From NCBI RefSeq assembly GCF_000620845.1, contig NZ_KK211189.1, forward strand, positions 64,501-128,500: a stretch of DNA of 64,000 nt, given 5' to 3'. Positions 1-64,000 of this stretch are shown in pieces. Under the pieces are notes generated by a model. The model searched no databases. It worked only from the letters and a program-made list of their open reading frames with translations, and was not told the origin of the DNA. The stretch comes from Exiguobacterium marinum DSM 16307 (GTDB lineage: Bacteria; Bacillota; Bacilli; Exiguobacteriales; Exiguobacteriaceae). Positions within the stretch are counted from its first letter, which is position 1; each line of letters begins with the position of its first letter. The translations under genes were made by a program, and so were the position numbers.

Positions 1-96
1 GTTACAAAAAATAAGGGCTCCTGTGAGCCAAAGGTGGAGGGTTTCTCGTGACTGCCGATATCCTCCGATTACCTGAATCCGTTCTTTCTTTGTCAT
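1..96 (-). CDS. Small membrane protein of a tandem paralogous family, 3' end cut by the window edge
   Basis: Only the first 32 codons are visible, beginning MTKKERIQVIGGYRQSR and entering a hydrophobic stretch (LHLWLTGALIF) as the window ends. The ATG overlaps the TGA of the gene before it (ATGA), so translation is probably coupled. The opening pattern, M-x-K-x-E-R-[IL]-x-x-I, is shared with the three genes just upstream on the same strand, so this is a fourth tandem paralogue. Function unknown. Confidence 0.7.
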   Translation of the reverse strand, partial: MTKKERIQVIGGYRQSRETLHLWLTGALIFCN

Positions 97-596
97 GACT
101 GCTTACGACCTTTCCTTGAAATATCATCTAACGTATGTTTCAAACGTTCCCGGTTTGACCGAGCCCACTCGCCCGATGTGACGTGGTGTTCATCAAGCGC
201 GGACTGTTTTCGGTCAATCCAAAGCGGAATTAATATGAGACACGGTCCGCCAATAAGGAGCGTCCAACTCATCCACGGTAAGATATCGACTCCGTTGAAA
301 TGCAACCCAATCAAAATCACAAACCAGATCAAACTGCTCAACATGACAGTAAAATCAATCCGCAACAATCGATGATAGCGTGTCGATTCGTTGAAGGATT
401 GCTGCAGTTTCATCTTGTTCCATTCAAGCCATGTCGTATAGAGAAGTGCGACACCAGGTAAAAGAATACTATACGGACTCCATGTCGAAAGAAAATAGAT
501 GGATACTCCTAGCATGACTACGCTCACGATGATGTTGAGACGAGTATATCGTTTCTCAAACTGTTCAATCTGTTGAAGTCGCTCTGCTTTGTCCAC
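93..596 (-). CDS. Small four-helix membrane protein, tandem paralogue
   Basis: A 167-residue protein of unknown function. It has a charged amphipathic N-terminus (MDKAERLQQIEQFEKRY), then two pairs of hydrophobic segments (about residues 22-55 and 83-125) and a basic C-terminal tail. That topology and the M-x-K-x-E-R opening are shared with the genes at 606-1064 and 1078-1527, so they are probably paralogues and one operon: the gap upstream is 9 bases and the downstream gene overlaps by 4. No enzymatic motif is visible. Confidence 0.75.
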   Translation of the reverse strand: MDKAERLQQIEQFEKRYTRLNIIVSVVMLGVSIYFLSTWSPYSILLPGVALLYTTWLEWNKMKLQQSFNESTRYHRLLRIDFTVMLSSLIWFVILIGLHFNGVDILPWMSWTLLIGGPCLILIPLWIDRKQSALDEHHVTSGEWARSNRERLKHTLDDISRKGRKQS

Positions 597-605
597 GGCA
601 TCACC

Positions 606-1064
606 TCAGTCTTTTACAAAGTCGAGTTTGATTTCACGACGCATCGGCTGTTCTTCGTCATACTGCGGCATCTGTCGGTCGAGCATTTTCTGTGCGACTT
701 GCAATAAGATGACCCCGCCTAAGAAGACAACGAAAAGCGACCATGCCGGCCAATTGATTAGGACGATTAATGGGAAGAGAATCGCCAACAAGACGAGGAG
801 TCCCATTTCCGATACATATTGCCAATCGATGATGCGCTTGGCTTGTTCCACATTCGTCAACTTTCTGACGAAGCGACGCTCTCGTCCGATGGCGAACAAC
901 ATGCCTGCTAATGTGACCCCTAATGGAATAATATACTTTGACGCACCGTCAGACTGAAGTGCAAGAAAGACAAACATCCCAGTCAGAGCTGCCAGTCCCA
1001 TTCTCCAAAAGAACCAACGCTGTTGATAATGATAAATCGTATTGATTCGTTCTTGTTTGTTCAT
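606..1064 (-). CDS. Small four-helix membrane protein, tandem paralogue
   Basis: A 152-residue membrane protein beginning MNKQERINTIYHYQQ. I chose the ATG at 1064 because AAAGGA lies 8-9 bases upstream; the in-frame ATG at 1073 sits directly against that same AGG and is less likely. It has two hydrophobic hairpins and ends with the motif RREIKLDF. A similar RREI motif ends the neighbouring protein from 1078-1527, supporting a common family. The operon spacing is 13 bases upstream. Function unknown. Confidence 0.75.
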   Translation of the reverse strand: MNKQERINTIYHYQQRWFFWRMGLAALTGMFVFLALQSDGASKYIIPLGVTLAGMLFAIGRERRFVRKLTNVEQAKRIIDWQYVSEMGLLVLLAILFPLIVLINWPAWSLFVVFLGGVILLQVAQKMLDRQMPQYDEEQPMRREIKLDFVKD

Positions 1065-1077
1065 CTCATTCATCCTT

Positions 1078-1527
1078 TCAGAATCGTCGAATCTCGCGAC
1101 GTGTCGGTTGTTCTGGGTCGAGCCAGCGAATTTGTTGATCGAGCTTCTCTTGAGCCCATAAGATATAAAGCAATGCCCCACCGATGAGAACCGCAGGAAT
1201 CCAAGACCATTCCATGATTCGAATGGCTAGCGGATTGACGAGTCCGAGCAACGCGATGAAGAGGAAGTCCAGGTGATACTGCAGTGTCACGACACGTTTC
1301 ACCTGTTCTTGCTCCGACAATTGACTGATCGCGTCTGCTTCATTCGAAAAGAAGTAACGTGTCGCAAGCAACACCCCGCCGATGATAGCGAATCCGATCC
1401 AGATGTTCCCGTCCGTCCGCATTAAGAAGTAGACCGCGAGACCTGCCGGAAGCGCTAAGAGTAGGCGTTGCAAGAGTCGCTTTCGATTTGATTGTTTGAT
1501 TGTATGTAGTCGTTCTTGCTTGTTCAT
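1078..1527 (-). CDS. Small four-helix membrane protein, tandem paralogue
   Basis: A 149-residue membrane protein beginning MNKQERLHTIKQSNRKR. It has four predicted hydrophobic segments in two pairs and the terminal motif DPEQPTRREIRRF, close to the C-terminus of the next gene in the operon. It is the first visible gene of this minus-strand group; AGGTGAAAC precedes the ATG. It is divergent from the MFS exporter gene at 1690. No catalytic motif is seen, and function is unknown. Confidence 0.75.
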   Translation of the reverse strand: MNKQERLHTIKQSNRKRLLQRLLLALPAGLAVYFLMRTDGNIWIGFAIIGGVLLATRYFFSNEADAISQLSEQEQVKRVVTLQYHLDFLFIALLGLVNPLAIRIMEWSWIPAVLIGGALLYILWAQEKLDQQIRWLDPEQPTRREIRRF

Positions 1528-1611
1528 TTTGTTTCACCTCTTATTCCACTATACGGGATGAACATGAGAAAAGTTCCGTTATTTTACATTTTCGTACCAA
1601 AGTCATGTTTC

Positions 1612-1658
1612 TTGACGATACGAACTTCTCGCCTTATAGTTTAGTTAACTTAACTATA
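1612..1658 (+). promoter_or_regulatory. Promoter with overlapping palindromic operator for the MFS-marR operon
   Basis: A sigma-A type promoter is visible: TTGACG (1612-1617), a 17-base spacer, then TATAGT (1635-1640). A 24-base near-perfect palindrome, TATAGTTTAGTT followed by AACTTAACTATA (1635-1658, one mismatched pair), starts on the -10 box. Repressor binding there would block RNA polymerase. The MarR-family gene downstream in the same operon is the obvious candidate, giving autoregulation; that pairing is inference. Confidence 0.75.
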
Positions 1659-1689
1659 TGTTGAAGAATGAAAGTAAGAGGTTATAAAA

Positions 1690-2895
1690 ATGAGTTTATT
1701 GAAGAATTCTCGGTTTGTGTTCACTTGGTTATCCGGGATGACGCTCACGCTCGGGTTTTCGATTTTCTTCTTGAGCGTCTCGTGGTTGACGATCGATGTG
1801 TTGAAGCAACCAACGCTTCTCGGGATTATCTTGACTGCGGTCTCGTTGCCGCGTGTCGTCATGATGGTGTTCGGCGGTGTGTTCGCCGACCGATTTCAAA
1901 AGAGTCGCTTGTTATGCTTAACAAATATCGGACAAGGCGTGTTGATGTTAATTGTCGTTGCGCTCCATTTCGCTGACGCGTATTCGGTGACAGCCCTCTT
2001 GATTATCTCCGTATTGTTTGGTCTTTTAGACGGAATGTCTTACCCGGCACTGTCATCACTTATGCCTTCAATCGTATCAGGTCAACAGTTACAACGTGCG
2101 AACTCCCTTTTCCAAGGGTCACTGGAGTTGATGTTCGTCATCGGCCCATTCCTTGCAGGGATCCTACTGACGTGGGGAAGTTTTGGTCTCAGTTTCGGCA
2201 CGTCGGCTGCATTGATTTTCCTCTCCGCGATTTTGATCATGCCACGGCTGATTCAAGACAACATTCCCGAGGTCGCTCCACTCTCAGCGAAAGATGTACT
2301 CGTTGATTTGAAAGAGGGCATTCGTTACGTATCTCAAACACCTGTGTTACGTAGTGGGACGTTCGCCATCGCTATCGTTAACTTGTTCGTCATGGGACCG
2401 CTCATCATGAGTATCCCGATTCTCGTTGGTGCGGTCAGAGGGACGGCATTTGATTTGAGTATCATCGAAGGCGGTCTCGCCGTCGGGACGTTCGTCGCAA
2501 GCTTCCTGATTCTATTCCTGCGGTCGGTTCATCGTGGACGCTTCGTCTTCCGCGCACTGTTTCTGACACTCGGTGCATTCTTTCTCTATACGCAAGTTCA
2601 ATCGATTCCGCTTCTCGCGGTCGCGGCCTCTATGAGCGGATTTATGATTATGCTCGTCTATTTGCCGACCGTCACCATCATGCAGGAACAAAGCGACTCT
2701 GACAAAATCGGGCGTGTCATGAGCATCATGTCACTCGCCGCCTCAGGCCTTGAACCGATTGCGTTCGCCATTTTATCGGTACTCGTTGCCTTGTCTGTAC
2801 CGATTCAAACGCTCTTGCTGGCGTTTGGTATAATCGGATTAGTGTGTGGTGTCCTCTTATACCTCCGGAGCGAAACGTTCCGACGGACACCGTAA
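1690..2895 (+). CDS. MFS transporter, probable drug or metabolite exporter
   Basis: A 401-residue, 12-helix major facilitator protein of the MFS_3 (EntS-like) type. The motif between helices 2 and 3 (GGVFADRFQKSR, about residues 60-71) is the MFS signature loop. The N-terminal half is conserved in sequence and the length is normal. AGAGG lies 8 bases before the ATG. A MarR-type repressor follows within 10 bases, and a palindrome covers the promoter. This arrangement is typical of efflux pumps induced by their substrate, but the substrate cannot be told from sequence. Confidence 0.85.
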   Translation: MSLLKNSRFVFTWLSGMTLTLGFSIFFLSVSWLTIDVLKQPTLLGIILTAVSLPRVVMMVFGGVFADRFQKSRLLCLTNIGQGVLMLIVVALHFADAYSVTALLIISVLFGLLDGMSYPALSSLMPSIVSGQQLQRANSLFQGSLELMFVIGPFLAGILLTWGSFGLSFGTSAALIFLSAILIMPRLIQDNIPEVAPLSAKDVLVDLKEGIRYVSQTPVLRSGTFAIAIVNLFVMGPLIMSIPILVGAVRGTAFDLSIIEGGLAVGTFVASFLILFLRSVHRGRFVFRALFLTLGAFFLYTQVQSIPLLAVAASMSGFMIMLVYLPTVTIMQEQSDSDKIGRVMSIMSLAASGLEPIAFAILSVLVALSVPIQTLLLAFGIIGLVCGVLLYLRSETFRRTP

Positions 2896-2902
2896 AGAAA
2901 GG

Positions 2903-3346
2903 ATGAATGACACGTTGAATGAAACACGAAAGCAACAAGTCCTCACGATGTATCGCCAAATCGATGAGCTCGACTTGCTGTTCACGAAATATTTCACGGA
3001 GCTGAATCAGTTCGAATTGAGCTATCAACAAGAACAGATGCTGCTTCTCTTTAAACGCCAAGAGACGTGGACGACGACAGAGATTGCTACGAAGATGTCC
3101 ATTTCCAAAAGTGCCGTCAGTCAGGTGCTCAAAGTGCTCGAGCAACGTGACTTCGTCGCGCGGGAAAAGAATCCTGAGAACCTTCGAGAAAGCTTCATCC
3201 GGCTTGGTCCGAACGGCCTGGCGTACTCGAAACAAATTGACACGATTGAAGAACGCCTCGCGGAAGAGATGTTCTCCGTCCTCGAGGATGACGAGATGAA
3301 GATGATCACCCGATCGCTCGCGTTGATGATTCAGAAATTCAAATAA
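2903..3346 (+). CDS. MarR-family transcriptional regulator
   Basis: A 147-residue winged-helix regulator. The recognition region reads WTTTEIATKMSISKSAVSQV, a classic MarR helix-turn-helix, followed by the wing (REKNPENLRESFIRL). It lies 7 bases after the MFS gene. The ATG at 2903 directly abuts AAAGG, so the in-frame TTG at 2915, 12 bases after that AGG, is a possible alternative start. It probably represses its own operon through the palindrome at 1635-1658. Confidence 0.85.
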   Translation: MNDTLNETRKQQVLTMYRQIDELDLLFTKYFTELNQFELSYQQEQMLLLFKRQETWTTTEIATKMSISKSAVSQVLKVLEQRDFVAREKNPENLRESFIRLGPNGLAYSKQIDTIEERLAEEMFSVLEDDEMKMITRSLALMIQKFK

Positions 3347-3382
3347 AGAAAGGGATTTCCAAATCGGAAATCCCTTTCTTTT
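3344..3382. terminator. Bidirectional terminator
   Basis: Stem AAAGAAAGGGATTTCC pairs with GGAAATCCCTTTCTTTT around a 5-base loop. A-runs and T-runs on both sides let it end both the MFS-marR transcript (plus) and the sugar ABC transporter transcript (minus), whose last gene stops at 3397. Confidence 0.9.
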
Positions 3383-3396
3383 AGTTCACCATTATT

Positions 3397-4290
3397 TTAT
3401 TTCATTCCAGATATATTGTATCCTTCGATGATATGTTTTTGGAAAATCATAAAGATAATGATAATCGGTACAACCATGAATGTGGCCCCAGCCATCTGTA
3501 AGGCGTAGTTCCCACCATGCTGCCCCTGTAGAAGCGCTAATCCAACCGACAATGTGTAAAGAGCTTCATCATTAGCGATAATAAGCGGCCACAAGAAACT
3601 GTTCCAAGCACCGATGAAAGTTAAAATTCCTTGTACCGCCAAAATCGGTTTTGACATCGGCAATATGATTGAGAAGAAAATTCGAAACTCACTCGCTCCA
3701 TCCAATCGGGCCGCTTCTAACATTTCCTCAGGAATCGTCGTCATGAACTGACGGAACAAGAATACCCCGAACGCACCAACGAGACCGGGGAGGACAATCC
3801 CCATCATGGTGTTCGTCAGACCCATTTGATTGAGCATCAAATAAACGGGAATCATCGTAACCTGACCTGGAATCATCATTGTCGCCAAGACACCGATGAA
3901 CAAGATGTTACTCCCCTTAAACTTATGCTTCGCAAACGCATAACCAGCCATTGCCGTGAGCAATAGACCGAAAAATGATGCGAGCACGATTAACAACGTA
4001 TTCTTCAAATACGTTAAAAAGTTTAAATTCACGAATAAATCGATGTAATGCTCGAACGTCACGTTCTCAGGTAAGATTGTCAGCGGTAGCGACAAGATTT
4101 CCGCATCCGTTTTAAAGGACGATATTACCATCCAGAAGAACGGCAACATGAAAGCGATACCGAGGACGGTCAAAACAAGCGCGACGAGCAACTGCGAGAG
4201 TTTGGCTTTTCGTTTATGGTTTAAGTCGGGAAGTGGCGAGAATTTCTCCCGCTTCACATTCACGGCTACCGGTTTTTCATTTGGAATCAT
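3397..4290 (-). CDS. Carbohydrate ABC transporter permease, MalG/AraQ type
   Basis: A 297-residue inner-membrane permease with six predicted helices. It has the EAA motif in its MalG-type form, EAARLDGASEFRIFFSIILPMSKP (residues about 188-211), which docks the ATPase. It is the last gene of the operon binding protein-permease-permease, 12 bases after its partner permease. No dedicated ATPase gene is present; as is common in CUT1 transporters, a shared MsmX/MsmK-type ATPase encoded elsewhere would energise it. Context points to beta-1,2-gluco-oligosaccharide import. Confidence 0.9.
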   Translation of the reverse strand: MIPNEKPVAVNVKREKFSPLPDLNHKRKAKLSQLLVALVLTVLGIAFMLPFFWMVISSFKTDAEILSLPLTILPENVTFEHYIDLFVNLNFLTYLKNTLLIVLASFFGLLLTAMAGYAFAKHKFKGSNILFIGVLATMMIPGQVTMIPVYLMLNQMGLTNTMMGIVLPGLVGAFGVFLFRQFMTTIPEEMLEAARLDGASEFRIFFSIILPMSKPILAVQGILTFIGAWNSFLWPLIIANDEALYTLSVGLALLQGQHGGNYALQMAGATFMVVPIIIIFMIFQKHIIEGYNISGMK

Positions 4291-4302
4291 GAATGCCCCT
4301 CC

Positions 4303-5190
4303 TTAATAGTTGTTTTCGTTCTTTTGAAGACGGAACTGAATGAGTGTCACCGTAATGATCAGAATGAACAGCACGACCGACCCGGCAGCCGCATAACCGA
4401 AGTTACTGAGCTGGAAGCCGTTGTTGTAGATAAACAACGCGAGCGACGTCGTCGAATTGAGCGGACCGCCCTCGGTCATGATGAGCGGTTCTTCGAAGAA
4501 CTGAATCCATCCGATTAAAGTTGTCACCGTTACGAAGAAAATCGCGTATCGGAGCAACGGAATTGTAATCTTAAACATTTGCTGGAACGTACTTGCCCCA
4601 TCTAACGCTGCCGCTTCATAGTACGTGCGTGGAATCCCTTGCAGTGCTGCCAAGAAAATAATCATATTGATTCCGACCGCACGCCATACGGCAAGCATGA
4701 TCAACGATAACTTAGCGATAAACGGATCTTGTAGCCATGGGACGTCTGGAAGACCGACTGTATTTAATAGAAAATTGAAGAGACCGTACTGTGGATTAAA
4801 CAAGAAGCCCCAGACAACTGCGACTGCTACGACGTTCGTGATTGACGGCATATAAAAGACGACACGGAACCATTCGAAAACTTTACCAGTCCCGAAATTG
4901 ATTGCCATCGCAATCGCAAGCGAAAGACCTATCACAATCGGTACTCCAATAACGACATAAACAATCGTGTTCAATAACGCTTGGATGAACACTTCATCTT
5001 TGAAAATTTCAATGTAATTGGTGAGTCCGATCCATTCAATGTTTGCCCAGTTCGCAATTCCCGCCAAATCCATGTCTGTAAAACTCATGAAAAAAGCAAT
5101 AAATAAAGGCATGATTGAGAACATGAGTAACAAAAGAACCGTCGGCGCGACGAGCACATACGGCGCTCGATCATTAAGAAATTGTTTCAT
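4303..5190 (-). CDS. Carbohydrate ABC transporter permease, MalF/UgpA type
   Basis: A 295-residue permease with six predicted helices and the EAA loop (EAAALDGASTFQQMFKITIP, about residues 195-214). It forms the heterodimeric CUT1 channel with the product of 3397-4290. The binding-protein gene lies 43 bases upstream, with AAAGGAGAA just before the ATG. The order and orientation match the sugar importer of the Listeria sophoro-oligosaccharide locus. Confidence 0.9.
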   Translation of the reverse strand: MKQFLNDRAPYVLVAPTVLLLLMFSIMPLFIAFFMSFTDMDLAGIANWANIEWIGLTNYIEIFKDEVFIQALLNTIVYVVIGVPIVIGLSLAIAMAINFGTGKVFEWFRVVFYMPSITNVVAVAVVWGFLFNPQYGLFNFLLNTVGLPDVPWLQDPFIAKLSLIMLAVWRAVGINMIIFLAALQGIPRTYYEAAALDGASTFQQMFKITIPLLRYAIFFVTVTTLIGWIQFFEEPLIMTEGGPLNSTTSLALFIYNNGFQLSNFGYAAAGSVVLFILIITVTLIQFRLQKNENNY

Positions 5191-5233
5191 AAGGTTCTCC
5201 TTTAATTAAACGAGAGGGGGTGTGCCCCTCTGT

Positions 5234-6475
5234 TTATTTTAAAATCGACTTCGCTTTTTCTTGGAACACCTTAACTTCATCCTCTACAGTAGCCGCACTG
5301 CGATACATTTTCTCAAAGCTCTGCAAATATGTTTGTGCTACTTTTTCCCACGTTATCATCATCGGCATCGGCTCTGCCGCTTCCATCTGCTCACCGAATG
5401 TTCTGAGTTTCTCATCGTTTTTGAGCGTCTCGTTCTCTGCCCATGTCGCTTTTGTTGATGGAAGTGACTTCGTCATCTCCATCCACTCAGTCTGTGTTTC
5501 TGGTTTACTCATATATGCGATAAACTTTGCGGCTTCGTCTTTCTTTTCACTGCTTTCAAAAATACTTAAGTTCGATCCACCAAGGAACGAGATATTATTT
5601 TCTTTCGCTGGAAGAACGGCTGTACCCCACTTCTCTTCAATGTCAGGCATTTGATCATTGATAATGTTAATCATCCATGGCCCACTGATGAACATCGGCA
5701 CGTTCGGTTCTTCTGCCCCGAACGCCTGCACAACATCAAGCCCTAAATCGATTGGTGCATATCCTTCTGTGAAGTAGTTTGTTAAATATTCTGCGCTTTC
5801 GATGAATTCTGGTTGATCAAAGAGCGGCTCTTGATTTTCTGTTAACAGCTCTGAACCGTTTTGACGAGCGAACATAAACGATAGCATTTGGTCGTTCGTG
5901 TCCAACGTAATCCCGTACATGTCTTCCCCGTCACGAGCTGCAAGTTTTTTCGAAGCGTCTTCTAATTCATCCCACGTTTTTGGCGCTTCCGGGTAACCTA
6001 CTTTTTCAAGTGCGTCTTTCCGATAATAAAGAACACGTGTATCGACATACCAAGGTGCCCCGTAAAGACCGTCCTCGAATTGAACCGTTTCAACCGATCC
6101 TTCATAAAAGTTTGATGGATCAAGTTCCGGGTAATCTTTTACGAAATCTTTCATATTCGCGAGTGCTCCCGCCTCTACGAATTCAGGCATCCAAGACGTT
6201 CCCATTTGGACGACATCTGGACCATTTTTCGAAGCGACCGCAGTCAACAGTTTATCGTGCGCTGTATCCCAAGGGATTGCTTGTACTTTGACGTTGACGC
6301 CTTCGTTTTCTTTTTCATACTGTTCTGCTAGTTTCGGTAAAGCTTTTCCTTCTTCACCCATTGCCCAGACCGTGATAGTATTTGCGTCATCGCCGCTCGA
6401 TCCAGAAGAACATCCCGCCAATAGACCTGAAATGATTACCGTGCCCGCTACCGCTGCTAACCCTAATTTCTTCAT
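5234..6475 (-). CDS. Sugar-binding lipoprotein of the ABC importer
   Basis: A 413-residue extracellular solute-binding protein (SBP_bac_1 family). It has a lipoprotein signal peptide with lipobox LLAGC, so Cys22 would be lipidated and anchor it outside the membrane. I chose the ATG at 6475 because GGAGG lies 7 bases upstream and the signal peptide starts there. It captures the sugar for the two permeases downstream. By locus content, the ligand is probably a sophoro-oligosaccharide, as for the Listeria innocua homologue; this is inference from neighbours. Confidence 0.9.
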   Translation of the reverse strand: MKKLGLAAVAGTVIISGLLAGCSSGSSGDDANTITVWAMGEEGKALPKLAEQYEKENEGVNVKVQAIPWDTAHDKLLTAVASKNGPDVVQMGTSWMPEFVEAGALANMKDFVKDYPELDPSNFYEGSVETVQFEDGLYGAPWYVDTRVLYYRKDALEKVGYPEAPKTWDELEDASKKLAARDGEDMYGITLDTNDQMLSFMFARQNGSELLTENQEPLFDQPEFIESAEYLTNYFTEGYAPIDLGLDVVQAFGAEEPNVPMFISGPWMINIINDQMPDIEEKWGTAVLPAKENNISFLGGSNLSIFESSEKKDEAAKFIAYMSKPETQTEWMEMTKSLPSTKATWAENETLKNDEKLRTFGEQMEAAEPMPMMITWEKVAQTYLQSFEKMYRSAATVEDEVKVFQEKAKSILK

Positions 6476-6495
6476 CTGAATTCCTCCGTTTCTCA

Positions 6496-6585
6496 ATAAT
6501 CGAAACGTTTCGATTATCGTGTAAAAAAATAATGTTTATACAAAGGTTTTACTGCAAATCAACAGGTTAAACGTTTCTATAAACA
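6496..6585 (-). promoter_or_regulatory. Promoter and two LacI-type operators of the sugar importer operon
   Basis: A perfect palindrome containing TAATCGAAACGTTTCGATTA (6497-6516, extendable by one base each side) lies just upstream of the binding-protein ribosome site. A second, imperfect copy (TTAAACGTTTCTATAA) is at about 6567-6582. Between them, TTGATT or TTGCAG and TATAAA or CATTAT on the minus strand can form a sigma-A promoter. The two operators flanking the promoter suggest repression by the adjacent LacI protein, possibly with looping. Confidence 0.8.
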
Positions 6586-6621
6586 TTATAGTTCACAATG
6601 TATCCGCTTACAATACGTATT

Positions 6622-7596
6622 TTATCTTTTATTATTTTTTTTTCGAATCGAGGCGTCTTTCATGAACTTTGAAGGGATTGTCTCTTTCGAATTTTCTTTC
6701 TCTTCAATCAGATGGAGTAATGCGCGAGCCGCCTTTTTGCCCCAGTCAGGCTTCGAATAACTGACGCTCGCGATTCGGGGCTGCGTATAGTTGGTAATCT
6801 CGAGTTTATCAAAGCCAACGAGCGAAATATCTTCCCCGATTCTGAAAGAAGAGTTTTGCAAGACGTCATAAACCCCGAGCGCCATGTCATCATTTAAACA
6901 GATAATAGCATCCCCTTCTTCGAGAACTTCAAGTAAGTCACTCGCTGCACGAATGCCTGACCGTTTCGTGAATTCACCGGTCCATTCCCGGACGGTTACC
7001 CTAGCCGCGTTCGCGCGATCAACGACAACTTTTCGTCGTTCGACAGCGTCATGATTGCCGACCGGTCCGTTCACAAGATGGATTTGTCCAGGATTGGTCT
7101 CTAAGATGGCGTCCATCTCTTGATTCATCCCAATCTGATTATCGAGCAACACACAACTGATGTTCGGATGCTCAATCTCACGGTCGAGCATCGTCAGCGG
7201 GTGGCCTCGGTCTGCGAACTCTAAAATCTGTTCTTGGGTGAAGCGATGCCCTAAGATGAGCGCCCCATCCACCATGCGCTCGGTCATCAGACGATGTGAT
7301 TCGGGACCGTTGCAAACAATCAACTCATAGCCAGTATCAGACAGCTCTTGGTTGATGCCTTTTAATAACTCTCCATAGAACGATCCGGAATAATCGCCTA
7401 AAAAGGCTCCAATAATATGCGTCTTTCTCGTTTTTAGCGTCCTCGCCGCAGCGTTCGGCACGTAGTTCAACTCTTCAGCGATTTTAATGATGCGTTGCCT
7501 CGTCTTTTCTGTCACTTTCGGACTGCCGTTCAGCGCATATGAGACGGTCGATATCGAAACGCCAGCCTCTTTTGCGATGTCTTTAATTCCTGCCAT
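6622..7596 (-). CDS. LacI-family repressor of the sugar locus
   Basis: A 324-residue LacI/GalR regulator. The N-terminal headpiece reads AGIKDIAKEAGVSISTVSYAL, with the hinge helix further on (YVPNAAARTLK), and a periplasmic-binding-like effector domain follows. I start it at the ATG at 7596; the frame is open to a TTG at 7617, but that would overlap the preceding gene and lacks a well-placed ribosome site. It sits between the enzyme genes and the importer, and probably binds the CGAAACGTTTCG-type operators seen before both. Confidence 0.9.
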   Translation of the reverse strand: MAGIKDIAKEAGVSISTVSYALNGSPKVTEKTRQRIIKIAEELNYVPNAAARTLKTRKTHIIGAFLGDYSGSFYGELLKGINQELSDTGYELIVCNGPESHRLMTERMVDGALILGHRFTQEQILEFADRGHPLTMLDREIEHPNISCVLLDNQIGMNQEMDAILETNPGQIHLVNGPVGNHDAVERRKVVVDRANAARVTVREWTGEFTKRSGIRAASDLLEVLEEGDAIICLNDDMALGVYDVLQNSSFRIGEDISLVGFDKLEITNYTQPRIASVSYSKPDWGKKAARALLHLIEEKENSKETIPSKFMKDASIRKKNNKR

Positions 7597-7613
7597 TTCC
7601 TCACTTCCTTCTG

Positions 7614-9146
7614 TCAAAAATTATAACATATGAACGCTTCATACGGCCGTAGCATTGGCGCCTCAACCTTCTCTGTCGAAACTAAACGTTCCCCGCAACC
7701 ACTGGGTAGCGGTAGCGTATCTTGAGACAAATTTGCGACGACAAGGAGTGGGGGCTCTCCATCGATTATGCGGCGATACACATATAGCCGCTCCTCCGTC
7801 GGGACGAGTTCATAAGCTCCGTCTCGAAGCAGTCTATTTGTCCGGCGTAACGCAATCAATTCTCGGTACAGATGAAGCAGACTCGTTTCATCTGAACGCA
7901 TCGTCGCGACGTCCCTGCCTGCTTCGTCGTGAGCTGATCGAAGCCACGGTATTCCCGTGCTGAACGAGTTCGTTCCTTCGTCCCATGCCATCGGAATTCG
8001 GGCATGGTCACGTCCTTTCATGCGAACAGCATCAAGCGTTCCACCCGTCCGCAAATAATTTAGCGTCTCGATATCTTGGTACTCCTCTGTCGCAATCGTA
8101 CCGTTCGTCATCCCGATCTCTTCTCCTTGATACAAAAACGGGATTCCTTTCAACCCGTACAGGAGGACTGCGAGCATCTTCGCAGCCCGCTCGTCACCAT
8201 CATACCACCGTGAAATGACACGCGGTTGATCATGATTGTTCCAGAACAGGCTATTGCGTCCTTCCACCGCAAACGCTCGTTGCCACGTATCGAGAGTGGT
8301 TTTCAGTCTCGACGGCTCGAACGGAGCAAGCTCCCATTTGCCTTGCCCTGCCTGCTCATCGAGAGCACACACTTCAAAATTGAAGACGACGTCGAGCGAA
8401 CCGTCCCGTTGCAAAGTTAGAATTTCGTTCGGAGTCAACCCGCCCGCTTCCCCAACAAGCAACAAGGAAGAGGTGTCAACTTGCGCGACTAAATCTTTCA
8501 AGTAACGGCGCATCAACGGAAAGACAAGCCATTGCTTTCGATTGACGTCTTTACCAATTAAATCAATGACATCAAACCGAAAACCAGTCACCCCGCGCTC
8601 GACCCAAAATGCTAAGACTGCTGACATTTCCTTGCGTACTTGCTCATTCCCCCAATTCAAATCTGGTTGTTCCGGAGCGAATGCGTGGAAATAGTACTGA
8701 CCCCGAATCGGTGAGTACGTCCACGTCCCACCCCCGAAGAACGATCTCCATTCATTCGGCGTATCACGCCAAATGTAGAAATCACTAAATTCTCCTTCCG
8801 GGTCACGTTCGGATTGAAGGAACCACTCATGCTGATGCGACGTGTGATTGGCGACGATGTCCATCATGATGCCGATTCCTCTGCCACGTGCTTCACGAAT
8901 CAACTCGTTCATATCATCCATCGACCCGAACAGAGAATCGATTCGTGTATAGTCTGCGACGTCATAGCCGTTATCGTAACCGGGTGAGACGTAAACCGGA
9001 TTCAACCAAATCATCTCTACCCCGAGCCAGCTTAAATAGTCGAGGCGACTGATCACTCCTTGTAAATCACCGACCCCGTCACCGTCGCTGTCTTGAAAAC
9101 TCTTTGGATATACTTGATAGACTGTGCTCACTTTTTTTGCGTTCAT
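7614..9146 (-). CDS. GH13 alpha-glucosidase, oligo-1,6-glucosidase type
   Basis: A 510-residue (beta/alpha)8 glycoside hydrolase. The nucleophile is Asp192 (GFRFDVID), the acid/base Glu233 (LLVGEAGG), and the third carboxylate Asp306 (NNHDQPR). The calcium-loop DSDGDGVGDL and the QPDLNW motif place it in the GH13_31-like group. Val after the nucleophile is typical of enzymes acting on alpha-1,6 bonds. There is no signal peptide, so it is cytoplasmic. It follows the GH94 gene with AGGAGG before its ATG. An alpha-glucosidase is unexpected in a beta-1,2-glucan operon. Confidence 0.9.
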   Translation of the reverse strand: MNAKKVSTVYQVYPKSFQDSDGDGVGDLQGVISRLDYLSWLGVEMIWLNPVYVSPGYDNGYDVADYTRIDSLFGSMDDMNELIREARGRGIGIMMDIVANHTSHQHEWFLQSERDPEGEFSDFYIWRDTPNEWRSFFGGGTWTYSPIRGQYYFHAFAPEQPDLNWGNEQVRKEMSAVLAFWVERGVTGFRFDVIDLIGKDVNRKQWLVFPLMRRYLKDLVAQVDTSSLLLVGEAGGLTPNEILTLQRDGSLDVVFNFEVCALDEQAGQGKWELAPFEPSRLKTTLDTWQRAFAVEGRNSLFWNNHDQPRVISRWYDGDERAAKMLAVLLYGLKGIPFLYQGEEIGMTNGTIATEEYQDIETLNYLRTGGTLDAVRMKGRDHARIPMAWDEGTNSFSTGIPWLRSAHDEAGRDVATMRSDETSLLHLYRELIALRRTNRLLRDGAYELVPTEERLYVYRRIIDGEPPLLVVANLSQDTLPLPSGCGERLVSTEKVEAPMLRPYEAFICYNF

Positions 9147-9167
9147 ATGGTCCTCCTATTAAGAAAA

Positions 9168-9187
9168 GGGTGACGAATTCGTCACCC
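9168..9187 (-). terminator. Perfect hairpin between the GH94 and GH13 genes
   Basis: GGGTGACGAATTCGTCACCC is a perfect 20-base palindrome that includes the TGA of the GH94 gene. On the minus strand it is followed by TTTTCTT and then the AGGAGG of the GH13 gene. It looks like a leaky intrinsic terminator or an mRNA processing and stability hairpin that would lower expression of the downstream GH13 gene. Confidence 0.6.
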
Positions 9188-12100
9188 CTTCACCGTAATC
9201 ACTAACTCATTCTTTTCCTTGGCGTAGCGCAAAAATTCATCTTTTTCGACACGCTGTCCTGCTTCGCGGTATGGGTTCGTTAGAGTGTGACCGTTCAACT
9301 TCTGACCATTCAGCGTTATACTCGGCTCACCCGTACGGAACTGGACCATCGTCTCCGCACCGAACAGGCGGATTTTCACATATGTGTCCGCATCGACAAT
9401 CGGATCGAATTCGACATGATTTGTCCCGAGACGAATCCCCAGGTAATTCGAGACGAGCTGGTTGAACCAGATTCCCGGTCCACTCGAATAAATGCGCCAT
9501 CCTGCTTTCACGGGTACCGCTCCATCTTTCAAACGGTTGAACTGTGCCTCCGCCGTATAGCGGTCAGCGAAATCTCCATCCGAACTACTGAAGTAGGCAT
9601 TTCGTTGTCTCGGTGCGGCATTTTTCACTTCATCCATCCGGACCGGGTTAATCATATTGAAGGCCGGGCGAATTTTCTCTCGAAGCCCCGCCTTCGCGAG
9701 CGCCTCGATGTAGCGAATATGAGCATGAACGTACTGCAGCCCAATCTCACGACCAAAGTTCGCGGCCTGTTCGGCCCGCATAAAGTGACGACTGACTCCG
9801 CCTTGGTACTCGGCAGGTCGGTTCATGAGACGGACTCCGTCCGGGAACGTCAAATGCGTGGCGATCAAATCAAAGTTACGTGTCATCTGGTCTTGGTCGA
9901 CAAGTTCAGCGATGACACTGCGCGTCATTGGCAACAAGCGGTAGCGCATTGGCAGCGTTTCGTCGGACGGATGAAGCATCGCCTCGAAGCGTCCATCAAC
10001 TTCTTTTAAGAATCCTGCGATAACCCCGTCTCGAATCATCTCGTCTGTGAACTGCTTCCGAATTGCTTGGCTCAACTCACCTAAACGATCTGCCAAATGT
10101 GACGCCGGCAACTGTTCGTGCAACTGACGGAACGTTTGGTACGTCAATGTGACCGTCCATGAACTGATGAGGTGACGTTTCAAATCCTCATCGGCTGGTT
10201 GGAGCGTGTCGTCCCAGTCTCCTCCACCGTAAGCCGAAAAGACAGAACCTTCGACAAAGTGATCTTCAATGAATCCAAGTGCTCGTTCCACGTGCGAATA
10301 CAGTGAAGCTTCCGCTTCTGTCTTTCCATCACGATAGCGGAATGGAATTATTTCGTCTAGACACGTCACGTCCTCAGTTCGGGCTAAGTAATCCGACAAT
10401 GCCTTGAGCGGCCAAACGATGACATCGCCATGACTATCCTCTTGTTGGATACCCTCATATTCATCGAACATGAACCATTGTGGCCAATCTCCGTCCTTAA
10501 ATTGATGACTGAAAATCACGAGCAAGAGTTTTCGCGCCTCTTCAAAATGACCGGTCGCAAGCAAGAACTCCATCGGCCCTTGTGAAACGTCCCGCGTCCC
10601 CCAAGCGGCTCCACCATACTGCTCTAGACCGTGCGGTGATTGATAGTGTACCCGCATGTTTTGAACGTACCAAAACGCTTGAATATTCAACGCTTCGATG
10701 TCAGGTGTCTCACCTTCAAGCGTGAGTCCGTTCATATAGCTATCCATCCACGTCCGGTAAGCGTGTCGCTCCTGATTTTCATCAAGTCCGAACGGGACGT
10801 GAGTGGCCAGTCCAAGGTGCATCGTCACACGCTCACTCGGCTCAAAAGACATCCAGACGAGATCGTCCTCAAACAATCGGTCGAACCAATCTGACGTTTT
10901 GAGGAGCTCAAACGGCTGATTGCTTTCGATCGCGTACGCCAAATTAGGTCGTGTTCCGGCGCTGTCTGCCGTATTGTCCGCTTTGAATAGGAGCCGGTTG
11001 TCCATCTGCTCCATACGGAACGGAACGACGTACTCTTGCGTGTTCATCGCGACCTGGTGGCTCATGACGATCCGTCGCGATTGCGACGATTCGACGGTCG
11101 TCTTGATAACAGGAGCATCTGAGGCGATAACTGTACGGACGATAATCGTCTCCCCGTCTAACTCGTAGCGCCATACGGCCTCGTTCAGACGCATCTCGAA
11201 CAGACTCGGCATCGTCAGCAAACGGTATGCCCCGTTCATCTCGACATAGATGCGTTGCCCTGACGTTTTCGGGACATTGAGTGGATTACGGACGTTGGTC
11301 GTCCATTTGTTGAAGTTTGTGTTGCCGTAAACGATATGCGAGTTAAAGACACCGTTCATGAATACGGTCGTCGCGAGCTTCGACTCGTCCGGCATCAGAC
11401 TCCCAGCGTTCAATAAGATGTTCCCGTGACTTCGCTCAACGAGAGGCTCTTTCGCCGCTAAGACGACGTGCGAACCCTCTTCGGTGAAGAATGACATGAG
11501 CTGTCCACCCTCTATCTCTTCGAGTCGTCGCACCGGGTAGAGGCGCTCGATTTCGCTCATCGCGAGCCCGCCACCGCTGATTGGTTGGAACGATTGGTGA
11601 AGTCGCGGGCGCGGACGTACTGTTTGATCGACAGGCGTGCCCGCTTCGATTGTTGTGAAATGCTTGATTGAATTCTCTGTCAGCTCTTCAGGATGATCTT
11701 GAACGAATGATAATTCGAATGTGATTTCTCGTTCCGTCCCCATGTCTAACGTCTCTGTACGAAGTGTCGGCAAAGCGAACTCATATTGATAGACACGGGA
11801 AGGCAACGCATTGTCTAGTCCTGCGGCCCGCCCGGTCAATTTATACGATGTACCATATACATCAAAACCATCCGTCGCATATTCTGCGATAGTTCGGGAC
11901 GACGTCATTCGAATCGCCGGGAACCCGGTCGACTGCTTTTGATTTTGGCGCGCCATCAGCGCCGTATCCGTCTTCATATAGTCGATATACTGGGCCATGT
12001 AAGCCTCATTCGTGCGAACACCACCTTCATCAGCAAGCCCGAGATCTTGGACGTACGTGACGTCGAATTGACCTGTCCCTTCGAATGTAGCGTCAAAGCG

Positions 12101-12400
12101 AACGCCGTGGTCACTGATTGTCCCTCGTACTTCATATGCGAACTCCGGATAGTGTCCTGACCAAACGATTTCCTGACCAGAGGCCGCGAAATCACTAGGT
12201 GAATGCAATCCCAGCAACGGTCGGGCAACTCCGCCCTCATGTCGGACATAAAGGTTTGCCATCGAGCCGTCAAATGGATGATGGATTAACTGATTGACCA
12301 TGATCGGTCCGGTTTTAAATTGGCGGATGTCTCCCATCGGAGTGAGCGAAAGGCTCACGTCTCCGCATGTTAGTGTTGTCTGTTCGGTTAATACATTCAC
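9182..12400 (-). CDS. 1,2-beta-oligoglucan phosphorylase, GH94
   Basis: A cytoplasmic protein of 1072 residues with the size and layout of the GH94 1,2-beta-oligoglucan phosphorylases (Listeria Lin1839 type). It has a large N-terminal beta-sandwich, then an (alpha/alpha)6 barrel with AWGTRDVSQGPMEF and the catalytic-acid motif YGGGDWDDTLQP, where Asp728 is the likely general acid. The reaction is phosphorolysis of beta-1,2-linked glucans to glucose 1-phosphate. I start at the GTG at 12400, not the GTG at 12409, because GAGG is 8 bases upstream and GTG overlaps the GH3 stop as GTGA, a coupled arrangement. Substrate specificity is inferred from locus match. Confidence 0.82.
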   Translation of the reverse strand: MNVLTEQTTLTCGDVSLSLTPMGDIRQFKTGPIMVNQLIHHPFDGSMANLYVRHEGGVARPLLGLHSPSDFAASGQEIVWSGHYPEFAYEVRGTISDHGVRFDATFEGTGQFDVTYVQDLGLADEGGVRTNEAYMAQYIDYMKTDTALMARQNQKQSTGFPAIRMTSSRTIAEYATDGFDVYGTSYKLTGRAAGLDNALPSRVYQYEFALPTLRTETLDMGTEREITFELSFVQDHPEELTENSIKHFTTIEAGTPVDQTVRPRPRLHQSFQPISGGGLAMSEIERLYPVRRLEEIEGGQLMSFFTEEGSHVVLAAKEPLVERSHGNILLNAGSLMPDESKLATTVFMNGVFNSHIVYGNTNFNKWTTNVRNPLNVPKTSGQRIYVEMNGAYRLLTMPSLFEMRLNEAVWRYELDGETIIVRTVIASDAPVIKTTVESSQSRRIVMSHQVAMNTQEYVVPFRMEQMDNRLLFKADNTADSAGTRPNLAYAIESNQPFELLKTSDWFDRLFEDDLVWMSFEPSERVTMHLGLATHVPFGLDENQERHAYRTWMDSYMNGLTLEGETPDIEALNIQAFWYVQNMRVHYQSPHGLEQYGGAAWGTRDVSQGPMEFLLATGHFEEARKLLLVIFSHQFKDGDWPQWFMFDEYEGIQQEDSHGDVIVWPLKALSDYLARTEDVTCLDEIIPFRYRDGKTEAEASLYSHVERALGFIEDHFVEGSVFSAYGGGDWDDTLQPADEDLKRHLISSWTVTLTYQTFRQLHEQLPASHLADRLGELSQAIRKQFTDEMIRDGVIAGFLKEVDGRFEAMLHPSDETLPMRYRLLPMTRSVIAELVDQDQMTRNFDLIATHLTFPDGVRLMNRPAEYQGGVSRHFMRAEQAANFGREIGLQYVHAHIRYIEALAKAGLREKIRPAFNMINPVRMDEVKNAAPRQRNAYFSSSDGDFADRYTAEAQFNRLKDGAVPVKAGWRIYSSGPGIWFNQLVSNYLGIRLGTNHVEFDPIVDADTYVKIRLFGAETMVQFRTGEPSITLNGQKLNGHTLTNPYREAGQRVEKDEFLRYAKEKNELVITVKG

Positions 12401-14550
12401 GTCGTACACCTCGTTTTTGTTTTTAGTTCAAAAGATTTTGCCAATACGTCACGGCTGTTCGGGCCCACAAAAAGCGTAAACGTTCCCTGATCAGCGTCAA
12501 ACGAACCGTTCGGCTGAAGATAGCGGAGCATATTTCCTTCAACGGTGAACGTTACCGTCACGGATTCGCCGGCTTTGAGGGTCACTTTCTCGTACCCTTT
12601 CAATTGTTTGACCGGCCGTGAGACTTTGGCTATGTTGTCTTGGATATACCATTGGACAATTTCTTCTGCCGTCGTCGCCCCATCATTTCGAATGACGACA
12701 GTCGCCTCGACGATGCCGCCTGTTTTGTCTTTGACGATGAAATCGTTGTAGCTAAACGTTGTGTATGTCATACCATATCCGAAAGGGAAAAGCGGCTCGT
12801 TCGGTGCGTCGAGATATTTGCTCGTGTAGCGTGGGTCAGCGTGTTCGATGTCTGACGGACGCCCTGTCCGCAACGCGTCGTAGCGGATCGGTACTTGTCC
12901 GATGTTATAAGGAAACGACATCGTCAGTTTCCCCGACGGACTGACTTGCCCGTACAATAAGTTCACAAGCGCCGAACCAGCTTCAGTTCCCGGATACCAG
13001 GCCTCAAGCACCGCATCCGAATGTTCAACGACGTCGCGCAAATCGAGCGGACGGCCATTGAACAAAATCGTCACGACTGGTTTCCCGAGTGACTTTAGAC
13101 GCTTAAGCCCTTCGCGCTGTGTCTTCGGAAGACGAATGTCCGTACGGCTGCCGGCTTCACCGCTCATCCACGAGGCTTCGCCAAGCGCCAGGATGACGAC
13201 ATCCGACTGTTCTGCGATGCGGCAAGCCTCCGTCCAATCAATTTCTTTTTCGACGGTCGATCCTTCCGCAAACACATAAGGAATTTCAGCCCGGTCAAAT
13301 GCCTGCCGCAACGTCACGGCTTCTTCTCTTTTCCCATATCCGTCCCACGGACCAAGCACGTCGTTTGAGTCGGCGAACGGTCCGATGAGCGCGATGCGTT
13401 GCTTTTGTAACGGAAGGACACCATCATTTTTCAAAAGGACCGCACTCTTTTCTGCCAGACGACGCGCCTGGTCTCGATGCCCATCTGAAAGGTGGAGCGT
13501 TGTCTCTTTCGCTTGATCAATCCCCCGGTAAGGGTTGTCGAATAAACCTAATTCTTTTTTTAGCTTCAAAATCCGCAAGACCGCCTCATCCAGTAAAGCC
13601 TCATCGACCCCATCTGCAAGCACCGCTTCCAGATGATTCGTGTATGCGCCCGACATCATATCAATATCAACGCCAGCTCGGAGTGCGAGTTCACCCGCAT
13701 CCTTCAGCGTCTCGGCGACGCCATGATGGATGAGTTCTTTGATTGCAGTCCAGTCCGAGATCAATACACCTTCAAAGCCCCAGTCACTGCGGAGGATATC
13801 CCGCATTAGATATTCACTAGCCGTGGCCGGAACACCATGGACGACATTGAAACTCGTCATTACCATCTTCGCCCCCTCTTCAAGGGCTCGTTTATAGGCC
13901 GGCAAATGGAACTCACGCAGCTCGCGGTCAGATACATCGACCGTATTGTAGTCGCGTCCTCCTTCCGGCGCGCCATACGCCGCGAAGTGCTTGACGCAGG
14001 CAGCCAGCGTATCATCTCTCGTCAAATCGTCCGACTGATAACCACGGACGAATGCCGCCGCCATCTCACCGTTCAACCACACGTCTTCTCCGCTCGATTC
14101 CATGACACGCCCCCATCGTGGGTCGCGTGACAAGTCAGCCATAGGAGAGAACGTGACGTGTAGACCGGAAACAGTCGCTTCAACGGAAGAAGTGCGTGCC
14201 ATTTGTTCAATTTCGTTGAGATCCCACGAACAGGCCATCGCGAGCGGGACCGGGAAAATCGTCCGGTGTCCGTGAATGATGTCCGCCATGAACAAGAGCG
14301 GGATGCCGAGTCGATTATGTCGCAAGTAACTTTCCTGCAACTTTTGCGCTTGTTTAGCGTTGCTGATTCCGATGACCGATCCGATGTTCCACCTATTCTC
14401 GTCGGTGATGCCGTCTTCTTTCAACAACTCCGCAATCGGTCCGGTGATCACATCTTGCTCATCATCCGAAAAAATGGATGGCAGTGTCTGAACAAGCTGT
14501 CCCACCTTTTCAGCTACTGTCATCTCCTGCACTAATTGTGTCGCTCTCAT
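12397..14550 (-). CDS. bglX: GH3 beta-glucosidase
   Basis: A 717-residue GH3 enzyme. The N-terminal barrel carries the catalytic nucleophile Asp266 in VLISDW. The alpha/beta sandwich domain contains the substrate motif QSDVVILALGEASWMSGEAG, with the likely acid/base Glu, and the C-terminus is a fibronectin-III-like domain. There is no signal peptide, so it acts inside the cell on imported oligosaccharides. It is the first gene of the enzyme operon and is translationally coupled to GH94. In Listeria the equivalent GH3 enzyme prefers sophorose-type beta-1,2 links; that specificity is inference here. Confidence 0.88.
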   Translation of the reverse strand: MRATQLVQEMTVAEKVGQLVQTLPSIFSDDEQDVITGPIAELLKEDGITDENRWNIGSVIGISNAKQAQKLQESYLRHNRLGIPLLFMADIIHGHRTIFPVPLAMACSWDLNEIEQMARTSSVEATVSGLHVTFSPMADLSRDPRWGRVMESSGEDVWLNGEMAAAFVRGYQSDDLTRDDTLAACVKHFAAYGAPEGGRDYNTVDVSDRELREFHLPAYKRALEEGAKMVMTSFNVVHGVPATASEYLMRDILRSDWGFEGVLISDWTAIKELIHHGVAETLKDAGELALRAGVDIDMMSGAYTNHLEAVLADGVDEALLDEAVLRILKLKKELGLFDNPYRGIDQAKETTLHLSDGHRDQARRLAEKSAVLLKNDGVLPLQKQRIALIGPFADSNDVLGPWDGYGKREEAVTLRQAFDRAEIPYVFAEGSTVEKEIDWTEACRIAEQSDVVILALGEASWMSGEAGSRTDIRLPKTQREGLKRLKSLGKPVVTILFNGRPLDLRDVVEHSDAVLEAWYPGTEAGSALVNLLYGQVSPSGKLTMSFPYNIGQVPIRYDALRTGRPSDIEHADPRYTSKYLDAPNEPLFPFGYGMTYTTFSYNDFIVKDKTGGIVEATVVIRNDGATTAEEIVQWYIQDNIAKVSRPVKQLKGYEKVTLKAGESVTVTFTVEGNMLRYLQPNGSFDADQGTFTLFVGPNSRDVLAKSFELKTKTRCTT

Positions 14551-14576
14551 TCCATCCCGCCTTTAACTTTTATTTG

Positions 14577-14660
14577 TTAATCGAAACGTTTCACCTGTGT
14601 ATACCAAAATTATAAGCGCTTACAAAAAGAGATGCAATGGTTTATCGAAACGTTTCTATA
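14577..14660 (-). promoter_or_regulatory. Promoter, two LacI-type operators and a cre-like site for the GH3-GH94-GH13 operon
   Basis: On the minus strand TTGCAT (14632-14637) and TATAAT (14609-14614) are 17 bases apart. Operators with the core CGAAACGTTTC lie on both sides, at 14578-14593 (downstream) and 14642-14658 (upstream), matching those before the importer gene. A CcpA cre-like sequence, TGTAAGCGCTTATA (14611-14624 complement, one mismatch to consensus), overlaps the -10 box. Induction by the sugar and glucose repression are both readable here. Confidence 0.82.
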
Positions 14661-14689
14661 AAAATGTACTTATATTTTCCATCCAATAA

Positions 14690-14740
14690 GAAAAAACGAC
14701 TTAAAATCAAATTGTTCTTGATTTTAAGTCGTTTTTTCTT
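14690..14740. terminator. Bidirectional terminator
   Basis: Arms AAAAAACGACTTAAAATCAA and TTGATTTTAAGTCGTTTTTT form a 20-base perfect stem with a 7-base loop. It separates the glycan operon promoter region from the minus-strand UPF0303 gene that ends at 14744. Confidence 0.85.
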
Positions 14741-14743
14741 CAT

Positions 14744-15188
14744 TTAATTTTGACACTGTCGATAACGTTCCATGCCTCTAACCGCATACTTATGATCAAT
14801 CTCCAGTGCTAAGCCTGCGACTGACACCGTACCAATCATCCCGACACCGTTCACGCGGATCGGAAGCGTTCCTCGCTGGTAACAGTGAATCTGTATCGTG
14901 TGAGAGACCCGACTCTTCAAAACGCTTTGCGATGAAGTGCGAGCTAAGTTGATAGTGGTCCGTCACCCGTTTCTTCCGAAACAACCACATGTAATTCTCT
15001 TCTGGCGTTCCTTCCATCAAATACGTGAAGACCGGGATACGGTTCTTTTCGATATGAACAGCGACGTTCACCCCGTCCTCTTTCTCCAAGTCGATGATCG
15101 TTTGACCGAGTTGAAGTGCCTCTTCGTGACCGAGCGTCAAAAGTGTTAATTGTTCCTCTTGTGCTTGAAGTTGTGTTGTATTCATCAT
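14744..15188 (-). pseudogene. UPF0303 / heme-degrading-domain family gene, frameshifted
   Basis: The N-terminal frame (15188 to about 14900) is a normal UPF0303 protein, with a GHEEALQLG opening and the segment MWLFRKKRVTDHYQLSSHF. It then loses frame. The expected C-terminus (IHCYQRGTLPIRVNGVG, then GTVSVAGLALEIDHKYAV) is intact in another frame and ends at TAA 14744-14746. The shift lies in or near GGGTCTCTCACACG (minus strand, about 14895-14915). Left as is, the product would have a 29-residue nonsense tail. This is a real mutation or a base-call error. Confidence 0.8.
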
Positions 15189-15202
15189 GATCTTTCCTTA
15201 TA

Positions 15203-15232
15203 CGAAACAAACCCGTCACACAGGGTGACAGG
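15203..15232 (-). terminator. Terminator-like hairpin after the upstream amine-oxidase gene
   Basis: On the minus strand CCTGTCAC and GTGACGGG pair (one wobble) around CCTGT, followed by TTTGTTT. It lies between the amine-oxidase stop and the UPF0303 start. Confidence 0.6.
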
Positions 15233-15237
15233 CTCGA

Positions 15238-16278
15238 TTAATCTTCTATGTTGAATTGCTTTACAACCCGCTCCGCTGACCGCAACGCCCCTTCGATATG
15301 TCCCCCGAATTGCGCATCCGTCTCCGAACCAATCAAATGGAGACAGTCTCCGAGCTCGATTGGACCGTAAGCCGGGAATGCCGTGAGCGGCATGAGGTCG
15401 TCAGATGTCGCTGTCTCTGATTCTGTCGACCAATCCATATAGTGAAATCGCAAGAAGTGATTCGCTTTCGGACCATATAACTTCTCCAGTTGCTCGATGA
15501 CACGCGTCTTCACTTGTCCTCCCCCCAGCGCTTCTCGTTCTCCCGGTGACAGACGGAAGAATCCGAACAGCGCACCTTGACCGTCCATTGGCGAGGCGTC
15601 ATGAATCTCTTGAAGCGGACCGACCCAACTCATCCCAAAGCCAGACAGACCTTCTTCTCGCCAGAACGGTGTTTCGTATACGATGAGCGCCTTCGCCTGG
15701 GATGCCATCCACGTTGGAGTCGTCTTAAGTGCATTTCGTGTTGAAGCTGACAATTCAGGATGGATTGTCAGCTTGGCAACAAGGCGTGGAGGAAGTGCAA
15801 GAATCACGTCGTCCGTGTGATGCACCGAACCATTTTGGAACGTCAATTGAACTCGGTCGGACTGTCGATCAATGGACGTGAGGCGATGCCCTAGCCGAAC
15901 GATGTCATCGGGCAACTTCGCATAAAGCGCTTCTACCAGACTCATCATCCCGCCGACTAAACGTTTCGATTGAACGATGCTTTCCTCTGGCAACACATGT
16001 CGTTCCGGTGCGGTCGTCGTCTGTCGTTCGAGCACCATCTCCCCTGTCGTATGTTGAACGAACGACTCGAGTCCGAGTGTAGCCACGAGTTCCGAGATTG
16101 TCCTCTCCGTATCTGGCCAATACCATGTCGGTCCGAGGTCATAGCCGTCCTTCGTGAAGATGCGTCCGCCGACTCGATCACGTGCCTCGAAGATTGTGAC
16201 GTTATATCCTTTTTGGTGAAGTTGAGTCGCGGCGTAGAGCCCGCTGATACCAGCTCCGATGATGGCAATTGATTTCAT
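15238..16278 (-). CDS. FAD-dependent amine oxidase family protein
   Basis: A 346-residue flavoprotein. The N-terminal Rossmann motif is [16 protein letters not shown], followed by the second FAD contact [12 protein letters not shown], the signature of flavin monoamine oxidases and phytoene desaturases. The C-terminus keeps the flavin-binding [13 protein letters not shown]. It is shorter than classical monoamine oxidases (about 450 residues), mainly in the substrate domain. No signal peptide is seen. The amine or other substrate cannot be predicted. Confidence 0.82.
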
Positions 16279-16359
16279 GTAAATTCTCCTTTGTCGTACG
16301 TCTCTCCTCGATTATACTGAGTTAGATGGCTTTACATATGCAAGAAAGGACGACATCAA

Positions 16360-16644
16360 TTGAAAAATATGTTCTATTATCTATTCTTCCCTTATATCGT
16401 ATTGATGCGCATTTTGTACCGTTTTATTCAAACTAAGGGTCGGATGACAGTGGCGATGTGTCTCGTTTCATATCCCGTATGGTCTCTATTTTTATTCGAC
16501 CTCATTCAATGGCCGACCGCAGTCGAATTTGTCATCATTATGTACGTATCAAGCGCTCTATATGTCCCTCATTTTTTCTTTGACACAGATGTGAAGCGAA
16601 GACGACCGAACGGGTACATCCCAATTGCAGAACGGCATCGTTAA
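16360..16644 (+). CDS. Small membrane protein, unknown
   Basis: A 94-residue protein with two or three hydrophobic segments (about residues 4-22, 30-50 and 57-75) and a basic C-terminus. The start is a TTG with AAAGGA 9 bases upstream; the ATG at 16369 is an alternative. It converges on, and overlaps by 4 bases, the nucleotidyltransferase gene (shared TTAA stops). No family recognised. Confidence 0.65.
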   Translation: MKNMFYYLFFPYIVLMRILYRFIQTKGRMTVAMCLVSYPVWSLFLFDLIQWPTAVEFVIIMYVSSALYVPHFFFDTDVKRRRPNGYIPIAERHR

Positions 16645-17384
16645 GTCCAATCTATTTCATTCAAATAGTCTAGAAGCTGTTGATTTGTCATGTCATCTTG
16701 TCTCAACAGCGCTTCCCCTTGCTCTACTCGCAGATCTTCCGGGAAATAGAGTTTTAGAATCGCCAAGCACATTTCTACAGTCGATGCAAAACTCTCGTCC
16801 TTCACGTTGATCGTCAAATACCAACCTCGGATGACGCGCTTCACGATGGAACGTTTCTCTAGATGAGATATCTTTCCATGAAGCAATTTAGACTTGGCTG
16901 TTTCAATCGTGGAAACCAAATCCTGATTTAACGCCTCACTCACACGAGCATCCGGCTTCATGAGCGGGAATTGAGTCGAGACATCTTCCCCGTAAACACA
17001 CGCACAGAGATGTCTTAGCCAAAAGCCCCATTCAAAATGGTTCGCTGAATCCAGTGCCACATCCAGACGACCGATATCGTAGTCGATTTTGATGACTTCC
17101 GGATGTTCCGTTAGTAATTGCTCCGTCTGCTCCACCAATTCTGTGGCATCGATGTCCTCATGCACGAGCACCGTCAAATCGAGATCGGATTGCCCAGCAA
17201 CGGCCGTCCCGCGCCCGATACTTCCGTAAAGGTATATGCTATGTAGCTGTTCACCGAATGCTTCTTTCACCAGTTCGATTGCTTTATAGAGGACGGTTTC
17301 AAACTCAGGCTGTATATGACGGATGGACGTCTGGTTGATGACGTAACCAGCATCGTCCGTTCCAAGTCGAGTCGGCTTGTTCAT
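16641..17384 (-). CDS. Nucleotidyltransferase-domain protein, aminoglycoside adenylyltransferase-like
   Basis: A 247-residue protein. The polymerase-beta-type nucleotidyltransferase motif is complete: GS at 54-55, then D67-x-D69 (SDLDLTV), and a later acidic residue in IKIDYDIG. The C-terminal half is helical, as in aadA/ANT-like and DUF4111 proteins. It probably transfers a nucleotide to a small molecule; resistance function is not established. The ATG overlaps the stop of the preceding DUF3841 gene (ATGA), so the two are coupled. Confidence 0.78.
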   Translation of the reverse strand: MNKPTRLGTDDAGYVINQTSIRHIQPEFETVLYKAIELVKEAFGEQLHSIYLYGSIGRGTAVAGQSDLDLTVLVHEDIDATELVEQTEQLLTEHPEVIKIDYDIGRLDVALDSANHFEWGFWLRHLCACVYGEDVSTQFPLMKPDARVSEALNQDLVSTIETAKSKLLHGKISHLEKRSIVKRVIRGWYLTINVKDESFASTVEMCLAILKLYFPEDLRVEQGEALLRQDDMTNQQLLDYLNEIDWT

Positions 17385-17917
17385 GACACACCTTGTTCGA
17401 CGAACGATTGGACACCGAGCACCTGGTGAAGATGAATCTGGTCGACAATATAGTAATATTTCGTATTCGTTTCGGGATATTCCTCAACGATTGCTTCGCA
17501 CCATTCACGGTCGAACATCTTCTCCCACGATGTACGCAGTTCTTCCTCGTTCTCTGCCTCACGGTCTTCAAAAGAAAGGAACCATCGATTTAAGGCGAAC
17601 ACCCAATATCCTGCTTCCAGTTCTAACACGGCCTCATCGGGTAGCTCGACGGTCAAGACGACACCCGGCTCCCCAACCTTTAAAAAACCACCACGCGCGA
17701 CGTTGGGTGGGGTATCACTAAGCCAAACAAGATCGTTCCCATTTAGTAATCGTTTCATGCGCTGCTCATATTGGTCAGCCAGCCAGTCATAGGCAGGTCG
17801 ATGATTGGCATCATCCTGATCTTTAAGCATGCCGTAGTTCGGGTTGCCAAATAAAAAGCCATTTCGCTTAGCGGCTTCCCATGCATCTGCGTGCTGATAT
17901 GTATAATAGATTGCCAT
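17381..17917 (-). CDS. DUF3841 family protein
   Basis: A 178-residue soluble protein of unknown function with the DUF3841 hallmarks: AIYYTYQHADAWEAAKRNGF at the start, then AYDWLADQYEQRM, VVLTVELPDE and SWEKMFDREWCEA. The start is the ATG at 17917, with AAAGGAG 8 bases upstream. It is coupled by a 4-base overlap to the nucleotidyltransferase. A second member of the family lies nearby at 18297. Confidence 0.8.
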   Translation of the reverse strand: MAIYYTYQHADAWEAAKRNGFLFGNPNYGMLKDQDDANHRPAYDWLADQYEQRMKRLLNGNDLVWLSDTPPNVARGGFLKVGEPGVVLTVELPDEAVLELEAGYWVFALNRWFLSFEDREAENEEELRTSWEKMFDREWCEAIVEEYPETNTKYYYIVDQIHLHQVLGVQSFVEQGVS

Positions 17918-18046
17918 TCCATCGACTCCTTTCAACTCTCTCTATTCAGTGTACCGAGAATAAAGGGTACAATGCCAGTGCCACTCTTTCGCTTTGGATG
18001 GATTTGGAAGTATAATGAGATGTATACGTAAAAGGAGGAAGCGCTC

Positions 18047-18271
18047 GTGAATATCATCATTAGTTCATTATTTGCAAGCCTTGCATTTTTCTTACCGATT
18101 ATCGCTATCGTGTTCGGAATTGTATGGCTTGTCAAAGTAGTCAATCGATTTGAAAAGCGCGCAGAAGAGAAACTTGAATTGGAACGTCAAAACAATGAAC
18201 AATTTCAGGTATTAATTGACCGTCTTGATCGAATCGAACAACAATTAGATCTAAATACAAAACGCAGCTGA
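18047..18271 (+). CDS. DUF4083-like small membrane protein
   Basis: A 74-residue protein with one or two N-terminal transmembrane segments (residues about 3-30), then a charged coiled coil (RFEKRAEEKLELERQNNEQF). It uses a GTG start with a strong AAAGGAGG 8 bases upstream. This layout matches the DUF4083 family of Bacillales. It is divergent from the neighbouring DUF3841 genes. Role unknown. Confidence 0.75.
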   Translation: MNIIISSLFASLAFFLPIIAIVFGIVWLVKVVNRFEKRAEEKLELERQNNEQFQVLIDRLDRIEQQLDLNTKRS

Positions 18272-18296
18272 CTCACGTTAGCTACGTTTCGTCTAA

Positions 18297-18932
18297 TCAC
18301 ACTTTCCATTCAAACGACTTTGAACGAATGAGGCCGAGCTTATATCCGATACGCCACCCCATCCCTCTTACTCGGTCCAATAAACTGTCTCCCCGACCGA
18401 CGAATGGCATGACAGCACGAACTTGGGTCAAATCAATTCGGTGAACGACGTGTTGATACACCAATTCAACATTTGGTTGGTCCGCGACGGACGCTTCGCA
18501 CCATACTTTGTCAAATATACGTTCCCACGATTGTCGCACGAACAGTTCATCCGGTTCGTCTTCTCGATCATACTCTTCTAACGTCTCATATAATGGAAAG
18601 TTACTTAGCACATGATGCCAATACGTAAACTCGGAAGCCAACACCTCTTCGTCTGGTAGTTCAACGGTCAACACCACACCTTGATTCCCTTTGCCAATAT
18701 GTCCATCTCGTCCCAAGTCGGGGAACTCGTCCCAACACCAAATCGGATAGTTTCCGTTCAATGAGATTCCAATTCGTTTCTCATACTGTTCGACCATCCA
18801 ATCATAGGGTGCTTTAAAATCTTCAACCCCTTCTTCCATGAATAGTGCGTGTTCGCCGTTTGCTTCAAGATACCCTTTCTTCAAAGCTTGTTGCCAAGCC
18901 CCTTCTCGTTGATGTGTATAGTAGATACCCAT
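18297..18932 (-). CDS. DUF3841 family protein, second copy
   Basis: A 211-residue paralogue of the product of 17381-17917. They share GIYYTHQREGAWQQALKKGY at the N-terminus, the middle YDWMVEQYEKRI and VVLTVELPDE, and the C-terminal SWERIFDKVWCEASV. It is longer by about 30 residues at the C-terminus, which is basic (RVRGMGWRIGYKLGLIRSK). Function unknown. The two copies are separated only by the DUF4083-like gene, so they are a local duplication. Confidence 0.8.
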   Translation of the reverse strand: MGIYYTHQREGAWQQALKKGYLEANGEHALFMEEGVEDFKAPYDWMVEQYEKRIGISLNGNYPIWCWDEFPDLGRDGHIGKGNQGVVLTVELPDEEVLASEFTYWHHVLSNFPLYETLEEYDREDEPDELFVRQSWERIFDKVWCEASVADQPNVELVYQHVVHRIDLTQVRAVMPFVGRGDSLLDRVRGMGWRIGYKLGLIRSKSFEWKV

Positions 18933-19024
18933 AACTTTTCAACCCTTTCACCATTCTTCTTCTTCTTCTGCTAGTTTATAAAATTTACGCAGAAACACTA
19001 CGGCAAAAAAATAACCAGGTCATA

Positions 19025-19447
19025 TTATACGATAGGTCGGAATGACACAGGCGAAGAAAGGTTGATGAGCGATGAGGGACGGCCGTATTCCATCGATTCG
19101 TCGATGAACGTCTCTAGCGTGCGTACATTCTCCGTTACCACTTTGACGAGGTAACTATACTGGCCGGCTAAGCGATGACACTCGATGACAGTCGGCTGTT
19201 GACGACAAAATTCACGGAACGCCTCACACCGATGTGTGTCATAAAGAATAAAGGCAGTCATATGCTTGTCCATCTTTTCGGGATTTACGATGGCCCGGTA
19301 TCCTGTAATGACTTTACGGTCTTCAAGTCGCTTTACCCGTTCGGTCGCAGCGGGCGTAGATAATCCAATCTGTCGTCCTAATTCGGTCATCGAAATCCGG
19401 GCTTGTTGTTGCATCAATTCAAGAATATGGCGGTCTATTTCATCCAT
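19025..19447 (-). CDS. Lrp/AsnC-family transcriptional regulator
   Basis: A 140-residue regulator. The helix-turn-helix is N-terminal (ARISMTELGRQIGLSTPAATERVKRLE) and the ligand-binding RAM domain C-terminal (VIECHRLAGQYSYLVKV). It is divergent, across 145 bases, from a cysteine hydrolase gene that it may control; that link is inference from orientation. Members of this family usually sense amino acids or related small molecules. Confidence 0.88.
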   Translation of the reverse strand: MDEIDRHILELMQQQARISMTELGRQIGLSTPAATERVKRLEDRKVITGYRAIVNPEKMDKHMTAFILYDTHRCEAFREFCRQQPTVIECHRLAGQYSYLVKVVTENVRTLETFIDESMEYGRPSSLINLSSPVSFRPIV

Positions 19448-19592
19448 TTGTCATTCACCTTTCAAAAATAAAGTGAAACGGTACATAATCCGTTCTTTCT
19501 TAAGTCATTCGCTGAAACTTCCGTCAAACCTCTATGTATCTGTATTCCTCCGTTGCATACACTTGAAGTAACCAATTCAAGGGGGAATCAAC

Positions 19593-20168
19593 ATGCAAAC
19601 ACCGGTCATTCCATTACTCATCATCGATGTCCAACAAGCCTTTCATGATCCAAGCTGGGGAAACCGCAACAATCCACAATGTGAAGAGAATATCGCGCGG
19701 TTGATTGAAGCGTGGGAAACTCAAAATCAACCAATCATCTACGTCCAACATGTCACGAACGTTCCAACCTCACTCTTCTATTTCAAAAAAGACGGTCATT
19801 TGTTCCAAGACTTCATCCAACCTCGTGAACAAGATGTCATCCTGACGAAACAGGTGAATAGCGCCTTCATCGGAACGGACCTACAGGAACGACTTGAAGC
19901 ACTTGGTGCGACACAGATGGTCATCACCGGATTGATCACGAACCATTGTGTCGAGACGACCGCACGGATGGCGGGAAACTTAGGATTCAATCCAATCGTC
20001 GTCTCCGATGCGACGGCAACATTCGACCGTCAATCGATCAGCGGGACATGGATCCCCGCAGCGGTCATCCATGATGTGTCGCTCGCTAGTTTGAATGAAG
20101 AATTTGCATCGATTCAAACGACAAATGAGGTCATGAAAGATGTGTTACAAAAAGAAGTACAGTCCTGA
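19593..20168 (+). CDS. Isochorismatase-family cysteine hydrolase
   Basis: A 191-residue alpha/beta hydrolase with the Asp-Lys-Cys triad of the family: Asp12 (LLIIDVQQAF), Lys86 (ILTKQVNSAF) and Cys119 (ITNHCVETTARM), plus the usual cis-peptide next to Val120. Such enzymes hydrolyse amides or ureas, for example nicotinamidase-like and biuret-type hydrolases. The exact substrate is unknown. GGGGGAA lies just before the ATG. It is divergent from an Lrp/AsnC regulator. Confidence 0.88.
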   Translation: MQTPVIPLLIIDVQQAFHDPSWGNRNNPQCEENIARLIEAWETQNQPIIYVQHVTNVPTSLFYFKKDGHLFQDFIQPREQDVILTKQVNSAFIGTDLQERLEALGATQMVITGLITNHCVETTARMAGNLGFNPIVVSDATATFDRQSISGTWIPAAVIHDVSLASLNEEFASIQTTNEVMKDVLQKEVQS

Positions 20169-20184
20169 TGGATTGTACTTCTTT
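20151..20184. terminator. Bidirectional terminator
   Basis: AAAGAAGTACAGTCC pairs with GGATTGTACTTCTTT across a 4-base loop. The stop codon of the isochorismatase gene lies in the loop. It also ends, from the other side, the minus-strand MazG-like gene that stops at 20188. Confidence 0.85.
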
Positions 20185-20187
20185 ACT

Positions 20188-20502
20188 TTATGCGTTCGAC
20201 TGAGGACTCGGATACTTCACTGCGTTTTTCACGAGCTTGTCTTCAATCGCCTTTGACACATCGATGCCAGCAGCGTGAGCGAATGTCAACGCGTAAATCA
20301 ACACGTCAGCAAGCTCCTCTTCCATCTCCGTCTTTTTCGTCTCAAGCGCTTCTTCACTCGACACCCATTGGAATACCTCAAGGAGCTCACTCGCCTCGAG
20401 CGACAGGGAAAGTGCCAAGTCCTTCGGGTTATGATGAAACGCCCAATCACGCTCATTTCTGAATCTAATGACCTCATCCATTAATCGTTGTACTTCATTC
20501 AT
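20188..20502 (-). CDS. MazG-like nucleotide pyrophosphohydrolase
   Basis: A 104-residue all-alpha NTP pyrophosphatase of the RS21-C6/dCTPase type. Metal-binding acidic motifs are visible: SLEASELLEVFQW (ExxE) and EEELADVLIYAL (ExxD). It hydrolyses non-canonical or excess nucleoside triphosphates to monophosphates, a housecleaning role. Length is normal. It is separated from the DUF1878 gene by 15 bases, so probably one operon. Confidence 0.88.
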   Translation of the reverse strand: MNEVQRLMDEVIRFRNERDWAFHHNPKDLALSLSLEASELLEVFQWVSSEEALETKKTEMEEELADVLIYALTFAHAAGIDVSKAIEDKLVKNAVKYPSPQSNA

Positions 20503-20517
20503 ACATGCACGTCCTCA

Positions 20518-20892
20518 CTATTTATATTTAATCATGTTACCCACAGTAAAAACTCCACGTTTTACATACTCTTGAATCAATCGAACGGAAACCTCTTCTG
20601 ATAACTCCTCTAATTCAAGCACTAGTTTCAATTCTTCATGAAATGAAGCGAACGTCGGTATTTTGTTTTCAAACTTATACGCCTTCTCGAGTCGAATCAG
20701 AAAAAATGAAACATCATGTCTCTTTCCGACTGGTAGGTCATGTTTTAATAAGACGTACTCTAATTCAGTTTTCACCTGATTATGTAGTATTGAATCTTGC
20801 TCAATCACTCGAAATAGAAGGGATTGAAGCATTTCAACTTGAGATTCTAACTCGAACATGCGTGTTTGCATCTCTTCGAATTGCTTATCCAT
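20518..20892 (-). CDS. DUF1878 family protein (YhaI-like)
   Basis: A 124-residue acidic, helical protein. An N-terminal coiled coil (EEMQTRMFELESQVEMLQSL) is followed by a conserved-looking body. It resembles DUF1878/YhaI of Bacillus, whose function is unknown. No membrane segment or catalytic motif is visible. It lies directly upstream of the MazG-like gene. Confidence 0.65.
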   Translation of the reverse strand: MDKQFEEMQTRMFELESQVEMLQSLLFRVIEQDSILHNQVKTELEYVLLKHDLPVGKRHDVSFFLIRLEKAYKFENKIPTFASFHEELKLVLELEELSEEVSVRLIQEYVKRGVFTVGNMIKYK

Positions 20893-21028
20893 TAAATAGA
20901 GTCACTTCCCTTCACTAATTCGTCATGCATCCTATTTTACCAAAAGATGTAACTTCCATGTGTAATCATCTTCCTCTTAAGCCCTTCTCTGTAAAATGTT
21001 ATACTCCAACTAAAAAGGGAGGGATTCG

Positions 21029-22009
21029 ATGCTTACTTTCCAAAACGTCTCGGTTCGCCAACAAGACACACTCATTCTCGAAAACATTTCATTTACGATT
21101 CAACCAGGTGAGTTGGCGGCTATCCACTGTGGCGTCATTTCCCGAGAAATAATCTTCGGTCTCATCAGTCAGGAGATTACGACATTTACCGGGAACATCG
21201 ACCACGCTTCAACGCTGTCCCTCTTCTCCATCCGGGACGGTTTATACGACCGACTCACCATCGAGGAGTATTTACGCTTCACCAAGCGTCTTTATGATTC
21301 ATCCGAATCAGTCGACTCGGTGATGCAACAGCTCCAACTCACAACTTATCGTAAGCAACGCCTTCACCGTCTCAACCGTTCCCTTGTCAGACGCACGCAG
21401 TATGCCGCGCTGCTTCTCCAGAATCGCGAGCTGTATGTGTTTGAAGAACCGGACCAAGACGTGGACCAAGAGACACACCACCTTTTACGCGATACGTTAC
21501 AGACATTGACGTCGAGACAAAAAGCCGTCCTCGTGTTGACGAGCAATATGGAGAGTGCGCTCTTCATGACATCGACCGTTTATCGGATCGACCATCGTCA
21601 CTTACGCCAATTAGACGTGGAACCAGAAGAAACGGATGAGACAGACATCTCATCTGAGGTCATCCACGTCCGTTTCGAGAAGATTCCGACGAAAGTGAAC
21701 GAAAAAATCATCTTACTCGATCCCCCTGAAATCGACTTCATCGAAAGTCAAGATGGCCAATCGATTTTACATAGTCAATCGGATCAGTTCCCGAGTGTCT
21801 TCACGATGAACGAGCTCGAGACGCGTTTGACTCCGTACGGTTTCTTCCGTTGCCATCGGTCATATCTCGTGAACTTACAACGTGTCCGCGAAGTCATCAC
21901 TTATACGAAAAATAGCTTCAGTCTCGTCTTGGATGATTCAGAGAAGACAATGATTCCGTTATCCAAGACAAAAATGGCGGAATTGAAGACGATGATGGGG
22001 CTCAAATAG
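21029..22009 (+). CDS. Transcriptional regulator: degenerate ABC ATPase fused to a LytTR DNA-binding domain
   Basis: A 326-residue two-domain protein. Residues 1-210 fold like an ABC ATPase (LTFQNVSVRQQDTLILENIS at the start, YVFEEPDQDVD at the Walker B position). The Walker A position reads AAIHCGVISREI and lacks the GxxGxGK[ST] lysine, and the LSGGQ signature is replaced by LNRSLVRRTQ, so it should not hydrolyse ATP. Residues 225-326 are a clear LytTR domain (IDFIESQDGQ, FFRCHRSYLVNLQRV). It is followed by an ABC-2 transporter operon it probably controls. Confidence 0.85.
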   Translation: MLTFQNVSVRQQDTLILENISFTIQPGELAAIHCGVISREIIFGLISQEITTFTGNIDHASTLSLFSIRDGLYDRLTIEEYLRFTKRLYDSSESVDSVMQQLQLTTYRKQRLHRLNRSLVRRTQYAALLLQNRELYVFEEPDQDVDQETHHLLRDTLQTLTSRQKAVLVLTSNMESALFMTSTVYRIDHRHLRQLDVEPEETDETDISSEVIHVRFEKIPTKVNEKIILLDPPEIDFIESQDGQSILHSQSDQFPSVFTMNELETRLTPYGFFRCHRSYLVNLQRVREVITYTKNSFSLVLDDSEKTMIPLSKTKMAELKTMMGLK

Positions 22010-22139
22010 TCTCCATTCATAGTTCCATTCGCTTCGTTCACCTCCTGATAAGCGCCGTTTATCGCCATTTGAATGCGGTCCCCCTTTATTCCTTATACGA
22101 TAGAGGCAAGCAAGATGACATCGACAAGGAGGAACGGGA

Positions 22140-22988
22140 ATGGAACCAATCATTCAAGTGAACGGGTTGAAGAAATTGTTCGGAAACGAGGAAGCGTTAC
22201 ATGATGTGACGTTTACAGTTGGAAAAGGAGAAGTGTTCGGCTTCTTGGGACCGAGTGGTTCAGGAAAGACGACGACGATTAAAATTTTGACGTCACAGCT
22301 CGCACAGACGGCTGGCGATGCCACTGTCTTCGGTGTACCGGTCGCTGACTTAAAACAAGAACAGTACCGCAAGCGCATCGGCGTGTTGACGGACAATAGT
22401 GGTCTCTATACACGACTTTCTATAGAAGAGAACCTGAGCTTATATTGTGACCTCTATGATGAACCGAAGACTCGGATCGATGAGGTATTGAACATGGTCA
22501 ACCTCAGCGGGGAACGGAAAAAGCGCATCGACAAACTCTCTAGAGGGATGTTGCAACGGGTGACGCTCGCACGCGCCCTTCTTCATGAGCCGGAACTCCT
22601 GTTTCTGGATGAACCGACATCGGCTCTCGATCCGGTCAACTCTCGACATATCTATAAAGGGATTGAGAGGTTGAAGGCTAACGGGACGACCATCTTTTTA
22701 ACGACACACGATATGCAGGAAGCCGAAGAGCTGTGTGACCGTGTCGCTTTCTTACATCAAGGGTCGATTCAACTGCTCGATGCACCGAACGTATTGCGCA
22801 GGAAATATGCGACGGGATCGATGCTTGTCGAATTGAACAACGGTCAGGCGCATGAAGTGACGCAAACCGACGAAGGCGCGGACTGGCTTCATAAACAGAT
22901 GCGTGCAAAAAATATTGCGTCGATCCACTCCAACGAGCCGACACTCGGCGACATCTTTATCGAAGTGACAGGGAGGAAATTATCATGA
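22140..22988 (+). CDS. ABC transporter ATP-binding protein
   Basis: A 282-residue ABC ATPase with all motifs: Walker A GPSGSGKTT (about 38-46), signature LSRGMLQRV (an LSGGQ variant), Walker B LLFLDEPTSALD, and the H-loop TTHDMQEAEEL. It is the ABC-2 exporter subunit working with the permease 22985-23692, with which it overlaps by ATGA. The degenerate ABC-LytTR regulator lies 130 bases upstream. Substrate unknown; such systems often export peptides, lipids or antibiotics. Confidence 0.9.
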   Translation: MEPIIQVNGLKKLFGNEEALHDVTFTVGKGEVFGFLGPSGSGKTTTIKILTSQLAQTAGDATVFGVPVADLKQEQYRKRIGVLTDNSGLYTRLSIEENLSLYCDLYDEPKTRIDEVLNMVNLSGERKKRIDKLSRGMLQRVTLARALLHEPELLFLDEPTSALDPVNSRHIYKGIERLKANGTTIFLTTHDMQEAEELCDRVAFLHQGSIQLLDAPNVLRRKYATGSMLVELNNGQAHEVTQTDEGADWLHKQMRAKNIASIHSNEPTLGDIFIEVTGRKLS

Positions 22989-23692
22989 CTTTTTCAATGA
23001 AACGCGCACACGCCATTTTCCAGAAAGACTATAAGGATTTGTCTCGAAACTTGTTCGTCTCATCGACCTTGATCATGCCACTCTTCTTCGCCGTCTTCTA
23101 TTCGCGAATCGGTGATGGTGGCGTCGATATCACGTACTTCGTCATCAACATCACGTTCAGTCTCGTCGCCATCTTCGTACAGTGCGCGTTGATTGCCGAA
23201 GAGAAAGAGAAGAACACGCTCCGCGGGCTCATGCTGTCCCCGGCGAGCACGCTCGACATCTTGCTCGGAAAGAGCGCTCTCACATTCGTGACGACGATGA
23301 TCCTCATCGTAGCCTCGTCATTTTTTATGGATTATGCCCCGCAAAATCTGGCTGTGATTGCCCTCGCGCTCATCGTCTCGACATTCTTTTATATCGGGAT
23401 TGGAACGATGTTCGGCTTGATGACGAAGACGGTCATGGAAGCTTCACTGATTGTCATGTTGCCGTTCTTTTTCTTCTCGTTCTCACCGATGTTGTTGCCA
23501 CTACAAGACCGTTTCGCCATCATCGGAGTGCTCGAGTATTTACCGAACGTGCTCTTGATTGATGTGGCCCACCAAGTGGAAGACGGTGCGAAATTCGGTG
23601 CAGTCGGGCTAGAGCTTGGGTTGCTCACTGCGTGGGCGCTTGCCGCATTCGCCGGTAGCGTTGTGATGTATAACCGAAAACAGACGGACTGA
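22985..23692 (+). CDS. ABC-2 family permease
   Basis: A 235-residue membrane protein with six predicted helices and the ABC-2 architecture: cytoplasmic N-terminus, the AEEKEKNTLRGLMLSPAS intracellular loop (about 75-92) and the YIGIGTMFGLMTKTVMEAS helix. It is translationally coupled to its ATPase. A nearly identical but dead copy lies at 29848-30551. Confidence 0.88.
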   Translation: MTFSMKRAHAIFQKDYKDLSRNLFVSSTLIMPLFFAVFYSRIGDGGVDITYFVINITFSLVAIFVQCALIAEEKEKNTLRGLMLSPASTLDILLGKSALTFVTTMILIVASSFFMDYAPQNLAVIALALIVSTFFYIGIGTMFGLMTKTVMEASLIVMLPFFFFSFSPMLLPLQDRFAIIGVLEYLPNVLLIDVAHQVEDGAKFGAVGLELGLLTAWALAAFAGSVVMYNRKQTD

Positions 23693-23694
23693 AA

Positions 23695-23725
23695 AAAGAA
23701 TCGCCTGAGAACGGGCGATTCTTTT
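23695..23725. terminator. Bidirectional terminator
   Basis: AAAAGAATCGCC pairs with GGCGATTCTTTT across an 8-base loop. It ends the ABC-2 operon on the plus strand and the VOC-gene operon on the minus strand. Confidence 0.88.
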
Positions 23726-23734
23726 CGTATACAC

Positions 23735-24256
23735 TCATTTATGTTCCGCCGGTGTCCAACGCTCCTGTTCACTCGACGCAGGGTAATCAATTCCATCCGG
23801 ATAGGCAATCAGCTCGATGAGCGATCCCCATGGTGCCTTCCCATATACACCTTGGTTATTCCCGTTATCTTCGACGCCGGCTAACGGGTGGGGTTTCGAC
23901 AACAACTGTCCACCCGCACGTTCAAAGCGCTGAGCTGCCTCTTGCATATCATCCACATAAATCGCGAAATGATGTAAACCGTACGATGAGATTCCTGTCG
24001 GTTCGGTTTCATTTACTCGCGCGACTTGAAACAATTCGATAGACGGTCCTGATTTGATTTGAAGCAGTCGCATATGGATGATTTGTTGTCCGTCTGGTAA
24101 GTCCAGTTGCTGCTCCGCCTCTTTCCCTTCCATCGGTTCGTCTTCTGGACGTTGCACGTCATAACAAATCTCAGCGTCGAACGCGTCCTTCAAAAAAGTA
24201 GTTGCCTCCTCAATAGAAGGCACCGTCATGCCGATGTGATCAATTCCTCTGTTCAT
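23735..24256 (-). CDS. VOC-family (glyoxalase-like) protein
   Basis: A 173-residue protein with two betaalphabetabetabeta modules. Metal-ligand type positions are visible in IDHIGMTV (His7) and LHHFAIYVDDMQEA, with a Glu in SLIELIAYP. Function could be isomerase, epimerase or dioxygenase; the methylmalonyl-CoA-epimerase-like pattern is suggestive only. It overlaps the oxidoreductase gene by 17 bases and is the last gene of the SorC-rpiA operon. Confidence 0.8.
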   Translation of the reverse strand: MNRGIDHIGMTVPSIEEATTFLKDAFDAEICYDVQRPEDEPMEGKEAEQQLDLPDGQQIIHMRLLQIKSGPSIELFQVARVNETEPTGISSYGLHHFAIYVDDMQEAAQRFERAGGQLLSKPHPLAGVEDNGNNQGVYGKAPWGSLIELIAYPDGIDYPASSEQERWTPAEHK

Positions 24257-25208
24257 GATGAGTCCCCTTCCATTGTTGACGGATCCGATCCATCCACGTC
24301 ATCACATCCCGTGAATAAAGTCGCGTCTCGTCAGCTTCACCAGAAATGACACGATGCACCGCGTCAATTTCATAGCGTAATGCCTGCTCCGTCTCCCCAA
24401 GCTGAACGGTCTCAACCGAGCCATCTTTCGTGTACGTGATGGTCGCCTCCGTTGCACGAGGAAACGAATTGACGGTAATGTACCCGTCTTCTCCAGCGAC
24501 TACTCCTTGCTTCGGTAACTTTGTACGCATCGCAAGGGTAATGTTCACCATTTGATTTGAGCCTGTTCGAAGGATGGTACTTGATTGTTCATCGACCCCG
24601 GTCTTATATGGTTTCATCGTCGTCAACACTTCCACTACTTCTTCGTCCAAGAAATTTCGAGCGAACGATAAGGCGTACGTCCCGATATCGAGCATCGCAC
24701 CCCCAGCCAATTCCGGATTGAAGAAACGGTTGGACGGATCATCTTCTTTATAACTGCCAAACGTCACATGAATCATATTGACTCGTCCGATTGCACCTGC
24801 CTGAACACGCCGTCTCAACTCTTCAAATAGCGGCATATGATAAATCGTCATCGCTTCGAGCACAACTACCCCTTGATCATCAGCCAGACGTTGAATGTTC
24901 TCGAGCTCTTCACTGTTTAGTGTGATGGCTTTTTCGCAAAGGACATGCTTTCCATGTGCGATGGCTTGTTCCATCATCGAATAGTGAAGATGATGAGGCG
25001 TCGCCACATAGACGATGTCGATGTCAGGTGAAGATAACATCTCATCTAACGTTTGATAGACCTTTTTTACACTATATTTTTGCGCAAATTGTTCGGCTTT
25101 TTCTACATCTCGTCCCCACACTCCGTAGGCAATACCATCTGATTGCGCGAGTGCTTGAGCGAATTCTGTCGCAATCGTACCTGGTCCAATGATTCCCCAT
25201 TGCTTCAT
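24240..25208 (-). CDS. Gfo/Idh/MocA-family oxidoreductase
   Basis: A 322-residue NAD(P)-dependent dehydrogenase. The Rossmann start is WGIIGPGTIATEFAQAL, followed by the conserved VYVATPHHLHY and the catalytic-lysine motif HVLCEKAITLN (EKP-like, with Ala for Pro). It probably oxidises or reduces a sugar, inositol or dihydrodiol. It overlaps rpiA by 4 bases (ATGA), so it belongs to a sugar-phosphate operon. Confidence 0.88.
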   Translation of the reverse strand: MKQWGIIGPGTIATEFAQALAQSDGIAYGVWGRDVEKAEQFAQKYSVKKVYQTLDEMLSSPDIDIVYVATPHHLHYSMMEQAIAHGKHVLCEKAITLNSEELENIQRLADDQGVVVLEAMTIYHMPLFEELRRRVQAGAIGRVNMIHVTFGSYKEDDPSNRFFNPELAGGAMLDIGTYALSFARNFLDEEVVEVLTTMKPYKTGVDEQSSTILRTGSNQMVNITLAMRTKLPKQGVVAGEDGYITVNSFPRATEATITYTKDGSVETVQLGETEQALRYEIDAVHRVISGEADETRLYSRDVMTWMDRIRQQWKGTHHEQRN

Positions 25209-25903
25209 TTCCCTTCCCCCGTTTCTGTTGAATAGACGACTGTATCGCGATGATCGTGATGCGATGCAACAATGACGTGCGTGACGACATCTGTGAACAA
25301 GGACGTATCAACCACGCCACGTACTTGAGATAACTGGTGGTTCACCTCAATTGGATCTTCAGACGGGTGGACGACCACATCGAGTAATCGGTTTCCGTTC
25401 ACGGTCACCAAGGCCCCGTCACTGTTCAAACTTTGACGAACTTGTAGAGATATTACCCATGGGAGTTCTCGGACTTTCTCGCTCACATAGGTGAATGCTT
25501 GTGGAAGAACTTCTAAGACAATTGGATGATCAAACGTCAATCGTTCAACAAATTTAGAGTCATCTACTAGTAATACATATCGCTTCGCCATCGTCGCGAT
25601 GAGTTTTTCTTCTGTATGAATCCCACCTCCGCTTTTTAAGGCGTGGTGTCGAGCATCGACTTGGTCACAACCGTCAAAGGCAAGGTCGATCATCGAGACA
25701 TCCCCTGTCTCGACAACCCGAATTCCTTTTTCCAAACAAGCGCGTCGTGTCACAAATGAAGGTGTCACGATAGTTACGTCCAGTTGATTCGCATGAATCC
25801 TATTGATGAGGTGTTGAATCGTACTGCCACCCCCAAGACCGATTGTCATCCCTGATTCAATCCAAGGGAGCGCGGCTTCCGCACACTTCTCTTTTACATC
25901 CAT
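25205..25903 (-). CDS. rpiA: Ribose-5-phosphate isomerase A
   Basis: A 232-residue RpiA that interconverts ribose 5-phosphate and ribulose 5-phosphate. Characteristic motifs are present: IGLGGGSTIQHLI (phosphate loop), DLAFDGCDQVD with the active-site Asp, and LKSGGGIHTEEKLIA. It is encoded directly behind a SorC-type sugar regulator rather than alone, which suggests a catabolic, induced copy used for pentose or related sugar breakdown. Confidence 0.92.
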   Translation of the reverse strand: MDVKEKCAEAALPWIESGMTIGLGGGSTIQHLINRIHANQLDVTIVTPSFVTRRACLEKGIRVVETGDVSMIDLAFDGCDQVDARHHALKSGGGIHTEEKLIATMAKRYVLLVDDSKFVERLTFDHPIVLEVLPQAFTYVSEKVRELPWVISLQVRQSLNSDGALVTVNGNRLLDVVVHPSEDPIEVNHQLSQVRGVVDTSLFTDVVTHVIVASHHDHRDTVVYSTETGEGK

Positions 25904-25907
25904 TTGT

Positions 25908-26855
25908 TCATTCTCCCTGTAACAGTTTTTGGGCCGTGCGATCGGTTGTCACGATGACATCAAGTAACTGATGCTCAGCGGCGACTCGAATCGCATCTAC
26001 TTTCTCACTTCCATAGGCTACCCCGATTTTAAGTGGGACCTTTGCGAGTTGTTGATGCTCGATATGGACCGTCCTGTCTGATAAGGACGTCGTCATGAGT
26101 TCCCCGTTTTGATTATAAAAATTCGAACAAATATCTCCCACAATTTGTAGGTCGTTCATTTCTTCGGTAAACGTTTGGCCATAGAAAGCCAACCAGTTGG
26201 ATTCCTGGTTCAGTTGGGCCGAACCGATTCCAAAGAGGGCGATGTTCATCCGCCCCCACAGCTCCACGACTTCTTGAGCATGTGTTGATTGCGTCAATGC
26301 TTGTTTGATGGCGGCATCCGGTAAAATTGCAGGAACATCGATTAGTTTCGAACGTCCACGCCATTTTCGTGAGGCGTCATACGCTAACGTGTTCGCATGG
26401 AAACGACTTTCGAGTTTTCCGTCCGGTCCACCGATGAGTGGCACACATTGGATACTTGAATACACTTCTTTCGGTTTGAGTGCTTCCACGACGGAAGCGA
26501 GTGCTGTCCCCCAAGAAAATCCAATCACATCGTTGTCGGTCACCACCGACTCGACATATGTTGCGCACGCTTCCCCCATACGCTGTAACGTTTCTTCACG
26601 TTGTTCTGATTTTTCGGGTACAAGGATGACATGTTTTAGACCAAACCGCTCTTTCAGTTGGACTGCCACGTCAATTGATTGAAAGCGATCATAATCGATT
26701 TGAAATTTCACAATCCCTAATTCCCGAATGCGTTTTAACATGCGGCTGATGGTTGCCCGATTGACATCGAGCGTCTCCGCAATCTCGTGTTGTGTTTGAT
26801 TCTGTTCGTAATACAAGTGCGCTACTTCATAAAGCCTTTTCAATTCTTCTGACAT
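25908..26855 (-). CDS. SorC-family sugar-responsive transcriptional regulator
   Basis: A 315-residue regulator. The N-terminal helix-turn-helix is NQTQHEIAETLDVNRATISR, and a SorC/DeoR-C effector domain follows (VIGFSWGTALASVVEAL, IQCVPLIGG), which binds phosphorylated sugars. It is the first gene of an operon with rpiA, a Gfo/Idh oxidoreductase and a VOC protein. An inverted repeat at 26869-26906 in front of it is the probable operator. Confidence 0.88.
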   Translation of the reverse strand: MSEELKRLYEVAHLYYEQNQTQHEIAETLDVNRATISRMLKRIRELGIVKFQIDYDRFQSIDVAVQLKERFGLKHVILVPEKSEQREETLQRMGEACATYVESVVTDNDVIGFSWGTALASVVEALKPKEVYSSIQCVPLIGGPDGKLESRFHANTLAYDASRKWRGRSKLIDVPAILPDAAIKQALTQSTHAQEVVELWGRMNIALFGIGSAQLNQESNWLAFYGQTFTEEMNDLQIVGDICSNFYNQNGELMTTSLSDRTVHIEHQQLAKVPLKIGVAYGSEKVDAIRVAAEHQLLDVIVTTDRTAQKLLQGE

Positions 26856-26868
26856 TCAGTCACACCCT

Positions 26869-26906
26869 TTTGCACAAATGTACAATTAAATGAACAATTG
26901 TGCAAA
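26869..26906. promoter_or_regulatory. Probable SorC operator upstream of the rpiA operon
   Basis: TTTGCACAA (26869-26877) and its inverse TTGTGCAAA (26898-26906) flank a 20-base AT-rich core that itself holds TGTACA-like sequence. SorC-type regulators bind inverted repeats of this size upstream of their own gene. The site is within 15 bases of the regulator's start codon. Confidence 0.7.
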
Positions 26907-26932
26907 TTAGGATATGCTTTACTTGATAAAAC

Positions 26933-26962
26933 TGAAAAGAGCGACGAATTAACTCGTCGCTC
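26933..26962 (-). terminator. Terminator of the 27007-27429 gene
   Basis: On the minus strand GAGCGACGA and TCGTCGCTC pair around GTTAAT and are followed by TTTTCAGTTTT. It separates the defence island from the SorC operon promoter. Confidence 0.75.
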
Positions 26963-27006
26963 CTGCTTTTCTTATATACTTCGTACTCCAATCAGACTTT
27001 CAAAAA

Positions 27007-27429
27007 TCAGTCTTTTTTCGTCAGCAAATTAGTAAGTGTTTTTCTCACTTCTGGATTCTTTGCTAATGCTAATGCGGCACCACTGACTCCTGCTACAATC
27101 GATGCTCCCATCCATTTCTTGAACTCCGAATCTTTTTGAAATGACTTATCTACCATGCGTTCAATACGATCATTGAGTTTGTCTCTATTTTCATCCGATA
27201 GGTTGTCTTCTTTAAGTTGCTCAGCAAAGACCTCAATCGCTTTATCAATTGTACCGTACACTTTATCTTGCGATTTTGAACCGACTCCCCCCATGTTGCT
27301 AACGGCATTTATGACGTCTGGGGTATGCTTTAACATCATTTCATATTGTTTGAAAGGGATGTCATTCATATCCTGTTCATCTCCCATAAGCTGTTTTGCA
27401 GATTGAACAATTTCTCCTTTTTCACTCAT
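27007..27429 (-). CDS. Unknown protein downstream of Argonaute
   Basis: A 140-residue, charged, helical protein with one short Ala/Gly-rich hydrophobic segment near the C-terminus (GASIVAGVSGAALALA). I recognise no family. It is on the same strand as, and 111 bases after, the Argonaute gene, with no convincing terminator between them, so co-transcription is possible. The ATG at 27429 follows AGGAGGTAGAGTG; a second in-frame ATG is one codon upstream. Confidence 0.65.
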   Translation of the reverse strand: MSEKGEIVQSAKQLMGDEQDMNDIPFKQYEMMLKHTPDVINAVSNMGGVGSKSQDKVYGTIDKAIEVFAEQLKEDNLSDENRDKLNDRIERMVDKSFQKDSEFKKWMGASIVAGVSGAALALAKNPEVRKTLTNLLTKKD

Positions 27430-27540
27430 CACTCTACCTCCTAGTATGATCTCAATTCAAAGTTACGGTACGCATCGGTCCCAATATTCGACAAGAGGCG
27501 ATACTGAAAAAAACGGTATGATACCTTTCAATTTTACATG

Positions 27541-29646
27541 TTATACAAACGGCAATGCCTCTTCATGTTCTGTATTTGCATTGAGTAAGCCGCGATTATG
27601 GAACGTCGAACTTAAATCTGCATAATGCGTTGTGATTGGCAGTCTTGTTTTCAATAGCGAGTGGACGTGCATAAACGATAAGCGATAGACGTCCGTCAAA
27701 ATAGCTTCAAACGGCAATGTGCTCGTCTGTTGAACCACTTTGAGAGGCTTAGCCATTCCGACACGCACATGAGGATTCGTCGAGAGGAGATAACCCATGC
27801 GCTCTTTTGTATAGCTGAGTCCCTGTGAAGTTTTCCACCCTTTTTCATGAATCGCCATCCGTCGATTCACATTTTTCAAAATTTCCACATAGTCGAATTG
27901 AATCTCACGCGGAGATAGAATTGAATCAATAAGAGTCAAATCTTCACGCCCAAATCCATCTCGATGGAACGTGATATGCTTCGGCGCATGTCCGTACTGT
28001 TCTTCAAATGCATGTAATGTATCATAGACAATTTCCCGCATCGTCTCAGAACTGATTTTCTCCCCCGCTTCACTTGTCGAGAGTGCTTTCTGCTTGATCA
28101 TCGCCCCGTCTTTCCCAATGATTTGAATGATGCCTGCTGCATGTTTACCATTCTCATGACTTACGTCTAATCCGACAAAACAATCCGAATGGAGTGGCTC
28201 ACCAAGAATCCAAGGTTGTAGACCTGCCTTCACGTAAATACCCAGTAGAATGTTGTATAGCGTGTCCTCAGAATTCAATACACGGTCATGTAACTCGACG
28301 CATTGCGTCACCACATCCTGTTTCCCGCCAAATTGCCTTTTGATGGCTTGATATGAATGTTGGAGCGATGCTTCCTCGGCAATGACAACGACGACACCCT
28401 CAAAGTGTTGAGGGATACTCTTCAGTTGGTATAGAACATCTTCTGTCTGCAACAAATCAGAAGGTAGTTTCTGGCTCAATCCTTTTGGTTTATGCGAGAC
28501 ATTGAGGGTCACCCCAAAGCGCTCAGAGGTAGTTTTTAGTTTATTGATAAACTCTAGGACTTGCAGTTTTTGATGATCTCGTAATTTCGGGTCGACAAAG
28601 AAACTGACGGTCGCCTCTCCTGTTTCATATACACCACTTTGCTTTAAGCCAGTTTTTGCATAACTCGTGGTCCTCCCTTTACCGAATCGGAGACGTGGCG
28701 AAGGCAACGTTTGAATTGAGTAACCAAGACGAGCTGCTCGTACATCTTGTCGCTCAAACTGAAGCATTGGGAGACGACCAATTAACGCGAGCGCTTCCGG
28801 CATAAGTTTCGACATGCGTGCGTCAGGTGACAATTTGATGATGCGACTGACTGCACCGAGATGTCTAGCTGGAATCGTCTCAAAGGAACAACTCTGTTTC
28901 AGTTGCTCAGGTAAGTAGATAAGGATCTGATTGTTTCGATCTTTGACGTGTACGACGAGAGCGTCTGGTGCTATGACTCGTTTCGGGTCTTTCTTTGCGA
29001 AATAATCAATGATCGAACACTTCATAATCGGGCTCACTTCATTCGCTCGGTATGGTGCGACCTCTACAAATTCGTACTCATACGATTTCGGGTGAGTCGA
29101 ATCGATGACGCGCATCCCTGCAGATACGGATTTCGGATCACGCTTAATCTGCTGCAATAAGTTTTCACGGTATTCAAATTGATGAGTCAAATCGAATCCG
29201 AATACAATTTCAGCCGTCTCAGATACATTCACATTGAGATCTAATGCCGGATAAATGAGAAGCCCACTTGTAGACTTTGGATGCGCCTGTTTCGAGCGGA
29301 ACTTTCCACGGTTCATCATGTAACTCGGATGAGCCAATCGCTCCAACTGTTTTTTCAACAGACGTTCAAGTAATGTTCGCTCGACATTCCGTGATGGACT
29401 GATCGGACGCGCTTCATATTGAAGAAACGTCTCGTCTCCCCATTGTTTGATTTCCTCAAATGAAGCAATGTATTGATCGAAAAACACCATCGGTTGAAAA
29501 TTGTTCAATTTATTCAAGTGAAAAATCAACTTCCCACCCTGCGTATTTCGTGATGATGGATCTTTGAGCGGTACGGTATAGAGATGGAGTGTCACTTCCG
29601 TTGCTGTCGTTAACGCTCGCCATTCTGTTAAATAACATTGGTTCAT
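27541..29646 (-). CDS. Long prokaryotic Argonaute with an intact catalytic tetrad
   Basis: A 701-residue full-length pAgo (N, PAZ, MID, PIWI layout). The PIWI tetrad is complete: Asp494 (FVGLDVSH), Glu529 (EAGEKISSE), Asp563 (TFHRDGFG) and Asp677 (HYADLSST), i.e. DEDD, so it should cleave targets. The MID pocket has Tyr432, Lys436, Gln448 and Lys473, the Y-K-Q-K set that binds a 5'-phosphorylated guide in long-A Argonautes. It acts in the cytoplasm against plasmid or phage DNA with a short nucleic-acid guide. I recall a studied homologue in Exiguobacterium marinum, but cannot confirm identity here. Confidence 0.93.
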   Translation of the reverse strand: MNQCYLTEWRALTTATEVTLHLYTVPLKDPSSRNTQGGKLIFHLNKLNNFQPMVFFDQYIASFEEIKQWGDETFLQYEARPISPSRNVERTLLERLLKKQLERLAHPSYMMNRGKFRSKQAHPKSTSGLLIYPALDLNVNVSETAEIVFGFDLTHQFEYRENLLQQIKRDPKSVSAGMRVIDSTHPKSYEYEFVEVAPYRANEVSPIMKCSIIDYFAKKDPKRVIAPDALVVHVKDRNNQILIYLPEQLKQSCSFETIPARHLGAVSRIIKLSPDARMSKLMPEALALIGRLPMLQFERQDVRAARLGYSIQTLPSPRLRFGKGRTTSYAKTGLKQSGVYETGEATVSFFVDPKLRDHQKLQVLEFINKLKTTSERFGVTLNVSHKPKGLSQKLPSDLLQTEDVLYQLKSIPQHFEGVVVVIAEEASLQHSYQAIKRQFGGKQDVVTQCVELHDRVLNSEDTLYNILLGIYVKAGLQPWILGEPLHSDCFVGLDVSHENGKHAAGIIQIIGKDGAMIKQKALSTSEAGEKISSETMREIVYDTLHAFEEQYGHAPKHITFHRDGFGREDLTLIDSILSPREIQFDYVEILKNVNRRMAIHEKGWKTSQGLSYTKERMGYLLSTNPHVRVGMAKPLKVVQQTSTLPFEAILTDVYRLSFMHVHSLLKTRLPITTHYADLSSTFHNRGLLNANTEHEEALPFV

Positions 29647-29847
29647 CTTTAGCTCATCCTTCCCCGTTGTTCAATTCTTGCATCCACTATAACGGATTTC
29701 CTAATATTAGGTAGATAAAATAACGAATAGGGTTCAAATGAGAAGTTTACTTATGAGATAGAGATTCTCTAGGAAGATTTATGTGGAGTGTTATAAGGGC
29801 GGAAGCGGCTGAATTGAAGCAAAGAAAAGACGGGAGAAAAATTATCA

Positions 29848-30551
29848 TGACATTTTCAAAGCGGGCATTCGCAATTTTTCAGAAAGACTATAAAGACTTG
29901 TCGCGTAACGTATTCGTCTCCTCGACGTTGATTATGCCGCTGTTCTTCGCCGTCTTCTATTTACAGCTCAGCGGAGGAGGCATCGACGTGACGTACTTCG
30001 TTATCAATATCACGTTCAGTCTCGTGGCGACGTTCATTTAGTGTGCCTTGATTGCCGAAGAGAAAGAGAAGAACATGCTCCGTGGGTTGATGTTGTCGTC
30101 GGCGAGCACGCTTGACATCTTGTTCGGGAAGAGTGCACTCACGTTCGTAACGACACTCGTTTTGATTGCAGCGTGCGCCTTCATCATGGGATACAGTCCG
30201 GCGAACCTGTTTGTTGTCTCACTCGCTTTAATCGTCTCGACGTTCTTTTATATCGGGATTGGGACGATTCTCGGATTGATGACGAAGACGGTCATGGAAG
30301 CTTCGCTCATCGTCATGCCGGCGTTTTTCTTCTTCTCGTTTTCTCCAATGTGGTCGGTGTACGAGGAACGGTTCGCCATCATCGGTTTGCTCGAGTACTT
30401 GCCGAACATCGTCTTAATCGACCTTGCTCATCAAATCGAGGCGGGAGCTGGACTCGCCTCTACATGGGTGGAGCTCGTTATTCTGTTGGCCTAGGTGCTC
30501 GTTGTGTTCGTTGGAAGTATAATGATGTATAACCGGAAACAGACGGATTGA
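29848..30551 (+). pseudogene. Decayed copy of the ABC-2 permease gene
   Basis: The translated product matches the permease of 22985-23692 along its whole length (FQKDYKDLSRN, AEEKEKN.LRGLML, VMEASLIVM, MMYNRKQTD). Two in-frame TAG codons interrupt it: at 30039-30041 in place of a CAG (Gln), and at 30492-30494 in place of a TGG (Trp). Each is explained by one base change. The 40 bases before the ATG resemble the end of the ATPase gene, so the original duplication covered both genes and the ATPase is lost. Confidence 0.9.
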
Positions 30552-30554
30552 TTG

Positions 30555-30595
30555 AAACCAGGTGTCATCTTGACTTGAAAGACGACACCTGGTTT
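30555..30595. terminator. Terminator after the permease pseudogene
   Basis: AAACCAGGTGTC pairs with GACACCTGGTTT across a 17-base loop. It sits just past the TGA of the pseudogene, where the working copy also has a terminator. Confidence 0.7.
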
Positions 30596-30853
30596 ATCTT
30601 CAGTTGTTTTTATTAGGCTATAAAGTCTTCATCTTCATTACAGTCGGTCCAGTTACTTCGCTCTCATCGAGACGAAGAATCTGAACCAAATTTCATTCAG
30701 CATTCTTTTCTCACTGAGAATGACCTCAAAATAAGACTGTTAGTCCCCACTTTGATGTAGCCATTCTCGTAGCAGCCTTATTTATTTAAATTTTTAGACG
30801 TTTTTGATTTCCAAGAGTGTCCCTTCCAAAACGACTCGCCTCTTGATTTGGGA
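30596..30853. other. AT-rich non-coding stretch
   Basis: No open frame, RNA gene or repeat is recognised here. It lies between the permease pseudogene and the 3' end of herA, and marks the transition from the normal base composition to the AT-rich SIR2-HerA segment. It may hold remnants too decayed to read. Confidence 0.5.
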
Positions 30854-30880
30854 GTAAAAAAGCCTTCACAATGGAAGGCT
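30854..30880 (-). terminator. Terminator of the SIR2-herA operon
   Basis: On the minus strand AGCCTTCC and GAAGGCT pair around ATTGT and are followed by six T. It lies about 85 bases after the herA stop. Confidence 0.75.
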
Positions 30881-30964
30881 CAGTGAAAAATATCCTGTTG
30901 TCTTTAAGTTGTTTGATTCAGAGTCTCATTTGAATAGCTGATAAACACAATTAGTGTTTTCTGT

Positions 30965-32125
30965 TCACACATCTACTCGTGACTGCGCTCTCATGTTTCT
31001 AATCGCTTTATTTAATTCTTCGGCTTGAGGCTCTAGCTTATTCCAAGCTTTCCAAAAATCGATAGTATTGCTATTCGGTTTTAAAATAGGTTCGGCTAAT
31101 TTAATTCGGTTAGGCAATAAAATTGAGTCTCCTAGGACTAATGCCTCACCTACATCTAAAATTGGTAAGCAATCTGTTACTCCTTTTAAAGAGTCTGGAA
31201 TTAAATTTTTTATGACACCTTGATCACGTTCATTTGTAAGGCGTAAAATAATGAAGTTATTACATTGACTCAAAATTGTTTTGCTGACGTCAGATGGTCT
31301 TTGACTTACGACAAAAAGAGAAACACCGTATTTGCGTCCTTCCTTTGCTATTCTTTCAAAATTAAATAGTGCTTGTTTTTGAACTGAGTCAGCATTATCT
31401 TTTACAGGTAGGTATAGATGGGCTTCATCGCACAGTAATGTAAACGGAGTTCTTTCAGTGCTGTCCATCCAAAACTGTACATCATAAAATATTCTAGCAA
31501 GCGTGCCTGTCACTACAGGTAATATATCAGAAGGCACTTCAGAAAAATCGATAATTTTTATACCCTTGCCACTTGAATTAATTGACAGCATTTTTGCAAT
31601 AAAAGTGTTCAACCAACCATACTCATTACACTCTTCTTTAGGATTGTATAAAAATGAATATCTTTTATCCTCTACCTTAGTTTCTAAACGTGATATGAAT
31701 CGCGTAAGTTTACCATTCCAATCACCTTTAACCGGTTTACTAGCCCCCGGTTTCATTTGAATATCATCTTGACGGAGAAGATCAATCAGCTCATTTATCG
31801 AGTATGGAATAGGAGAATCTACTGTAAAGGACTTCATTACCTCTTCGTCATTTTGCTTAAGTATACTAGCCAATTTCAAGTCTTTTAAATGCGATGTAAA
31901 TCTAGAAGATTGGTTTGGAGCATTGTTGTCACTTCTATCTAGTACAGTGGAAAGAATTTCTTCTCTATTGAGTAACCAAAAAGGCAAATATATCAGTTGA
32001 TTTTCAGCAATATCTAAATCTCCCGCACCTGCAATTTTGTAGCCTTCTGCAATTCTATTCTCTCCTTTTGTAAGTGAAGAATATTCTCCATGCATGTCAA
32101 AAACAATTATGTTTGGATATTTCAA
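30965..32125 (-). CDS. herA: HerA-like helicase, C-terminal fragment (Walker B onward)
   Basis: A 386-residue frame starting at a TTG that overlaps the TGA of the N-terminal fragment. It begins KYPNIIVFDMHGEYSSL, the HerA/FtsK-type Walker B region, and contains the later conserved parts: LLCDEAHLYLP (second acidic motif) and SLFVVSQRPSDVSKTIL (sensor/arginine region). In intact HerA proteins this directly continues the frame that holds Walker A. One extra T (AATTGAAA to AATTTGAAA at about 32124) would join them into a protein of about 580 residues. Confidence 0.85.
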   Translation of the reverse strand: MKYPNIIVFDMHGEYSSLTKGENRIAEGYKIAGAGDLDIAENQLIYLPFWLLNREEILSTVLDRSDNNAPNQSSRFTSHLKDLKLASILKQNDEEVMKSFTVDSPIPYSINELIDLLRQDDIQMKPGASKPVKGDWNGKLTRFISRLETKVEDKRYSFLYNPKEECNEYGWLNTFIAKMLSINSSGKGIKIIDFSEVPSDILPVVTGTLARIFYDVQFWMDSTERTPFTLLCDEAHLYLPVKDNADSVQKQALFNFERIAKEGRKYGVSLFVVSQRPSDVSKTILSQCNNFIILRLTNERDQGVIKNLIPDSLKGVTDCLPILDVGEALVLGDSILLPNRIKLAEPILKPNSNTIDFWKAWNKLEPQAEELNKAIRNMRAQSRVDV

Positions 32126-32709
32126 TTCGCTAGCTTTTCAAGAATAGTAGCCACGCACCAGCTTTTACCAGAACCCGTACTACCTAAAACGCTGACATGC
32201 CTTTGGAAAAGTTTATCCCCATCTAAAATAGCCTCTGAATTAGTATCATTTGCAAAATGTCCAATTTTTAGTTTTTGATTATCTTTAACCTTATCACCTA
32301 AATTATTCATAAATCTTTGTAAATTATCTCCATTAACTAAAAAACATTCACTGTCTATGCTTGGAAAGAGATCGACACCTCTTTTAAAAATATTTCGCTT
32401 AGTCCCATCCACACTTTTAAATGTTCCAATTAAACTTGCTTTAATTAAATCGTTTGTATTAAGTTCTACATCCTCATCTTCGTCTTCGTCTTCTGTAGTC
32501 ATTATATCTAGTTGTGAACGTGTGACTTTTTCAACTAAACATATTAACAATTCATGTTCATAATTACCTCTTACTGCAATTATGTGCCCTATGCTCAACC
32601 TGCTCATAATTTGAGAATTATCAACACTTATAATTACATTAGATGTATCCACACTCATCACTTTCCCTATCAATACATCATCTGTAAAATTAAATACTTT
32701 AGTTACCAT
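32122..32709 (-). CDS. herA: HerA-like helicase, N-terminal fragment (Walker A, frameshifted)
   Basis: A 195-residue frame. It holds the N-terminal HerA beta-barrel (about 1-130) and, at its end, Walker A GSTGSGKS (176-183) followed by WCVATILEKLAN and a stop. Without the second fragment it has no Walker B and cannot be a full ATPase. Its ATG directly follows the SIR2 stop (TAAATG), showing the classical SIR2-HerA operon. The stop could be a sequencing error, an inactivating mutation, or a reversible switch; re-initiation at the overlapping TTG is possible but the ribosome site there is weak. Confidence 0.85.
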   Translation of the reverse strand: MVTKVFNFTDDVLIGKVMSVDTSNVIISVDNSQIMSRLSIGHIIAVRGNYEHELLICLVEKVTRSQLDIMTTEDEDEDEDVELNTNDLIKASLIGTFKSVDGTKRNIFKRGVDLFPSIDSECFLVNGDNLQRFMNNLGDKVKDNQKLKIGHFANDTNSEAILDGDKLFQRHVSVLGSTGSGKSWCVATILEKLAN

Positions 32710-33777
32710 TTAAAATACCACCTCTGTCATAGTTTTGATATCCCATAAGTCTAGATCGTGTATTCTATAGATATTGTTTTTATATATAATCTCAGTTCCA
32801 ATCTTAGAATCGGACTCCTGATAGTGATAACATGCAATCACATTCTCTTTATCCTTGATAAGGGATTGACTGCTTTCACTTAAAAACTTTGTAAGAATTA
32901 GTGTTGGAGTTCCTTCGCGTATTCTCTGTTTTAAGTGTGTCTCTAAATGTTCGTCATTAAAGCCATATCCTACTATTAAAAATTTCGAAGCTCTATCAAT
33001 AACATTATTGGCTTTGTCTCTATGGGTATCAAAAGGTGTTTCATAGCCATTTCTAAATTTGTTTACTCCGGGTGTTATAATTAGCCGTTCTAATTCAAGA
33101 TCAAAGGTTGAGTTTATTGGGTTTCCTTTGTAAAGATACCAATTTAAACAACCATGCGGCTTATAAATGGAAACCTTTTTGTTAAAAATCATTTTAGGAG
33201 GTTTTCTTGTATTATCAATTTTTTCGCAAAAACTCATTCTGCTTTTTTTAGAATCTAAACGTGCAATATATTTTCCATAAAATAAATTGTCAATGGGGAT
33301 ATTTTCTACTTCGCAAGCAATTTCAAGTAATCTATCGTAATTTGTGCATACTATTTTTAATCCTGCATCTGTAATATTAAATTTTTTTATTAGTGTAGAA
33401 AAACGTAATTCCTGTTCACCTTTAATCACTTTTTCAATTACTTTTTGTTCTTCTCTTTTTATGTAATCTGCAGTCACTTTTCTAATTATCGTCTCTACTT
33501 CTAAATCAGGCGGATATTTTAATAATGTTGCTTCTAAATTGGCATGTTCCTTGACACTACCATCTTGGTGGGTTAAATCTTCCTTAATTTTAAGCCATTG
33601 TTTATTATTTTGATCATTCAGTTGTTCAGGTACTTTTTCAACTAACTTTTCTGCTAGTTTCCACATGCCAGGTAAACCTTCTGCACATGACAATCCTGAT
33701 CCAATTACCAAAACTGTATCAGCGCCAAAATATGACTGTATATCCCTAAACAAATTATCCTTTTCGGCTTCCTCCAT
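32710..33777 (-). CDS. SIR2-domain NADase of a SIR2-HerA defence system
   Basis: A 355-residue protein with the SIR2 fold: the NAD loop VLVIGSGLS (about 22-30), TNYD with Asn146 and Asp148, and the catalytic-type His208 (YKPHGCLNW). In SIR2-HerA systems SIR2 and HerA form a large complex that depletes NAD+ on phage infection. The C-terminal part (VGYGFNDEHLETHL) resembles other anti-phage SIR2 proteins. Base composition is much more AT-rich than the flanks, so it was probably acquired. AGGGGGGGA precedes the ATG. Confidence 0.9.
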   Translation of the reverse strand: MEEAEKDNLFRDIQSYFGADTVLVIGSGLSCAEGLPGMWKLAEKLVEKVPEQLNDQNNKQWLKIKEDLTHQDGSVKEHANLEATLLKYPPDLEVETIIRKVTADYIKREEQKVIEKVIKGEQELRFSTLIKKFNITDAGLKIVCTNYDRLLEIACEVENIPIDNLFYGKYIARLDSKKSRMSFCEKIDNTRKPPKMIFNKKVSIYKPHGCLNWYLYKGNPINSTFDLELERLIITPGVNKFRNGYETPFDTHRDKANNVIDRASKFLIVGYGFNDEHLETHLKQRIREGTPTLILTKFLSESSQSLIKDKENVIACYHYQESDSKIGTEIIYKNNIYRIHDLDLWDIKTMTEVVF

Positions 33778-33928
33778 TTAGTCCCCCCCTAACTTTCTGT
33801 TAAGTAAAGATTAAAAATATAGTTTATATAAATTGTAGGAAAATAAATTAAAGTCGATTGAACCTAGTGTATTAATTATATCATGGAGAAATTAACATTA
33901 AAAACCATTTCATCTCAAAGAAATAACC

Positions 33929-33966
33929 AAAAAAAGAGAAGCCTGCTTAAGGCTTCTCTTAAAAAA
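33929..33966 (-). terminator. Terminator of groESL
   Basis: On the minus strand AAGAGAAGCC and GGCTTCTCTT pair around TTAAGCA, followed by a run of T. It lies just after the groEL stop codon at 33976. Confidence 0.85.
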
Positions 33967-33975
33967 TCATTTGTA

Positions 33976-35622
<1,647 letters not shown>

Positions 35623-35658
35623 TCATTTCCCCCTAAAAAAGTTTTTGAATAATGGTGC

Positions 35659-35943
35659 TTAGCCTACGATTGCGAGAATGTCGCTCTCGCGAACGATTAA
35701 GTACTCTTTTCCATCATGCTTCACTTCGGTACCTGCGTACTTCGAGTAGATGACCAAATCATTTTCTTTCACGTCGAGATCGATGCGCTTGCCTTCGTCC
35801 GTCACGCGGCCTGTACCGACTGCGACGACTTTCCCTTGTTGCGGCTTTTCTTTCGCCGTATCAGGAAGCACGATGCCCCCGATCGTCTTTTCTTCTTTCT
35901 CCACGACTTCGATGATGACACGATCGCCTAGTGGTTTTAACAT
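35659..35943 (-). CDS. groES: Co-chaperonin GroES
   Basis: A 94-residue GroES, the lid of the GroEL chamber. It begins [19 protein letters not shown], has the mobile loop [16 protein letters not shown] (about 22-37) and ends [11 protein letters not shown]. It is the first gene of the operon; GGAGGG lies before the ATG. Confidence 0.98.
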
Positions 35944-35992
35944 GTAAAAACCCTCCTCCGAATATGAATGATGTAATGTGTATCGTAAGGTT

Positions 35993-36056
35993 TTAGCACT
36001 CAGTTAAAAGGAGTGCTAACATTGATAAGTGTAGTATGCGACGATTAAAAAATCAA
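35993..36056 (-). promoter_or_regulatory. CIRCE operator and sigma-A promoter of groESL
   Basis: A perfect CIRCE, TTAGCACTC-N9-GAGTGCTAA, occupies 35993-36019; it is the HrcA repressor site. On the minus strand the promoter reads TTGATT (36051-36056), a 17-base spacer, and TACACT (36028-36033). The CIRCE lies just downstream, around the start point. No hrcA gene is in the window. Confidence 0.95.
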
Positions 36057-36156
36057 GTACGATACATTAAAAAATGCTCTTACTCGCGGTCAAGAGAACT
36101 TATTTGTTACAATGAGAAAAAGGTAGGTTCATTCTTATGATTAAGGACGTGTTGAA

Positions 36157-36852
36157 TTGGCTACACTAAACTCAAACCAATCGATAAATACCCGTTTTTC
36201 GATGGCGCCTAACATTCGTCTCCGGCACCTCACCCCGATTTTACTATATGCGTTCGTTCAACTATTCCCGCTCGTCCTCACTGAAGTACGACCGGAATGG
36301 TTAACGGAAACGTTCGTCGGGCTCTGGCTCGCCATCGGATTCGGTGTGACGATTGTTCTGTCAATCCTGCTCATCTGGCCGGATTTGAAGCAATACAAAG
36401 CGCAAGGCATCCAATCGAACTTGAACGACACGGTCAAATGGATCGGGCTCGGGATTTTGATGCAATACGGGCTCGTCATCGTGGCGAACTTGATTGAGAC
36501 GGCCATCTCTGGTGACCTCGTCGAATCGATGAACACGCAAAACATTGCCGAGATGGTGGAAGTCATTCCACTCCTGATTTTGCCGGTTATTTTGCTCGGA
36601 CCAATCATCGAAGAGATTCTCTTCCGTCACATTTTGTTCGGGAACTTGAATGCACGCTTCGGGTTCTGGATCGCCTTTGGGGTCAGTTCGATCCTATTCG
36701 CGCTCATCCACCAAGATAATCGATTCCTCGTCTATATCGCGATGAGTTTCGCGTTCTCATATGCGTATGCGAAGACAAGACGATTGATCGTTCCAATCGC
36801 CATCCACGCGTTCAACAACGCGCTCGTGATGCTCGTACTATTTTTAATGTAG
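36157..36852 (+). CDS. CPBP-family intramembrane metalloprotease (YdiL-like)
   Basis: A 231-residue, multi-helix membrane protein with the Abi/CAAX protease motifs: PIIEEILFRHILFGN (EExxxR) and FALIHQD (FxxxH). It lies next to groESL, as ydiL does in Bacillus subtilis. TTG start, with AAGGA 9 bases upstream. Members cleave prenylated or bacteriocin-related peptides, but its substrate is unknown. Confidence 0.88.
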   Translation: MATLNSNQSINTRFSMAPNIRLRHLTPILLYAFVQLFPLVLTEVRPEWLTETFVGLWLAIGFGVTIVLSILLIWPDLKQYKAQGIQSNLNDTVKWIGLGILMQYGLVIVANLIETAISGDLVESMNTQNIAEMVEVIPLLILPVILLGPIIEEILFRHILFGNLNARFGFWIAFGVSSILFALIHQDNRFLVYIAMSFAFSYAYAKTRRLIVPIAIHAFNNALVMLVLFLM

Positions 36853-36868
36853 AAATGAGGTGGCAGTT

Positions 36869-37078
36869 ATGCCGCGACAACTAAAAGTGATGATGCTCTT
36901 CAGTCTCTCGTTCGGTGTGTTGTTCACCGTCCTCGCGTACTTCTCGGTACAAGAGTACGGCTTCAGCTTCTGGACGTACTTTATCATCGCCGTCGCCGCT
37001 TATGACTTTTTCAAAGTGTATCAAATCTTGGCACTCGCTCGAAAAGTCAAAAAAGAAGGCACGGACAAATCCGCATAA
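36869..37078 (+). CDS. YdiK-like small membrane protein (DUF4305)
   Basis: A 69-residue protein with two transmembrane segments (about residues 9-27 and 34-55) and a lysine-rich tail. ATG at 36869 with GAGG 8 bases upstream; the GTG at 36860 is less well placed. It follows the CPBP gene by 16 bases, matching the ydiL/ydiK neighbourhood near groESL in Bacillus. Function unknown. Confidence 0.72.
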   Translation: MPRQLKVMMLFSLSFGVLFTVLAYFSVQEYGFSFWTYFIIAVAAYDFFKVYQILALARKVKKEGTDKSA

Positions 37079-37080
37079 TG

Positions 37081-37112
37081 AAACCCCGAGTTTTACGAGC
37101 TCGGGGTTTTTC
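37081..37112. terminator. Terminator, bidirectional
   Basis: AAACCCCGAG pairs with CTCGGGGTTTTT across a 9-base loop. It ends the YdiK-like transcript and, from the other side, overlaps the last codons of the minus-strand gene ending at 37093. Confidence 0.9.
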
Positions 37113-37521
37113 TTATAGTTGTAACTTTCGATTGCTCTTGAATTACTTCTTGATAAACACTTCGAATGAGCAGTCCACGCAGACCGAACACCACACCTAA
37201 TAATACATAAATGGCATCAATAAGTAGGATTTGCGGTTCATCCAAGAAGAAATTGATGACCACGCCAATGACCAGCAAACCGTAAATCGTGATGTTCATG
37301 AGTGTCGCATCAACTTGCTTCATGATTCTCTTAGTCATCTTTTCCTCAAGCTTTTCAATCTCTTCATGACGATAACCATAAATCGCAAACCCTAGACCCG
37401 TTATTGACAGTGCGACGAACTCGCCATCCCATAGCGCGAACAAAAACAGTCCTACAAAAAAGACCATAAATCCGATCAGTGATTTCTTACGCATCATATC
37501 CCTCCTTATGATGGAATCCAT
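37093..37521 (-). CDS. Small membrane protein, unknown
   Basis: A 142-residue protein with about four hydrophobic segments in two pairs, separated by a charged helix (RHEEIEKLEEKMTKRIMKQVD). The general plan resembles the 4-helix proteins at the left edge of the window and at 40504-40893, though I see no close sequence match. It follows the SgrR-like gene on the same strand with a 16-base overlap; the ATG at 37494 would avoid the overlap. Confidence 0.65.
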   Translation of the reverse strand: MDSIIRRDMMRKKSLIGFMVFFVGLFLFALWDGEFVALSITGLGFAIYGYRHEEIEKLEEKMTKRIMKQVDATLMNITIYGLLVIGVVINFFLDEPQILLIDAIYVLLGVVFGLRGLLIRSVYQEVIQEQSKVTTIRKTPSS

Positions 37522-39131
37522 AGTTTCGCAAAATCAAAATAGCCAAACAAATCGACACAGACGTCCTTCAGCTCGACCGGGAACGGAATCGTCCGCTCCT
37601 CGTTATAGAGCGGAATGAAGTACGACTTCTCTTTCAACTCACGTTCGATCTCTCGGTGCAGCGGCAACCAGTCCTCAAACGGCAGGTCATCATATTGCCC
37701 GACCCGCTCCGCCATCCCCTCTATATAAGGGAACACTTTATGCGGAGGCGAGTACTCGTTCGTCATGAACTGTTCAAACCCGAGTGTGATGTTCCGCTCG
37801 AACACTTCTCCGTGAACGACCAAATCGACGTATTCATAATACGTTTTGTCATGGATCGAATCTTTGAAGCTGATGGGCACGAACTCATAAGCAATGCCGT
37901 GCCGCGTCAACATCTCGGCAATCCAATCGGTCGTATCGTTCGTGAAGTCCGTCTGTTTGATTCGAATCGGTCGGTCGAACGTGACGGGTATTCCTTTTGG
38001 AATGCGATACGTCTCGCTCATAGAACCGAGAAAACCTCGATCGTTCGGCGTTCTCCGCTCATGCAACGTCCCAATCTCCGGTCGAATCTCCGCAATCAAC
38101 CGATGGATATAATGTCGCGCCTCTTCATTGGCGAACACACTATTCGGATGACTGTTCAAGATGACAAGCCCGAACCCGGACGGTGTCGAGATTTGTCCGG
38201 TTTCTTTGGAGTCTCTTGATGAGATGCGATACGTCGGGTCGTATCCGTCCGGTACTTTGATGAACTCGACCCGATCCAAAAGTGCTCGGACGCCAAAATA
38301 ATTCTCGAAGGCGAGGAGGACCGTCTTCTCCCGATCATGCTGGTCCAATTGAAACGGTCCTGTCCCGACACTTCCTTTGGCGATGCTCGTATGAATCATC
38401 GACAGTTTCGGGATGTACGAATTCCGGCGTCGGTCGAGCGTGACATCGACGCGATACGTACCGTTCGATGCGATATGCCGGACGTGCCGGTACATATACC
38501 GATACGCATCCGACTGGACGAGCATGCGCAGACTCTTCGTCACATCTTTACTCGTCATGAGCGACCCGTCATGGAAACGGACCCCTTTCCGAAGAAACAA
38601 GACGAGCGTACTTCCCTGCCATTCATAGTGATGCGCGAGCTCCCCGGTGACCTCTCCCGATGCGTCAATCATGAACAGACGATTGAATACGTTCTGGACG
38701 AGGTGGGCACTGTGGATGTCAGCCGCCTCGAGCGGATGTGTCGTCAAAAAGTGACGATGACGCGGGATGATGAGCGCATCGCTCGACGTTTGGACGTAAC
38801 CAAACTTTTTCTCGAGCTGACGCATGAACCGACCTGCCTGTGCTGGTGACCAGTCCCACTCCAGCTGATTCGTCACCGCTTCGACCGACTCTTTCTCCAT
38901 GCGTTCGAGTAGCTGTTTTGCCAAATCACGCTCGACGTGTCGTAGCCATTCGAGACGCGTCAAATTCCCCCGTCCGCGGCCACTCGTATACGTGAGCCAC
39001 CCTTCCTCTTGCCACCGTGCCAAATGACGCTTCGTCTGTTTCGAGCTTAAATGAATGGCTTCCGCCATATCAGAAATCGTGTACGCCCCATCGCGACACT
39101 CTTTCCACAATCGAAATAAATACGCATCCAC
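37506..39131 (-). CDS. SgrR-like transcriptional regulator with a solute-binding domain
   Basis: A protein of 541 residues. The N-terminal domain is a winged helix (YTISDMAEAIHLSSKQTKRH) of the SgrR type, and the rest is a periplasmic-oligopeptide-binding fold (SBP_bac_5: GVRFHDGSLMTSKDVTKSL). It is cytoplasmic, with no signal peptide. I start at the GTG at 39131 because AAGGGGGGA lies just before it. It is divergent from an MFS transporter, like SgrR beside SetA in enterobacteria; it probably senses a small molecule and controls that transporter. Confidence 0.85.
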   Translation of the reverse strand: MDAYLFRLWKECRDGAYTISDMAEAIHLSSKQTKRHLARWQEEGWLTYTSGRGRGNLTRLEWLRHVERDLAKQLLERMEKESVEAVTNQLEWDWSPAQAGRFMRQLEKKFGYVQTSSDALIIPRHRHFLTTHPLEAADIHSAHLVQNVFNRLFMIDASGEVTGELAHHYEWQGSTLVLFLRKGVRFHDGSLMTSKDVTKSLRMLVQSDAYRYMYRHVRHIASNGTYRVDVTLDRRRNSYIPKLSMIHTSIAKGSVGTGPFQLDQHDREKTVLLAFENYFGVRALLDRVEFIKVPDGYDPTYRISSRDSKETGQISTPSGFGLVILNSHPNSVFANEEARHYIHRLIAEIRPEIGTLHERRTPNDRGFLGSMSETYRIPKGIPVTFDRPIRIKQTDFTNDTTDWIAEMLTRHGIAYEFVPISFKDSIHDKTYYEYVDLVVHGEVFERNITLGFEQFMTNEYSPPHKVFPYIEGMAERVGQYDDLPFEDWLPLHREIERELKEKSYFIPLYNEERTIPFPVELKDVCVDLFGYFDFAKLWIPS

Positions 39132-39232
39132 GTCACATCCCCCCTTAAAAGTGGACATCATTTCCCCATGTCGTCCATTTTTCAAATCCGTTGTCTTGTT
39201 TATCATACAGGTACAGAATGGAAGGTGACAAG

Positions 39233-40468
39233 ATGAAATGGAAAGATATACCTAAACCAATAAAAGTTCGACTCGTGACATCATTTTTCAACCGTTCGGT
39301 CTCATTCGCCATCATGCCGTTCATGGCACTCCTCTTTGTCAAAGCGTTCAATGAATGGATCGCGGGTGTCTTCTTAGTCTCGCTCGTCTGTCTCGGATAC
39401 GTCATCGGGTTAATCGGGGGATACCTCGCTGATAAGTTTTCACGAAAACGACTCCTCGTGTTGACGGCTAGCCTCACGGCCTCAATGTTTCTCGTCATGA
39501 CGCTCAGTCTTCAGTTCGACCAGATGATCGTCTTTATGATTGCCTATACAATCTTCACGGTCACGAATAACCTCGGACGTCCGGCGATGAGTGCCATCAT
39601 CATCGACGCGACAACGCCTGAGAACCGAAAAGCCGTTTATGCGCTCGATTACTGGTTGATCAACTTATCCATCACGATCGGGACGGCGCTCGGGGGCTGG
39701 CTCTATGTCAGCAACCAACTGTTACTATTTTGGATTTTGACGTTCACGTCGAGCATGTTGCCGATCGCGTACGCCATCTTCCTCGAAGACACCAAACGCA
39801 CATGGACGTCCCAAAAGCTTCGTCTCGTCTTCGTCGACGTGTTCCAAAGTTATCAAATCGCCTGGCGTGACCGTCCGTTCGTCAAAGTCGTCTTCGGCTC
39901 GATGTGTATCCTCGCCGCCGAGTTCTCGATGGGTAGTTATGTCGCGGTCCGACTCGCTGATTCATTCGAACCGCTCTCGATCGAATCATGGACGATCAAC
40001 GGGGTGCGGATGATGAGCCTCATTCAAATCGAAAATACGCTTATCGTCGTTGCGTTGACGTTCTTCATTCAACGTCTTGCCTCCCGCTTCTCAAATAAAC
40101 ACACGCTTCTCAGTGGGCTCGCATTATACACGATCGGGTACGCCGTCATCACGAGTGCGAATTCGATGATGCTCCTTCTCGGTTTCATGCTCATCGCGAC
40201 GTTCGGCGAATTATTGTACTCGCCCGTATTGAATACGGAGAAGGCGAACATGATGCCAGAAGACCGACGTGGTGCGTACTCGGCGTTTGCCGGGACGTCG
40301 TTCGCCGGTGCCGACTTCTTATCACGCTCGACGATTTTAATCGGGTCACTTCTCACCCCGTTCATGATGAGCGTCTATATCGGACTGTTGGTCAGCTTCG
40401 GCTGCTTCCTCGTCTATAGCGGCATCTATGTAAAAGAAAAGCTCGTCCTACGACGAGCGGCGTCTTAA
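39233..40468 (+). CDS. MFS transporter, probable efflux
   Basis: A 411-residue, 12-helix MFS protein. The loop 2-3 motif reads GGYLADKFSRKR. I start at the ATG at 39233, after GAAGGTGAC, because the longer frame overlaps the promoter region. It is divergent from, and about 100 bases from, the SgrR-like regulator, which suggests regulation by it. Substrate unknown; sugar or drug efflux is plausible. Confidence 0.85.
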   Translation: MKWKDIPKPIKVRLVTSFFNRSVSFAIMPFMALLFVKAFNEWIAGVFLVSLVCLGYVIGLIGGYLADKFSRKRLLVLTASLTASMFLVMTLSLQFDQMIVFMIAYTIFTVTNNLGRPAMSAIIIDATTPENRKAVYALDYWLINLSITIGTALGGWLYVSNQLLLFWILTFTSSMLPIAYAIFLEDTKRTWTSQKLRLVFVDVFQSYQIAWRDRPFVKVVFGSMCILAAEFSMGSYVAVRLADSFEPLSIESWTINGVRMMSLIQIENTLIVVALTFFIQRLASRFSNKHTLLSGLALYTIGYAVITSANSMMLLLGFMLIATFGELLYSPVLNTEKANMMPEDRRGAYSAFAGTSFAGADFLSRSTILIGSLLTPFMMSVYIGLLVSFGCFLVYSGIYVKEKLVLRRAAS

Positions 40469-40474
40469 CGATGG

Positions 40475-40505
40475 CCATCCTTTCTCATGAGAAGGGATGG
40501 TTTTT
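40475..40505. terminator. Terminator of the MFS gene
   Basis: CCATCC and GGATGG, extended by TTCTC and GAGAA, form a nearly perfect stem followed by TTTTT. The tail reaches into the stop of the convergent gene at 40504. Confidence 0.85.
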
Positions 40506-40893
40506 AGTCGAACTGTTGTTGGTGCATCGCATAAATCAAGGTCAACGCCCGGATACAAAAGATTGTCGAGAAGCCGTAAATGCTCAGCTCGAGCAACGAA
40601 ACAGAAGGATATTGTAGACCAAGCGAGACGGCATAGCCTACTAAACAAAGTAAGATGACGAGTGTGATTGTCCACTCATTTGACTGCTGCTTCATCTTTT
40701 CGGCTAATCCCTTCTCTTCTTTCTCGACACGTTCACGTTGCCAAAAGTAAAAGAACAAGGCATACATCGCAAAAGAGATTCTTGGAACGTCACCTAAGAG
40801 TAAATCAAAGATGATGAGCCCTAAAAATAAGTATGTCCCTAACTGATAGCCACTCTTCATTTGAAGACGCGAACGCAGTGGTCTGTTCGTCAT
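40504..40893 (-). CDS. Small membrane protein, unknown
   Basis: A 129-residue protein with four predicted hydrophobic segments in two pairs around a charged linker (RERVEKEEKGLAEKMKQQ). Its ATG overlaps the stop of the 52-residue gene before it (ATGA). The plan is similar to that of the 37093-37521 product. Function unknown. Confidence 0.68.
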   Translation of the reverse strand: MTNRPLRSRLQMKSGYQLGTYLFLGLIIFDLLLGDVPRISFAMYALFFYFWQRERVEKEEKGLAEKMKQQSNEWTITLVILLCLVGYAVSLGLQYPSVSLLELSIYGFSTIFCIRALTLIYAMHQQQFD

Positions 40894-41048
40894 AATCCAA
40901 TCACAGCTACGGTCAACCCACCGTAGACGAATCCGAGTACGATGGCACTGATGGCCATACGTTTATATTGCGGATATTGATAAAGGGCAATCGCCCCACC
41001 AACGACGTGTACGAAGGCGACGATGAACGTCAAAATCGCTAATACCAT
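40890..41048 (-). CDS. 52-residue small membrane protein
   Basis: A short gene: start MVLAILTFIVAFVHVVGGAI, then QYPQYKRMAIS and a second hydrophobic stretch (AIVLGFVYGGLTVAVIGL). Two transmembrane helices with a short basic turn. GAGGAG lies 7 bases before the ATG and its TGA overlaps the next ATG as ATGA, so it is clearly translated with its neighbour. Function unknown. Confidence 0.75.
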   Translation of the reverse strand: MVLAILTFIVAFVHVVGGAIALYQYPQYKRMAISAIVLGFVYGGLTVAVIGL

Positions 41049-41165
41049 CTAAATTCTCCTCTTTGTTATAAATATCTTTTAGTAATTCGTGGGAATCACT
41101 TTATTTTCCGATACAATGAAACCTGCATTCATTATAACAATTACAAATTAAGAAAGTAGGAAATC

Positions 41166-41528
41166 ATGATGAGTTATTCTACTTCAAATCTGACAACAGA
41201 AGAGTTGCTGTATGTAAACAGCGAAGTCGAAAAGCGAAAACCAAACCTTCTCGTGGCGTATTTGCTTTGGTTCTTCCTTGGCGGATTCGGCGGACACCGT
41301 TTTTACTTCAAGAAGACCGGTTCTGCTGTAGCGATGATTCTTTTAATCGTTGCATCATTTGTTTTAACTTTTATTTTTATTGGAATCTTTGGTTTTCTAA
41401 TCTCTGGCATCTGGGTTCTTGTCGACGCCTTCCTGATTCCAGGTTGGCAACAACGAGAAGTTGAAGCCATCGAACGGGAAACCATTGCAAGACTCGAAGC
41501 ACGTGAAGAACGTCAAGCTGGATTCTAA
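41166..41528 (+). CDS. TM2-domain protein
   Basis: A 120-residue membrane protein with the TM2 signature: LLWFFLGGFGGHRFYFKKTG (about 34-53), then a second hydrophobic helix and DAFLIPGW. The N-terminal tail is cytoplasmic and the C-terminus charged. TM2 proteins are widespread and mostly of unknown function. GGAAATC precedes the ATG. Confidence 0.85.
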   Translation: MMSYSTSNLTTEELLYVNSEVEKRKPNLLVAYLLWFFLGGFGGHRFYFKKTGSAVAMILLIVASFVLTFIFIGIFGFLISGIWVLVDAFLIPGWQQREVEAIERETIARLEAREERQAGF

Positions 41529-41533
41529 TCAAA

Positions 41534-41568
41534 AAAGACGATCGAGGCCTCTCGCCCCGATCGTCTTT
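41534..41568. terminator. Terminator, bidirectional
   Basis: AAGACGATCG pairs with CGATCGTCTT around a 13-base loop; A and T runs on each side. It ends the TM2 gene and the convergent NADP-oxidoreductase gene that stops at 41568. Confidence 0.88.
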
Positions 41569-42146
41569 CAACGTTCTGTTAAGTAGAAGGCGAAGTCCCG
41601 TGATTTTCGCTCTTTCACCGCATTATGAATCCAGAGCCACGCCAACCCTTCCAACTCACGAGCCAGCTTCAGACTATGGAGCGGATGCGTATCGAAGCCG
41701 ATCTTGTTCGATAGCTCGACGACAAGCCGCACTGCTTCCTCATCTTCACCTGCGACGAACATGACGGACCCATTCGGATCGCCTAAATTCTCGACCCCCG
41801 TCTGATTGAACGCCTTCACCACTTTCGTATCAGGAATGAGTCGCTGCAAATACTCCGCACCTGACACTCCGTCTGGGCGCTCGACTTCGTTAAACTCGAT
41901 GGCAATTGGATTCGTCACATCAATCAATACTTTCCCATCCAGTCCGTCGAGTGTCGGTAACAGGTCGACCGCTGCCGCGAACGGTGTACATAGCAGAAGC
42001 ACATCGCTCGCTGAGGCGACTTCTTGTAAGGTCAATGTGCCCTCCCGTTCCGTCCGTGTTCCGTACAGCACCTCATAGCCTGCTCGTTCGAACTGCTCCC
42101 CGAGTGTGCGCCCGACTTTTCCGGCACCTAAGATCCCGAGTTTCAT
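41568..42146 (-). CDS. NAD(P)-binding F420-dependent oxidoreductase-like protein
   Basis: A 192-residue Rossmann protein of the NADPH:F420 reductase / DUF2000-free coenzyme-binding type. The motif KLGILGAGKVGRTLGEQFERAG is at the very N-terminus, and the next conserved stretch is VVKAFNQTGVENLG. F420 is not generally made by Bacillales, so the real partner is unknown. It lies 4 bases after the DUF1269 gene. Confidence 0.8.
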   Translation of the reverse strand: MKLGILGAGKVGRTLGEQFERAGYEVLYGTRTEREGTLTLQEVASASDVLLLCTPFAAAVDLLPTLDGLDGKVLIDVTNPIAIEFNEVERPDGVSGAEYLQRLIPDTKVVKAFNQTGVENLGDPNGSVMFVAGEDEEAVRLVVELSNKIGFDTHPLHSLKLARELEGLAWLWIHNAVKERKSRDFAFYLTER

Positions 42147-42149
42147 GAC

Positions 42150-42623
42150 TCACAGCTCCTCGTCTGTCCGAGTGACTGTCCCTCCGAACTCTTCTGCGAG
42201 CCCATCTAAAATCGATGGATCGAATTCATCCCCGATGGCCATGACGCCCGTCTGACCCGGTTCGATGTTTCCGACTGTCCGTTTGAACGTATCTTGGATC
42301 CCTTGCATGTGCTTCACGTCTTTCGTGCCGCCGATGAGACCACCTGTGAGTGTCCCGAACAAGATCCCGAACGGACCTCCGAGAATTCCAACCGCCATCC
42401 CGATGAGTGCACCTTTCGTCGACTTGTTGACCGGTGCGAGCTGCGCCGCATCCTCAAACGAGAACGCCCCGTTCTCTTCACGCTTGATGACGACCAATTG
42501 TTCAAAACCGACGAGCCCATCCGAATGGTACTTTTTCAGCTTACTGAACGCCTGATACGAGATTGCCTCTTCTGGGAACGTGAACGTGACGATGTGATAC
42601 GGTTGTTTTTCCTTTTTAGCCAT
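42150..42623 (-). CDS. DUF1269-family protein
   Basis: A 157-residue protein with a central glycine-rich hydrophobic hairpin (GALIGMAVGILGGPFGILFG, about residues 70-90) between polar domains. This is the DUF1269 layout. Function unknown; often stress-related in other bacteria. AGGAGG lies before the ATG. Confidence 0.75.
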   Translation of the reverse strand: MAKKEKQPYHIVTFTFPEEAISYQAFSKLKKYHSDGLVGFEQLVVIKREENGAFSFEDAAQLAPVNKSTKGALIGMAVGILGGPFGILFGTLTGGLIGGTKDVKHMQGIQDTFKRTVGNIEPGQTGVMAIGDEFDPSILDGLAEEFGGTVTRTDEEL

Positions 42624-42692
42624 GAAAAATTCCTCCTTTTAGGTAGAAAACATGACGCGCACTTACCCTACTCTTTTTCCCTGCTTTTCCGT

Positions 42693-42719
42693 AAAAAAAC
42701 CTAGTCCGTAGACTAGGTT
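42693..42719 (-). terminator. Terminator of the siderophore ABC operon
   Basis: On the minus strand AACCTAGTC and GACTAGGTT pair around TACG, followed by a T-run. It begins at the last codon of the ATPase gene. Confidence 0.88.
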
Positions 42720-43525
42720 CAGGTCGGTCGCTTTTCATTCAACTCGTAGTGTGAATACGGTACACAGAGCGGTGTCCCGTATAGCGGGTCCTCCGTCACT
42801 ATGACTTTGAGACCGAATACGTCTTTCATGAACGTCTCATCGACGACATCGTTCGGACTCCCTTCGCGGTACACGTTACCGCCAGCTAATGCGATGACAT
42901 GATCGGCATAGCGACAGGCAAGGTGCAGGTCGTGGAGCACCATGATGATCGTCTTCCCTTCTAACCGGTTCAACCGATACATTAAGTCCAAAATCTCGAT
43001 TTGGTGCGACATATCCAAATATGTCGTCGGCTCGTCGAGCAAAATCGTCTCCGACTCTTGGGCGAGCGCCAACGCGATCCATACCCGTTGTTTTTGTCCA
43101 CCGGAAAGGTTGCTGACGAGCGTGTCACGGAGCGACACCGTATCGGTAAAGGCGAGTGCCCGTTCGACGGCCCGTTCATCGTCCTCCGAATATCGTTTGA
43201 AGAACGTCTGGTACGGATAACGACCGAAGCGAACGAGTTGTTCGACGGTCAATCCATCCGGTGCCACGTTCACTTGCGGCATGAATGCCATGAGTCGCGC
43301 CGCCTCTTTCGCCCGATACGAATCGAGCGGTTTGTCCCGAAATGCGATGTCTCCGCCTAGTGCATCTCTCTGTCTCGCGAGCGTCGAGAGGAGCGTCGAC
43401 TTCCCGCAACCGTTCGCCCCGAGAAGGACAGTGATCTTCCCATGAGGAATGGAGAACGATAATTGATCGAGCACCGTCTTCTGTTCATATCCGATGGTTA
43501 CTTCGTTCAAATCAAATGTGTTCAT
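42719..43525 (-). CDS. Iron-siderophore ABC transporter ATPase, FecE/FhuC type
   Basis: A 268-residue ABC ATPase with Walker A GANGCGKST (about 35-43), signature LSGGQKQRV, Walker B TILLDEPTTYLD and the H-loop VLHDLHLACRYADH. It powers ferric-siderophore import with the two FecCD-type permeases, and overlaps the preceding gene by 4 bases (ATGA). A Fur box lies upstream of the operon. Confidence 0.92.
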   Translation of the reverse strand: MNTFDLNEVTIGYEQKTVLDQLSFSIPHGKITVLLGANGCGKSTLLSTLARQRDALGGDIAFRDKPLDSYRAKEAARLMAFMPQVNVAPDGLTVEQLVRFGRYPYQTFFKRYSEDDERAVERALAFTDTVSLRDTLVSNLSGGQKQRVWIALALAQESETILLDEPTTYLDMSHQIEILDLMYRLNRLEGKTIIMVLHDLHLACRYADHVIALAGGNVYREGSPNDVVDETFMKDVFGLKVIVTEDPLYGTPLCVPYSHYELNEKRPT

Positions 43526-44568
43526 CTCATGCTTCCTTTCATCATCCGTCGAAGTAAATAGAAGAAATACGGTGCTCCGATGACGGCCGTCATCACCCCG
43601 GTCCGTAATTCATACGGATAAAAAATCGTCCGAGCGAGCACATCAGCCAACACGACAATCGTCGCCCCAACGAGAAGCGTCGCCCAAATATAAGGGAGCT
43701 TCAACCCTTGTCGGGCGATATGAGGTGCCATCAACCCAACAAATCCAATCGCGCCGACAAAGGCGACACCAATACCGGCGAGTAAACAGGAAAGCAACAA
43801 CGTCCCACGCTGGATCCCTCGTACCGGTACACCGATGCTCGTCGCCGTCGCTTCACTGATATGGAGCGGTCGCACGTGACGTTCAATCAAGAAGGCTGCC
43901 AACAAAAAGAGAAGTACGAACGGAACCATGATTTTCAATTGATTCCACGTCGCGGCATAGACGGTACCGGTGAGCCATTGCTGGATATCGTTCTTCCGGT
44001 AGACGTTCGAGGCGAGCATCATGAACTGAACGATGCCTTGTGAGAAGATGCTGATCCCAATCCCGACGAGCGCGAGCCGGACCGGTGGGACCCCACGTTT
44101 CAATAAATAAAAGAGGAACATCCCGACAACGATTGCCCCGAGAAAGGAGGCAATCGGGATGTAAGCGAGCGGGACCGATAGCTGGTTCGTTCGCTCATCC
44201 GTAAAAACGGTGAAAAACGTGGCCGTCGCAACCCCTGCCCCACCAACAATCCCGAAAATCTCGGGGGAAGCCAACTCATTTTTAATCGTCAGCTGTAACA
44301 AGTGACCGCTGACGGCGAGACTCGCGCCGGCGGTGATTGCCATCAACACACGTGGCATCCGGAACTCGAAGACGACGAGTTGCTCGAACGCGTCCCCTCC
44401 CCCGATGAACAGGGCAGCGAGTGAAGCAGGGCTAAGGAACGTATCCCCAATGGCGAGCCCGAAATAAATCGACAGGAGTAATCCGACGACAAGTAGAAGC
44501 GCCAACTCGATTTCACGCTTTCGGAGCGTGAACGAGACGGGACCTTTTCGAAAGCGATATGTTTTCAT
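43522..44568 (-). CDS. Iron-siderophore ABC permease, FecCD type
   Basis: A 348-residue permease with about 9-10 helices. It has the conserved FecCD signature GVAFVGAIGFVGLMAPHIAR (about 265-285) and the ABC coupling region. It pairs with the product of 44565-45545 to form the channel. It overlaps both neighbours by 4 bases, so it is a tightly coupled operon. Confidence 0.92.
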   Translation of the reverse strand: MKTYRFRKGPVSFTLRKREIELALLLVVGLLLSIYFGLAIGDTFLSPASLAALFIGGGDAFEQLVVFEFRMPRVLMAITAGASLAVSGHLLQLTIKNELASPEIFGIVGGAGVATATFFTVFTDERTNQLSVPLAYIPIASFLGAIVVGMFLFYLLKRGVPPVRLALVGIGISIFSQGIVQFMMLASNVYRKNDIQQWLTGTVYAATWNQLKIMVPFVLLFLLAAFLIERHVRPLHISEATATSIGVPVRGIQRGTLLLSCLLAGIGVAFVGAIGFVGLMAPHIARQGLKLPYIWATLLVGATIVVLADVLARTIFYPYELRTGVMTAVIGAPYFFYLLRRMMKGSMR

Positions 44569-45545
44569 GATTTGAAGACTCCTTGTCTGACACTGACGAG
44601 ATAGATGAAGAATGCCCCACCGATGACGGCGAGTACGACGCCAACGGTCACTTCACGTGGGAACAAGATGACGCGTCCCAAAATATCCGCCGCAAGCAAC
44701 AAGACGCTACCGATGAGGGCACTTCCGGCGAGACGGGCGAAAAAGGCCGTCCCAAATAGATACTTCGCCAAATGAGGGGCAAGTAGACCGGCGAATGCAA
44801 TCGGTCCGGCGAGCGCCACCCCGAATGCGGAGAGCACGACGGCGAGTGTCACCGCGACAAATTTGATGACACCGACGTTTTGTCCGAGTGAACGCGCAAC
44901 CTGGTCTCCGAGCGATAACGTCTCTAACTCTTTACTGAGCAAGAGGACGATTACGACCGACCCCACCATCCATGGCAATAACGCCTCGACGAGCGTAAGC
45001 GACCGTCCGGCGACCGATCCGGTCAACCAGAACAGCACTTCATCGAGCGCCCCTTCCTCATACGCGATGATTGACTGGGTGAACGAGCTGAAGAGGGCGG
45101 CAAGCGACGCCCCGGCAAGCGTCATATACATGACGTTCCCCCCGTTCGCACTGAGCAGATAGACAATCACTCCGGCGATAAATGCACCGATGAGCGAGGC
45201 GATTGTGAACGAGGCGATACTGCTGAATCCAAAAAGCGTCACGAGCACGATAGCCAGACTCGCACCTGCATTCACCGCCAAAATATCAGGGGATGCGAGC
45301 GGGTTACGTGTCACGAGCTGAAAGATGAGACCGGCGAGACCGAGCACGCTACCGACGAGTAGCGCGACGATCGTCCGTGGGATGCGATTGTCGGCTAAAG
45401 CAATCATCGCTTGAGATGAACCGTCCGCCCGGAACGTGAGTACGTCTTCGTGACTGACCGTGATGACACCGACGCGCAAGCTGATATAACTCAATATAGG
45501 CAAACAAATGATCAAGAGAAGTAATTTGATCCAAGGTTTTTTCAT
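44565..45545 (-). CDS. Iron-siderophore ABC permease, FecCD type
   Basis: A 326-residue permease with the matching signature GVALAGPIAFAGLLAPHLAK. I start at the ATG at 45545 (MKKPWIKLL), where the hydrophobic N-terminus begins; a longer frame would extend into the promoter. It is the first gene of the minus-strand operon and is divergent from the binding protein across the Fur box. Confidence 0.9.
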   Translation of the reverse strand: MKKPWIKLLLLIICLPILSYISLRVGVITVSHEDVLTFRADGSSQAMIALADNRIPRTIVALLVGSVLGLAGLIFQLVTRNPLASPDILAVNAGASLAIVLVTLFGFSSIASFTIASLIGAFIAGVIVYLLSANGGNVMYMTLAGASLAALFSSFTQSIIAYEEGALDEVLFWLTGSVAGRSLTLVEALLPWMVGSVVIVLLLSKELETLSLGDQVARSLGQNVGVIKFVAVTLAVVLSAFGVALAGPIAFAGLLAPHLAKYLFGTAFFARLAGSALIGSVLLLAADILGRVILFPREVTVGVVLAVIGGAFFIYLVSVRQGVFKS

Positions 45546-45607
45546 GTCCTCACTTCTTTCCTTTCCTACCATAGCAAACATTGCGTCCTAGAAAAAGGGG
45601 TTGACAG

Positions 45608-45622
45608 TGAGAATCATTATCA
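45608..45622. promoter_or_regulatory. Fur box in the divergent siderophore promoter region
   Basis: TGAGAATCATTATCA matches the 7-1-7 Fur consensus TGATAATNATTATCA with one mismatch. It lies between the two divergent halves of the importer, so iron repletion would repress both the binding-protein gene and the permease-ATPase operon. Confidence 0.88.
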
Positions 45623-45666
45623 CTTATAGTCAGGAAGGAAAATCACCTACATAGAGGAGAATGGTC

Positions 45667-46605
45667 ATGAAAAAATGGATGCTCGCGTTACTTACGCTTT
45701 GCCTTACTGTCGTCCTCGCTGCTTGCGGCGGGTCAGACGATTCAGATAACGAGACAAAATCAAATGAAGAAGCAGCAACTCGCTCCATCGAACACGCGAT
45801 GGGGACAGCGGACGTCCCTGAAAACCCGGAACGCGTCGTCGTCTTGACGAACGAAGGGACAGAAGCCCTTCTCGCCCTCGGCGTCAAACCGGTCGGTGCC
45901 GTCAAATCATGGAACGGCGATCCGTGGTACCCGCACATCGAGTCTGAGATGACAGATGTGACGGAAGTCGGGACAGAGAGTGAAGTCAACTTGGAAGCCA
46001 TCGCGAAACTCAAGCCAGATCTCATCATCGGAACGAAACTTCGTCAAGAAAACATCTATGACAAGTTGAACGCGATCGCACCGACGGTCATGTCAGAGAC
46101 GCTCAAGGGCGACTGGCAAGAAAACTTCGCCCTTTATGCGAACGCACTCAACCTTGAAGAGGAAGGGAACCAAGCGTTGGCTGACTACGACCAGCACGTC
46201 GAAGACACGAAAGCTGAACTCGGAGACGCCGTGAATAAAGAACTCTCCGTCGTGCGCTTCCTTCCAGGTGCGTCACGCATCTACTTCACAGATAGCTTTT
46301 CAGGTGTCGTCCTAGGCGATGTAGGGGTAAAGCGCCCAGCTTCACAAGACCGCACTGAATTCGCTGAAGAGATTACGATGGAGCGGATCCCAGAGATGGC
46401 GGGCGACCACATCGTCTACTTCACATACGGTGGAGCGGACGGGTCGAAGACAGCTGAAGAATGGCAGTCAAGCCAGTTGTGGAAAGACCTCGATGCTGTC
46501 AAAGCAGGTGAAGTAACAGAAGTCAGTGATGACATCTGGAACACATCGGGTGGCGTCTTGTCTGCCAACCAAGTGCTCGATGAACTCGTCGACATCTTGA
46601 AATAA
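45667..46605 (+). CDS. Iron-siderophore binding lipoprotein
   Basis: A 312-residue FhuD/FepB-type binding protein. The lipobox LAAC (Cys20) anchors it to the outside of the membrane. The start is the ATG at 45667, with AGGAG 7 bases upstream; the ATG at 45661 is too close. The conserved central region ERVVVLTNEGTEALLALG leads into the ligand-binding lobes. It delivers the siderophore to the divergent FecCD permeases. The IS element starts 6 bases after its stop. Confidence 0.9.
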   Translation: MKKWMLALLTLCLTVVLAACGGSDDSDNETKSNEEAATRSIEHAMGTADVPENPERVVVLTNEGTEALLALGVKPVGAVKSWNGDPWYPHIESEMTDVTEVGTESEVNLEAIAKLKPDLIIGTKLRQENIYDKLNAIAPTVMSETLKGDWQENFALYANALNLEEEGNQALADYDQHVEDTKAELGDAVNKELSVVRFLPGASRIYFTDSFSGVVLGDVGVKRPASQDRTEFAEEITMERIPEMAGDHIVYFTYGGADGSKTAEEWQSSQLWKDLDAVKAGEVTEVSDDIWNTSGGVLSANQVLDELVDILK

Positions 46606-46644
46606 ACAATTGAGGCTGGGACATAACCCAGTAGATTTATAAGA

Positions 46645-46687
46645 AAGAGGCCCCCGTGAGCGACTTGTTCGCTCGCGGGGGCCTCTT
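46645..46687. terminator. Hairpin inside the left end of the insertion sequence
   Basis: AAGAGGCCCCCGTGAGCGA pairs with TCGCTCGCGGGGGCCTCTT (one wobble) across a 5-base loop. It lies upstream of the transposase promoter and would stop transcription entering from the siderophore-binding gene. Confidence 0.7.
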
Positions 46688-46786
46688 GTCATTTTTATGG
46701 GTTCGTGCACGCATTTCGGACTAAACAGATAGGGGCGACCTCTGATAAAGTTAAAGTGACCAAACCATAACTTTGGAGGTGCCCCT

Positions 46787-48688
46787 ATGTACAAAGAGTA
46801 TACCATGAACCAATTGGTTTTGCCCCTAGATTTAGAAGTCCGGCTGCAGGAAAACGATATCGCCTTCGCCGTCCATGACCTCGTCGAACAGATCCCGGAC
46901 GAGGCATTCGAACCGTTCTGGCGAACGACGGGCTGCCCGGCCTATCACCCGCGCATGATGATGAAAATCGTCCTCTGCGCCTACACACAGTCCGCGTTCT
47001 CAGGACGAAAGATCGAGGGCCTTCTCAAGGACAGCCTACGGATGATGTGGCTCGCCCAGGGCCACGAGCCGAGTTATCGGACGATCAACCGTTTCCGTGT
47101 CCATCCGGCCGTGTCCCCGATCCTGAAGGAGGCTTTCGTCGCCTTCCGGTGCCATCTCGTCGAGACCGGCGCAATCGATGAGGAGGCGATCTTCATCGAC
47201 GGCACGAAAATCGAGGCGAACGCCAACCGCTACACCTTCGTCTGGCGCAGGGCGGTCGAAAAACACCACGCCGCGCTCGTCGAGAAGTCGAACCAGATGT
47301 ACGACGAGCTGATGGCCGACCAGGTCATCCCTGAGATCGAACGGGAGAGCCCGGACGCGCTCACGGCCCAAGAGCTGGAACAAATCGCAGCGCGACTCGA
47401 GGAAACGATCGAGTCCATCAACGAGGAGATCAGCTCAACGACGGACGTCGAGGAACGGAAACGATTGCGTGCGGAACGTAAGAAGCCCCGCCATCTCCGC
47501 AAACAGGCTGCCGACTTCGCGGCCCGGAAACGTCGATACGAGGAACACATGGCCACCTTCGGCACACGCAACAGCTATTCGAAGACCGACCGTGACGCGA
47601 CGTTCATGCGGATGAAAGAGGATCACATGAAGAACGGTCAACTGAAACCTGGCTACAACGTCCAAATCGCAACCGAAGGTCAGTACACGCTCGCCTATGA
47701 CGTCTATCCGAACCCGACCGACACGAAAACGTTGATCCCGTTCCTCGACGAGATCGAAACCTTCCTCGACCTGCCCGCCTACATCGTCGCCGATGCCGGG
47801 TACGGGAGCCAACAGAACTACACGGACATCCTCGAGCGCCGAGGGCGCCAACCTTTGATCCCGCACACGATGTACCGGAAGGAACAGAAGAAGAAATGGC
47901 GCGACGACCCGTTCAACCTCGCGAACTGGGCATATGACGAGGGGACCGACACGTTCACGTGTCCGGACGGAAGAAAGCTTCCGTTCAGTCACGAGTCCCA
48001 CCGAACCGACCGTGACGGCTTCATCCGTGATTTTCGTGTGTACGCGTGCGAGAGCTGCGTCGATTGCCCGTTCCGAGAGCTGTGCACGAAAGCCGAGGAA
48101 GGGAGACACCGCCAGGTCAGCGTGAACGGGACCTGGGAAGAACAAAAGAATATGACGAGAACGCTGCTTTCGGATGAGAAAACCGGTGCCGTCTATGCCC
48201 GACGCAAGACGGACGTGGAACCAGTTTTTGGATATCTGAAGGCCAATTTGGGTTTCACCCGCTTCTCCGTAAGGGGGAAACAGCGTGTGAAATGTGAGCT
48301 CGGCTTCGCCCTCATGGCGGTGAACCTACGAAAGTTCATCGCCAATGGCATCGGCGGAAGTACAAAGAAGGGGTCCGGCCACCGAAAATCGGTGACCGGA
48401 CCCCTCTTTTTATCAAAATCTCTAAAACCGGCTAGTTATGTCCCAGCCTCTTTTTCATACACTCATATGGTAAAATTTACATATCAACTCATAAGGAGCT
48501 TTGCTATGCAACGTACACTTCGAAAGTCGGCGACGGACCGCTCGATTGCCGGTGTATGCGGTGGGATCGCTGAATACGTGAACATCTCTTCACTCGGTAT
48601 TCGGCTCTTATTCGTCTTTTTGCCGGCTAACTTTCTCATCTATATCCTTCTTGCCAACTTGATGAAAGATGAACCACACTACCTCTAA
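46787..48688 (+). CDS. IS1182-family transposase, frame running through pspC
   Basis: The DDE transposase is intact: Asp in IFIDGTKIEANANRYTF, Asp in IVADAGYGSQQN and Glu in DVEPVFGYLKANLGFTRF, with the zinc-like CESCVDCPFRELC before the last. The usual end of the protein (NLRKFIANG) is at about residue 525. No stop occurs inside the element; the frame passes through the terminator and right inverted repeat and then reads the whole pspC gene in frame to TAA 48686-48688. GGAGG precedes the ATG. Real fused protein is unlikely because of the internal terminator. Confidence 0.85.
   Translation: MYKEYTMNQLVLPLDLEVRLQENDIAFAVHDLVEQIPDEAFEPFWRTTGCPAYHPRMMMKIVLCAYTQSAFSGRKIEGLLKDSLRMMWLAQGHEPSYRTINRFRVHPAVSPILKEAFVAFRCHLVETGAIDEEAIFIDGTKIEANANRYTFVWRRAVEKHHAALVEKSNQMYDELMADQVIPEIERESPDALTAQELEQIAARLEETIESINEEISSTTDVEERKRLRAERKKPRHLRKQAADFAARKRRYEEHMATFGTRNSYSKTDRDATFMRMKEDHMKNGQLKPGYNVQIATEGQYTLAYDVYPNPTDTKTLIPFLDEIETFLDLPAYIVADAGYGSQQNYTDILERRGRQPLIPHTMYRKEQKKKWRDDPFNLANWAYDEGTDTFTCPDGRKLPFSHESHRTDRDGFIRDFRVYACESCVDCPFRELCTKAEEGRHRQVSVNGTWEEQKNMTRTLLSDEKTGAVYARRKTDVEPVFGYLKANLGFTRFSVRGKQRVKCELGFALMAVNLRKFIANGIGGSTKKGSGHRKSVTGPLFLSKSLKPASYVPASFSYTHMVKFTYQLIRSFAMQRTLRKSATDRSIAGVCGGIAEYVNISSLGIRLLFVFLPANFLIYILLANLMKDEPHYL
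48370..48412 (+). terminator. Terminator near the right end of the insertion sequence
   Basis: GGGGTCCGG-C-CACCGA pairs with TCGGTG-A-CCGGACCCC across three A, followed by TCTTTTT. It would end transposase mRNA before pspC. Confidence 0.85.
48506..48688 (+). CDS. PspC-domain small membrane protein
   Basis: A 60-residue protein: LRKSATDRSIAGVCGGIAEY is the PspC motif, followed by one long transmembrane helix (IRLLFVFLPANFLIYILLANL). It may take part in envelope-stress signalling. The ATG has AAGGAG 7 bases upstream, so it is an independent gene, although the transposase frame upstream is in phase with it. The insertion sequence ends 56 bases before its start and may have replaced its promoter. 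Confidence 0.88.
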   Translation: MQRTLRKSATDRSIAGVCGGIAEYVNISSLGIRLLFVFLPANFLIYILLANLMKDEPHYL

Positions 48689-48722
48689 AAAAACGCAGAA
48701 GCTGTTCGCTTCCGCGTTTTTT
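48687..48722. terminator. Terminator, bidirectional
   Basis: AAAAACGC-A-GAAGC pairs with GCTTC-C-GCGTTTTT across a short loop. It ends pspC and the convergent nox gene (stop at 48724). Confidence 0.88.
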
Positions 48723-48723
48723 G

Positions 48724-50070
48724 TTAGGCATTCACTTTGTCTTTCATCGCTTCAAGCGCTCCGCTGTTCAGGAAGTGCCATGGCTTGTTGTAGTGCGGTT
48801 GGAAGAAGAAGTCGACATAGGCGAGCTCTTCGATCGTCATCTCGTTTTGGATAGCTAGCGAGAGTGTGTTGACCGCTTGCGTCAAATCCGCTTTCGATAA
48901 CACTTGTCCACCGACAATACGGTGTGTTCCTTTTTCATAGACGAGTTTAAATTCGACTTTCTCTGCGGTCGGCATGAACTCCGGACGATACGCGTCTTCG
49001 ATGACGACACTTTCGACTTCGAGCCCAAAGAGTGCTGCCGCTTCTTCCGTCAGACCAGACGACGCGATATTCCAGTCATAAAGTCGAAGTCCTGACGTTC
49101 CTTGTGTTCCTTGGTAGCGGACTCGTGGTTGCATCAAGTTCTCCGCGACGAGCGTTCCCATGCGGACAGCGTTCGTCGCAAGTGGGATATAGGCGTGTGT
49201 GCGTGCCGGGTTGTAGTAGACGGCACAACTGTCCCCCGCCGCAAAGATATCCGGGTTGCTCGTGCGCATGTATTCATCGACGATGATGGCGCCGTTCCCG
49301 AGCATGTCGACCTGTCCTTCTAGGAGTCCTGTATTCGGACGGAATCCGACGCACAAGATGACGAGATCCGCTTCGAATTCGCCTTTGTCCGTCACAACGT
49401 GTGTGACGTTCCCATCTGTTCCACGGAACGCCTCGACCGTCTGACCGAGTTCGAGATCGATCCCGCGACTGGTCATGTCCGCTTCTAATGGATCTGTGAA
49501 CGACTTATCGAGATATTTGTTCAAGATGCGGTCGGCACTATCGATAAATGTGACATGTTTTCCGTATGCTTCGAACGCTTCGACGAGTTCGACCCCGATA
49601 TAGCCCGCCCCGATGACGGCAATCTTCGTCGCATCCGTCGCACGCTCGATAATGCGTTGGGCATGCGCATAGTTTTTACAGAGCTCGATTCCATTCATTT
49701 CGATTCCTGGGAGCGTTGGGACGATCGGCCATGAACCCGTCGTGACAATCAAACGGTCATACGTGTCATGCACGTCTTCCCCGGTTTCAAGATTTTTGGC
49801 GTGGACCGTCTTCGCTTCGGTGTCAATCGACAAGACGTCATGTTTCATGCGCATCGTCGCACCGAGTTCCTCAAGTTCACGTGGAGACGAGTAGAACAAC
49901 TCTTCCGCACGTTGGACGACCCCACCGACGTGGAGCGCGATCCCACACGAGAGGAAGCTGACGTTATCGTTCCGCTCGTAAACGGTGATGTCGAGATTGT
50001 CATGCTTGGCGAGTAATCCTTTAACAGCTGCTGTTCCTGCGTGTGTACATCCGATGACTGCGATTTTCAT
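48724..50070 (-). CDS. nox: NADH oxidase (Nox), FAD-dependent
   Basis: A 448-residue pyridine-nucleotide-disulfide oxidoreductase. Cys42 in NVSFLSCGIALHVGG is the redox-active cysteine of water-forming NADH oxidases, NADH peroxidases and CoA-disulfide reductases. There are two Rossmann motifs: AVIGCTHAGTAAV for FAD and KIAVIGAGYIGVELVEAF for NADH. It probably recycles NADH to NAD+ with oxygen. A Rex-type operator lies in front of it and rex itself is nearby, supporting redox control. Confidence 0.85.
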   Translation of the reverse strand: MKIAVIGCTHAGTAAVKGLLAKHDNLDITVYERNDNVSFLSCGIALHVGGVVQRAEELFYSSPRELEELGATMRMKHDVLSIDTEAKTVHAKNLETGEDVHDTYDRLIVTTGSWPIVPTLPGIEMNGIELCKNYAHAQRIIERATDATKIAVIGAGYIGVELVEAFEAYGKHVTFIDSADRILNKYLDKSFTDPLEADMTSRGIDLELGQTVEAFRGTDGNVTHVVTDKGEFEADLVILCVGFRPNTGLLEGQVDMLGNGAIIVDEYMRTSNPDIFAAGDSCAVYYNPARTHAYIPLATNAVRMGTLVAENLMQPRVRYQGTQGTSGLRLYDWNIASSGLTEEAAALFGLEVESVVIEDAYRPEFMPTAEKVEFKLVYEKGTHRIVGGQVLSKADLTQAVNTLSLAIQNEMTIEELAYVDFFFQPHYNKPWHFLNSGALEAMKDKVNA

Positions 50071-50108
50071 ATGATTGTCTCTCCTTTAGGTGTTAGGCAA
50101 GTTAGCGT

Positions 50109-50171
50109 TTGTGATAAAAATCACATTCACTTTCTGAACTTAGTGTACTATTTCACAAGAAGGTTTGACAA
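50109..50171 (-). promoter_or_regulatory. Promoter and Rex-type operator of nox
   Basis: On the minus strand TTGTCA (50166-50171), 18 bases, TACACT (50142-50147) form a promoter. Downstream, TTGTGATAAAAATCACAT (50109-50126) fits the Rex site pattern TTGTGA-N6-TCACA. Rex would release when NADH rises, inducing nox. The same palindrome could also suit a Crp/Fnr-type factor, but rex is in this window. Confidence 0.75.
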
Positions 50172-50259
50172 TCCTTTTGCTCACTATTTCACGTAAAAGT
50201 GTCTAAAGTTTGAACTCCATGCGTGACAACAAAACCGTCCCGCAACCGGAACGGTTCAC

Positions 50260-50553
50260 TTACGAATTCGTCGTGCGTCGTGCTTTGATCCAGTGATAGA
50301 TGACGACGCCGATATAGGTGACAAGACCGATCACGTATAAACTGAAGCCGATCATGCTCCAGCCCAGACCATCCCATCCGCGAACAAAGACGAGACCAAT
50401 CAAGATCAGCGTGTATCCTACCACGAGCAGCATCAACGAAAAGACGAGTCTTCGCTTAAATTTCGACTTCAAAAAGTTCAGCATGGCAATCAATAAAATC
50501 GTCGTCAACACACCGATGATGATGATTGCATCCCCGTAGTACTCCCAAATCAT
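50260..50553 (-). CDS. Small membrane protein, unknown
   Basis: A 97-residue protein with three predicted helices (about residues 7-25, 34-54 and 61-84) and a basic C-terminus (IKARRTTNS). The ATG at 50553 has GGGGGAG 5 bases upstream. No family recognised. Confidence 0.65.
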   Translation of the reverse strand: MIWEYYGDAIIIIGVLTTILLIAMLNFLKSKFKRRLVFSLMLLVVGYTLILIGLVFVRGWDGLGWSMIGFSLYVIGLVTYIGVVIYHWIKARRTTNS

Positions 50554-50645
50554 CGCTTCTCCCCCTGGCATCCAACTGAGTAGCTTTATTTTATCATGTC
50601 AGTCATGTGTTTTCGTGTTGTTGAAAAACGTTCGTTACCAAAAAT

Positions 50646-50680
50646 CAAAAAAGCACCGTCTCCCTGGAAGGAACGATGCT
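50646..50680 (-). terminator. Imperfect terminator of rex-tatAC
   Basis: On the minus strand AGCATCGTTCC pairs imperfectly with GGAGACGGTGCT, followed by six T. It lies at the tatC stop. Confidence 0.6.
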
Positions 50681-51468
50681 CATTTCTCATTCATCTGTTT
50701 CATTAAATCCATCTGTTCTTGCACCATCGCTTCTTTCTCCCGGCGCAGCACCCCTTTATAGGTGATACGTGAAATCGATAAGCTGATCTCATATAGGAAG
50801 AAGAGCGGTAGTGACACCATGAGGTGCGACGTCAAGTCCGGTGGTGTGATGAACGCCGCGACCACGAATAGCGCAAAGTACGCGTACTTTCGAATCTTCG
50901 ATAAGAAGTACGGGGTCACGACACCGATCCGGGTGAGGAACATCGTCACGACCGGTAATTGGAATAATAGACCGAACGGAATTGTCAGCTGCAACAAGAA
51001 CGTGAAGTAATTATTGGCCCCGATGAGTTGTTCGAGTCCGAGGTCTTGCCCGAGGTCCGTCGAGATATCGAGGACGAGCGGGAACAACCAATAGTAGGCG
51101 AACGCAAGACCAATCAAGAACAATCCGAAGATGATCGGGATATAGGCAAGCGTGCCTTTCCGCTCATTCGGATGCAGACCGGGTGCGACAAACGCCCACA
51201 CTTGATACAGTAGGAATGGGCTCGCCGCAATCAGGCCGATGACGAGCGCCAAGTTCAAGTAAATCATGAGTGGGTCCGCGACCCCAAAGGCGTTCAGTTC
51301 GAGCCCACGTTCGATGAGATCTTCTTGCAAGTACGCGAGTACATATTTGACACTCGGCAAAGCCATCAAAAAGAAGGCAAAGACGACAAATGCAGATAGC
51401 ATCAGTCGTCTCCGCAGCTCTGTCAAGTGATCGGTGAGTTCCCGCTCTTGATCAGGTTGATGATTCAT
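50680..51468 (-). CDS. tatC: Sec-independent protein translocase TatC
   Basis: A 262-residue, six-helix TatC, the twin-arginine signal receptor. The N-terminal LTDHLTELRRRLMLS and the later FYYW-type periplasmic loop are typical. It pairs with TatA directly upstream (4 bases) to export folded proteins. The order rex-tatA-tatC matches the rex-tatAy-tatCy arrangement of Bacillus. Confidence 0.94.
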   Translation of the reverse strand: MNHQPDQERELTDHLTELRRRLMLSAFVVFAFFLMALPSVKYVLAYLQEDLIERGLELNAFGVADPLMIYLNLALVIGLIAASPFLLYQVWAFVAPGLHPNERKGTLAYIPIIFGLFLIGLAFAYYWLFPLVLDISTDLGQDLGLEQLIGANNYFTFLLQLTIPFGLLFQLPVVTMFLTRIGVVTPYFLSKIRKYAYFALFVVAAFITPPDLTSHLMVSLPLFFLYEISLSISRITYKGVLRREKEAMVQEQMDLMKQMNEK

Positions 51469-51471
51469 GGC

Positions 51472-51690
51472 TTACTGCTCTTTCTTTTCGATAGCTTTCT
51501 TGTCGTTCTCGTCGTGCTCGTTCATCATGCCGTTTGTCGCATTTTTGAACTCACGAAGCGTCTGTCCGGCCGCACGACCAAACTCCGGCAATTTCTTCGG
51601 TCCGAAGATGATGAGCGCGATGATGGCGATAATGAATAGGCTCGCCCCACCCGGAATCCCGACGACGAGTGATGATGCTAGTAATTCCAT
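51472..51690 (-). CDS. tatA: Sec-independent protein translocase TatA
   Basis: A 72-residue TatA: one short transmembrane helix (FIIAIIALIIFGPKKLPEFG) followed by the amphipathic helix with its GRAAGQTLREFKNA and an acidic-basic tail. It forms the translocation pore with TatC. Its ATG overlaps the rex stop (TAATG). Confidence 0.93.
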   Translation of the reverse strand: MELLASSLVVGIPGGASLFIIAIIALIIFGPKKLPEFGRAAGQTLREFKNATNGMMNEHDENDKKAIEKKEQ

Positions 51691-52346
51691 TATTGATGGA
51701 CCCCCTCAGCGGTTGGATAGTGTTGCATAAAGTAAATGAGTGACTGCAGCTCAATCGACAAATCGATGTGATGGACGCGAACGGTGTCCGGTACAGTGAG
51801 TCGTGCCGGTGTGAAGTTCAAGATGCCTTTGATGCCGAATCGCACCAAGTCGTCTGCGACGGGCTGCGCATAGGCAGAAGGTACCGTCAAAATGGCGACG
51901 TCGATCTTGTTTTGCTTCATAATCTGTTCCATCTCATCGACGTGATGAATTGGGACGCCTGACATCGTCGTGCCGACTTTTGTCTCGTCTGCGTCGAACC
52001 CGACGACGATATGTGTGTTATTGTTTTTAAGGAAGTTATAGTTGACGAATGCCGTCCCAAGGTGACCGACCCCGACCAAGGCGACATTCGTAATCTCGTC
52101 TTGATTCAGTGTCTTTCGGAAAAAGTCTAACAGATACTGCACGTTATAGCCATATCCCTTTTTACCGAGCGCACCGAAGTACGAGAAATCACGGCGAATC
52201 GTAGCCGAATCGACCTTGACCGCCTCACTCAGTTCTGCTGAAGAGACACGTTGTTTCCCTGACGCATGCAGGCTTTGAATAAATCGATAGTATAGTGGCA
52301 ACCGTTTGGCTGTCGCTTGTGGAATCTTTGGTTCGTTTTGACTCAA
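51690..52346 (-). CDS. rex: Redox-sensing transcriptional repressor Rex
   Basis: A 218-residue Rex. The N-terminal winged helix ([26 protein letters not shown]) binds TTGTGA-type operators, and the C-terminal Rossmann domain ([17 protein letters not shown]) senses the NADH/NAD+ ratio. TTG start with GGAGG 9 bases upstream. It probably regulates nox, whose promoter carries a fitting site. Confidence 0.94.
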
Positions 52347-52496
52347 CGGAAAGAGCCTCCTTTTTACGACACGTTACAAACGAATCTGAATTTCATACAC
52401 CTTGATTGTAAACGAATTCACATGACCACTCAACGAATATACCTAAAATCGCTGAAAAATACAGTATACTAAATAGAGAGAAAGGGGTTTTTTCAC

Positions 52497-54398
52497 TTGA
52501 TCCTACTGCAAGTCAACAACTTATCCAAATCCTTCGGCGTCGAGCCGATTTTAGAAAACGTAAAACTCGAAATCCAGGAAGGTGAACGTGTCGCCCTCGT
52601 CGGTCGGAACGGGGCCGGTAAGTCCACACTTTTGAAAGTCATCGCTGGTGAATATAACTATGATTCCGGGGACATCATGAAGCCAAAAGACGTCACCATC
52701 GGCTATCTCGCCCAAGACTCAGGGCTCGAATCCGACGAGACGATCTGGAACGAGATGCTCACCGTCTTCACGGACTTGATCGAGCAGGAGAAGACGCTCC
52801 GTCGCATGGAAGCCGACATGGGATCCGAACGAATCCTAAATGACGCCGCTGCGTACGAACGTCTCCTCTCTTCTTACGATGAAGAGCAGCATACGTTCAA
52901 AGAACGTGGCGGTTACCAGTATGAAGCGACCATCCGCTCGGTCCTCCATGGGATGCGCTTCTATCCGGATGACTTCGAACGTCGGATCGACACGCTATCC
53001 GGGGGACAACGGACGCGTCTCGCCTTGGCGAAGATGCTCCTTCAAAGTCCTGACCTGCTCATCTTGGACGAGCCGACGAACCATTTGGACATCGAGACGC
53101 TCGCCTGGCTCGAGAAGTACTTGGGCGGCTATAAAGGAGCTGTCCTCATCGTCTCCCACGACCGGTACTTCCTCGACCGTGTCGTTTCGGTCGTCTATGA
53201 GCTGTCACGTCATCGGAGCCGTCGCTTCGTCGGGAACTACACGAAGTATCTCGAACAGAAGGCCGCCATTTACGAGCAAGAGAAGAAGCAGTTCGAGTCG
53301 CAGCAAGAAGAGATTGCCAAGATGCAGGATTTCATTCAGCGAAACATCGCCCGAGCGACGACGACGAAGCGTGCACAAAGCGTGCGGAAGCGTCTCGAGA
53401 AAGTCGACCGACTCGATGCCCCGGACGGTGACGAACGCAGCGCCGTCCTCTCGTTCTCCATCAAACGCCAGAGCGGGAACGATGTGTTGAGCGCGAGCGA
53501 CCTCGCCATCGGGTACGAAGAACCAATCGCCCAGCATCTCCGCTTCCAACTGCAACGCGGTGAATCCGTCGCCCTCGTCGGTCCGAACGGGGTCGGGAAG
53601 TCGACATTACTCAAAGTATTGACGAAACAACAAACCGCCCTCACGGGTGAGATCCGTTACGGGACGGGCGTCGAAATCGGTTACTACGACCAGGAGCAAC
53701 AAAACTTGTCTGACACAAACCGTGTCATCGATGAGATTTGGAACGACTGGCCGCTCATGCGTGAGCAAGAAGTGCGGAGTCTTCTCGGTCAGTTCCTCTT
53801 CAGCGGGGATGACGTCACGAAACGTGTCCTCGAACTATCGGGTGGTGAACGGGCACGTCTTACGTTGGCCAAGCTGAAGCTCGAGCAACCGAACCTCCTC
53901 ATCTTAGACGAGCCGACGAACCACTTGGATCTCGACTCGAAGATGATTTTAGAGAATGCCCTCCTCGACTATCCGGGCACGATCCTTTTCGTCTCGCATG
54001 ACCGCTACTTCATCGACCGTCTCGCGACACGTGTATTAGAGATCACGCCGAACGGCATCGATGAGTATCTCGGAGACTATTCGTACTACGTCGAGAAGAA
54101 AGAAGAGCTCGAAGAACTCGCACGACTCGCTCGTGAGGAGACGAAGCAGGTCGTCGTGAAAAAACAACGCGCCGACAAGGAACAGCAACGGGAAGAGCGC
54201 CGGATCAAACAGCGCATCGAAGAGATCGAGCTGGCGATCGAGCAACATGAGAAGCGTCTCGACGAGATCGAACAGTTGCTGTGTGAGCCGGACGTCTTCA
54301 ACGACTTCGCCCGTGCCCAAGAACTATCGACCGAATCGGACGCAGCGAAAGAATCGATCACCGCACTTTATGCGGAATGGGAGGAACTCCATACATGA
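52497..54398 (+). CDS. ydiF: ABC-F family ATPase (YdiF-like)
   Basis: A 633-residue soluble protein with two ABC domains joined by a linker. Walker A motifs are GRNGAGKST and GPNGVGKST, signatures LSGGQRTRLALAK and LSGGERARLTLAK, Walker B LLILDEPTNHLD twice. A C-terminal coiled coil follows (about 560-630). ABC-F proteins act on the ribosome; this one is the YdiF type and not a known antibiotic-resistance member. TTG start after AAAGGGG. Confidence 0.93.
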   Translation: MILLQVNNLSKSFGVEPILENVKLEIQEGERVALVGRNGAGKSTLLKVIAGEYNYDSGDIMKPKDVTIGYLAQDSGLESDETIWNEMLTVFTDLIEQEKTLRRMEADMGSERILNDAAAYERLLSSYDEEQHTFKERGGYQYEATIRSVLHGMRFYPDDFERRIDTLSGGQRTRLALAKMLLQSPDLLILDEPTNHLDIETLAWLEKYLGGYKGAVLIVSHDRYFLDRVVSVVYELSRHRSRRFVGNYTKYLEQKAAIYEQEKKQFESQQEEIAKMQDFIQRNIARATTTKRAQSVRKRLEKVDRLDAPDGDERSAVLSFSIKRQSGNDVLSASDLAIGYEEPIAQHLRFQLQRGESVALVGPNGVGKSTLLKVLTKQQTALTGEIRYGTGVEIGYYDQEQQNLSDTNRVIDEIWNDWPLMREQEVRSLLGQFLFSGDDVTKRVLELSGGERARLTLAKLKLEQPNLLILDEPTNHLDLDSKMILENALLDYPGTILFVSHDRYFIDRLATRVLEITPNGIDEYLGDYSYYVEKKEELEELARLAREETKQVVVKKQRADKEQQREERRIKQRIEEIELAIEQHEKRLDEIEQLLCEPDVFNDFARAQELSTESDAAKESITALYAEWEELHT

Positions 54399-54802
54399 TG
54401 CGTACCCGTGCCATGCGAATCGAGTTCATTCAAGCGTTCCTCACGGGACTCGCCTACATCGTGCCGACCGGGACCGAGTTCGTATCTGAACTCATCCGCG
54501 GTGAGCCGACGATCGTCCCGTCTATTCTCTTTTACTTTTTGCCTGTCGTCATCGGCTTCATCATTCAGACGTGGCCAGGGATCTTGCTCAGTCTCTTCAG
54601 TGGATTGCTCATGAGCACGCTCTTTATCCGTATCGTCGTCTGGCCGGTCGACGTGACCGTTCATACGTTCTATGCGCCTGGATCGGTATGGGCCCACTTC
54701 TACGAAGAGACACTCTTCATGTGGATCCTCGCCCTCCTCGTGTTCATCGTGAGTCGTATCAACACATGGCATCGAGAGAATTATCGACAACCAAAAGCGT
54801 AA
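54395..54802 (+). CDS. Small membrane protein, unknown
   Basis: A 135-residue protein with three or four hydrophobic segments (about residues 15-30, 42-80 and 105-125). I start at the ATG at 54395, which overlaps the ydiF stop by ATGA; GGAGG is 10 bases upstream. It is therefore translated with ydiF. No family recognised. Confidence 0.7.
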   Translation: MMRTRAMRIEFIQAFLTGLAYIVPTGTEFVSELIRGEPTIVPSILFYFLPVVIGFIIQTWPGILLSLFSGLLMSTLFIRIVVWPVDVTVHTFYAPGSVWAHFYEETLFMWILALLVFIVSRINTWHRENYRQPKA

Positions 54803-54809
54803 ACAGTAA

Positions 54810-54847
54810 AAAGAGAGGTCAGCGTTGTCATACGCTGGCCTCTCTTT
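54810..54847. terminator. Terminator, bidirectional
   Basis: AAAGAGAGGTCAGCG pairs with CGCTGGCCTCTCTTT (one wobble) across an 8-base loop. It separates the ydiF operon from the convergent tsaD gene cluster. Confidence 0.88.
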
Positions 54848-54850
54848 ATA

Positions 54851-55417
54851 TTAGAAATATCGTAACGGCTGGAATCCTACCGTATGGAAGTCGAGCTTCG
54901 TCCCGTCCTCAGCGATAAAGAAGACAGCCTCGTTCGTATCGACGTCACGTGTGAACACCTTATAGAACGTCATCGGCTTTTCGCCATTCGTCACATAGCG
55001 TGCCTCGTGTGCCGAGATGACTTGCGCGAACAGCTGCTGTTCGTCGAGTTCCTCGATCAAATCATCAAACTTCGCTGCTTCTTCTTCCGTTGCCTCGCGA
55101 CCCCGCTCGATTTCATAATAAGCATCGCTCGCTTTTGGCTGTACCCCGAGATTGCGATCAACGACGATCACACGCTCTGGCTCTTGGTCGACGACACTTG
55201 TGTAGCCATATAGTGACTCGATGAGCGTATTCTCTCCGGTCACGCGACCGATGCCCTCCAATGTGTCTTCTCCAGTCAGTGACTTCACTCGTGTCTCTTC
55301 TGGAACAATCTCCTCTTGATAGGCGATATTGTAAGCGCGGATGATCTCACGTACTTGTAAGAATGTCGCAACGACGAGTAGTACGATGAGTCCTCCGATG
55401 ATGATGCGTTTCGTCAT
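54851..55417 (-). CDS. Membrane-anchored protein, unknown
   Basis: A 188-residue protein with one N-terminal transmembrane helix (IIIGGLIVLLVVATFLQV) and a soluble acidic domain outside (about 30-188). No motif recognised. It follows tsaD by 14 bases on the same strand and may be part of its operon. Confidence 0.7.
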   Translation of the reverse strand: MTKRIIIGGLIVLLVVATFLQVREIIRAYNIAYQEEIVPEETRVKSLTGEDTLEGIGRVTGENTLIESLYGYTSVVDQEPERVIVVDRNLGVQPKASDAYYEIERGREATEEEAAKFDDLIEELDEQQLFAQVISAHEARYVTNGEKPMTFYKVFTRDVDTNEAVFFIAEDGTKLDFHTVGFQPLRYF

Positions 55418-55431
55418 GTCTCTATTTCCCC

Positions 55432-56454
55432 CTAGACTGTCATGCTCTCTTCTAAGGATAACCCAGGAACCGCATTCATCGCTAGTGTATCGCGCTTACC
55501 GCGCACATACGCGTGATGTGCCGCAACCCCAATCATGCCGGCGTTGTCCCCACATAGGTCAAGTGGTGGAATGACGAGTTGAATCCCTTCGGCAGCAGTT
55601 GTGTCTTGAAGTGCTGCGCGGAGGCCACGGTTCGCCGCGACACCACCTGCGACGAGCAATTGCTTCGCCCCTTTTTCCTTCACGGCACGAATCGCTTTCT
55701 CGACGAGCACTTCGACGACACTCGCTTGGAAGCTCGCCGCCAAATTTTCTGGGATGACCGTCTCTCCACGTTGCTCCGCATTGTGTACGGCGTTGATGAC
55801 CGATGACTTCAAGCCACTGAAACTGAAGTCAAAGCTACCTGGTTCGAGACGAACGCGTGGGAAGTTATATGTGTCTTCCCCGAGCGCAGCCAAGCGGTCA
55901 ATCGCAGGTCCACCCGGATAGGGGAGACTGAGCGTGCGCGCGACCTTATCGTATGCCTCACCCGCCGCGTCATCACGTGTCTCACCGATGACTTCGAAGA
56001 CACCATGTTCTGGCATATAGACGAGTTCCGTGTGGCCTCCTGAGACGACGAGACAGACGAGCGGGAATTGCATCTCTTCGACGAGTTCATTCGCGTAAAT
56101 ATGTCCCGCGATATGATGGACGCCGATGAGCGGTTTTTGATGGGCGAACGCCAATGCTTTGGCTGCACTGATGCCGACGAGAAGGGCACCGACGAGACCT
56201 GGTCCTTGTGTGACTGCGACCGCGTCCACATCTTCCATCTTCACGCCTGCTTCGCTTAACGCGTCGTCAATGACATACGTGATACGCTCGACATGATGAC
56301 GGGACGCCACTTCAGGGACGACGCCACCAAATCGTTTATGACTCTCGATTTGAGAAGAGACAACGTTTGACAATAACGTCTTTCCGTCTTTGACGAGCGC
56401 AACGGACGTCTCGTCACAGCTCGACTCGATTGAGAGGATCAGTGATGTGTTCAT
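55432..56454 (-). CDS. tsaD: tRNA threonylcarbamoyladenosine transferase TsaD
   Basis: A 340-residue ASKHA-fold enzyme that transfers threonylcarbamoyl to A37 of ANN-decoding tRNAs. Iron ligands are seen in [12 protein letters not shown] (HxxxH), with the ATP motifs [14 protein letters not shown] and [10 protein letters not shown]. It works with TsaB and TsaE, encoded in the same operon, and overlaps rimI by 4 bases. Confidence 0.96.
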
Positions 56455-56912
56455 TCTGATTCACTTCCTAACTTCGCCCAATAAATATAGGCGTCTTCAT
56501 TATTATCCTGATAGTAGCGCCTTCTCCGTCCAGCTTGCATAAAACCGAACTGTTCATACAGTTTTTGTGCGCCGACGTTTGACACACGGACTTCTAACGT
56601 CAATCCGACAAGTCCTTTCGACTTGGCGAATGTGACGAGTTCCGCTAACAGTTGATTGCCAATCCCTTGCCCCCGAAATTCAGGTAAGACGGCAATGTTC
56701 GTGATATGTCCTTCATCGACGATTTGCCATACCCCGACAAAACCGACGACCCGTTTGTCATGGACCGCGACAAAATAAATCGCTTGTTCATTTCGGAGCA
56801 TTTCATTCATGAACGCTTCTTTTGTCCATGGAATAGAGAACGACGCTTCTTCGACTTTTGTCACTTCTTCGACATCGAGCCACGTCATCCGACGAATTTT
56901 CACGTCAGCCAT
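56451..56912 (-). CDS. rimI: Ribosomal-protein-alanine N-acetyltransferase RimI
   Basis: A 153-residue GNAT acetyltransferase. The acetyl-CoA loop reads [18 protein letters not shown] (about 77-94), and the closing motif is [13 protein letters not shown]. It acetylates the N-terminus of ribosomal protein S18 in other bacteria. It overlaps tsaD and tsaB, matching the tsaB-rimI-tsaD order of Bacillus. Confidence 0.92.
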
Positions 56913-57561
56913 TGTTTTGTCCCTCTAACCATTTCGCTTCTGCTTCGGCGAGACGCAAATACTCTGGTTCAAACGCATGGACGTCGCTCGTCTCATCGCT
57001 GAATACGACCAAATCACTCGCGCGCCCGTATCGATGGGCAGCCGGTGCTTCGATATATTCGTATTCGCTTAACACGTCACGAAACGGCTCCACGTCTCCG
57101 ACGACGAGGAAACGCCCTTGGCTATTCAATCGTAACCAGTCCGCGACCGAGGCGTGCTGATCGTGTGTCAGTGCCTTGTTGTGCTGATAGTATCCGATAT
57201 ACGCGTTGCCACGGCGCGCGTCAATCAACGAGACGACCGGCAAGTCCGTATTCGGGGCCGCTGCCATAAGCTTTAGGGCAGATACCCCGATGAGCGGAAG
57301 ATTGAGCGTATAAGCGAGTGTTTTCGCCGTCGTCACTCCAATCCGAATTCCCGTGTACGACCCAGGCCCTGTCGTGACAACGATGCGCTCGAGCATGTTC
57401 GGTGTCCATTTGACTGCTGCCATGAGCTGTTCGATCATCGGCATGAGGGTGACCGCATGATTTTTTGAGACCATGACCGTCGCTTCGGCTTGAATCTCTC
57501 CAGCCTCACTTAACGCGACAGATAAACGTGTCGTCGCGGTATCAATCATCAATTGCTTCAT
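56905..57561 (-). CDS. tsaB: tRNA threonylcarbamoyladenosine biosynthesis protein TsaB
   Basis: A 218-residue degenerate ASKHA partner of TsaD. It begins MLIDTATTRLSVALSE and contains GPGSYTGIRIGVTTAKTLAY. It overlaps tsaE by 4 bases and rimI by 8. It scaffolds the t6A complex rather than acting as an enzyme itself. Confidence 0.93.
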   Translation of the reverse strand: MKQLMIDTATTRLSVALSEAGEIQAEATVMVSKNHAVTLMPMIEQLMAAVKWTPNMLERIVVTTGPGSYTGIRIGVTTAKTLAYTLNLPLIGVSALKLMAAAPNTDLPVVSLIDARRGNAYIGYYQHNKALTHDQHASVADWLRLNSQGRFLVVGDVEPFRDVLSEYEYIEAPAAHRYGRASDLVVFSDETSDVHAFEPEYLRLAEAEAKWLEGQNNG

Positions 57562-58007
57562 GCGAGCACCTCCTTGGCGATTTGAACGTAACGCTCACCC
57601 GTCGGAGCGAGTGTCAGTTTCCGTTCTTCGTCACTTACCCGTTCAATCGTGATGGCCAAGCGTTCTTCCGGAAGCGAGGACTCGATCAAGTTCGACCACT
57701 CCACGATGGCGACACCGTCACCGTTGATATATTCCTCAAGACCGATGTCATCCCCCGTATCCTCGAGTCGATAGACATCCATATGATAGAGCGGCAAACG
57801 CCCTTTGTATTGTTTCATAATGGTGAATGTCGGACTGTTGACGTTCCGCGTGACACCGAGTCCTTTTGCGAACCCTTGTGTGAACGTCGTCTTGCCGGCA
57901 CCGAGGTCACCGTTTAATGTGATGACCGTTCCTGCATCGACGAGCGTAGCCAAACGTTCTGCCACCGCCTGCGTCTCTGCCGCAGAATGCGTAATCAATG
58001 TATACAT
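57558..58007 (-). CDS. tsaE: tRNA threonylcarbamoyladenosine biosynthesis ATPase TsaE
   Basis: A 149-residue P-loop ATPase. Walker A is LNGDLGAGKTTFTQGFAK, followed by the NSPTF motif (NVNSPTFTIMKQY) and later YHMDVYRLED. It energises the TsaB-TsaD complex. I start at the ATG at 58007 because AAAGGAG lies 9 bases upstream; the frame is open to 58028. Confidence 0.94.
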   Translation of the reverse strand: MYTLITHSAAETQAVAERLATLVDAGTVITLNGDLGAGKTTFTQGFAKGLGVTRNVNSPTFTIMKQYKGRLPLYHMDVYRLEDTGDDIGLEEYINGDGVAIVEWSNLIESSLPEERLAITIERVSDEERKLTLAPTGERYVQIAKEVLA

Positions 58008-58065
58008 GAATGGTTCTCCTTTTATCACTTCTCATTACGTACTCATTGTACACTTCATTTTAAGC

Positions 58066-58094
58066 AAAAAAAAACACGAAACGCTATCGTTTCG
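58066..58094 (-). terminator. Terminator of the tRNA genes
   Basis: On the minus strand CGAAACG and CGTTTCG pair around ATAG, followed by TG and nine T. It lies 18 bases past the second tRNA. Confidence 0.8.
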
Positions 58095-58111
58095 CTATCT
58101 CATTTAAAAAT

Positions 58112-58188
<77 letters not shown>

Positions 58189-58213
58189 ACGACATATGAA
58201 ATTAAATAAAAAT

Positions 58214-58290
<77 letters not shown>

Positions 58291-58428
58291 ATGGTTTGAA
58301 TTGTTTCGACATCCTCTATAATAAGTGAGACAGTTATAAAAAGCAACCTTTTTCTCTATGTTTTTTGAAAAAAGGAATCGGGAACAGATATAACAGCATA
58401 TAATTTAGAGAAAAGGGGCGCGACCGCC

Positions 58429-59211
58429 ATGTCCAAATGGGGAAACCGATTCAAAAAATGGTTCTTTTCGGAGATTGAAGCTGATATCACGTTTGACCCT
58501 GCGGCACTCATTCCGAAGCAGGTAGTGACTGGAACCTTGCACGTATCTAACCCGACGACCAATGTCGTCCGACTGCAAGAATTGACCCTAAACTTTTTGA
58601 CGACGTTTAAAGACATCACTATAGAAGGAAACGAGTTCAATCGAGAATCTGACATTCAAGAGATACCAATCCCACTGTCTGTCGTGTTGGGACCCGGAGA
58701 TAAAGAGGATATTCCTTTTTCGTTCGAGTTGACGATGTATGCTCCCTCGTCTGCCGGGGCTCCCTATAGTGTGGAAGCAACGTTATGGGATAAAGATATG
58801 AAACGTGTCTGGTTTGACGTGATGGAACACATCGAAATCGAACCGATGCCTGAGTTAACACGCTTACTCGAAGCGACCGCTCATGCCGGTCTTGAGCCGA
58901 TGTTCGTCCGAAATGTGATCGACCCGCTCGGGGAAGAACGTCCTTATCCGTTCGTTGAAAAGTATGGATTCAAGCCGGTCGGAGAATGGGCCGATGAGTT
59001 CGAGGTCGTCAAATCGTTTTGGCGCCTACATGAAGACGAGATTGACCTCTACTACTGGCTCGACAATATCGAGACCCAACGAACGCTCGAATCGATGGCG
59101 ACCGACGTCGAATTGCGTCACCGTTCCCTCACATGGGAGCAACTCGAGCGCGAACAAGAACAGCTCGGTCTCGGAATTCAAGAAACGTTACGCAGTCACC
59201 GCTCCTCGTGA
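58429..59211 (+). CDS. Spo0M-like sporulation-control/arrestin-fold protein
   Basis: A 260-residue protein of the SpoOM family, with an N-terminal arrestin-like beta-sandwich (SKWGNRFKKWFFSEIEADITF, VSNPTTNVVRLQELTLNF) and a C-terminal acidic part. It probably acts inside the cell in signalling or membrane organisation. Exiguobacterium does not sporulate, so if the genus call is right, the family name is historical. AAAAGGGG lies 10 bases before the ATG. Confidence 0.85.
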   Translation: MSKWGNRFKKWFFSEIEADITFDPAALIPKQVVTGTLHVSNPTTNVVRLQELTLNFLTTFKDITIEGNEFNRESDIQEIPIPLSVVLGPGDKEDIPFSFELTMYAPSSAGAPYSVEATLWDKDMKRVWFDVMEHIEIEPMPELTRLLEATAHAGLEPMFVRNVIDPLGEERPYPFVEKYGFKPVGEWADEFEVVKSFWRLHEDEIDLYYWLDNIETQRTLESMATDVELRHRSLTWEQLEREQEQLGLGIQETLRSHRSS

Positions 59212-59837
59212 GCGGTTTTTTCAATTTGAATTTCATCCTTACTCGTATTGACGATGGTTTGGAAGCGATGGCGATACGGATGCATAAACAACTCATATTG
59301 AAGACGTCGCTCGGCATGGGATGAACGCAAGTAATCCAGTTCCATTCCCCGTTCCTGGATATCACGTTGTGAGCGTCGCTTGAACTCCGTCTCCCCGTCC
59401 GTATAAAGATATATTGATTGGTCAAAAGATGAAAGATCCAGGAATGCGACGCTCATCCCTTCAATAATCGTGATTGGCTTCTCCGGGTCAATCCATGTCC
59501 GCTCTAAATAGGGGACATCGATTGTGTAAAAGCCGATTCCCTCTCGAGTCATACGAACGTCACGCTCGAGTGACAGCAGATGATGCGCAGCCGGATGACA
59601 AGCCGTCATCTTATAATGATGAGTTATTCCATTCTGTTCATAGGTGAGTATCGTTTGTTTCCGTAACTGTGAATCTATGATGTACGGGTCCGTATGAAGC
59701 AGGTTGACATCCCCTAGTCTTTCTCTTAATCGTTCGGCCAACGTCGATTTCCCTGCTGCCCCATGACCGGAGATGGCAATCAGCGTTCGTTGTCCTGTTT
59801 GCACATTTTGCACGATTTCATCGATGAGTCGTTCCAT
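59196..59837 (-). CDS. Uridine-kinase-like P-loop protein
   Basis: A 213-residue nucleoside-kinase-type ATPase. Walker A is AISGHGAAGKSTLAERL (about 25-41), followed by DPYIIDSQLRKQ and the second acidic motif TIIEGMSVAFLD. The layout resembles uridine kinase and related phosphotransferases, but the substrate residues are not conserved enough to name one. The ATG at 59837 follows GGGGGAG. It converges on the Spo0M gene with a 16-base overlap. Confidence 0.8.
   Translation of the reverse strand: MERLIDEIVQNVQTGQRTLIAISGHGAAGKSTLAERLRERLGDVNLLHTDPYIIDSQLRKQTILTYEQNGITHHYKMTACHPAAHHLLSLERDVRMTREGIGFYTIDVPYLERTWIDPEKPITIIEGMSVAFLDLSSFDQSIYLYTDGETEFKRRSQRDIQERGMELDYLRSSHAERRLQYELFMHPYRHRFQTIVNTSKDEIQIEKTAHEER
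59199..59222 (+). terminator. Terminator of the Spo0M-like gene
   Basis: CCGCTC and GAGCGG pair around CTCGT, followed by six or seven T. It overlaps the stop codon region of the gene and the 3' end of the convergent kinase gene. Confidence 0.8.
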
Positions 59838-59887
59838 GATTCTCCCCCTTTGGTACACTTGATATAGAAAGGAAGTGTACCAATCCA

Positions 59888-60265
59888 ATGTCCACCTGTC
59901 CATTTTGTCACCCTACACTCGATCCACATCAAACCATTATTGCCGAGAATGACTCTTGTTACTTTCTCATGCATGACCATGAGCAAGACGTCCTCGTTGG
60001 TTCGGGTGTGATTGTCCCGAAATCACACCGTTCGACGACGTTCGACTTAACGCCTTTAGAGTGGCAACATACATATGAATTACTTCATCAGGCCAAGGAA
60101 CACCTTGATCAAGCGTTTCAACCTGATGGGTACACGCTCGGTTGGAACGTCGGTGTTGCTTCAAACCAAACCGTGCCTCATGCCCATCTGCACGTCATTC
60201 CTCGTTATGATTCAGGACCTCATGCAGGGAAAGGACTACGGCATTGGCTAAAACGACCGGAATGA
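59888..60265 (+). CDS. HIT-family nucleotide-binding protein
   Basis: A 125-residue HIT protein. The histidine triad is HAHLHVIPRY (about 98-107) and the N-terminus has CPFCHPTL, a zinc-binding-like CxxC found in some members. HIT enzymes hydrolyse dinucleotide or nucleoside phosphoramidate substrates. AGGAA lies before the ATG. Confidence 0.88.
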   Translation: MSTCPFCHPTLDPHQTIIAENDSCYFLMHDHEQDVLVGSGVIVPKSHRSTTFDLTPLEWQHTYELLHQAKEHLDQAFQPDGYTLGWNVGVASNQTVPHAHLHVIPRYDSGPHAGKGLRHWLKRPE

Positions 60266-60348
60266 ACGAGCACTCCGGATCAGCCGACCTCATGTAGGTG
60301 AATTAAATGCTCACGCCTACTTTGGATCACCTTTAACTATAGAACGTG

Positions 60349-60540
60349 TCATTCATCTTCAATCCGTTTCCGAAGTCTAATGGCTGATACAGCGAAAATG
60401 ATAAAGATCATCAATAATCCAAGACTGACAACTTTAAGCGTGGTCGATATAGGAGGGTTAAGGAAAAAAGGAATCGATAATACGAGTAAGGCACCCGTGA
60501 TTCCCATTCCTCTAATAAGAAATACCATCGTTTTACTCAT
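60349..60540 (-). CDS. Small membrane protein, unknown
   Basis: A 63-residue protein with two transmembrane segments (about residues 4-24 and 34-54) and a charged C-terminal tail (RLRKRIEDE). Function unknown. AGGAGAG precedes the ATG. Confidence 0.6.
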   Translation of the reverse strand: MSKTMVFLIRGMGITGALLVLSIPFFLNPPISTTLKVVSLGLLMIFIIFAVSAIRLRKRIEDE

Positions 60541-60606
60541 TCTATCTTCACTCTCCTCGAACTAAACAAAAGAACCCTTACTACTAGAAATCTAATGACA
60601 GGCAGC

Positions 60607-61545
60607 TCATTGCGTAAGGATGAGCTGTCTTCTTTTTTCTTCAGTCTCTTCAAGCTTCTGTTCTAACCGTTCCACTTGTCTCGTCATACGAGTAATCAGC
60701 TGACTGATTTCATCATCCAGTCCGTTCACTTGATCTAATGAATCATTGATTCGTCCGTGCATGGTCCACTCGGAAAAAATATCATCTAAGAAGTAATCGG
60801 CGAACTGAATCAATGAACCTCGATCGACATGCAACTCCTGAACCATCCCTTGCACGTCCGCTAATTCACGGGAGAAGCGCTCCAACGCAGATTGTAATTC
60901 GTGCATCGTCTGCTCGGAAGCATCTAACGCATCATGCTTCATTGCCGTTGCAATCAAACCACCCCCGAAGAACGTGTCATACGTTGACCACCCCTTCGCA
61001 CTATCCAAATGTTTGAGTGTTTTTGCAATCGATATGCGTGCTGCCTTACCGGCAACGATGGCTTCCTGATACTCGATGAGAAGTTCATTCGTTTCGGCTT
61101 GTTGATTCGTGAGATGATGGAGGTCTCGGCGAACAGCTGGATCTTTCGCCAGATGCGATTCTTTTGTTTCTAAGAAGGCTTCCCACTCAGCGTCGATTCC
61201 TTCATATGCCTCGAGCTGTTCTTGTAAATCTCGATGTTCGAGCGTCAATTCGTCAATCATCGCCTCGTGTTCCCGTAATTTCAGTTCAGCGCGAGCAGCT
61301 TCCTCCATTTCGATTGTCCGTTGTTCATCGAACGTCCCTCTTAACTTCCACCATGTGTTGACGAGTGAAAAGCTTTCAAGGTCATACACATCGCGTTGTT
61401 CTTTCGTGAATGTATTAAGTAACGCTTTCCGCACCGTTTCATGCTCTTTCAACTGTTTTGTAAGTGTCTCTTGCTTCCGAACAAGTCGATCACGCTCGGC
61501 GATACGCTGTTGTAAGTCTAATTGGGTCTGCTGAAGATTTCCCAT
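60607..61545 (-). CDS. Large coiled-coil protein, unknown
   Basis: A 312-residue protein, mostly coiled coil (about 1-50, 75-130 and 240-312), with a short central region containing WSTYDTFFGGGLIATAMKHD. No signal peptide. Its ATG overlaps the TAA of a truncated pentapeptide-repeat fragment (TAATG). I do not recognise a function; it may act in stress or membrane-related contexts like other DivIVA/PspA-like coils, but that is speculation. Confidence 0.75.
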   Translation of the reverse strand: MGNLQQTQLDLQQRIAERDRLVRKQETLTKQLKEHETVRKALLNTFTKEQRDVYDLESFSLVNTWWKLRGTFDEQRTIEMEEAARAELKLREHEAMIDELTLEHRDLQEQLEAYEGIDAEWEAFLETKESHLAKDPAVRRDLHHLTNQQAETNELLIEYQEAIVAGKAARISIAKTLKHLDSAKGWSTYDTFFGGGLIATAMKHDALDASEQTMHELQSALERFSRELADVQGMVQELHVDRGSLIQFADYFLDDIFSEWTMHGRINDSLDQVNGLDDEISQLITRMTRQVERLEQKLEETEEKRRQLILTQ

Positions 61546-61655
61546 TATGTTTCCCCTCTCTTAGTACTGATTAAGGTGTCGATTGGAACGCCATTTATCG
61601 TCATGCCTTCGATGTCACATCCTGTCAACGTGACATTCGTCAGGTCACGCTGATT
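61545..61655 (-). pseudogene. Truncated C-terminus of a pentapeptide-repeat protein
   Basis: A 36-codon open fragment before the coiled-coil gene reads NQRDLTNVTLTGCDIEGMTI and NGVPIDTLI, the normal C-terminal end of a pentapeptide-repeat protein. It is preceded by a stop and has no start, so the rest of the gene has been deleted. The coiled-coil gene still starts at its stop codon (TAATG), showing they were an operon. Confidence 0.72.
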
Positions 61656-61701
61656 CTATACAATGTTATACGTGCTTCACTCGATAAATGTTTCATCCAA
61701 C

Positions 61702-61725
61702 AAAAAAAGCACTCGCTGTGAGTGC
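61702..61725 (-). terminator. Terminator of the small membrane operon
   Basis: On the minus strand GCACTC and GAGTGC pair around ACAGC, followed by seven T. It lies just after the gene ending at 61734. Confidence 0.82.
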
Positions 61726-61733
61726 GATTCAGA

Positions 61734-62027
61734 TTAGATTCGATGTTTTAGAACGGTGATGGTCACTCCTTGAACGATAAATGTCAAACCTATCAAAAGT
61801 GAAATCACATCACGATACACATCAAACGACAAGACATGTAACCAGCGATGATACCATTCGATGAGTAACCATCCGATGGGGAAAATCGGGGCGGCCACCA
61901 TGTAAGAAGCAGTTGCAATTTCTTTTCCACGTTCGTCCTTGCCTTCTTTTCCAAACAAAAACCTCAATGTAATGATGAGCATGATAAGAAAAATTGGAAA
62001 AACAAGAATGTTGATCCATAACATCAT
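61734..62027 (-). CDS. Small three-helix membrane protein, unknown
   Basis: A 97-residue protein with three hydrophobic segments (about 3-24, 40-58 and 71-90). Its ATG overlaps the stop of the HTH regulator before it (ATGA), forming a two-gene unit of regulator plus membrane protein that is common in Firmicutes. Function unknown. Confidence 0.7.
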   Translation of the reverse strand: MMLWINILVFPIFLIMLIITLRFLFGKEGKDERGKEIATASYMVAAPIFPIGWLLIEWYHRWLHVLSFDVYRDVISLLIGLTFIVQGVTITVLKHRI

Positions 62028-62257
62028 AATGGTTGCTCCTTCTTTTCATATTGAAACACGTCATGAACTGTCGTATCAAATAAAATGGCAATCTCAAAAG
62101 CTAACTTTAACGAGGGGTTGTATCGATTATGTTCAAGAGACACAATAGTTTGTCGACTCACTCCTAACAAATCAGCGACTTGTTGCTGTGACCATTTCCG
62201 CTCTGCTCGTAATACACTTAAACGATTGTGAAGTTGCCCGCTCATTTTTTTGACCAT
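62024..62257 (-). CDS. XRE-family HTH transcriptional regulator (YozG-like)
   Basis: A 77-residue helix-turn-helix protein: WSQQQVADLLGVSRQTIVSLEHNRYNPSLKLAFEIA is nearly all recognition and packing helix. GAAGG lies 10 bases before the ATG. It is translationally coupled to the small membrane protein that follows and probably regulates the pair. Confidence 0.88.
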   Translation of the reverse strand: MVKKMSGQLHNRLSVLRAERKWSQQQVADLLGVSRQTIVSLEHNRYNPSLKLAFEIAILFDTTVHDVFQYEKKEQPL

Positions 62258-62348
62258 CTTTTAAATGCCTTCTTTCTTGAAAAATTCTCTCTCGTTCGAA
62301 TGTAATATTTTTTTGTCATTTAGTCAAATAAATATTACATCCAAACAT

Positions 62349-62382
62349 AAAAAAAGACGACCGAGCGTTATGCTCGGTCGTC
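62349..62382 (-). terminator. rRNA operon terminator
   Basis: On the minus strand GACGACCGAGC and GCTCGGTCGTC pair around ATAAC, followed by seven T. It lies 12 bases past the 5S gene. Confidence 0.88.
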
Positions 62383-62394
62383 CTCTGCGTTGTT

Positions 62395-62511
<117 letters not shown>

Positions 62512-62571
62512 CTTTTACAGGGCTTGTTCCCTGAAAACTGAGGATTCATCAACACAAACCATAGACTAGAT

Positions 62572-64000
<1,429 letters not shown>

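What the first reader, a model, noticed from the sequence alone, without database searches (positions are those of the whole stretch)
27541..29646. Catalytically complete long Argonaute in an Exiguobacterium-like genome
All four PIWI residues (Asp494, Glu529, Asp563, Asp677) and the Y-K-Q-K guide-phosphate pocket (432, 436, 448, 473) are present. It is therefore a predicted active nuclease, not a short or dead pAgo. I recall that an Exiguobacterium Argonaute has been studied, but this locus has its own neighbours (an unknown helical protein downstream and SIR2-HerA upstream) that may not have been examined.
Basis: partly seen in the sequence, partly recalled or inferred. Interest (0 to 1): 0.75.

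Follow-up and report, generated by a model that had tools for sequence, protein, structure and literature searches.

The report
Ordinary active Argonaute in Exiguobacterium
This is a full-length bacterial Argonaute, a DNA-cutting defence enzyme of a kind already purified from this genus, sitting as a self-contained gene in a region where defence genes pile up; it is real but ordinary.

Summary
Window 27541-29646, minus strand, encodes a 701-aa long prokaryotic Argonaute with a DEDD tetrad (D494, E529, D563, D677) and a Y-K-Q-K guide pocket (432/436/448/473). All eight residues are invariant in 14 aligned Argonautes. Selection is purifying (dN/dS 0.07-0.13 in 10 of 10 pairs of five Exiguobacterium orthologs). 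The nearest solved relative is KmAgo.

It is not new: EmaAgo (E. marinum) and EsAgo (Exiguobacterium sp. AB2) are in print, though I could not compare sequences.

The neighbours do not look like partners. The SIR2 gene occurs in 1 of 19 genus genomes and the HerA is frame-split. The small helical protein lies beside 3 of 5 Argonautes and survives as a fragment in a genome without one. In two carriers with other flanks, only the gene plus about 112 bp upstream is conserved.

Best reading: a stand-alone guided-nuclease gene with its own 5' region, in a groEL-adjacent defence hotspot. A decaying permease gene of the other Exiguobacterium clade lies just upstream, probably a scar of import. Nuclease activity was not tested here.

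The parts
27541..29646 (-). Long-A-type Argonaute, 701 aa; D494/E529/D563/D677 and Y432/K436/Q448/K473
29647..29758 (-). Conserved 5' region of the Argonaute (about 112 bp; ribosome-binding site and a 12-bp palindrome at 29700-29711). Homology to the two Argonautes with other flanks ends at 29758
27007..27432 (-). 141-aa orphan ORF (GTG start), predicted all-helical by a low-confidence model, with a C-terminal hydrophobic stretch (about residues 106-125); adjacent, probably not an obligate partner
29839..30551 (+). Decaying ABC-2 permease gene of the other Exiguobacterium clade (ORF fragments 29781-30041 and 30048-30494), probably a scar of import of the Argonaute block
22985..23692 (+). Intact resident ABC-2 permease, 74% identical in DNA to the scar; far edge of the hotspot
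32710..33777 (-). SIR2 protein of a probable SIR2-HerA pair; in 1 of 19 genus genomes
30965..32709 (-). HerA ATPase split into two frames (195 + 386 aa) after the P-loop; probably inactivated here
33976..35943 (-). groEL-groES, near edge of the defence hotspot

Best explanation
A stand-alone, catalytically competent long-A prokaryotic Argonaute related to KmAgo, orthologous (inferred) to the Argonautes already described from this genus. Most likely it binds short 5'-phosphorylated guides (DNA probably, possibly RNA) in the MID pocket and cuts complementary plasmid or phage nucleic acid with its PIWI DEDD site. Guides may come from its own unguided chopping of invading DNA, as reported for EmaAgo. 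The gene with about 112 bp of 5' region is the unit kept in different surroundings, so it needs no fixed partner gene. Shown here: gene, residues, conservation, purifying selection, limits of the conserved unit, variable neighbours. Inferred from relatives: guide binding, cleavage, guide production, defence role.
For: Full-length pAgo profile match. KmAgo as best solved relative by phmmer and by profile. Eight active-site and pocket residues invariant in 14 of 14 aligned, down to 32% identity. dN/dS 0.07-0.13 in 10 of 10 ortholog pairs. Present in 5 of 19 genus genomes, the four others at 89-97% identity. In two of those four (G013, G014) the flanks differ, and homology is confined to 27541/27543-29758. 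No directly adjacent gene is shared beyond near relatives in 16 loci. A passage citing the EmaAgo work states DNA-guided DNA cleavage and guide-independent plasmid chopping.
Against: No activity data for this exact protein were found or made here. EmaAgo and EsAgo sequences could not be compared, and their primary papers are not held. The AlphaFold model was too poor to check geometry (mean pLDDT 38.7). No tree with named long-A and long-B references was built; placement rests on scores and residues. The gene is absent from 14 of 19 genus genomes, and three class relatives are broken or truncated.
Confidence: 0.88

Rival explanations
1. Two-gene system: the Argonaute works with the adjacent 141-aa helical protein, for example as a membrane-tethered helper or effector.
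For: Same strand, 108 bp downstream, in 3 of 5 Argonaute carriers, all at the same site. Reading frame under selection, dN/dS 0.10-0.31 in 3 of 3 pairs. C-terminal hydrophobic segment, mean hydropathy 1.35 over 19 residues. Long-B pAgos with separate effectors are described (PMC10620215, search listing and start of abstract).
Against: Missing from 2 of 5 Argonaute genomes. A fragment of it with a stop stands next to the permease of G004, which has no Argonaute. Not found in 19 genomes of the other genus of the order, in viral contigs or in plasmids. The tetrad is intact, so no effector is needed. The three copies share one site, so they may count as one event.
Confidence: 0.07
2. SIR2-HerA and Argonaute form one composite system, like SIR2-coupled pAgos.
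For: Same strand, HerA ending 1.3 kb upstream of the Argonaute start. The SIR2 ORF also gives weak matches to Ago-associated SIR2 profiles.
Against: SIR2 is in 1 of 19 genus genomes while Argonaute is in 5. Its best profile is a general PADLOC SIR2 model at 460.7 bits, against 37.2 for Aga_SIR2. HerA is frame-split. A foreign permease scar lies between HerA and Argonaute.
Confidence: 0.02
3. The Argonaute is a decaying passenger with no present function, kept only by recent arrival.
For: Patchy in the genus (5 of 19). Three of the 20 matching class genomes hold broken or truncated copies (G257, G149, G375). The Argonaute dS to G016 (0.170) is a little below all seven other genes compared with that genome (0.196-0.306), which could mean later exchange.
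Against: dN/dS 0.07-0.13 with synonymous divergence up to 0.83 and all motifs intact.
Confidence: 0.03

Closest known systems
EmaAgo (Exiguobacterium marinum DSM 16307, WP_026824436.1) and EsAgo (Exiguobacterium sp. AB2, WP_034806158.1)
   Same: Same genus. A search of 19 genus genomes with this protein found one Argonaute in each of 5, the four others 89-97% identical, so EmaAgo and EsAgo are very likely orthologs or the same protein (inference). EmaAgo is reported active in DNA-guided DNA cleavage and chopping (passage).
   Different: Sequences not compared; accession numbers seen only in PMC12564509. Neighbourhood of those strains not seen.
KmAgo (Kurthia massiliensis), PDB 8xhs
   Same: Best solved relative, aligned over nearly full length with tetrad and pocket conserved.
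   Different: 36 residues shorter here (701 against 737), clearly diverged, aligned in two stretches; guide and target range unknown here.
Long-B pAgo-SIR2 systems and SIR2-HerA defence pairs
   Same: SIR2 and HerA genes are nearby.
   Different: Long-B pAgos lack the tetrad (PMC6299218, passage). Here the tetrad is complete, and the SIR2 lies next to a frame-broken HerA and is absent from the other four Argonaute genomes.

Membership tests
Long-A prokaryotic Argonaute | Full-length N-L1-PAZ-L2-MID-PIWI protein | tested here: met
   PADLOC pAgo profile positions 1-697 of 697 covered; KmAgo aligned from residue 3 to 458 and 493 to 737. Judged by length and alignment, not by a structure
Long-A prokaryotic Argonaute | DEDX catalytic tetrad in PIWI | tested here: met
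   D494, E529, D563, D677, invariant in 14 of 14 aligned; two of the columns read A in some solved Ago chains
Long-A prokaryotic Argonaute | 5'-phosphate guide pocket, YK type (Y, K, Q, K) | tested here: met
   Y432, K436, Q448, K473, invariant in 14 of 14; motif definition from PMC6299218 (passages)
Long-A prokaryotic Argonaute | Complete PAZ pocket for the guide 3' end | tested here: inconclusive
   Region aligned to KmAgo, but the structure model was too poor (pLDDT 38.7)
Long-A prokaryotic Argonaute | Position inside the long-A clade of a pAgo tree | not tested
   Only scores: KmAgo far above, then C. perfringens Ago and 6qzk, then 3dlb (TtAgo) and 1yvu
Long-A prokaryotic Argonaute | Guided endonuclease activity | not testable with these tools
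   Needs purified protein
Short pAgo | Only MID and PIWI, no catalytic tetrad | tested here: not met
   Full length with intact tetrad
Long-B pAgo with SIR2 effector | Missing tetrad and linked SIR2 gene | tested here: not met
   Tetrad present; SIR2 in 1 of 19 genomes against Argonaute in 5 of 19
Argonaute-PLD (APAP) system | Adjacent phospholipase D nuclease gene | tested here: not met
   No PLD domain among the 10 window ORFs and 10 neighbour ORFs of related loci scanned with Pfam; not all neighbours were scanned
SIR2-HerA | Intact SIR2 plus intact HerA | tested here: not met
   SIR2 intact; HerA in two frames while 18 of 19 other HerA matches in the class have open frames of 534 aa or more. 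NCBIfam anti-phage SIR2 (30.1 of 500) and HerA (252.9 of 850, C-terminal piece) stay below cut-off

The most novel reading that the evidence does not exclude
The 141-aa orphan helical protein, with its possible C-terminal membrane anchor, is a dedicated partner of an active long-A Argonaute in one Exiguobacterium lineage (for example tethering it to the membrane where DNA enters). I saw no such partner in the passages read on pAgo neighbours; I made no dedicated literature search for it.
Probability: 0.07. Interest if true: 0.5.

Novelty: already known. Interest (0 to 1): 0.2.

Why it matters
It indicates that the Exiguobacterium Argonaute is a self-contained defence gene and not part of a fixed multi-gene system, so the single gene with its own upstream region should suffice for testing. 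The permease scar gives a concrete picture of how a chromosomal defence hotspot may exchange cargo between clades of a genus together with a flanking gene.

Tried and rejected
SIR2-HerA as Argonaute partner: rejected by distribution. The 141-aa ORF as obligate partner: not supported. Conserved partner in other Bacilli: no gene directly next to the Argonaute was shared in 16 loci except between near relatives (ORFs of 70 aa or more; the window itself was not in that comparison). Scattered weak cross-matches further out were seen there: a type III restriction-like ORF (L004 and L095, 29% over 278 aa), a PadR-like ORF (L002 and L101), a 25% match (L003 and L095), cation ATPases, transporters and a transposase-like ORF (some of these names are my reading of the sequence, not a search result).

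Structure: the Argonaute model had pLDDT 38.7 and the 141-aa protein 50.8; both were set aside and no fold search was run. Rfam: nothing in 20000-40000. Sigma-70 scan of 26800-29900: no excess over shuffles (6 found, mean 6.3). Viral contigs: none for either protein. Plasmids: none for the 141-aa ORF; 38 records with distant Agos, all under 60% identity. I tried to identify the species of the window genome from papers without success.

For the 14-sequence alignment I left out 6 of the 20 matching class genomes: three broken or truncated (G257, G149, G375) and three with short weak matches (G225, G170, G372). PADLOC and Pfam were run on chosen neighbour ORFs, not on all. Of those chosen, some gave no PADLOC family: L060 199 aa and L066 217 aa, L070 532 aa, L002 409 aa.

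Full report
What is there. The ORF at 27541-29646 lies on the minus strand and encodes 701 aa. It matches a full-length pAgo profile at 997 bits and the Pfam Piwi domain at E 1.7e-23. Its closest solved relative is KmAgo, 8xhs, E 1.7e-115. In an alignment of 14 Argonautes (five Exiguobacterium including the window, one Bacillus ectoiniformans, eight from unnamed Bacilli genomes) all eight residues are invariant. Chains of solved Agos carry alanine at the same columns: 9jh8 at the D563 column, and 6qzk at the D494 and D563 columns. That these are deliberate catalytic mutants is my inference.

Is it maintained? Five Exiguobacterium orthologs have dN/dS of 0.07-0.13 in all 10 pairs. Argonaute synonymous divergence from the window is 0.154 (G013), 0.170 (G016), 0.316 (G002) and 0.789 (G014; 0.795). 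Other genes compared gave 0.02-0.45 for G013 (five genes), 0.20-0.31 for G016 (seven genes), 0.21-0.40 for G002 (seven genes) and 0.44 for G014 (groEL only). So the Argonaute has diverged about as its surroundings have in G013 and G002. It is a little less diverged than all seven genes in G016, and more than groEL in G014.

Distribution. The Argonaute is in 5 of 19 genus genomes, the window's included, and gives a match in 20 of 398 genomes of the class, a sample of a larger group. Of those 20, 14 are full length, three are broken or truncated and three are short weak matches. It was not found in viral contigs; on plasmids only distant Agos occur.

The unit. In G002 and G016 the Argonaute sits at the same place as in the window, followed by the 141-aa ORF and a SorC-type regulator. 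In G013 it lies in the same broad groEL-to-MazG stretch, but about 29 kb from groEL and with other flanks. In G014 it is on a separate 16-kb contig, so its place is unknown. In both it follows a 299-301-aa protein; the G013 copy has NucS_C and DUF5655 domains, and the two copies are 95% identical. DNA homology between the window and those two loci runs only from 29758 to the stop codon at 27541/27543, and the alignments of the two edges show this directly. The unit kept in different surroundings is therefore the gene with about 112 bp of 5' sequence. That region holds a good ribosome-binding site and a perfect 12-bp palindrome, which occurs once in the 2.81-Mb genome. The palindrome is exact in 4 of 5 orthologs, has one change in L003, and was not seen upstream of the nine more distant Argonautes examined. 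One such palindrome in a stretch this long is not very unlikely by chance, so I do not build on it.

The neighbours. The 141-aa ORF has no Pfam, PADLOC or NCBIfam match, and one PHROGs match at E 0.038. PDB sequences give nothing better than E 0.045. It is in 4 of 38 genomes of the order, all in this genus: three beside the Argonaute, and one as a fragment with a stop in G004, which has no Argonaute. In G004 the fragment and the sequence behind it lie directly against the permease 3' end. The reading frame is under selection in the three intact copies (dN/dS 0.10-0.31), so it is probably a real gene, but the link to Argonaute is weak. SIR2 is in 1 of 19 genomes. HerA is in two frames that change after the P-loop (the motif name is recalled), whereas 18 of 19 other HerA matches in the class have single open frames of 534 aa or more. 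The pair is probably inactive here, unless the frame change is a sequencing error. That the two genes form a SIR2-HerA pair rests on separate PADLOC SIR2 and HerA models and recall. NCBIfam's anti-phage SIR2 and HerA models stay below their cut-offs.

The hotspot and the scar. I looked at the DNA downstream of groEL in 18 genomes (17 fetched, plus the window; G011 had no groEL match). On the ORFs chosen for scanning, defence-type genes occur there in at least 10 of 18: SIR2-HerA (G000), HamAB (G016), methyltransferase with a ResIII helicase (G002), JetC (G013, G014, G006), type I restriction (G007; also G013), DRT4 (G018), PD-T4-6-like kinase (G015, G009). G005 has a LmuB-like protein at 119 bits. 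Upstream of the window's Argonaute, on the opposite strand, lies a second permease gene (29839-30551) broken into ORF fragments. It is 86.7-89.2% identical to nine permeases of the other Exiguobacterium clade and 74.2% to the resident permease at 22985-23692. A similar remnant stands upstream of the Argonaute in G016. In a FastTree of 15 permease sequences both remnants fall on the other clade's side of a branch with support 1.000.

One import or two? The two remnants differ by 15.5%, close to the Argonaute's synonymous distance between these genomes (0.170), and the homology between window and G016 runs unbroken across 24000-30589. Both fit one ancestral import of a block with permease and Argonaute, followed by decay of the permease. 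Against this, the tree does not join the two remnants: G016's groups with G004 (0.951) and the window's with G018 and G017 (0.280 and 0.870). Two imports or later exchange are therefore not excluded. That the permease and the Argonaute came in together is inferred from their being adjacent.

What is in print. A CalAgo paper lists EmaAgo (E. marinum DSM 16307) and EsAgo (Exiguobacterium sp. AB2) in its alignment (PMC12564509, passages). An mLife paper says EmaAgo performs DNA-guided DNA cleavage and guide-independent plasmid chopping (PMC11442185, passages). A 2026 Exiguobacterium genomics paper says EsAgo lies close to other defence systems in defence islands, and cites a paper titled on its random guide-independent DNA cleavage (PMC13233415, passages). 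The primary papers on EmaAgo and EsAgo are not held, and I did not see their text. Searches for EmaAgo and EsAgo found only these three papers. The definitions of tetrad, YK pocket and long-A/long-B come from passages of PMC6299218.

Verdict. The neighbourhood gives no good reason to expect a new system. The permease scar and the hotspot history are the parts I had not expected; I did not search the literature for them, and they are of modest interest.

Noticed in passing
window 30965-32709 (-): HerA next to SIR2 is split into 195- and 386-aa frames at about 32122-32125, after the P-loop; 18 of 19 other HerA matches in the class have an open frame of 534 aa or more.
   Followed up: partly
window 29839-30551 (+); L005 9100-9764: Decaying permease copies resembling the other Exiguobacterium clade upstream of the Argonaute in two genomes; G009 (L074 5092-5353) also carries an extra permease fragment besides its intact gene.
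   Followed up: partly
window 29700-29711: Perfect palindrome CCTAATATTAGG in the Argonaute 5' region, once in the whole genome, exact in 4 of 5 orthologs; possibly an operator, possibly chance.
   Followed up: partly
groEL-downstream stretches L059-L075 and window 27000-34000: Downstream of groEL at least 10 of 18 genomes examined hold defence-type genes, of different kinds (JetC, type I restriction, HamAB, DRT4, PD-T4-6-like kinase).
   Followed up: partly
L002 6713-9851; L064 7503-10564: A UvrD-like helicase followed by a NucS_C/DUF5655-type protein (PADLOC candidate PDC-S18 for the L002 copy) stands upstream of Argonaute in G013, and a similar pair without Argonaute in G003; G014 has only the second gene next to Argonaute.
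   Followed up: no
G257:C1:57399-59487; G149:C10:86752-88161; G375:C41:254115-256255: Broken or truncated Argonautes of the same family in other Bacilli, suggesting repeated loss.
   Followed up: no
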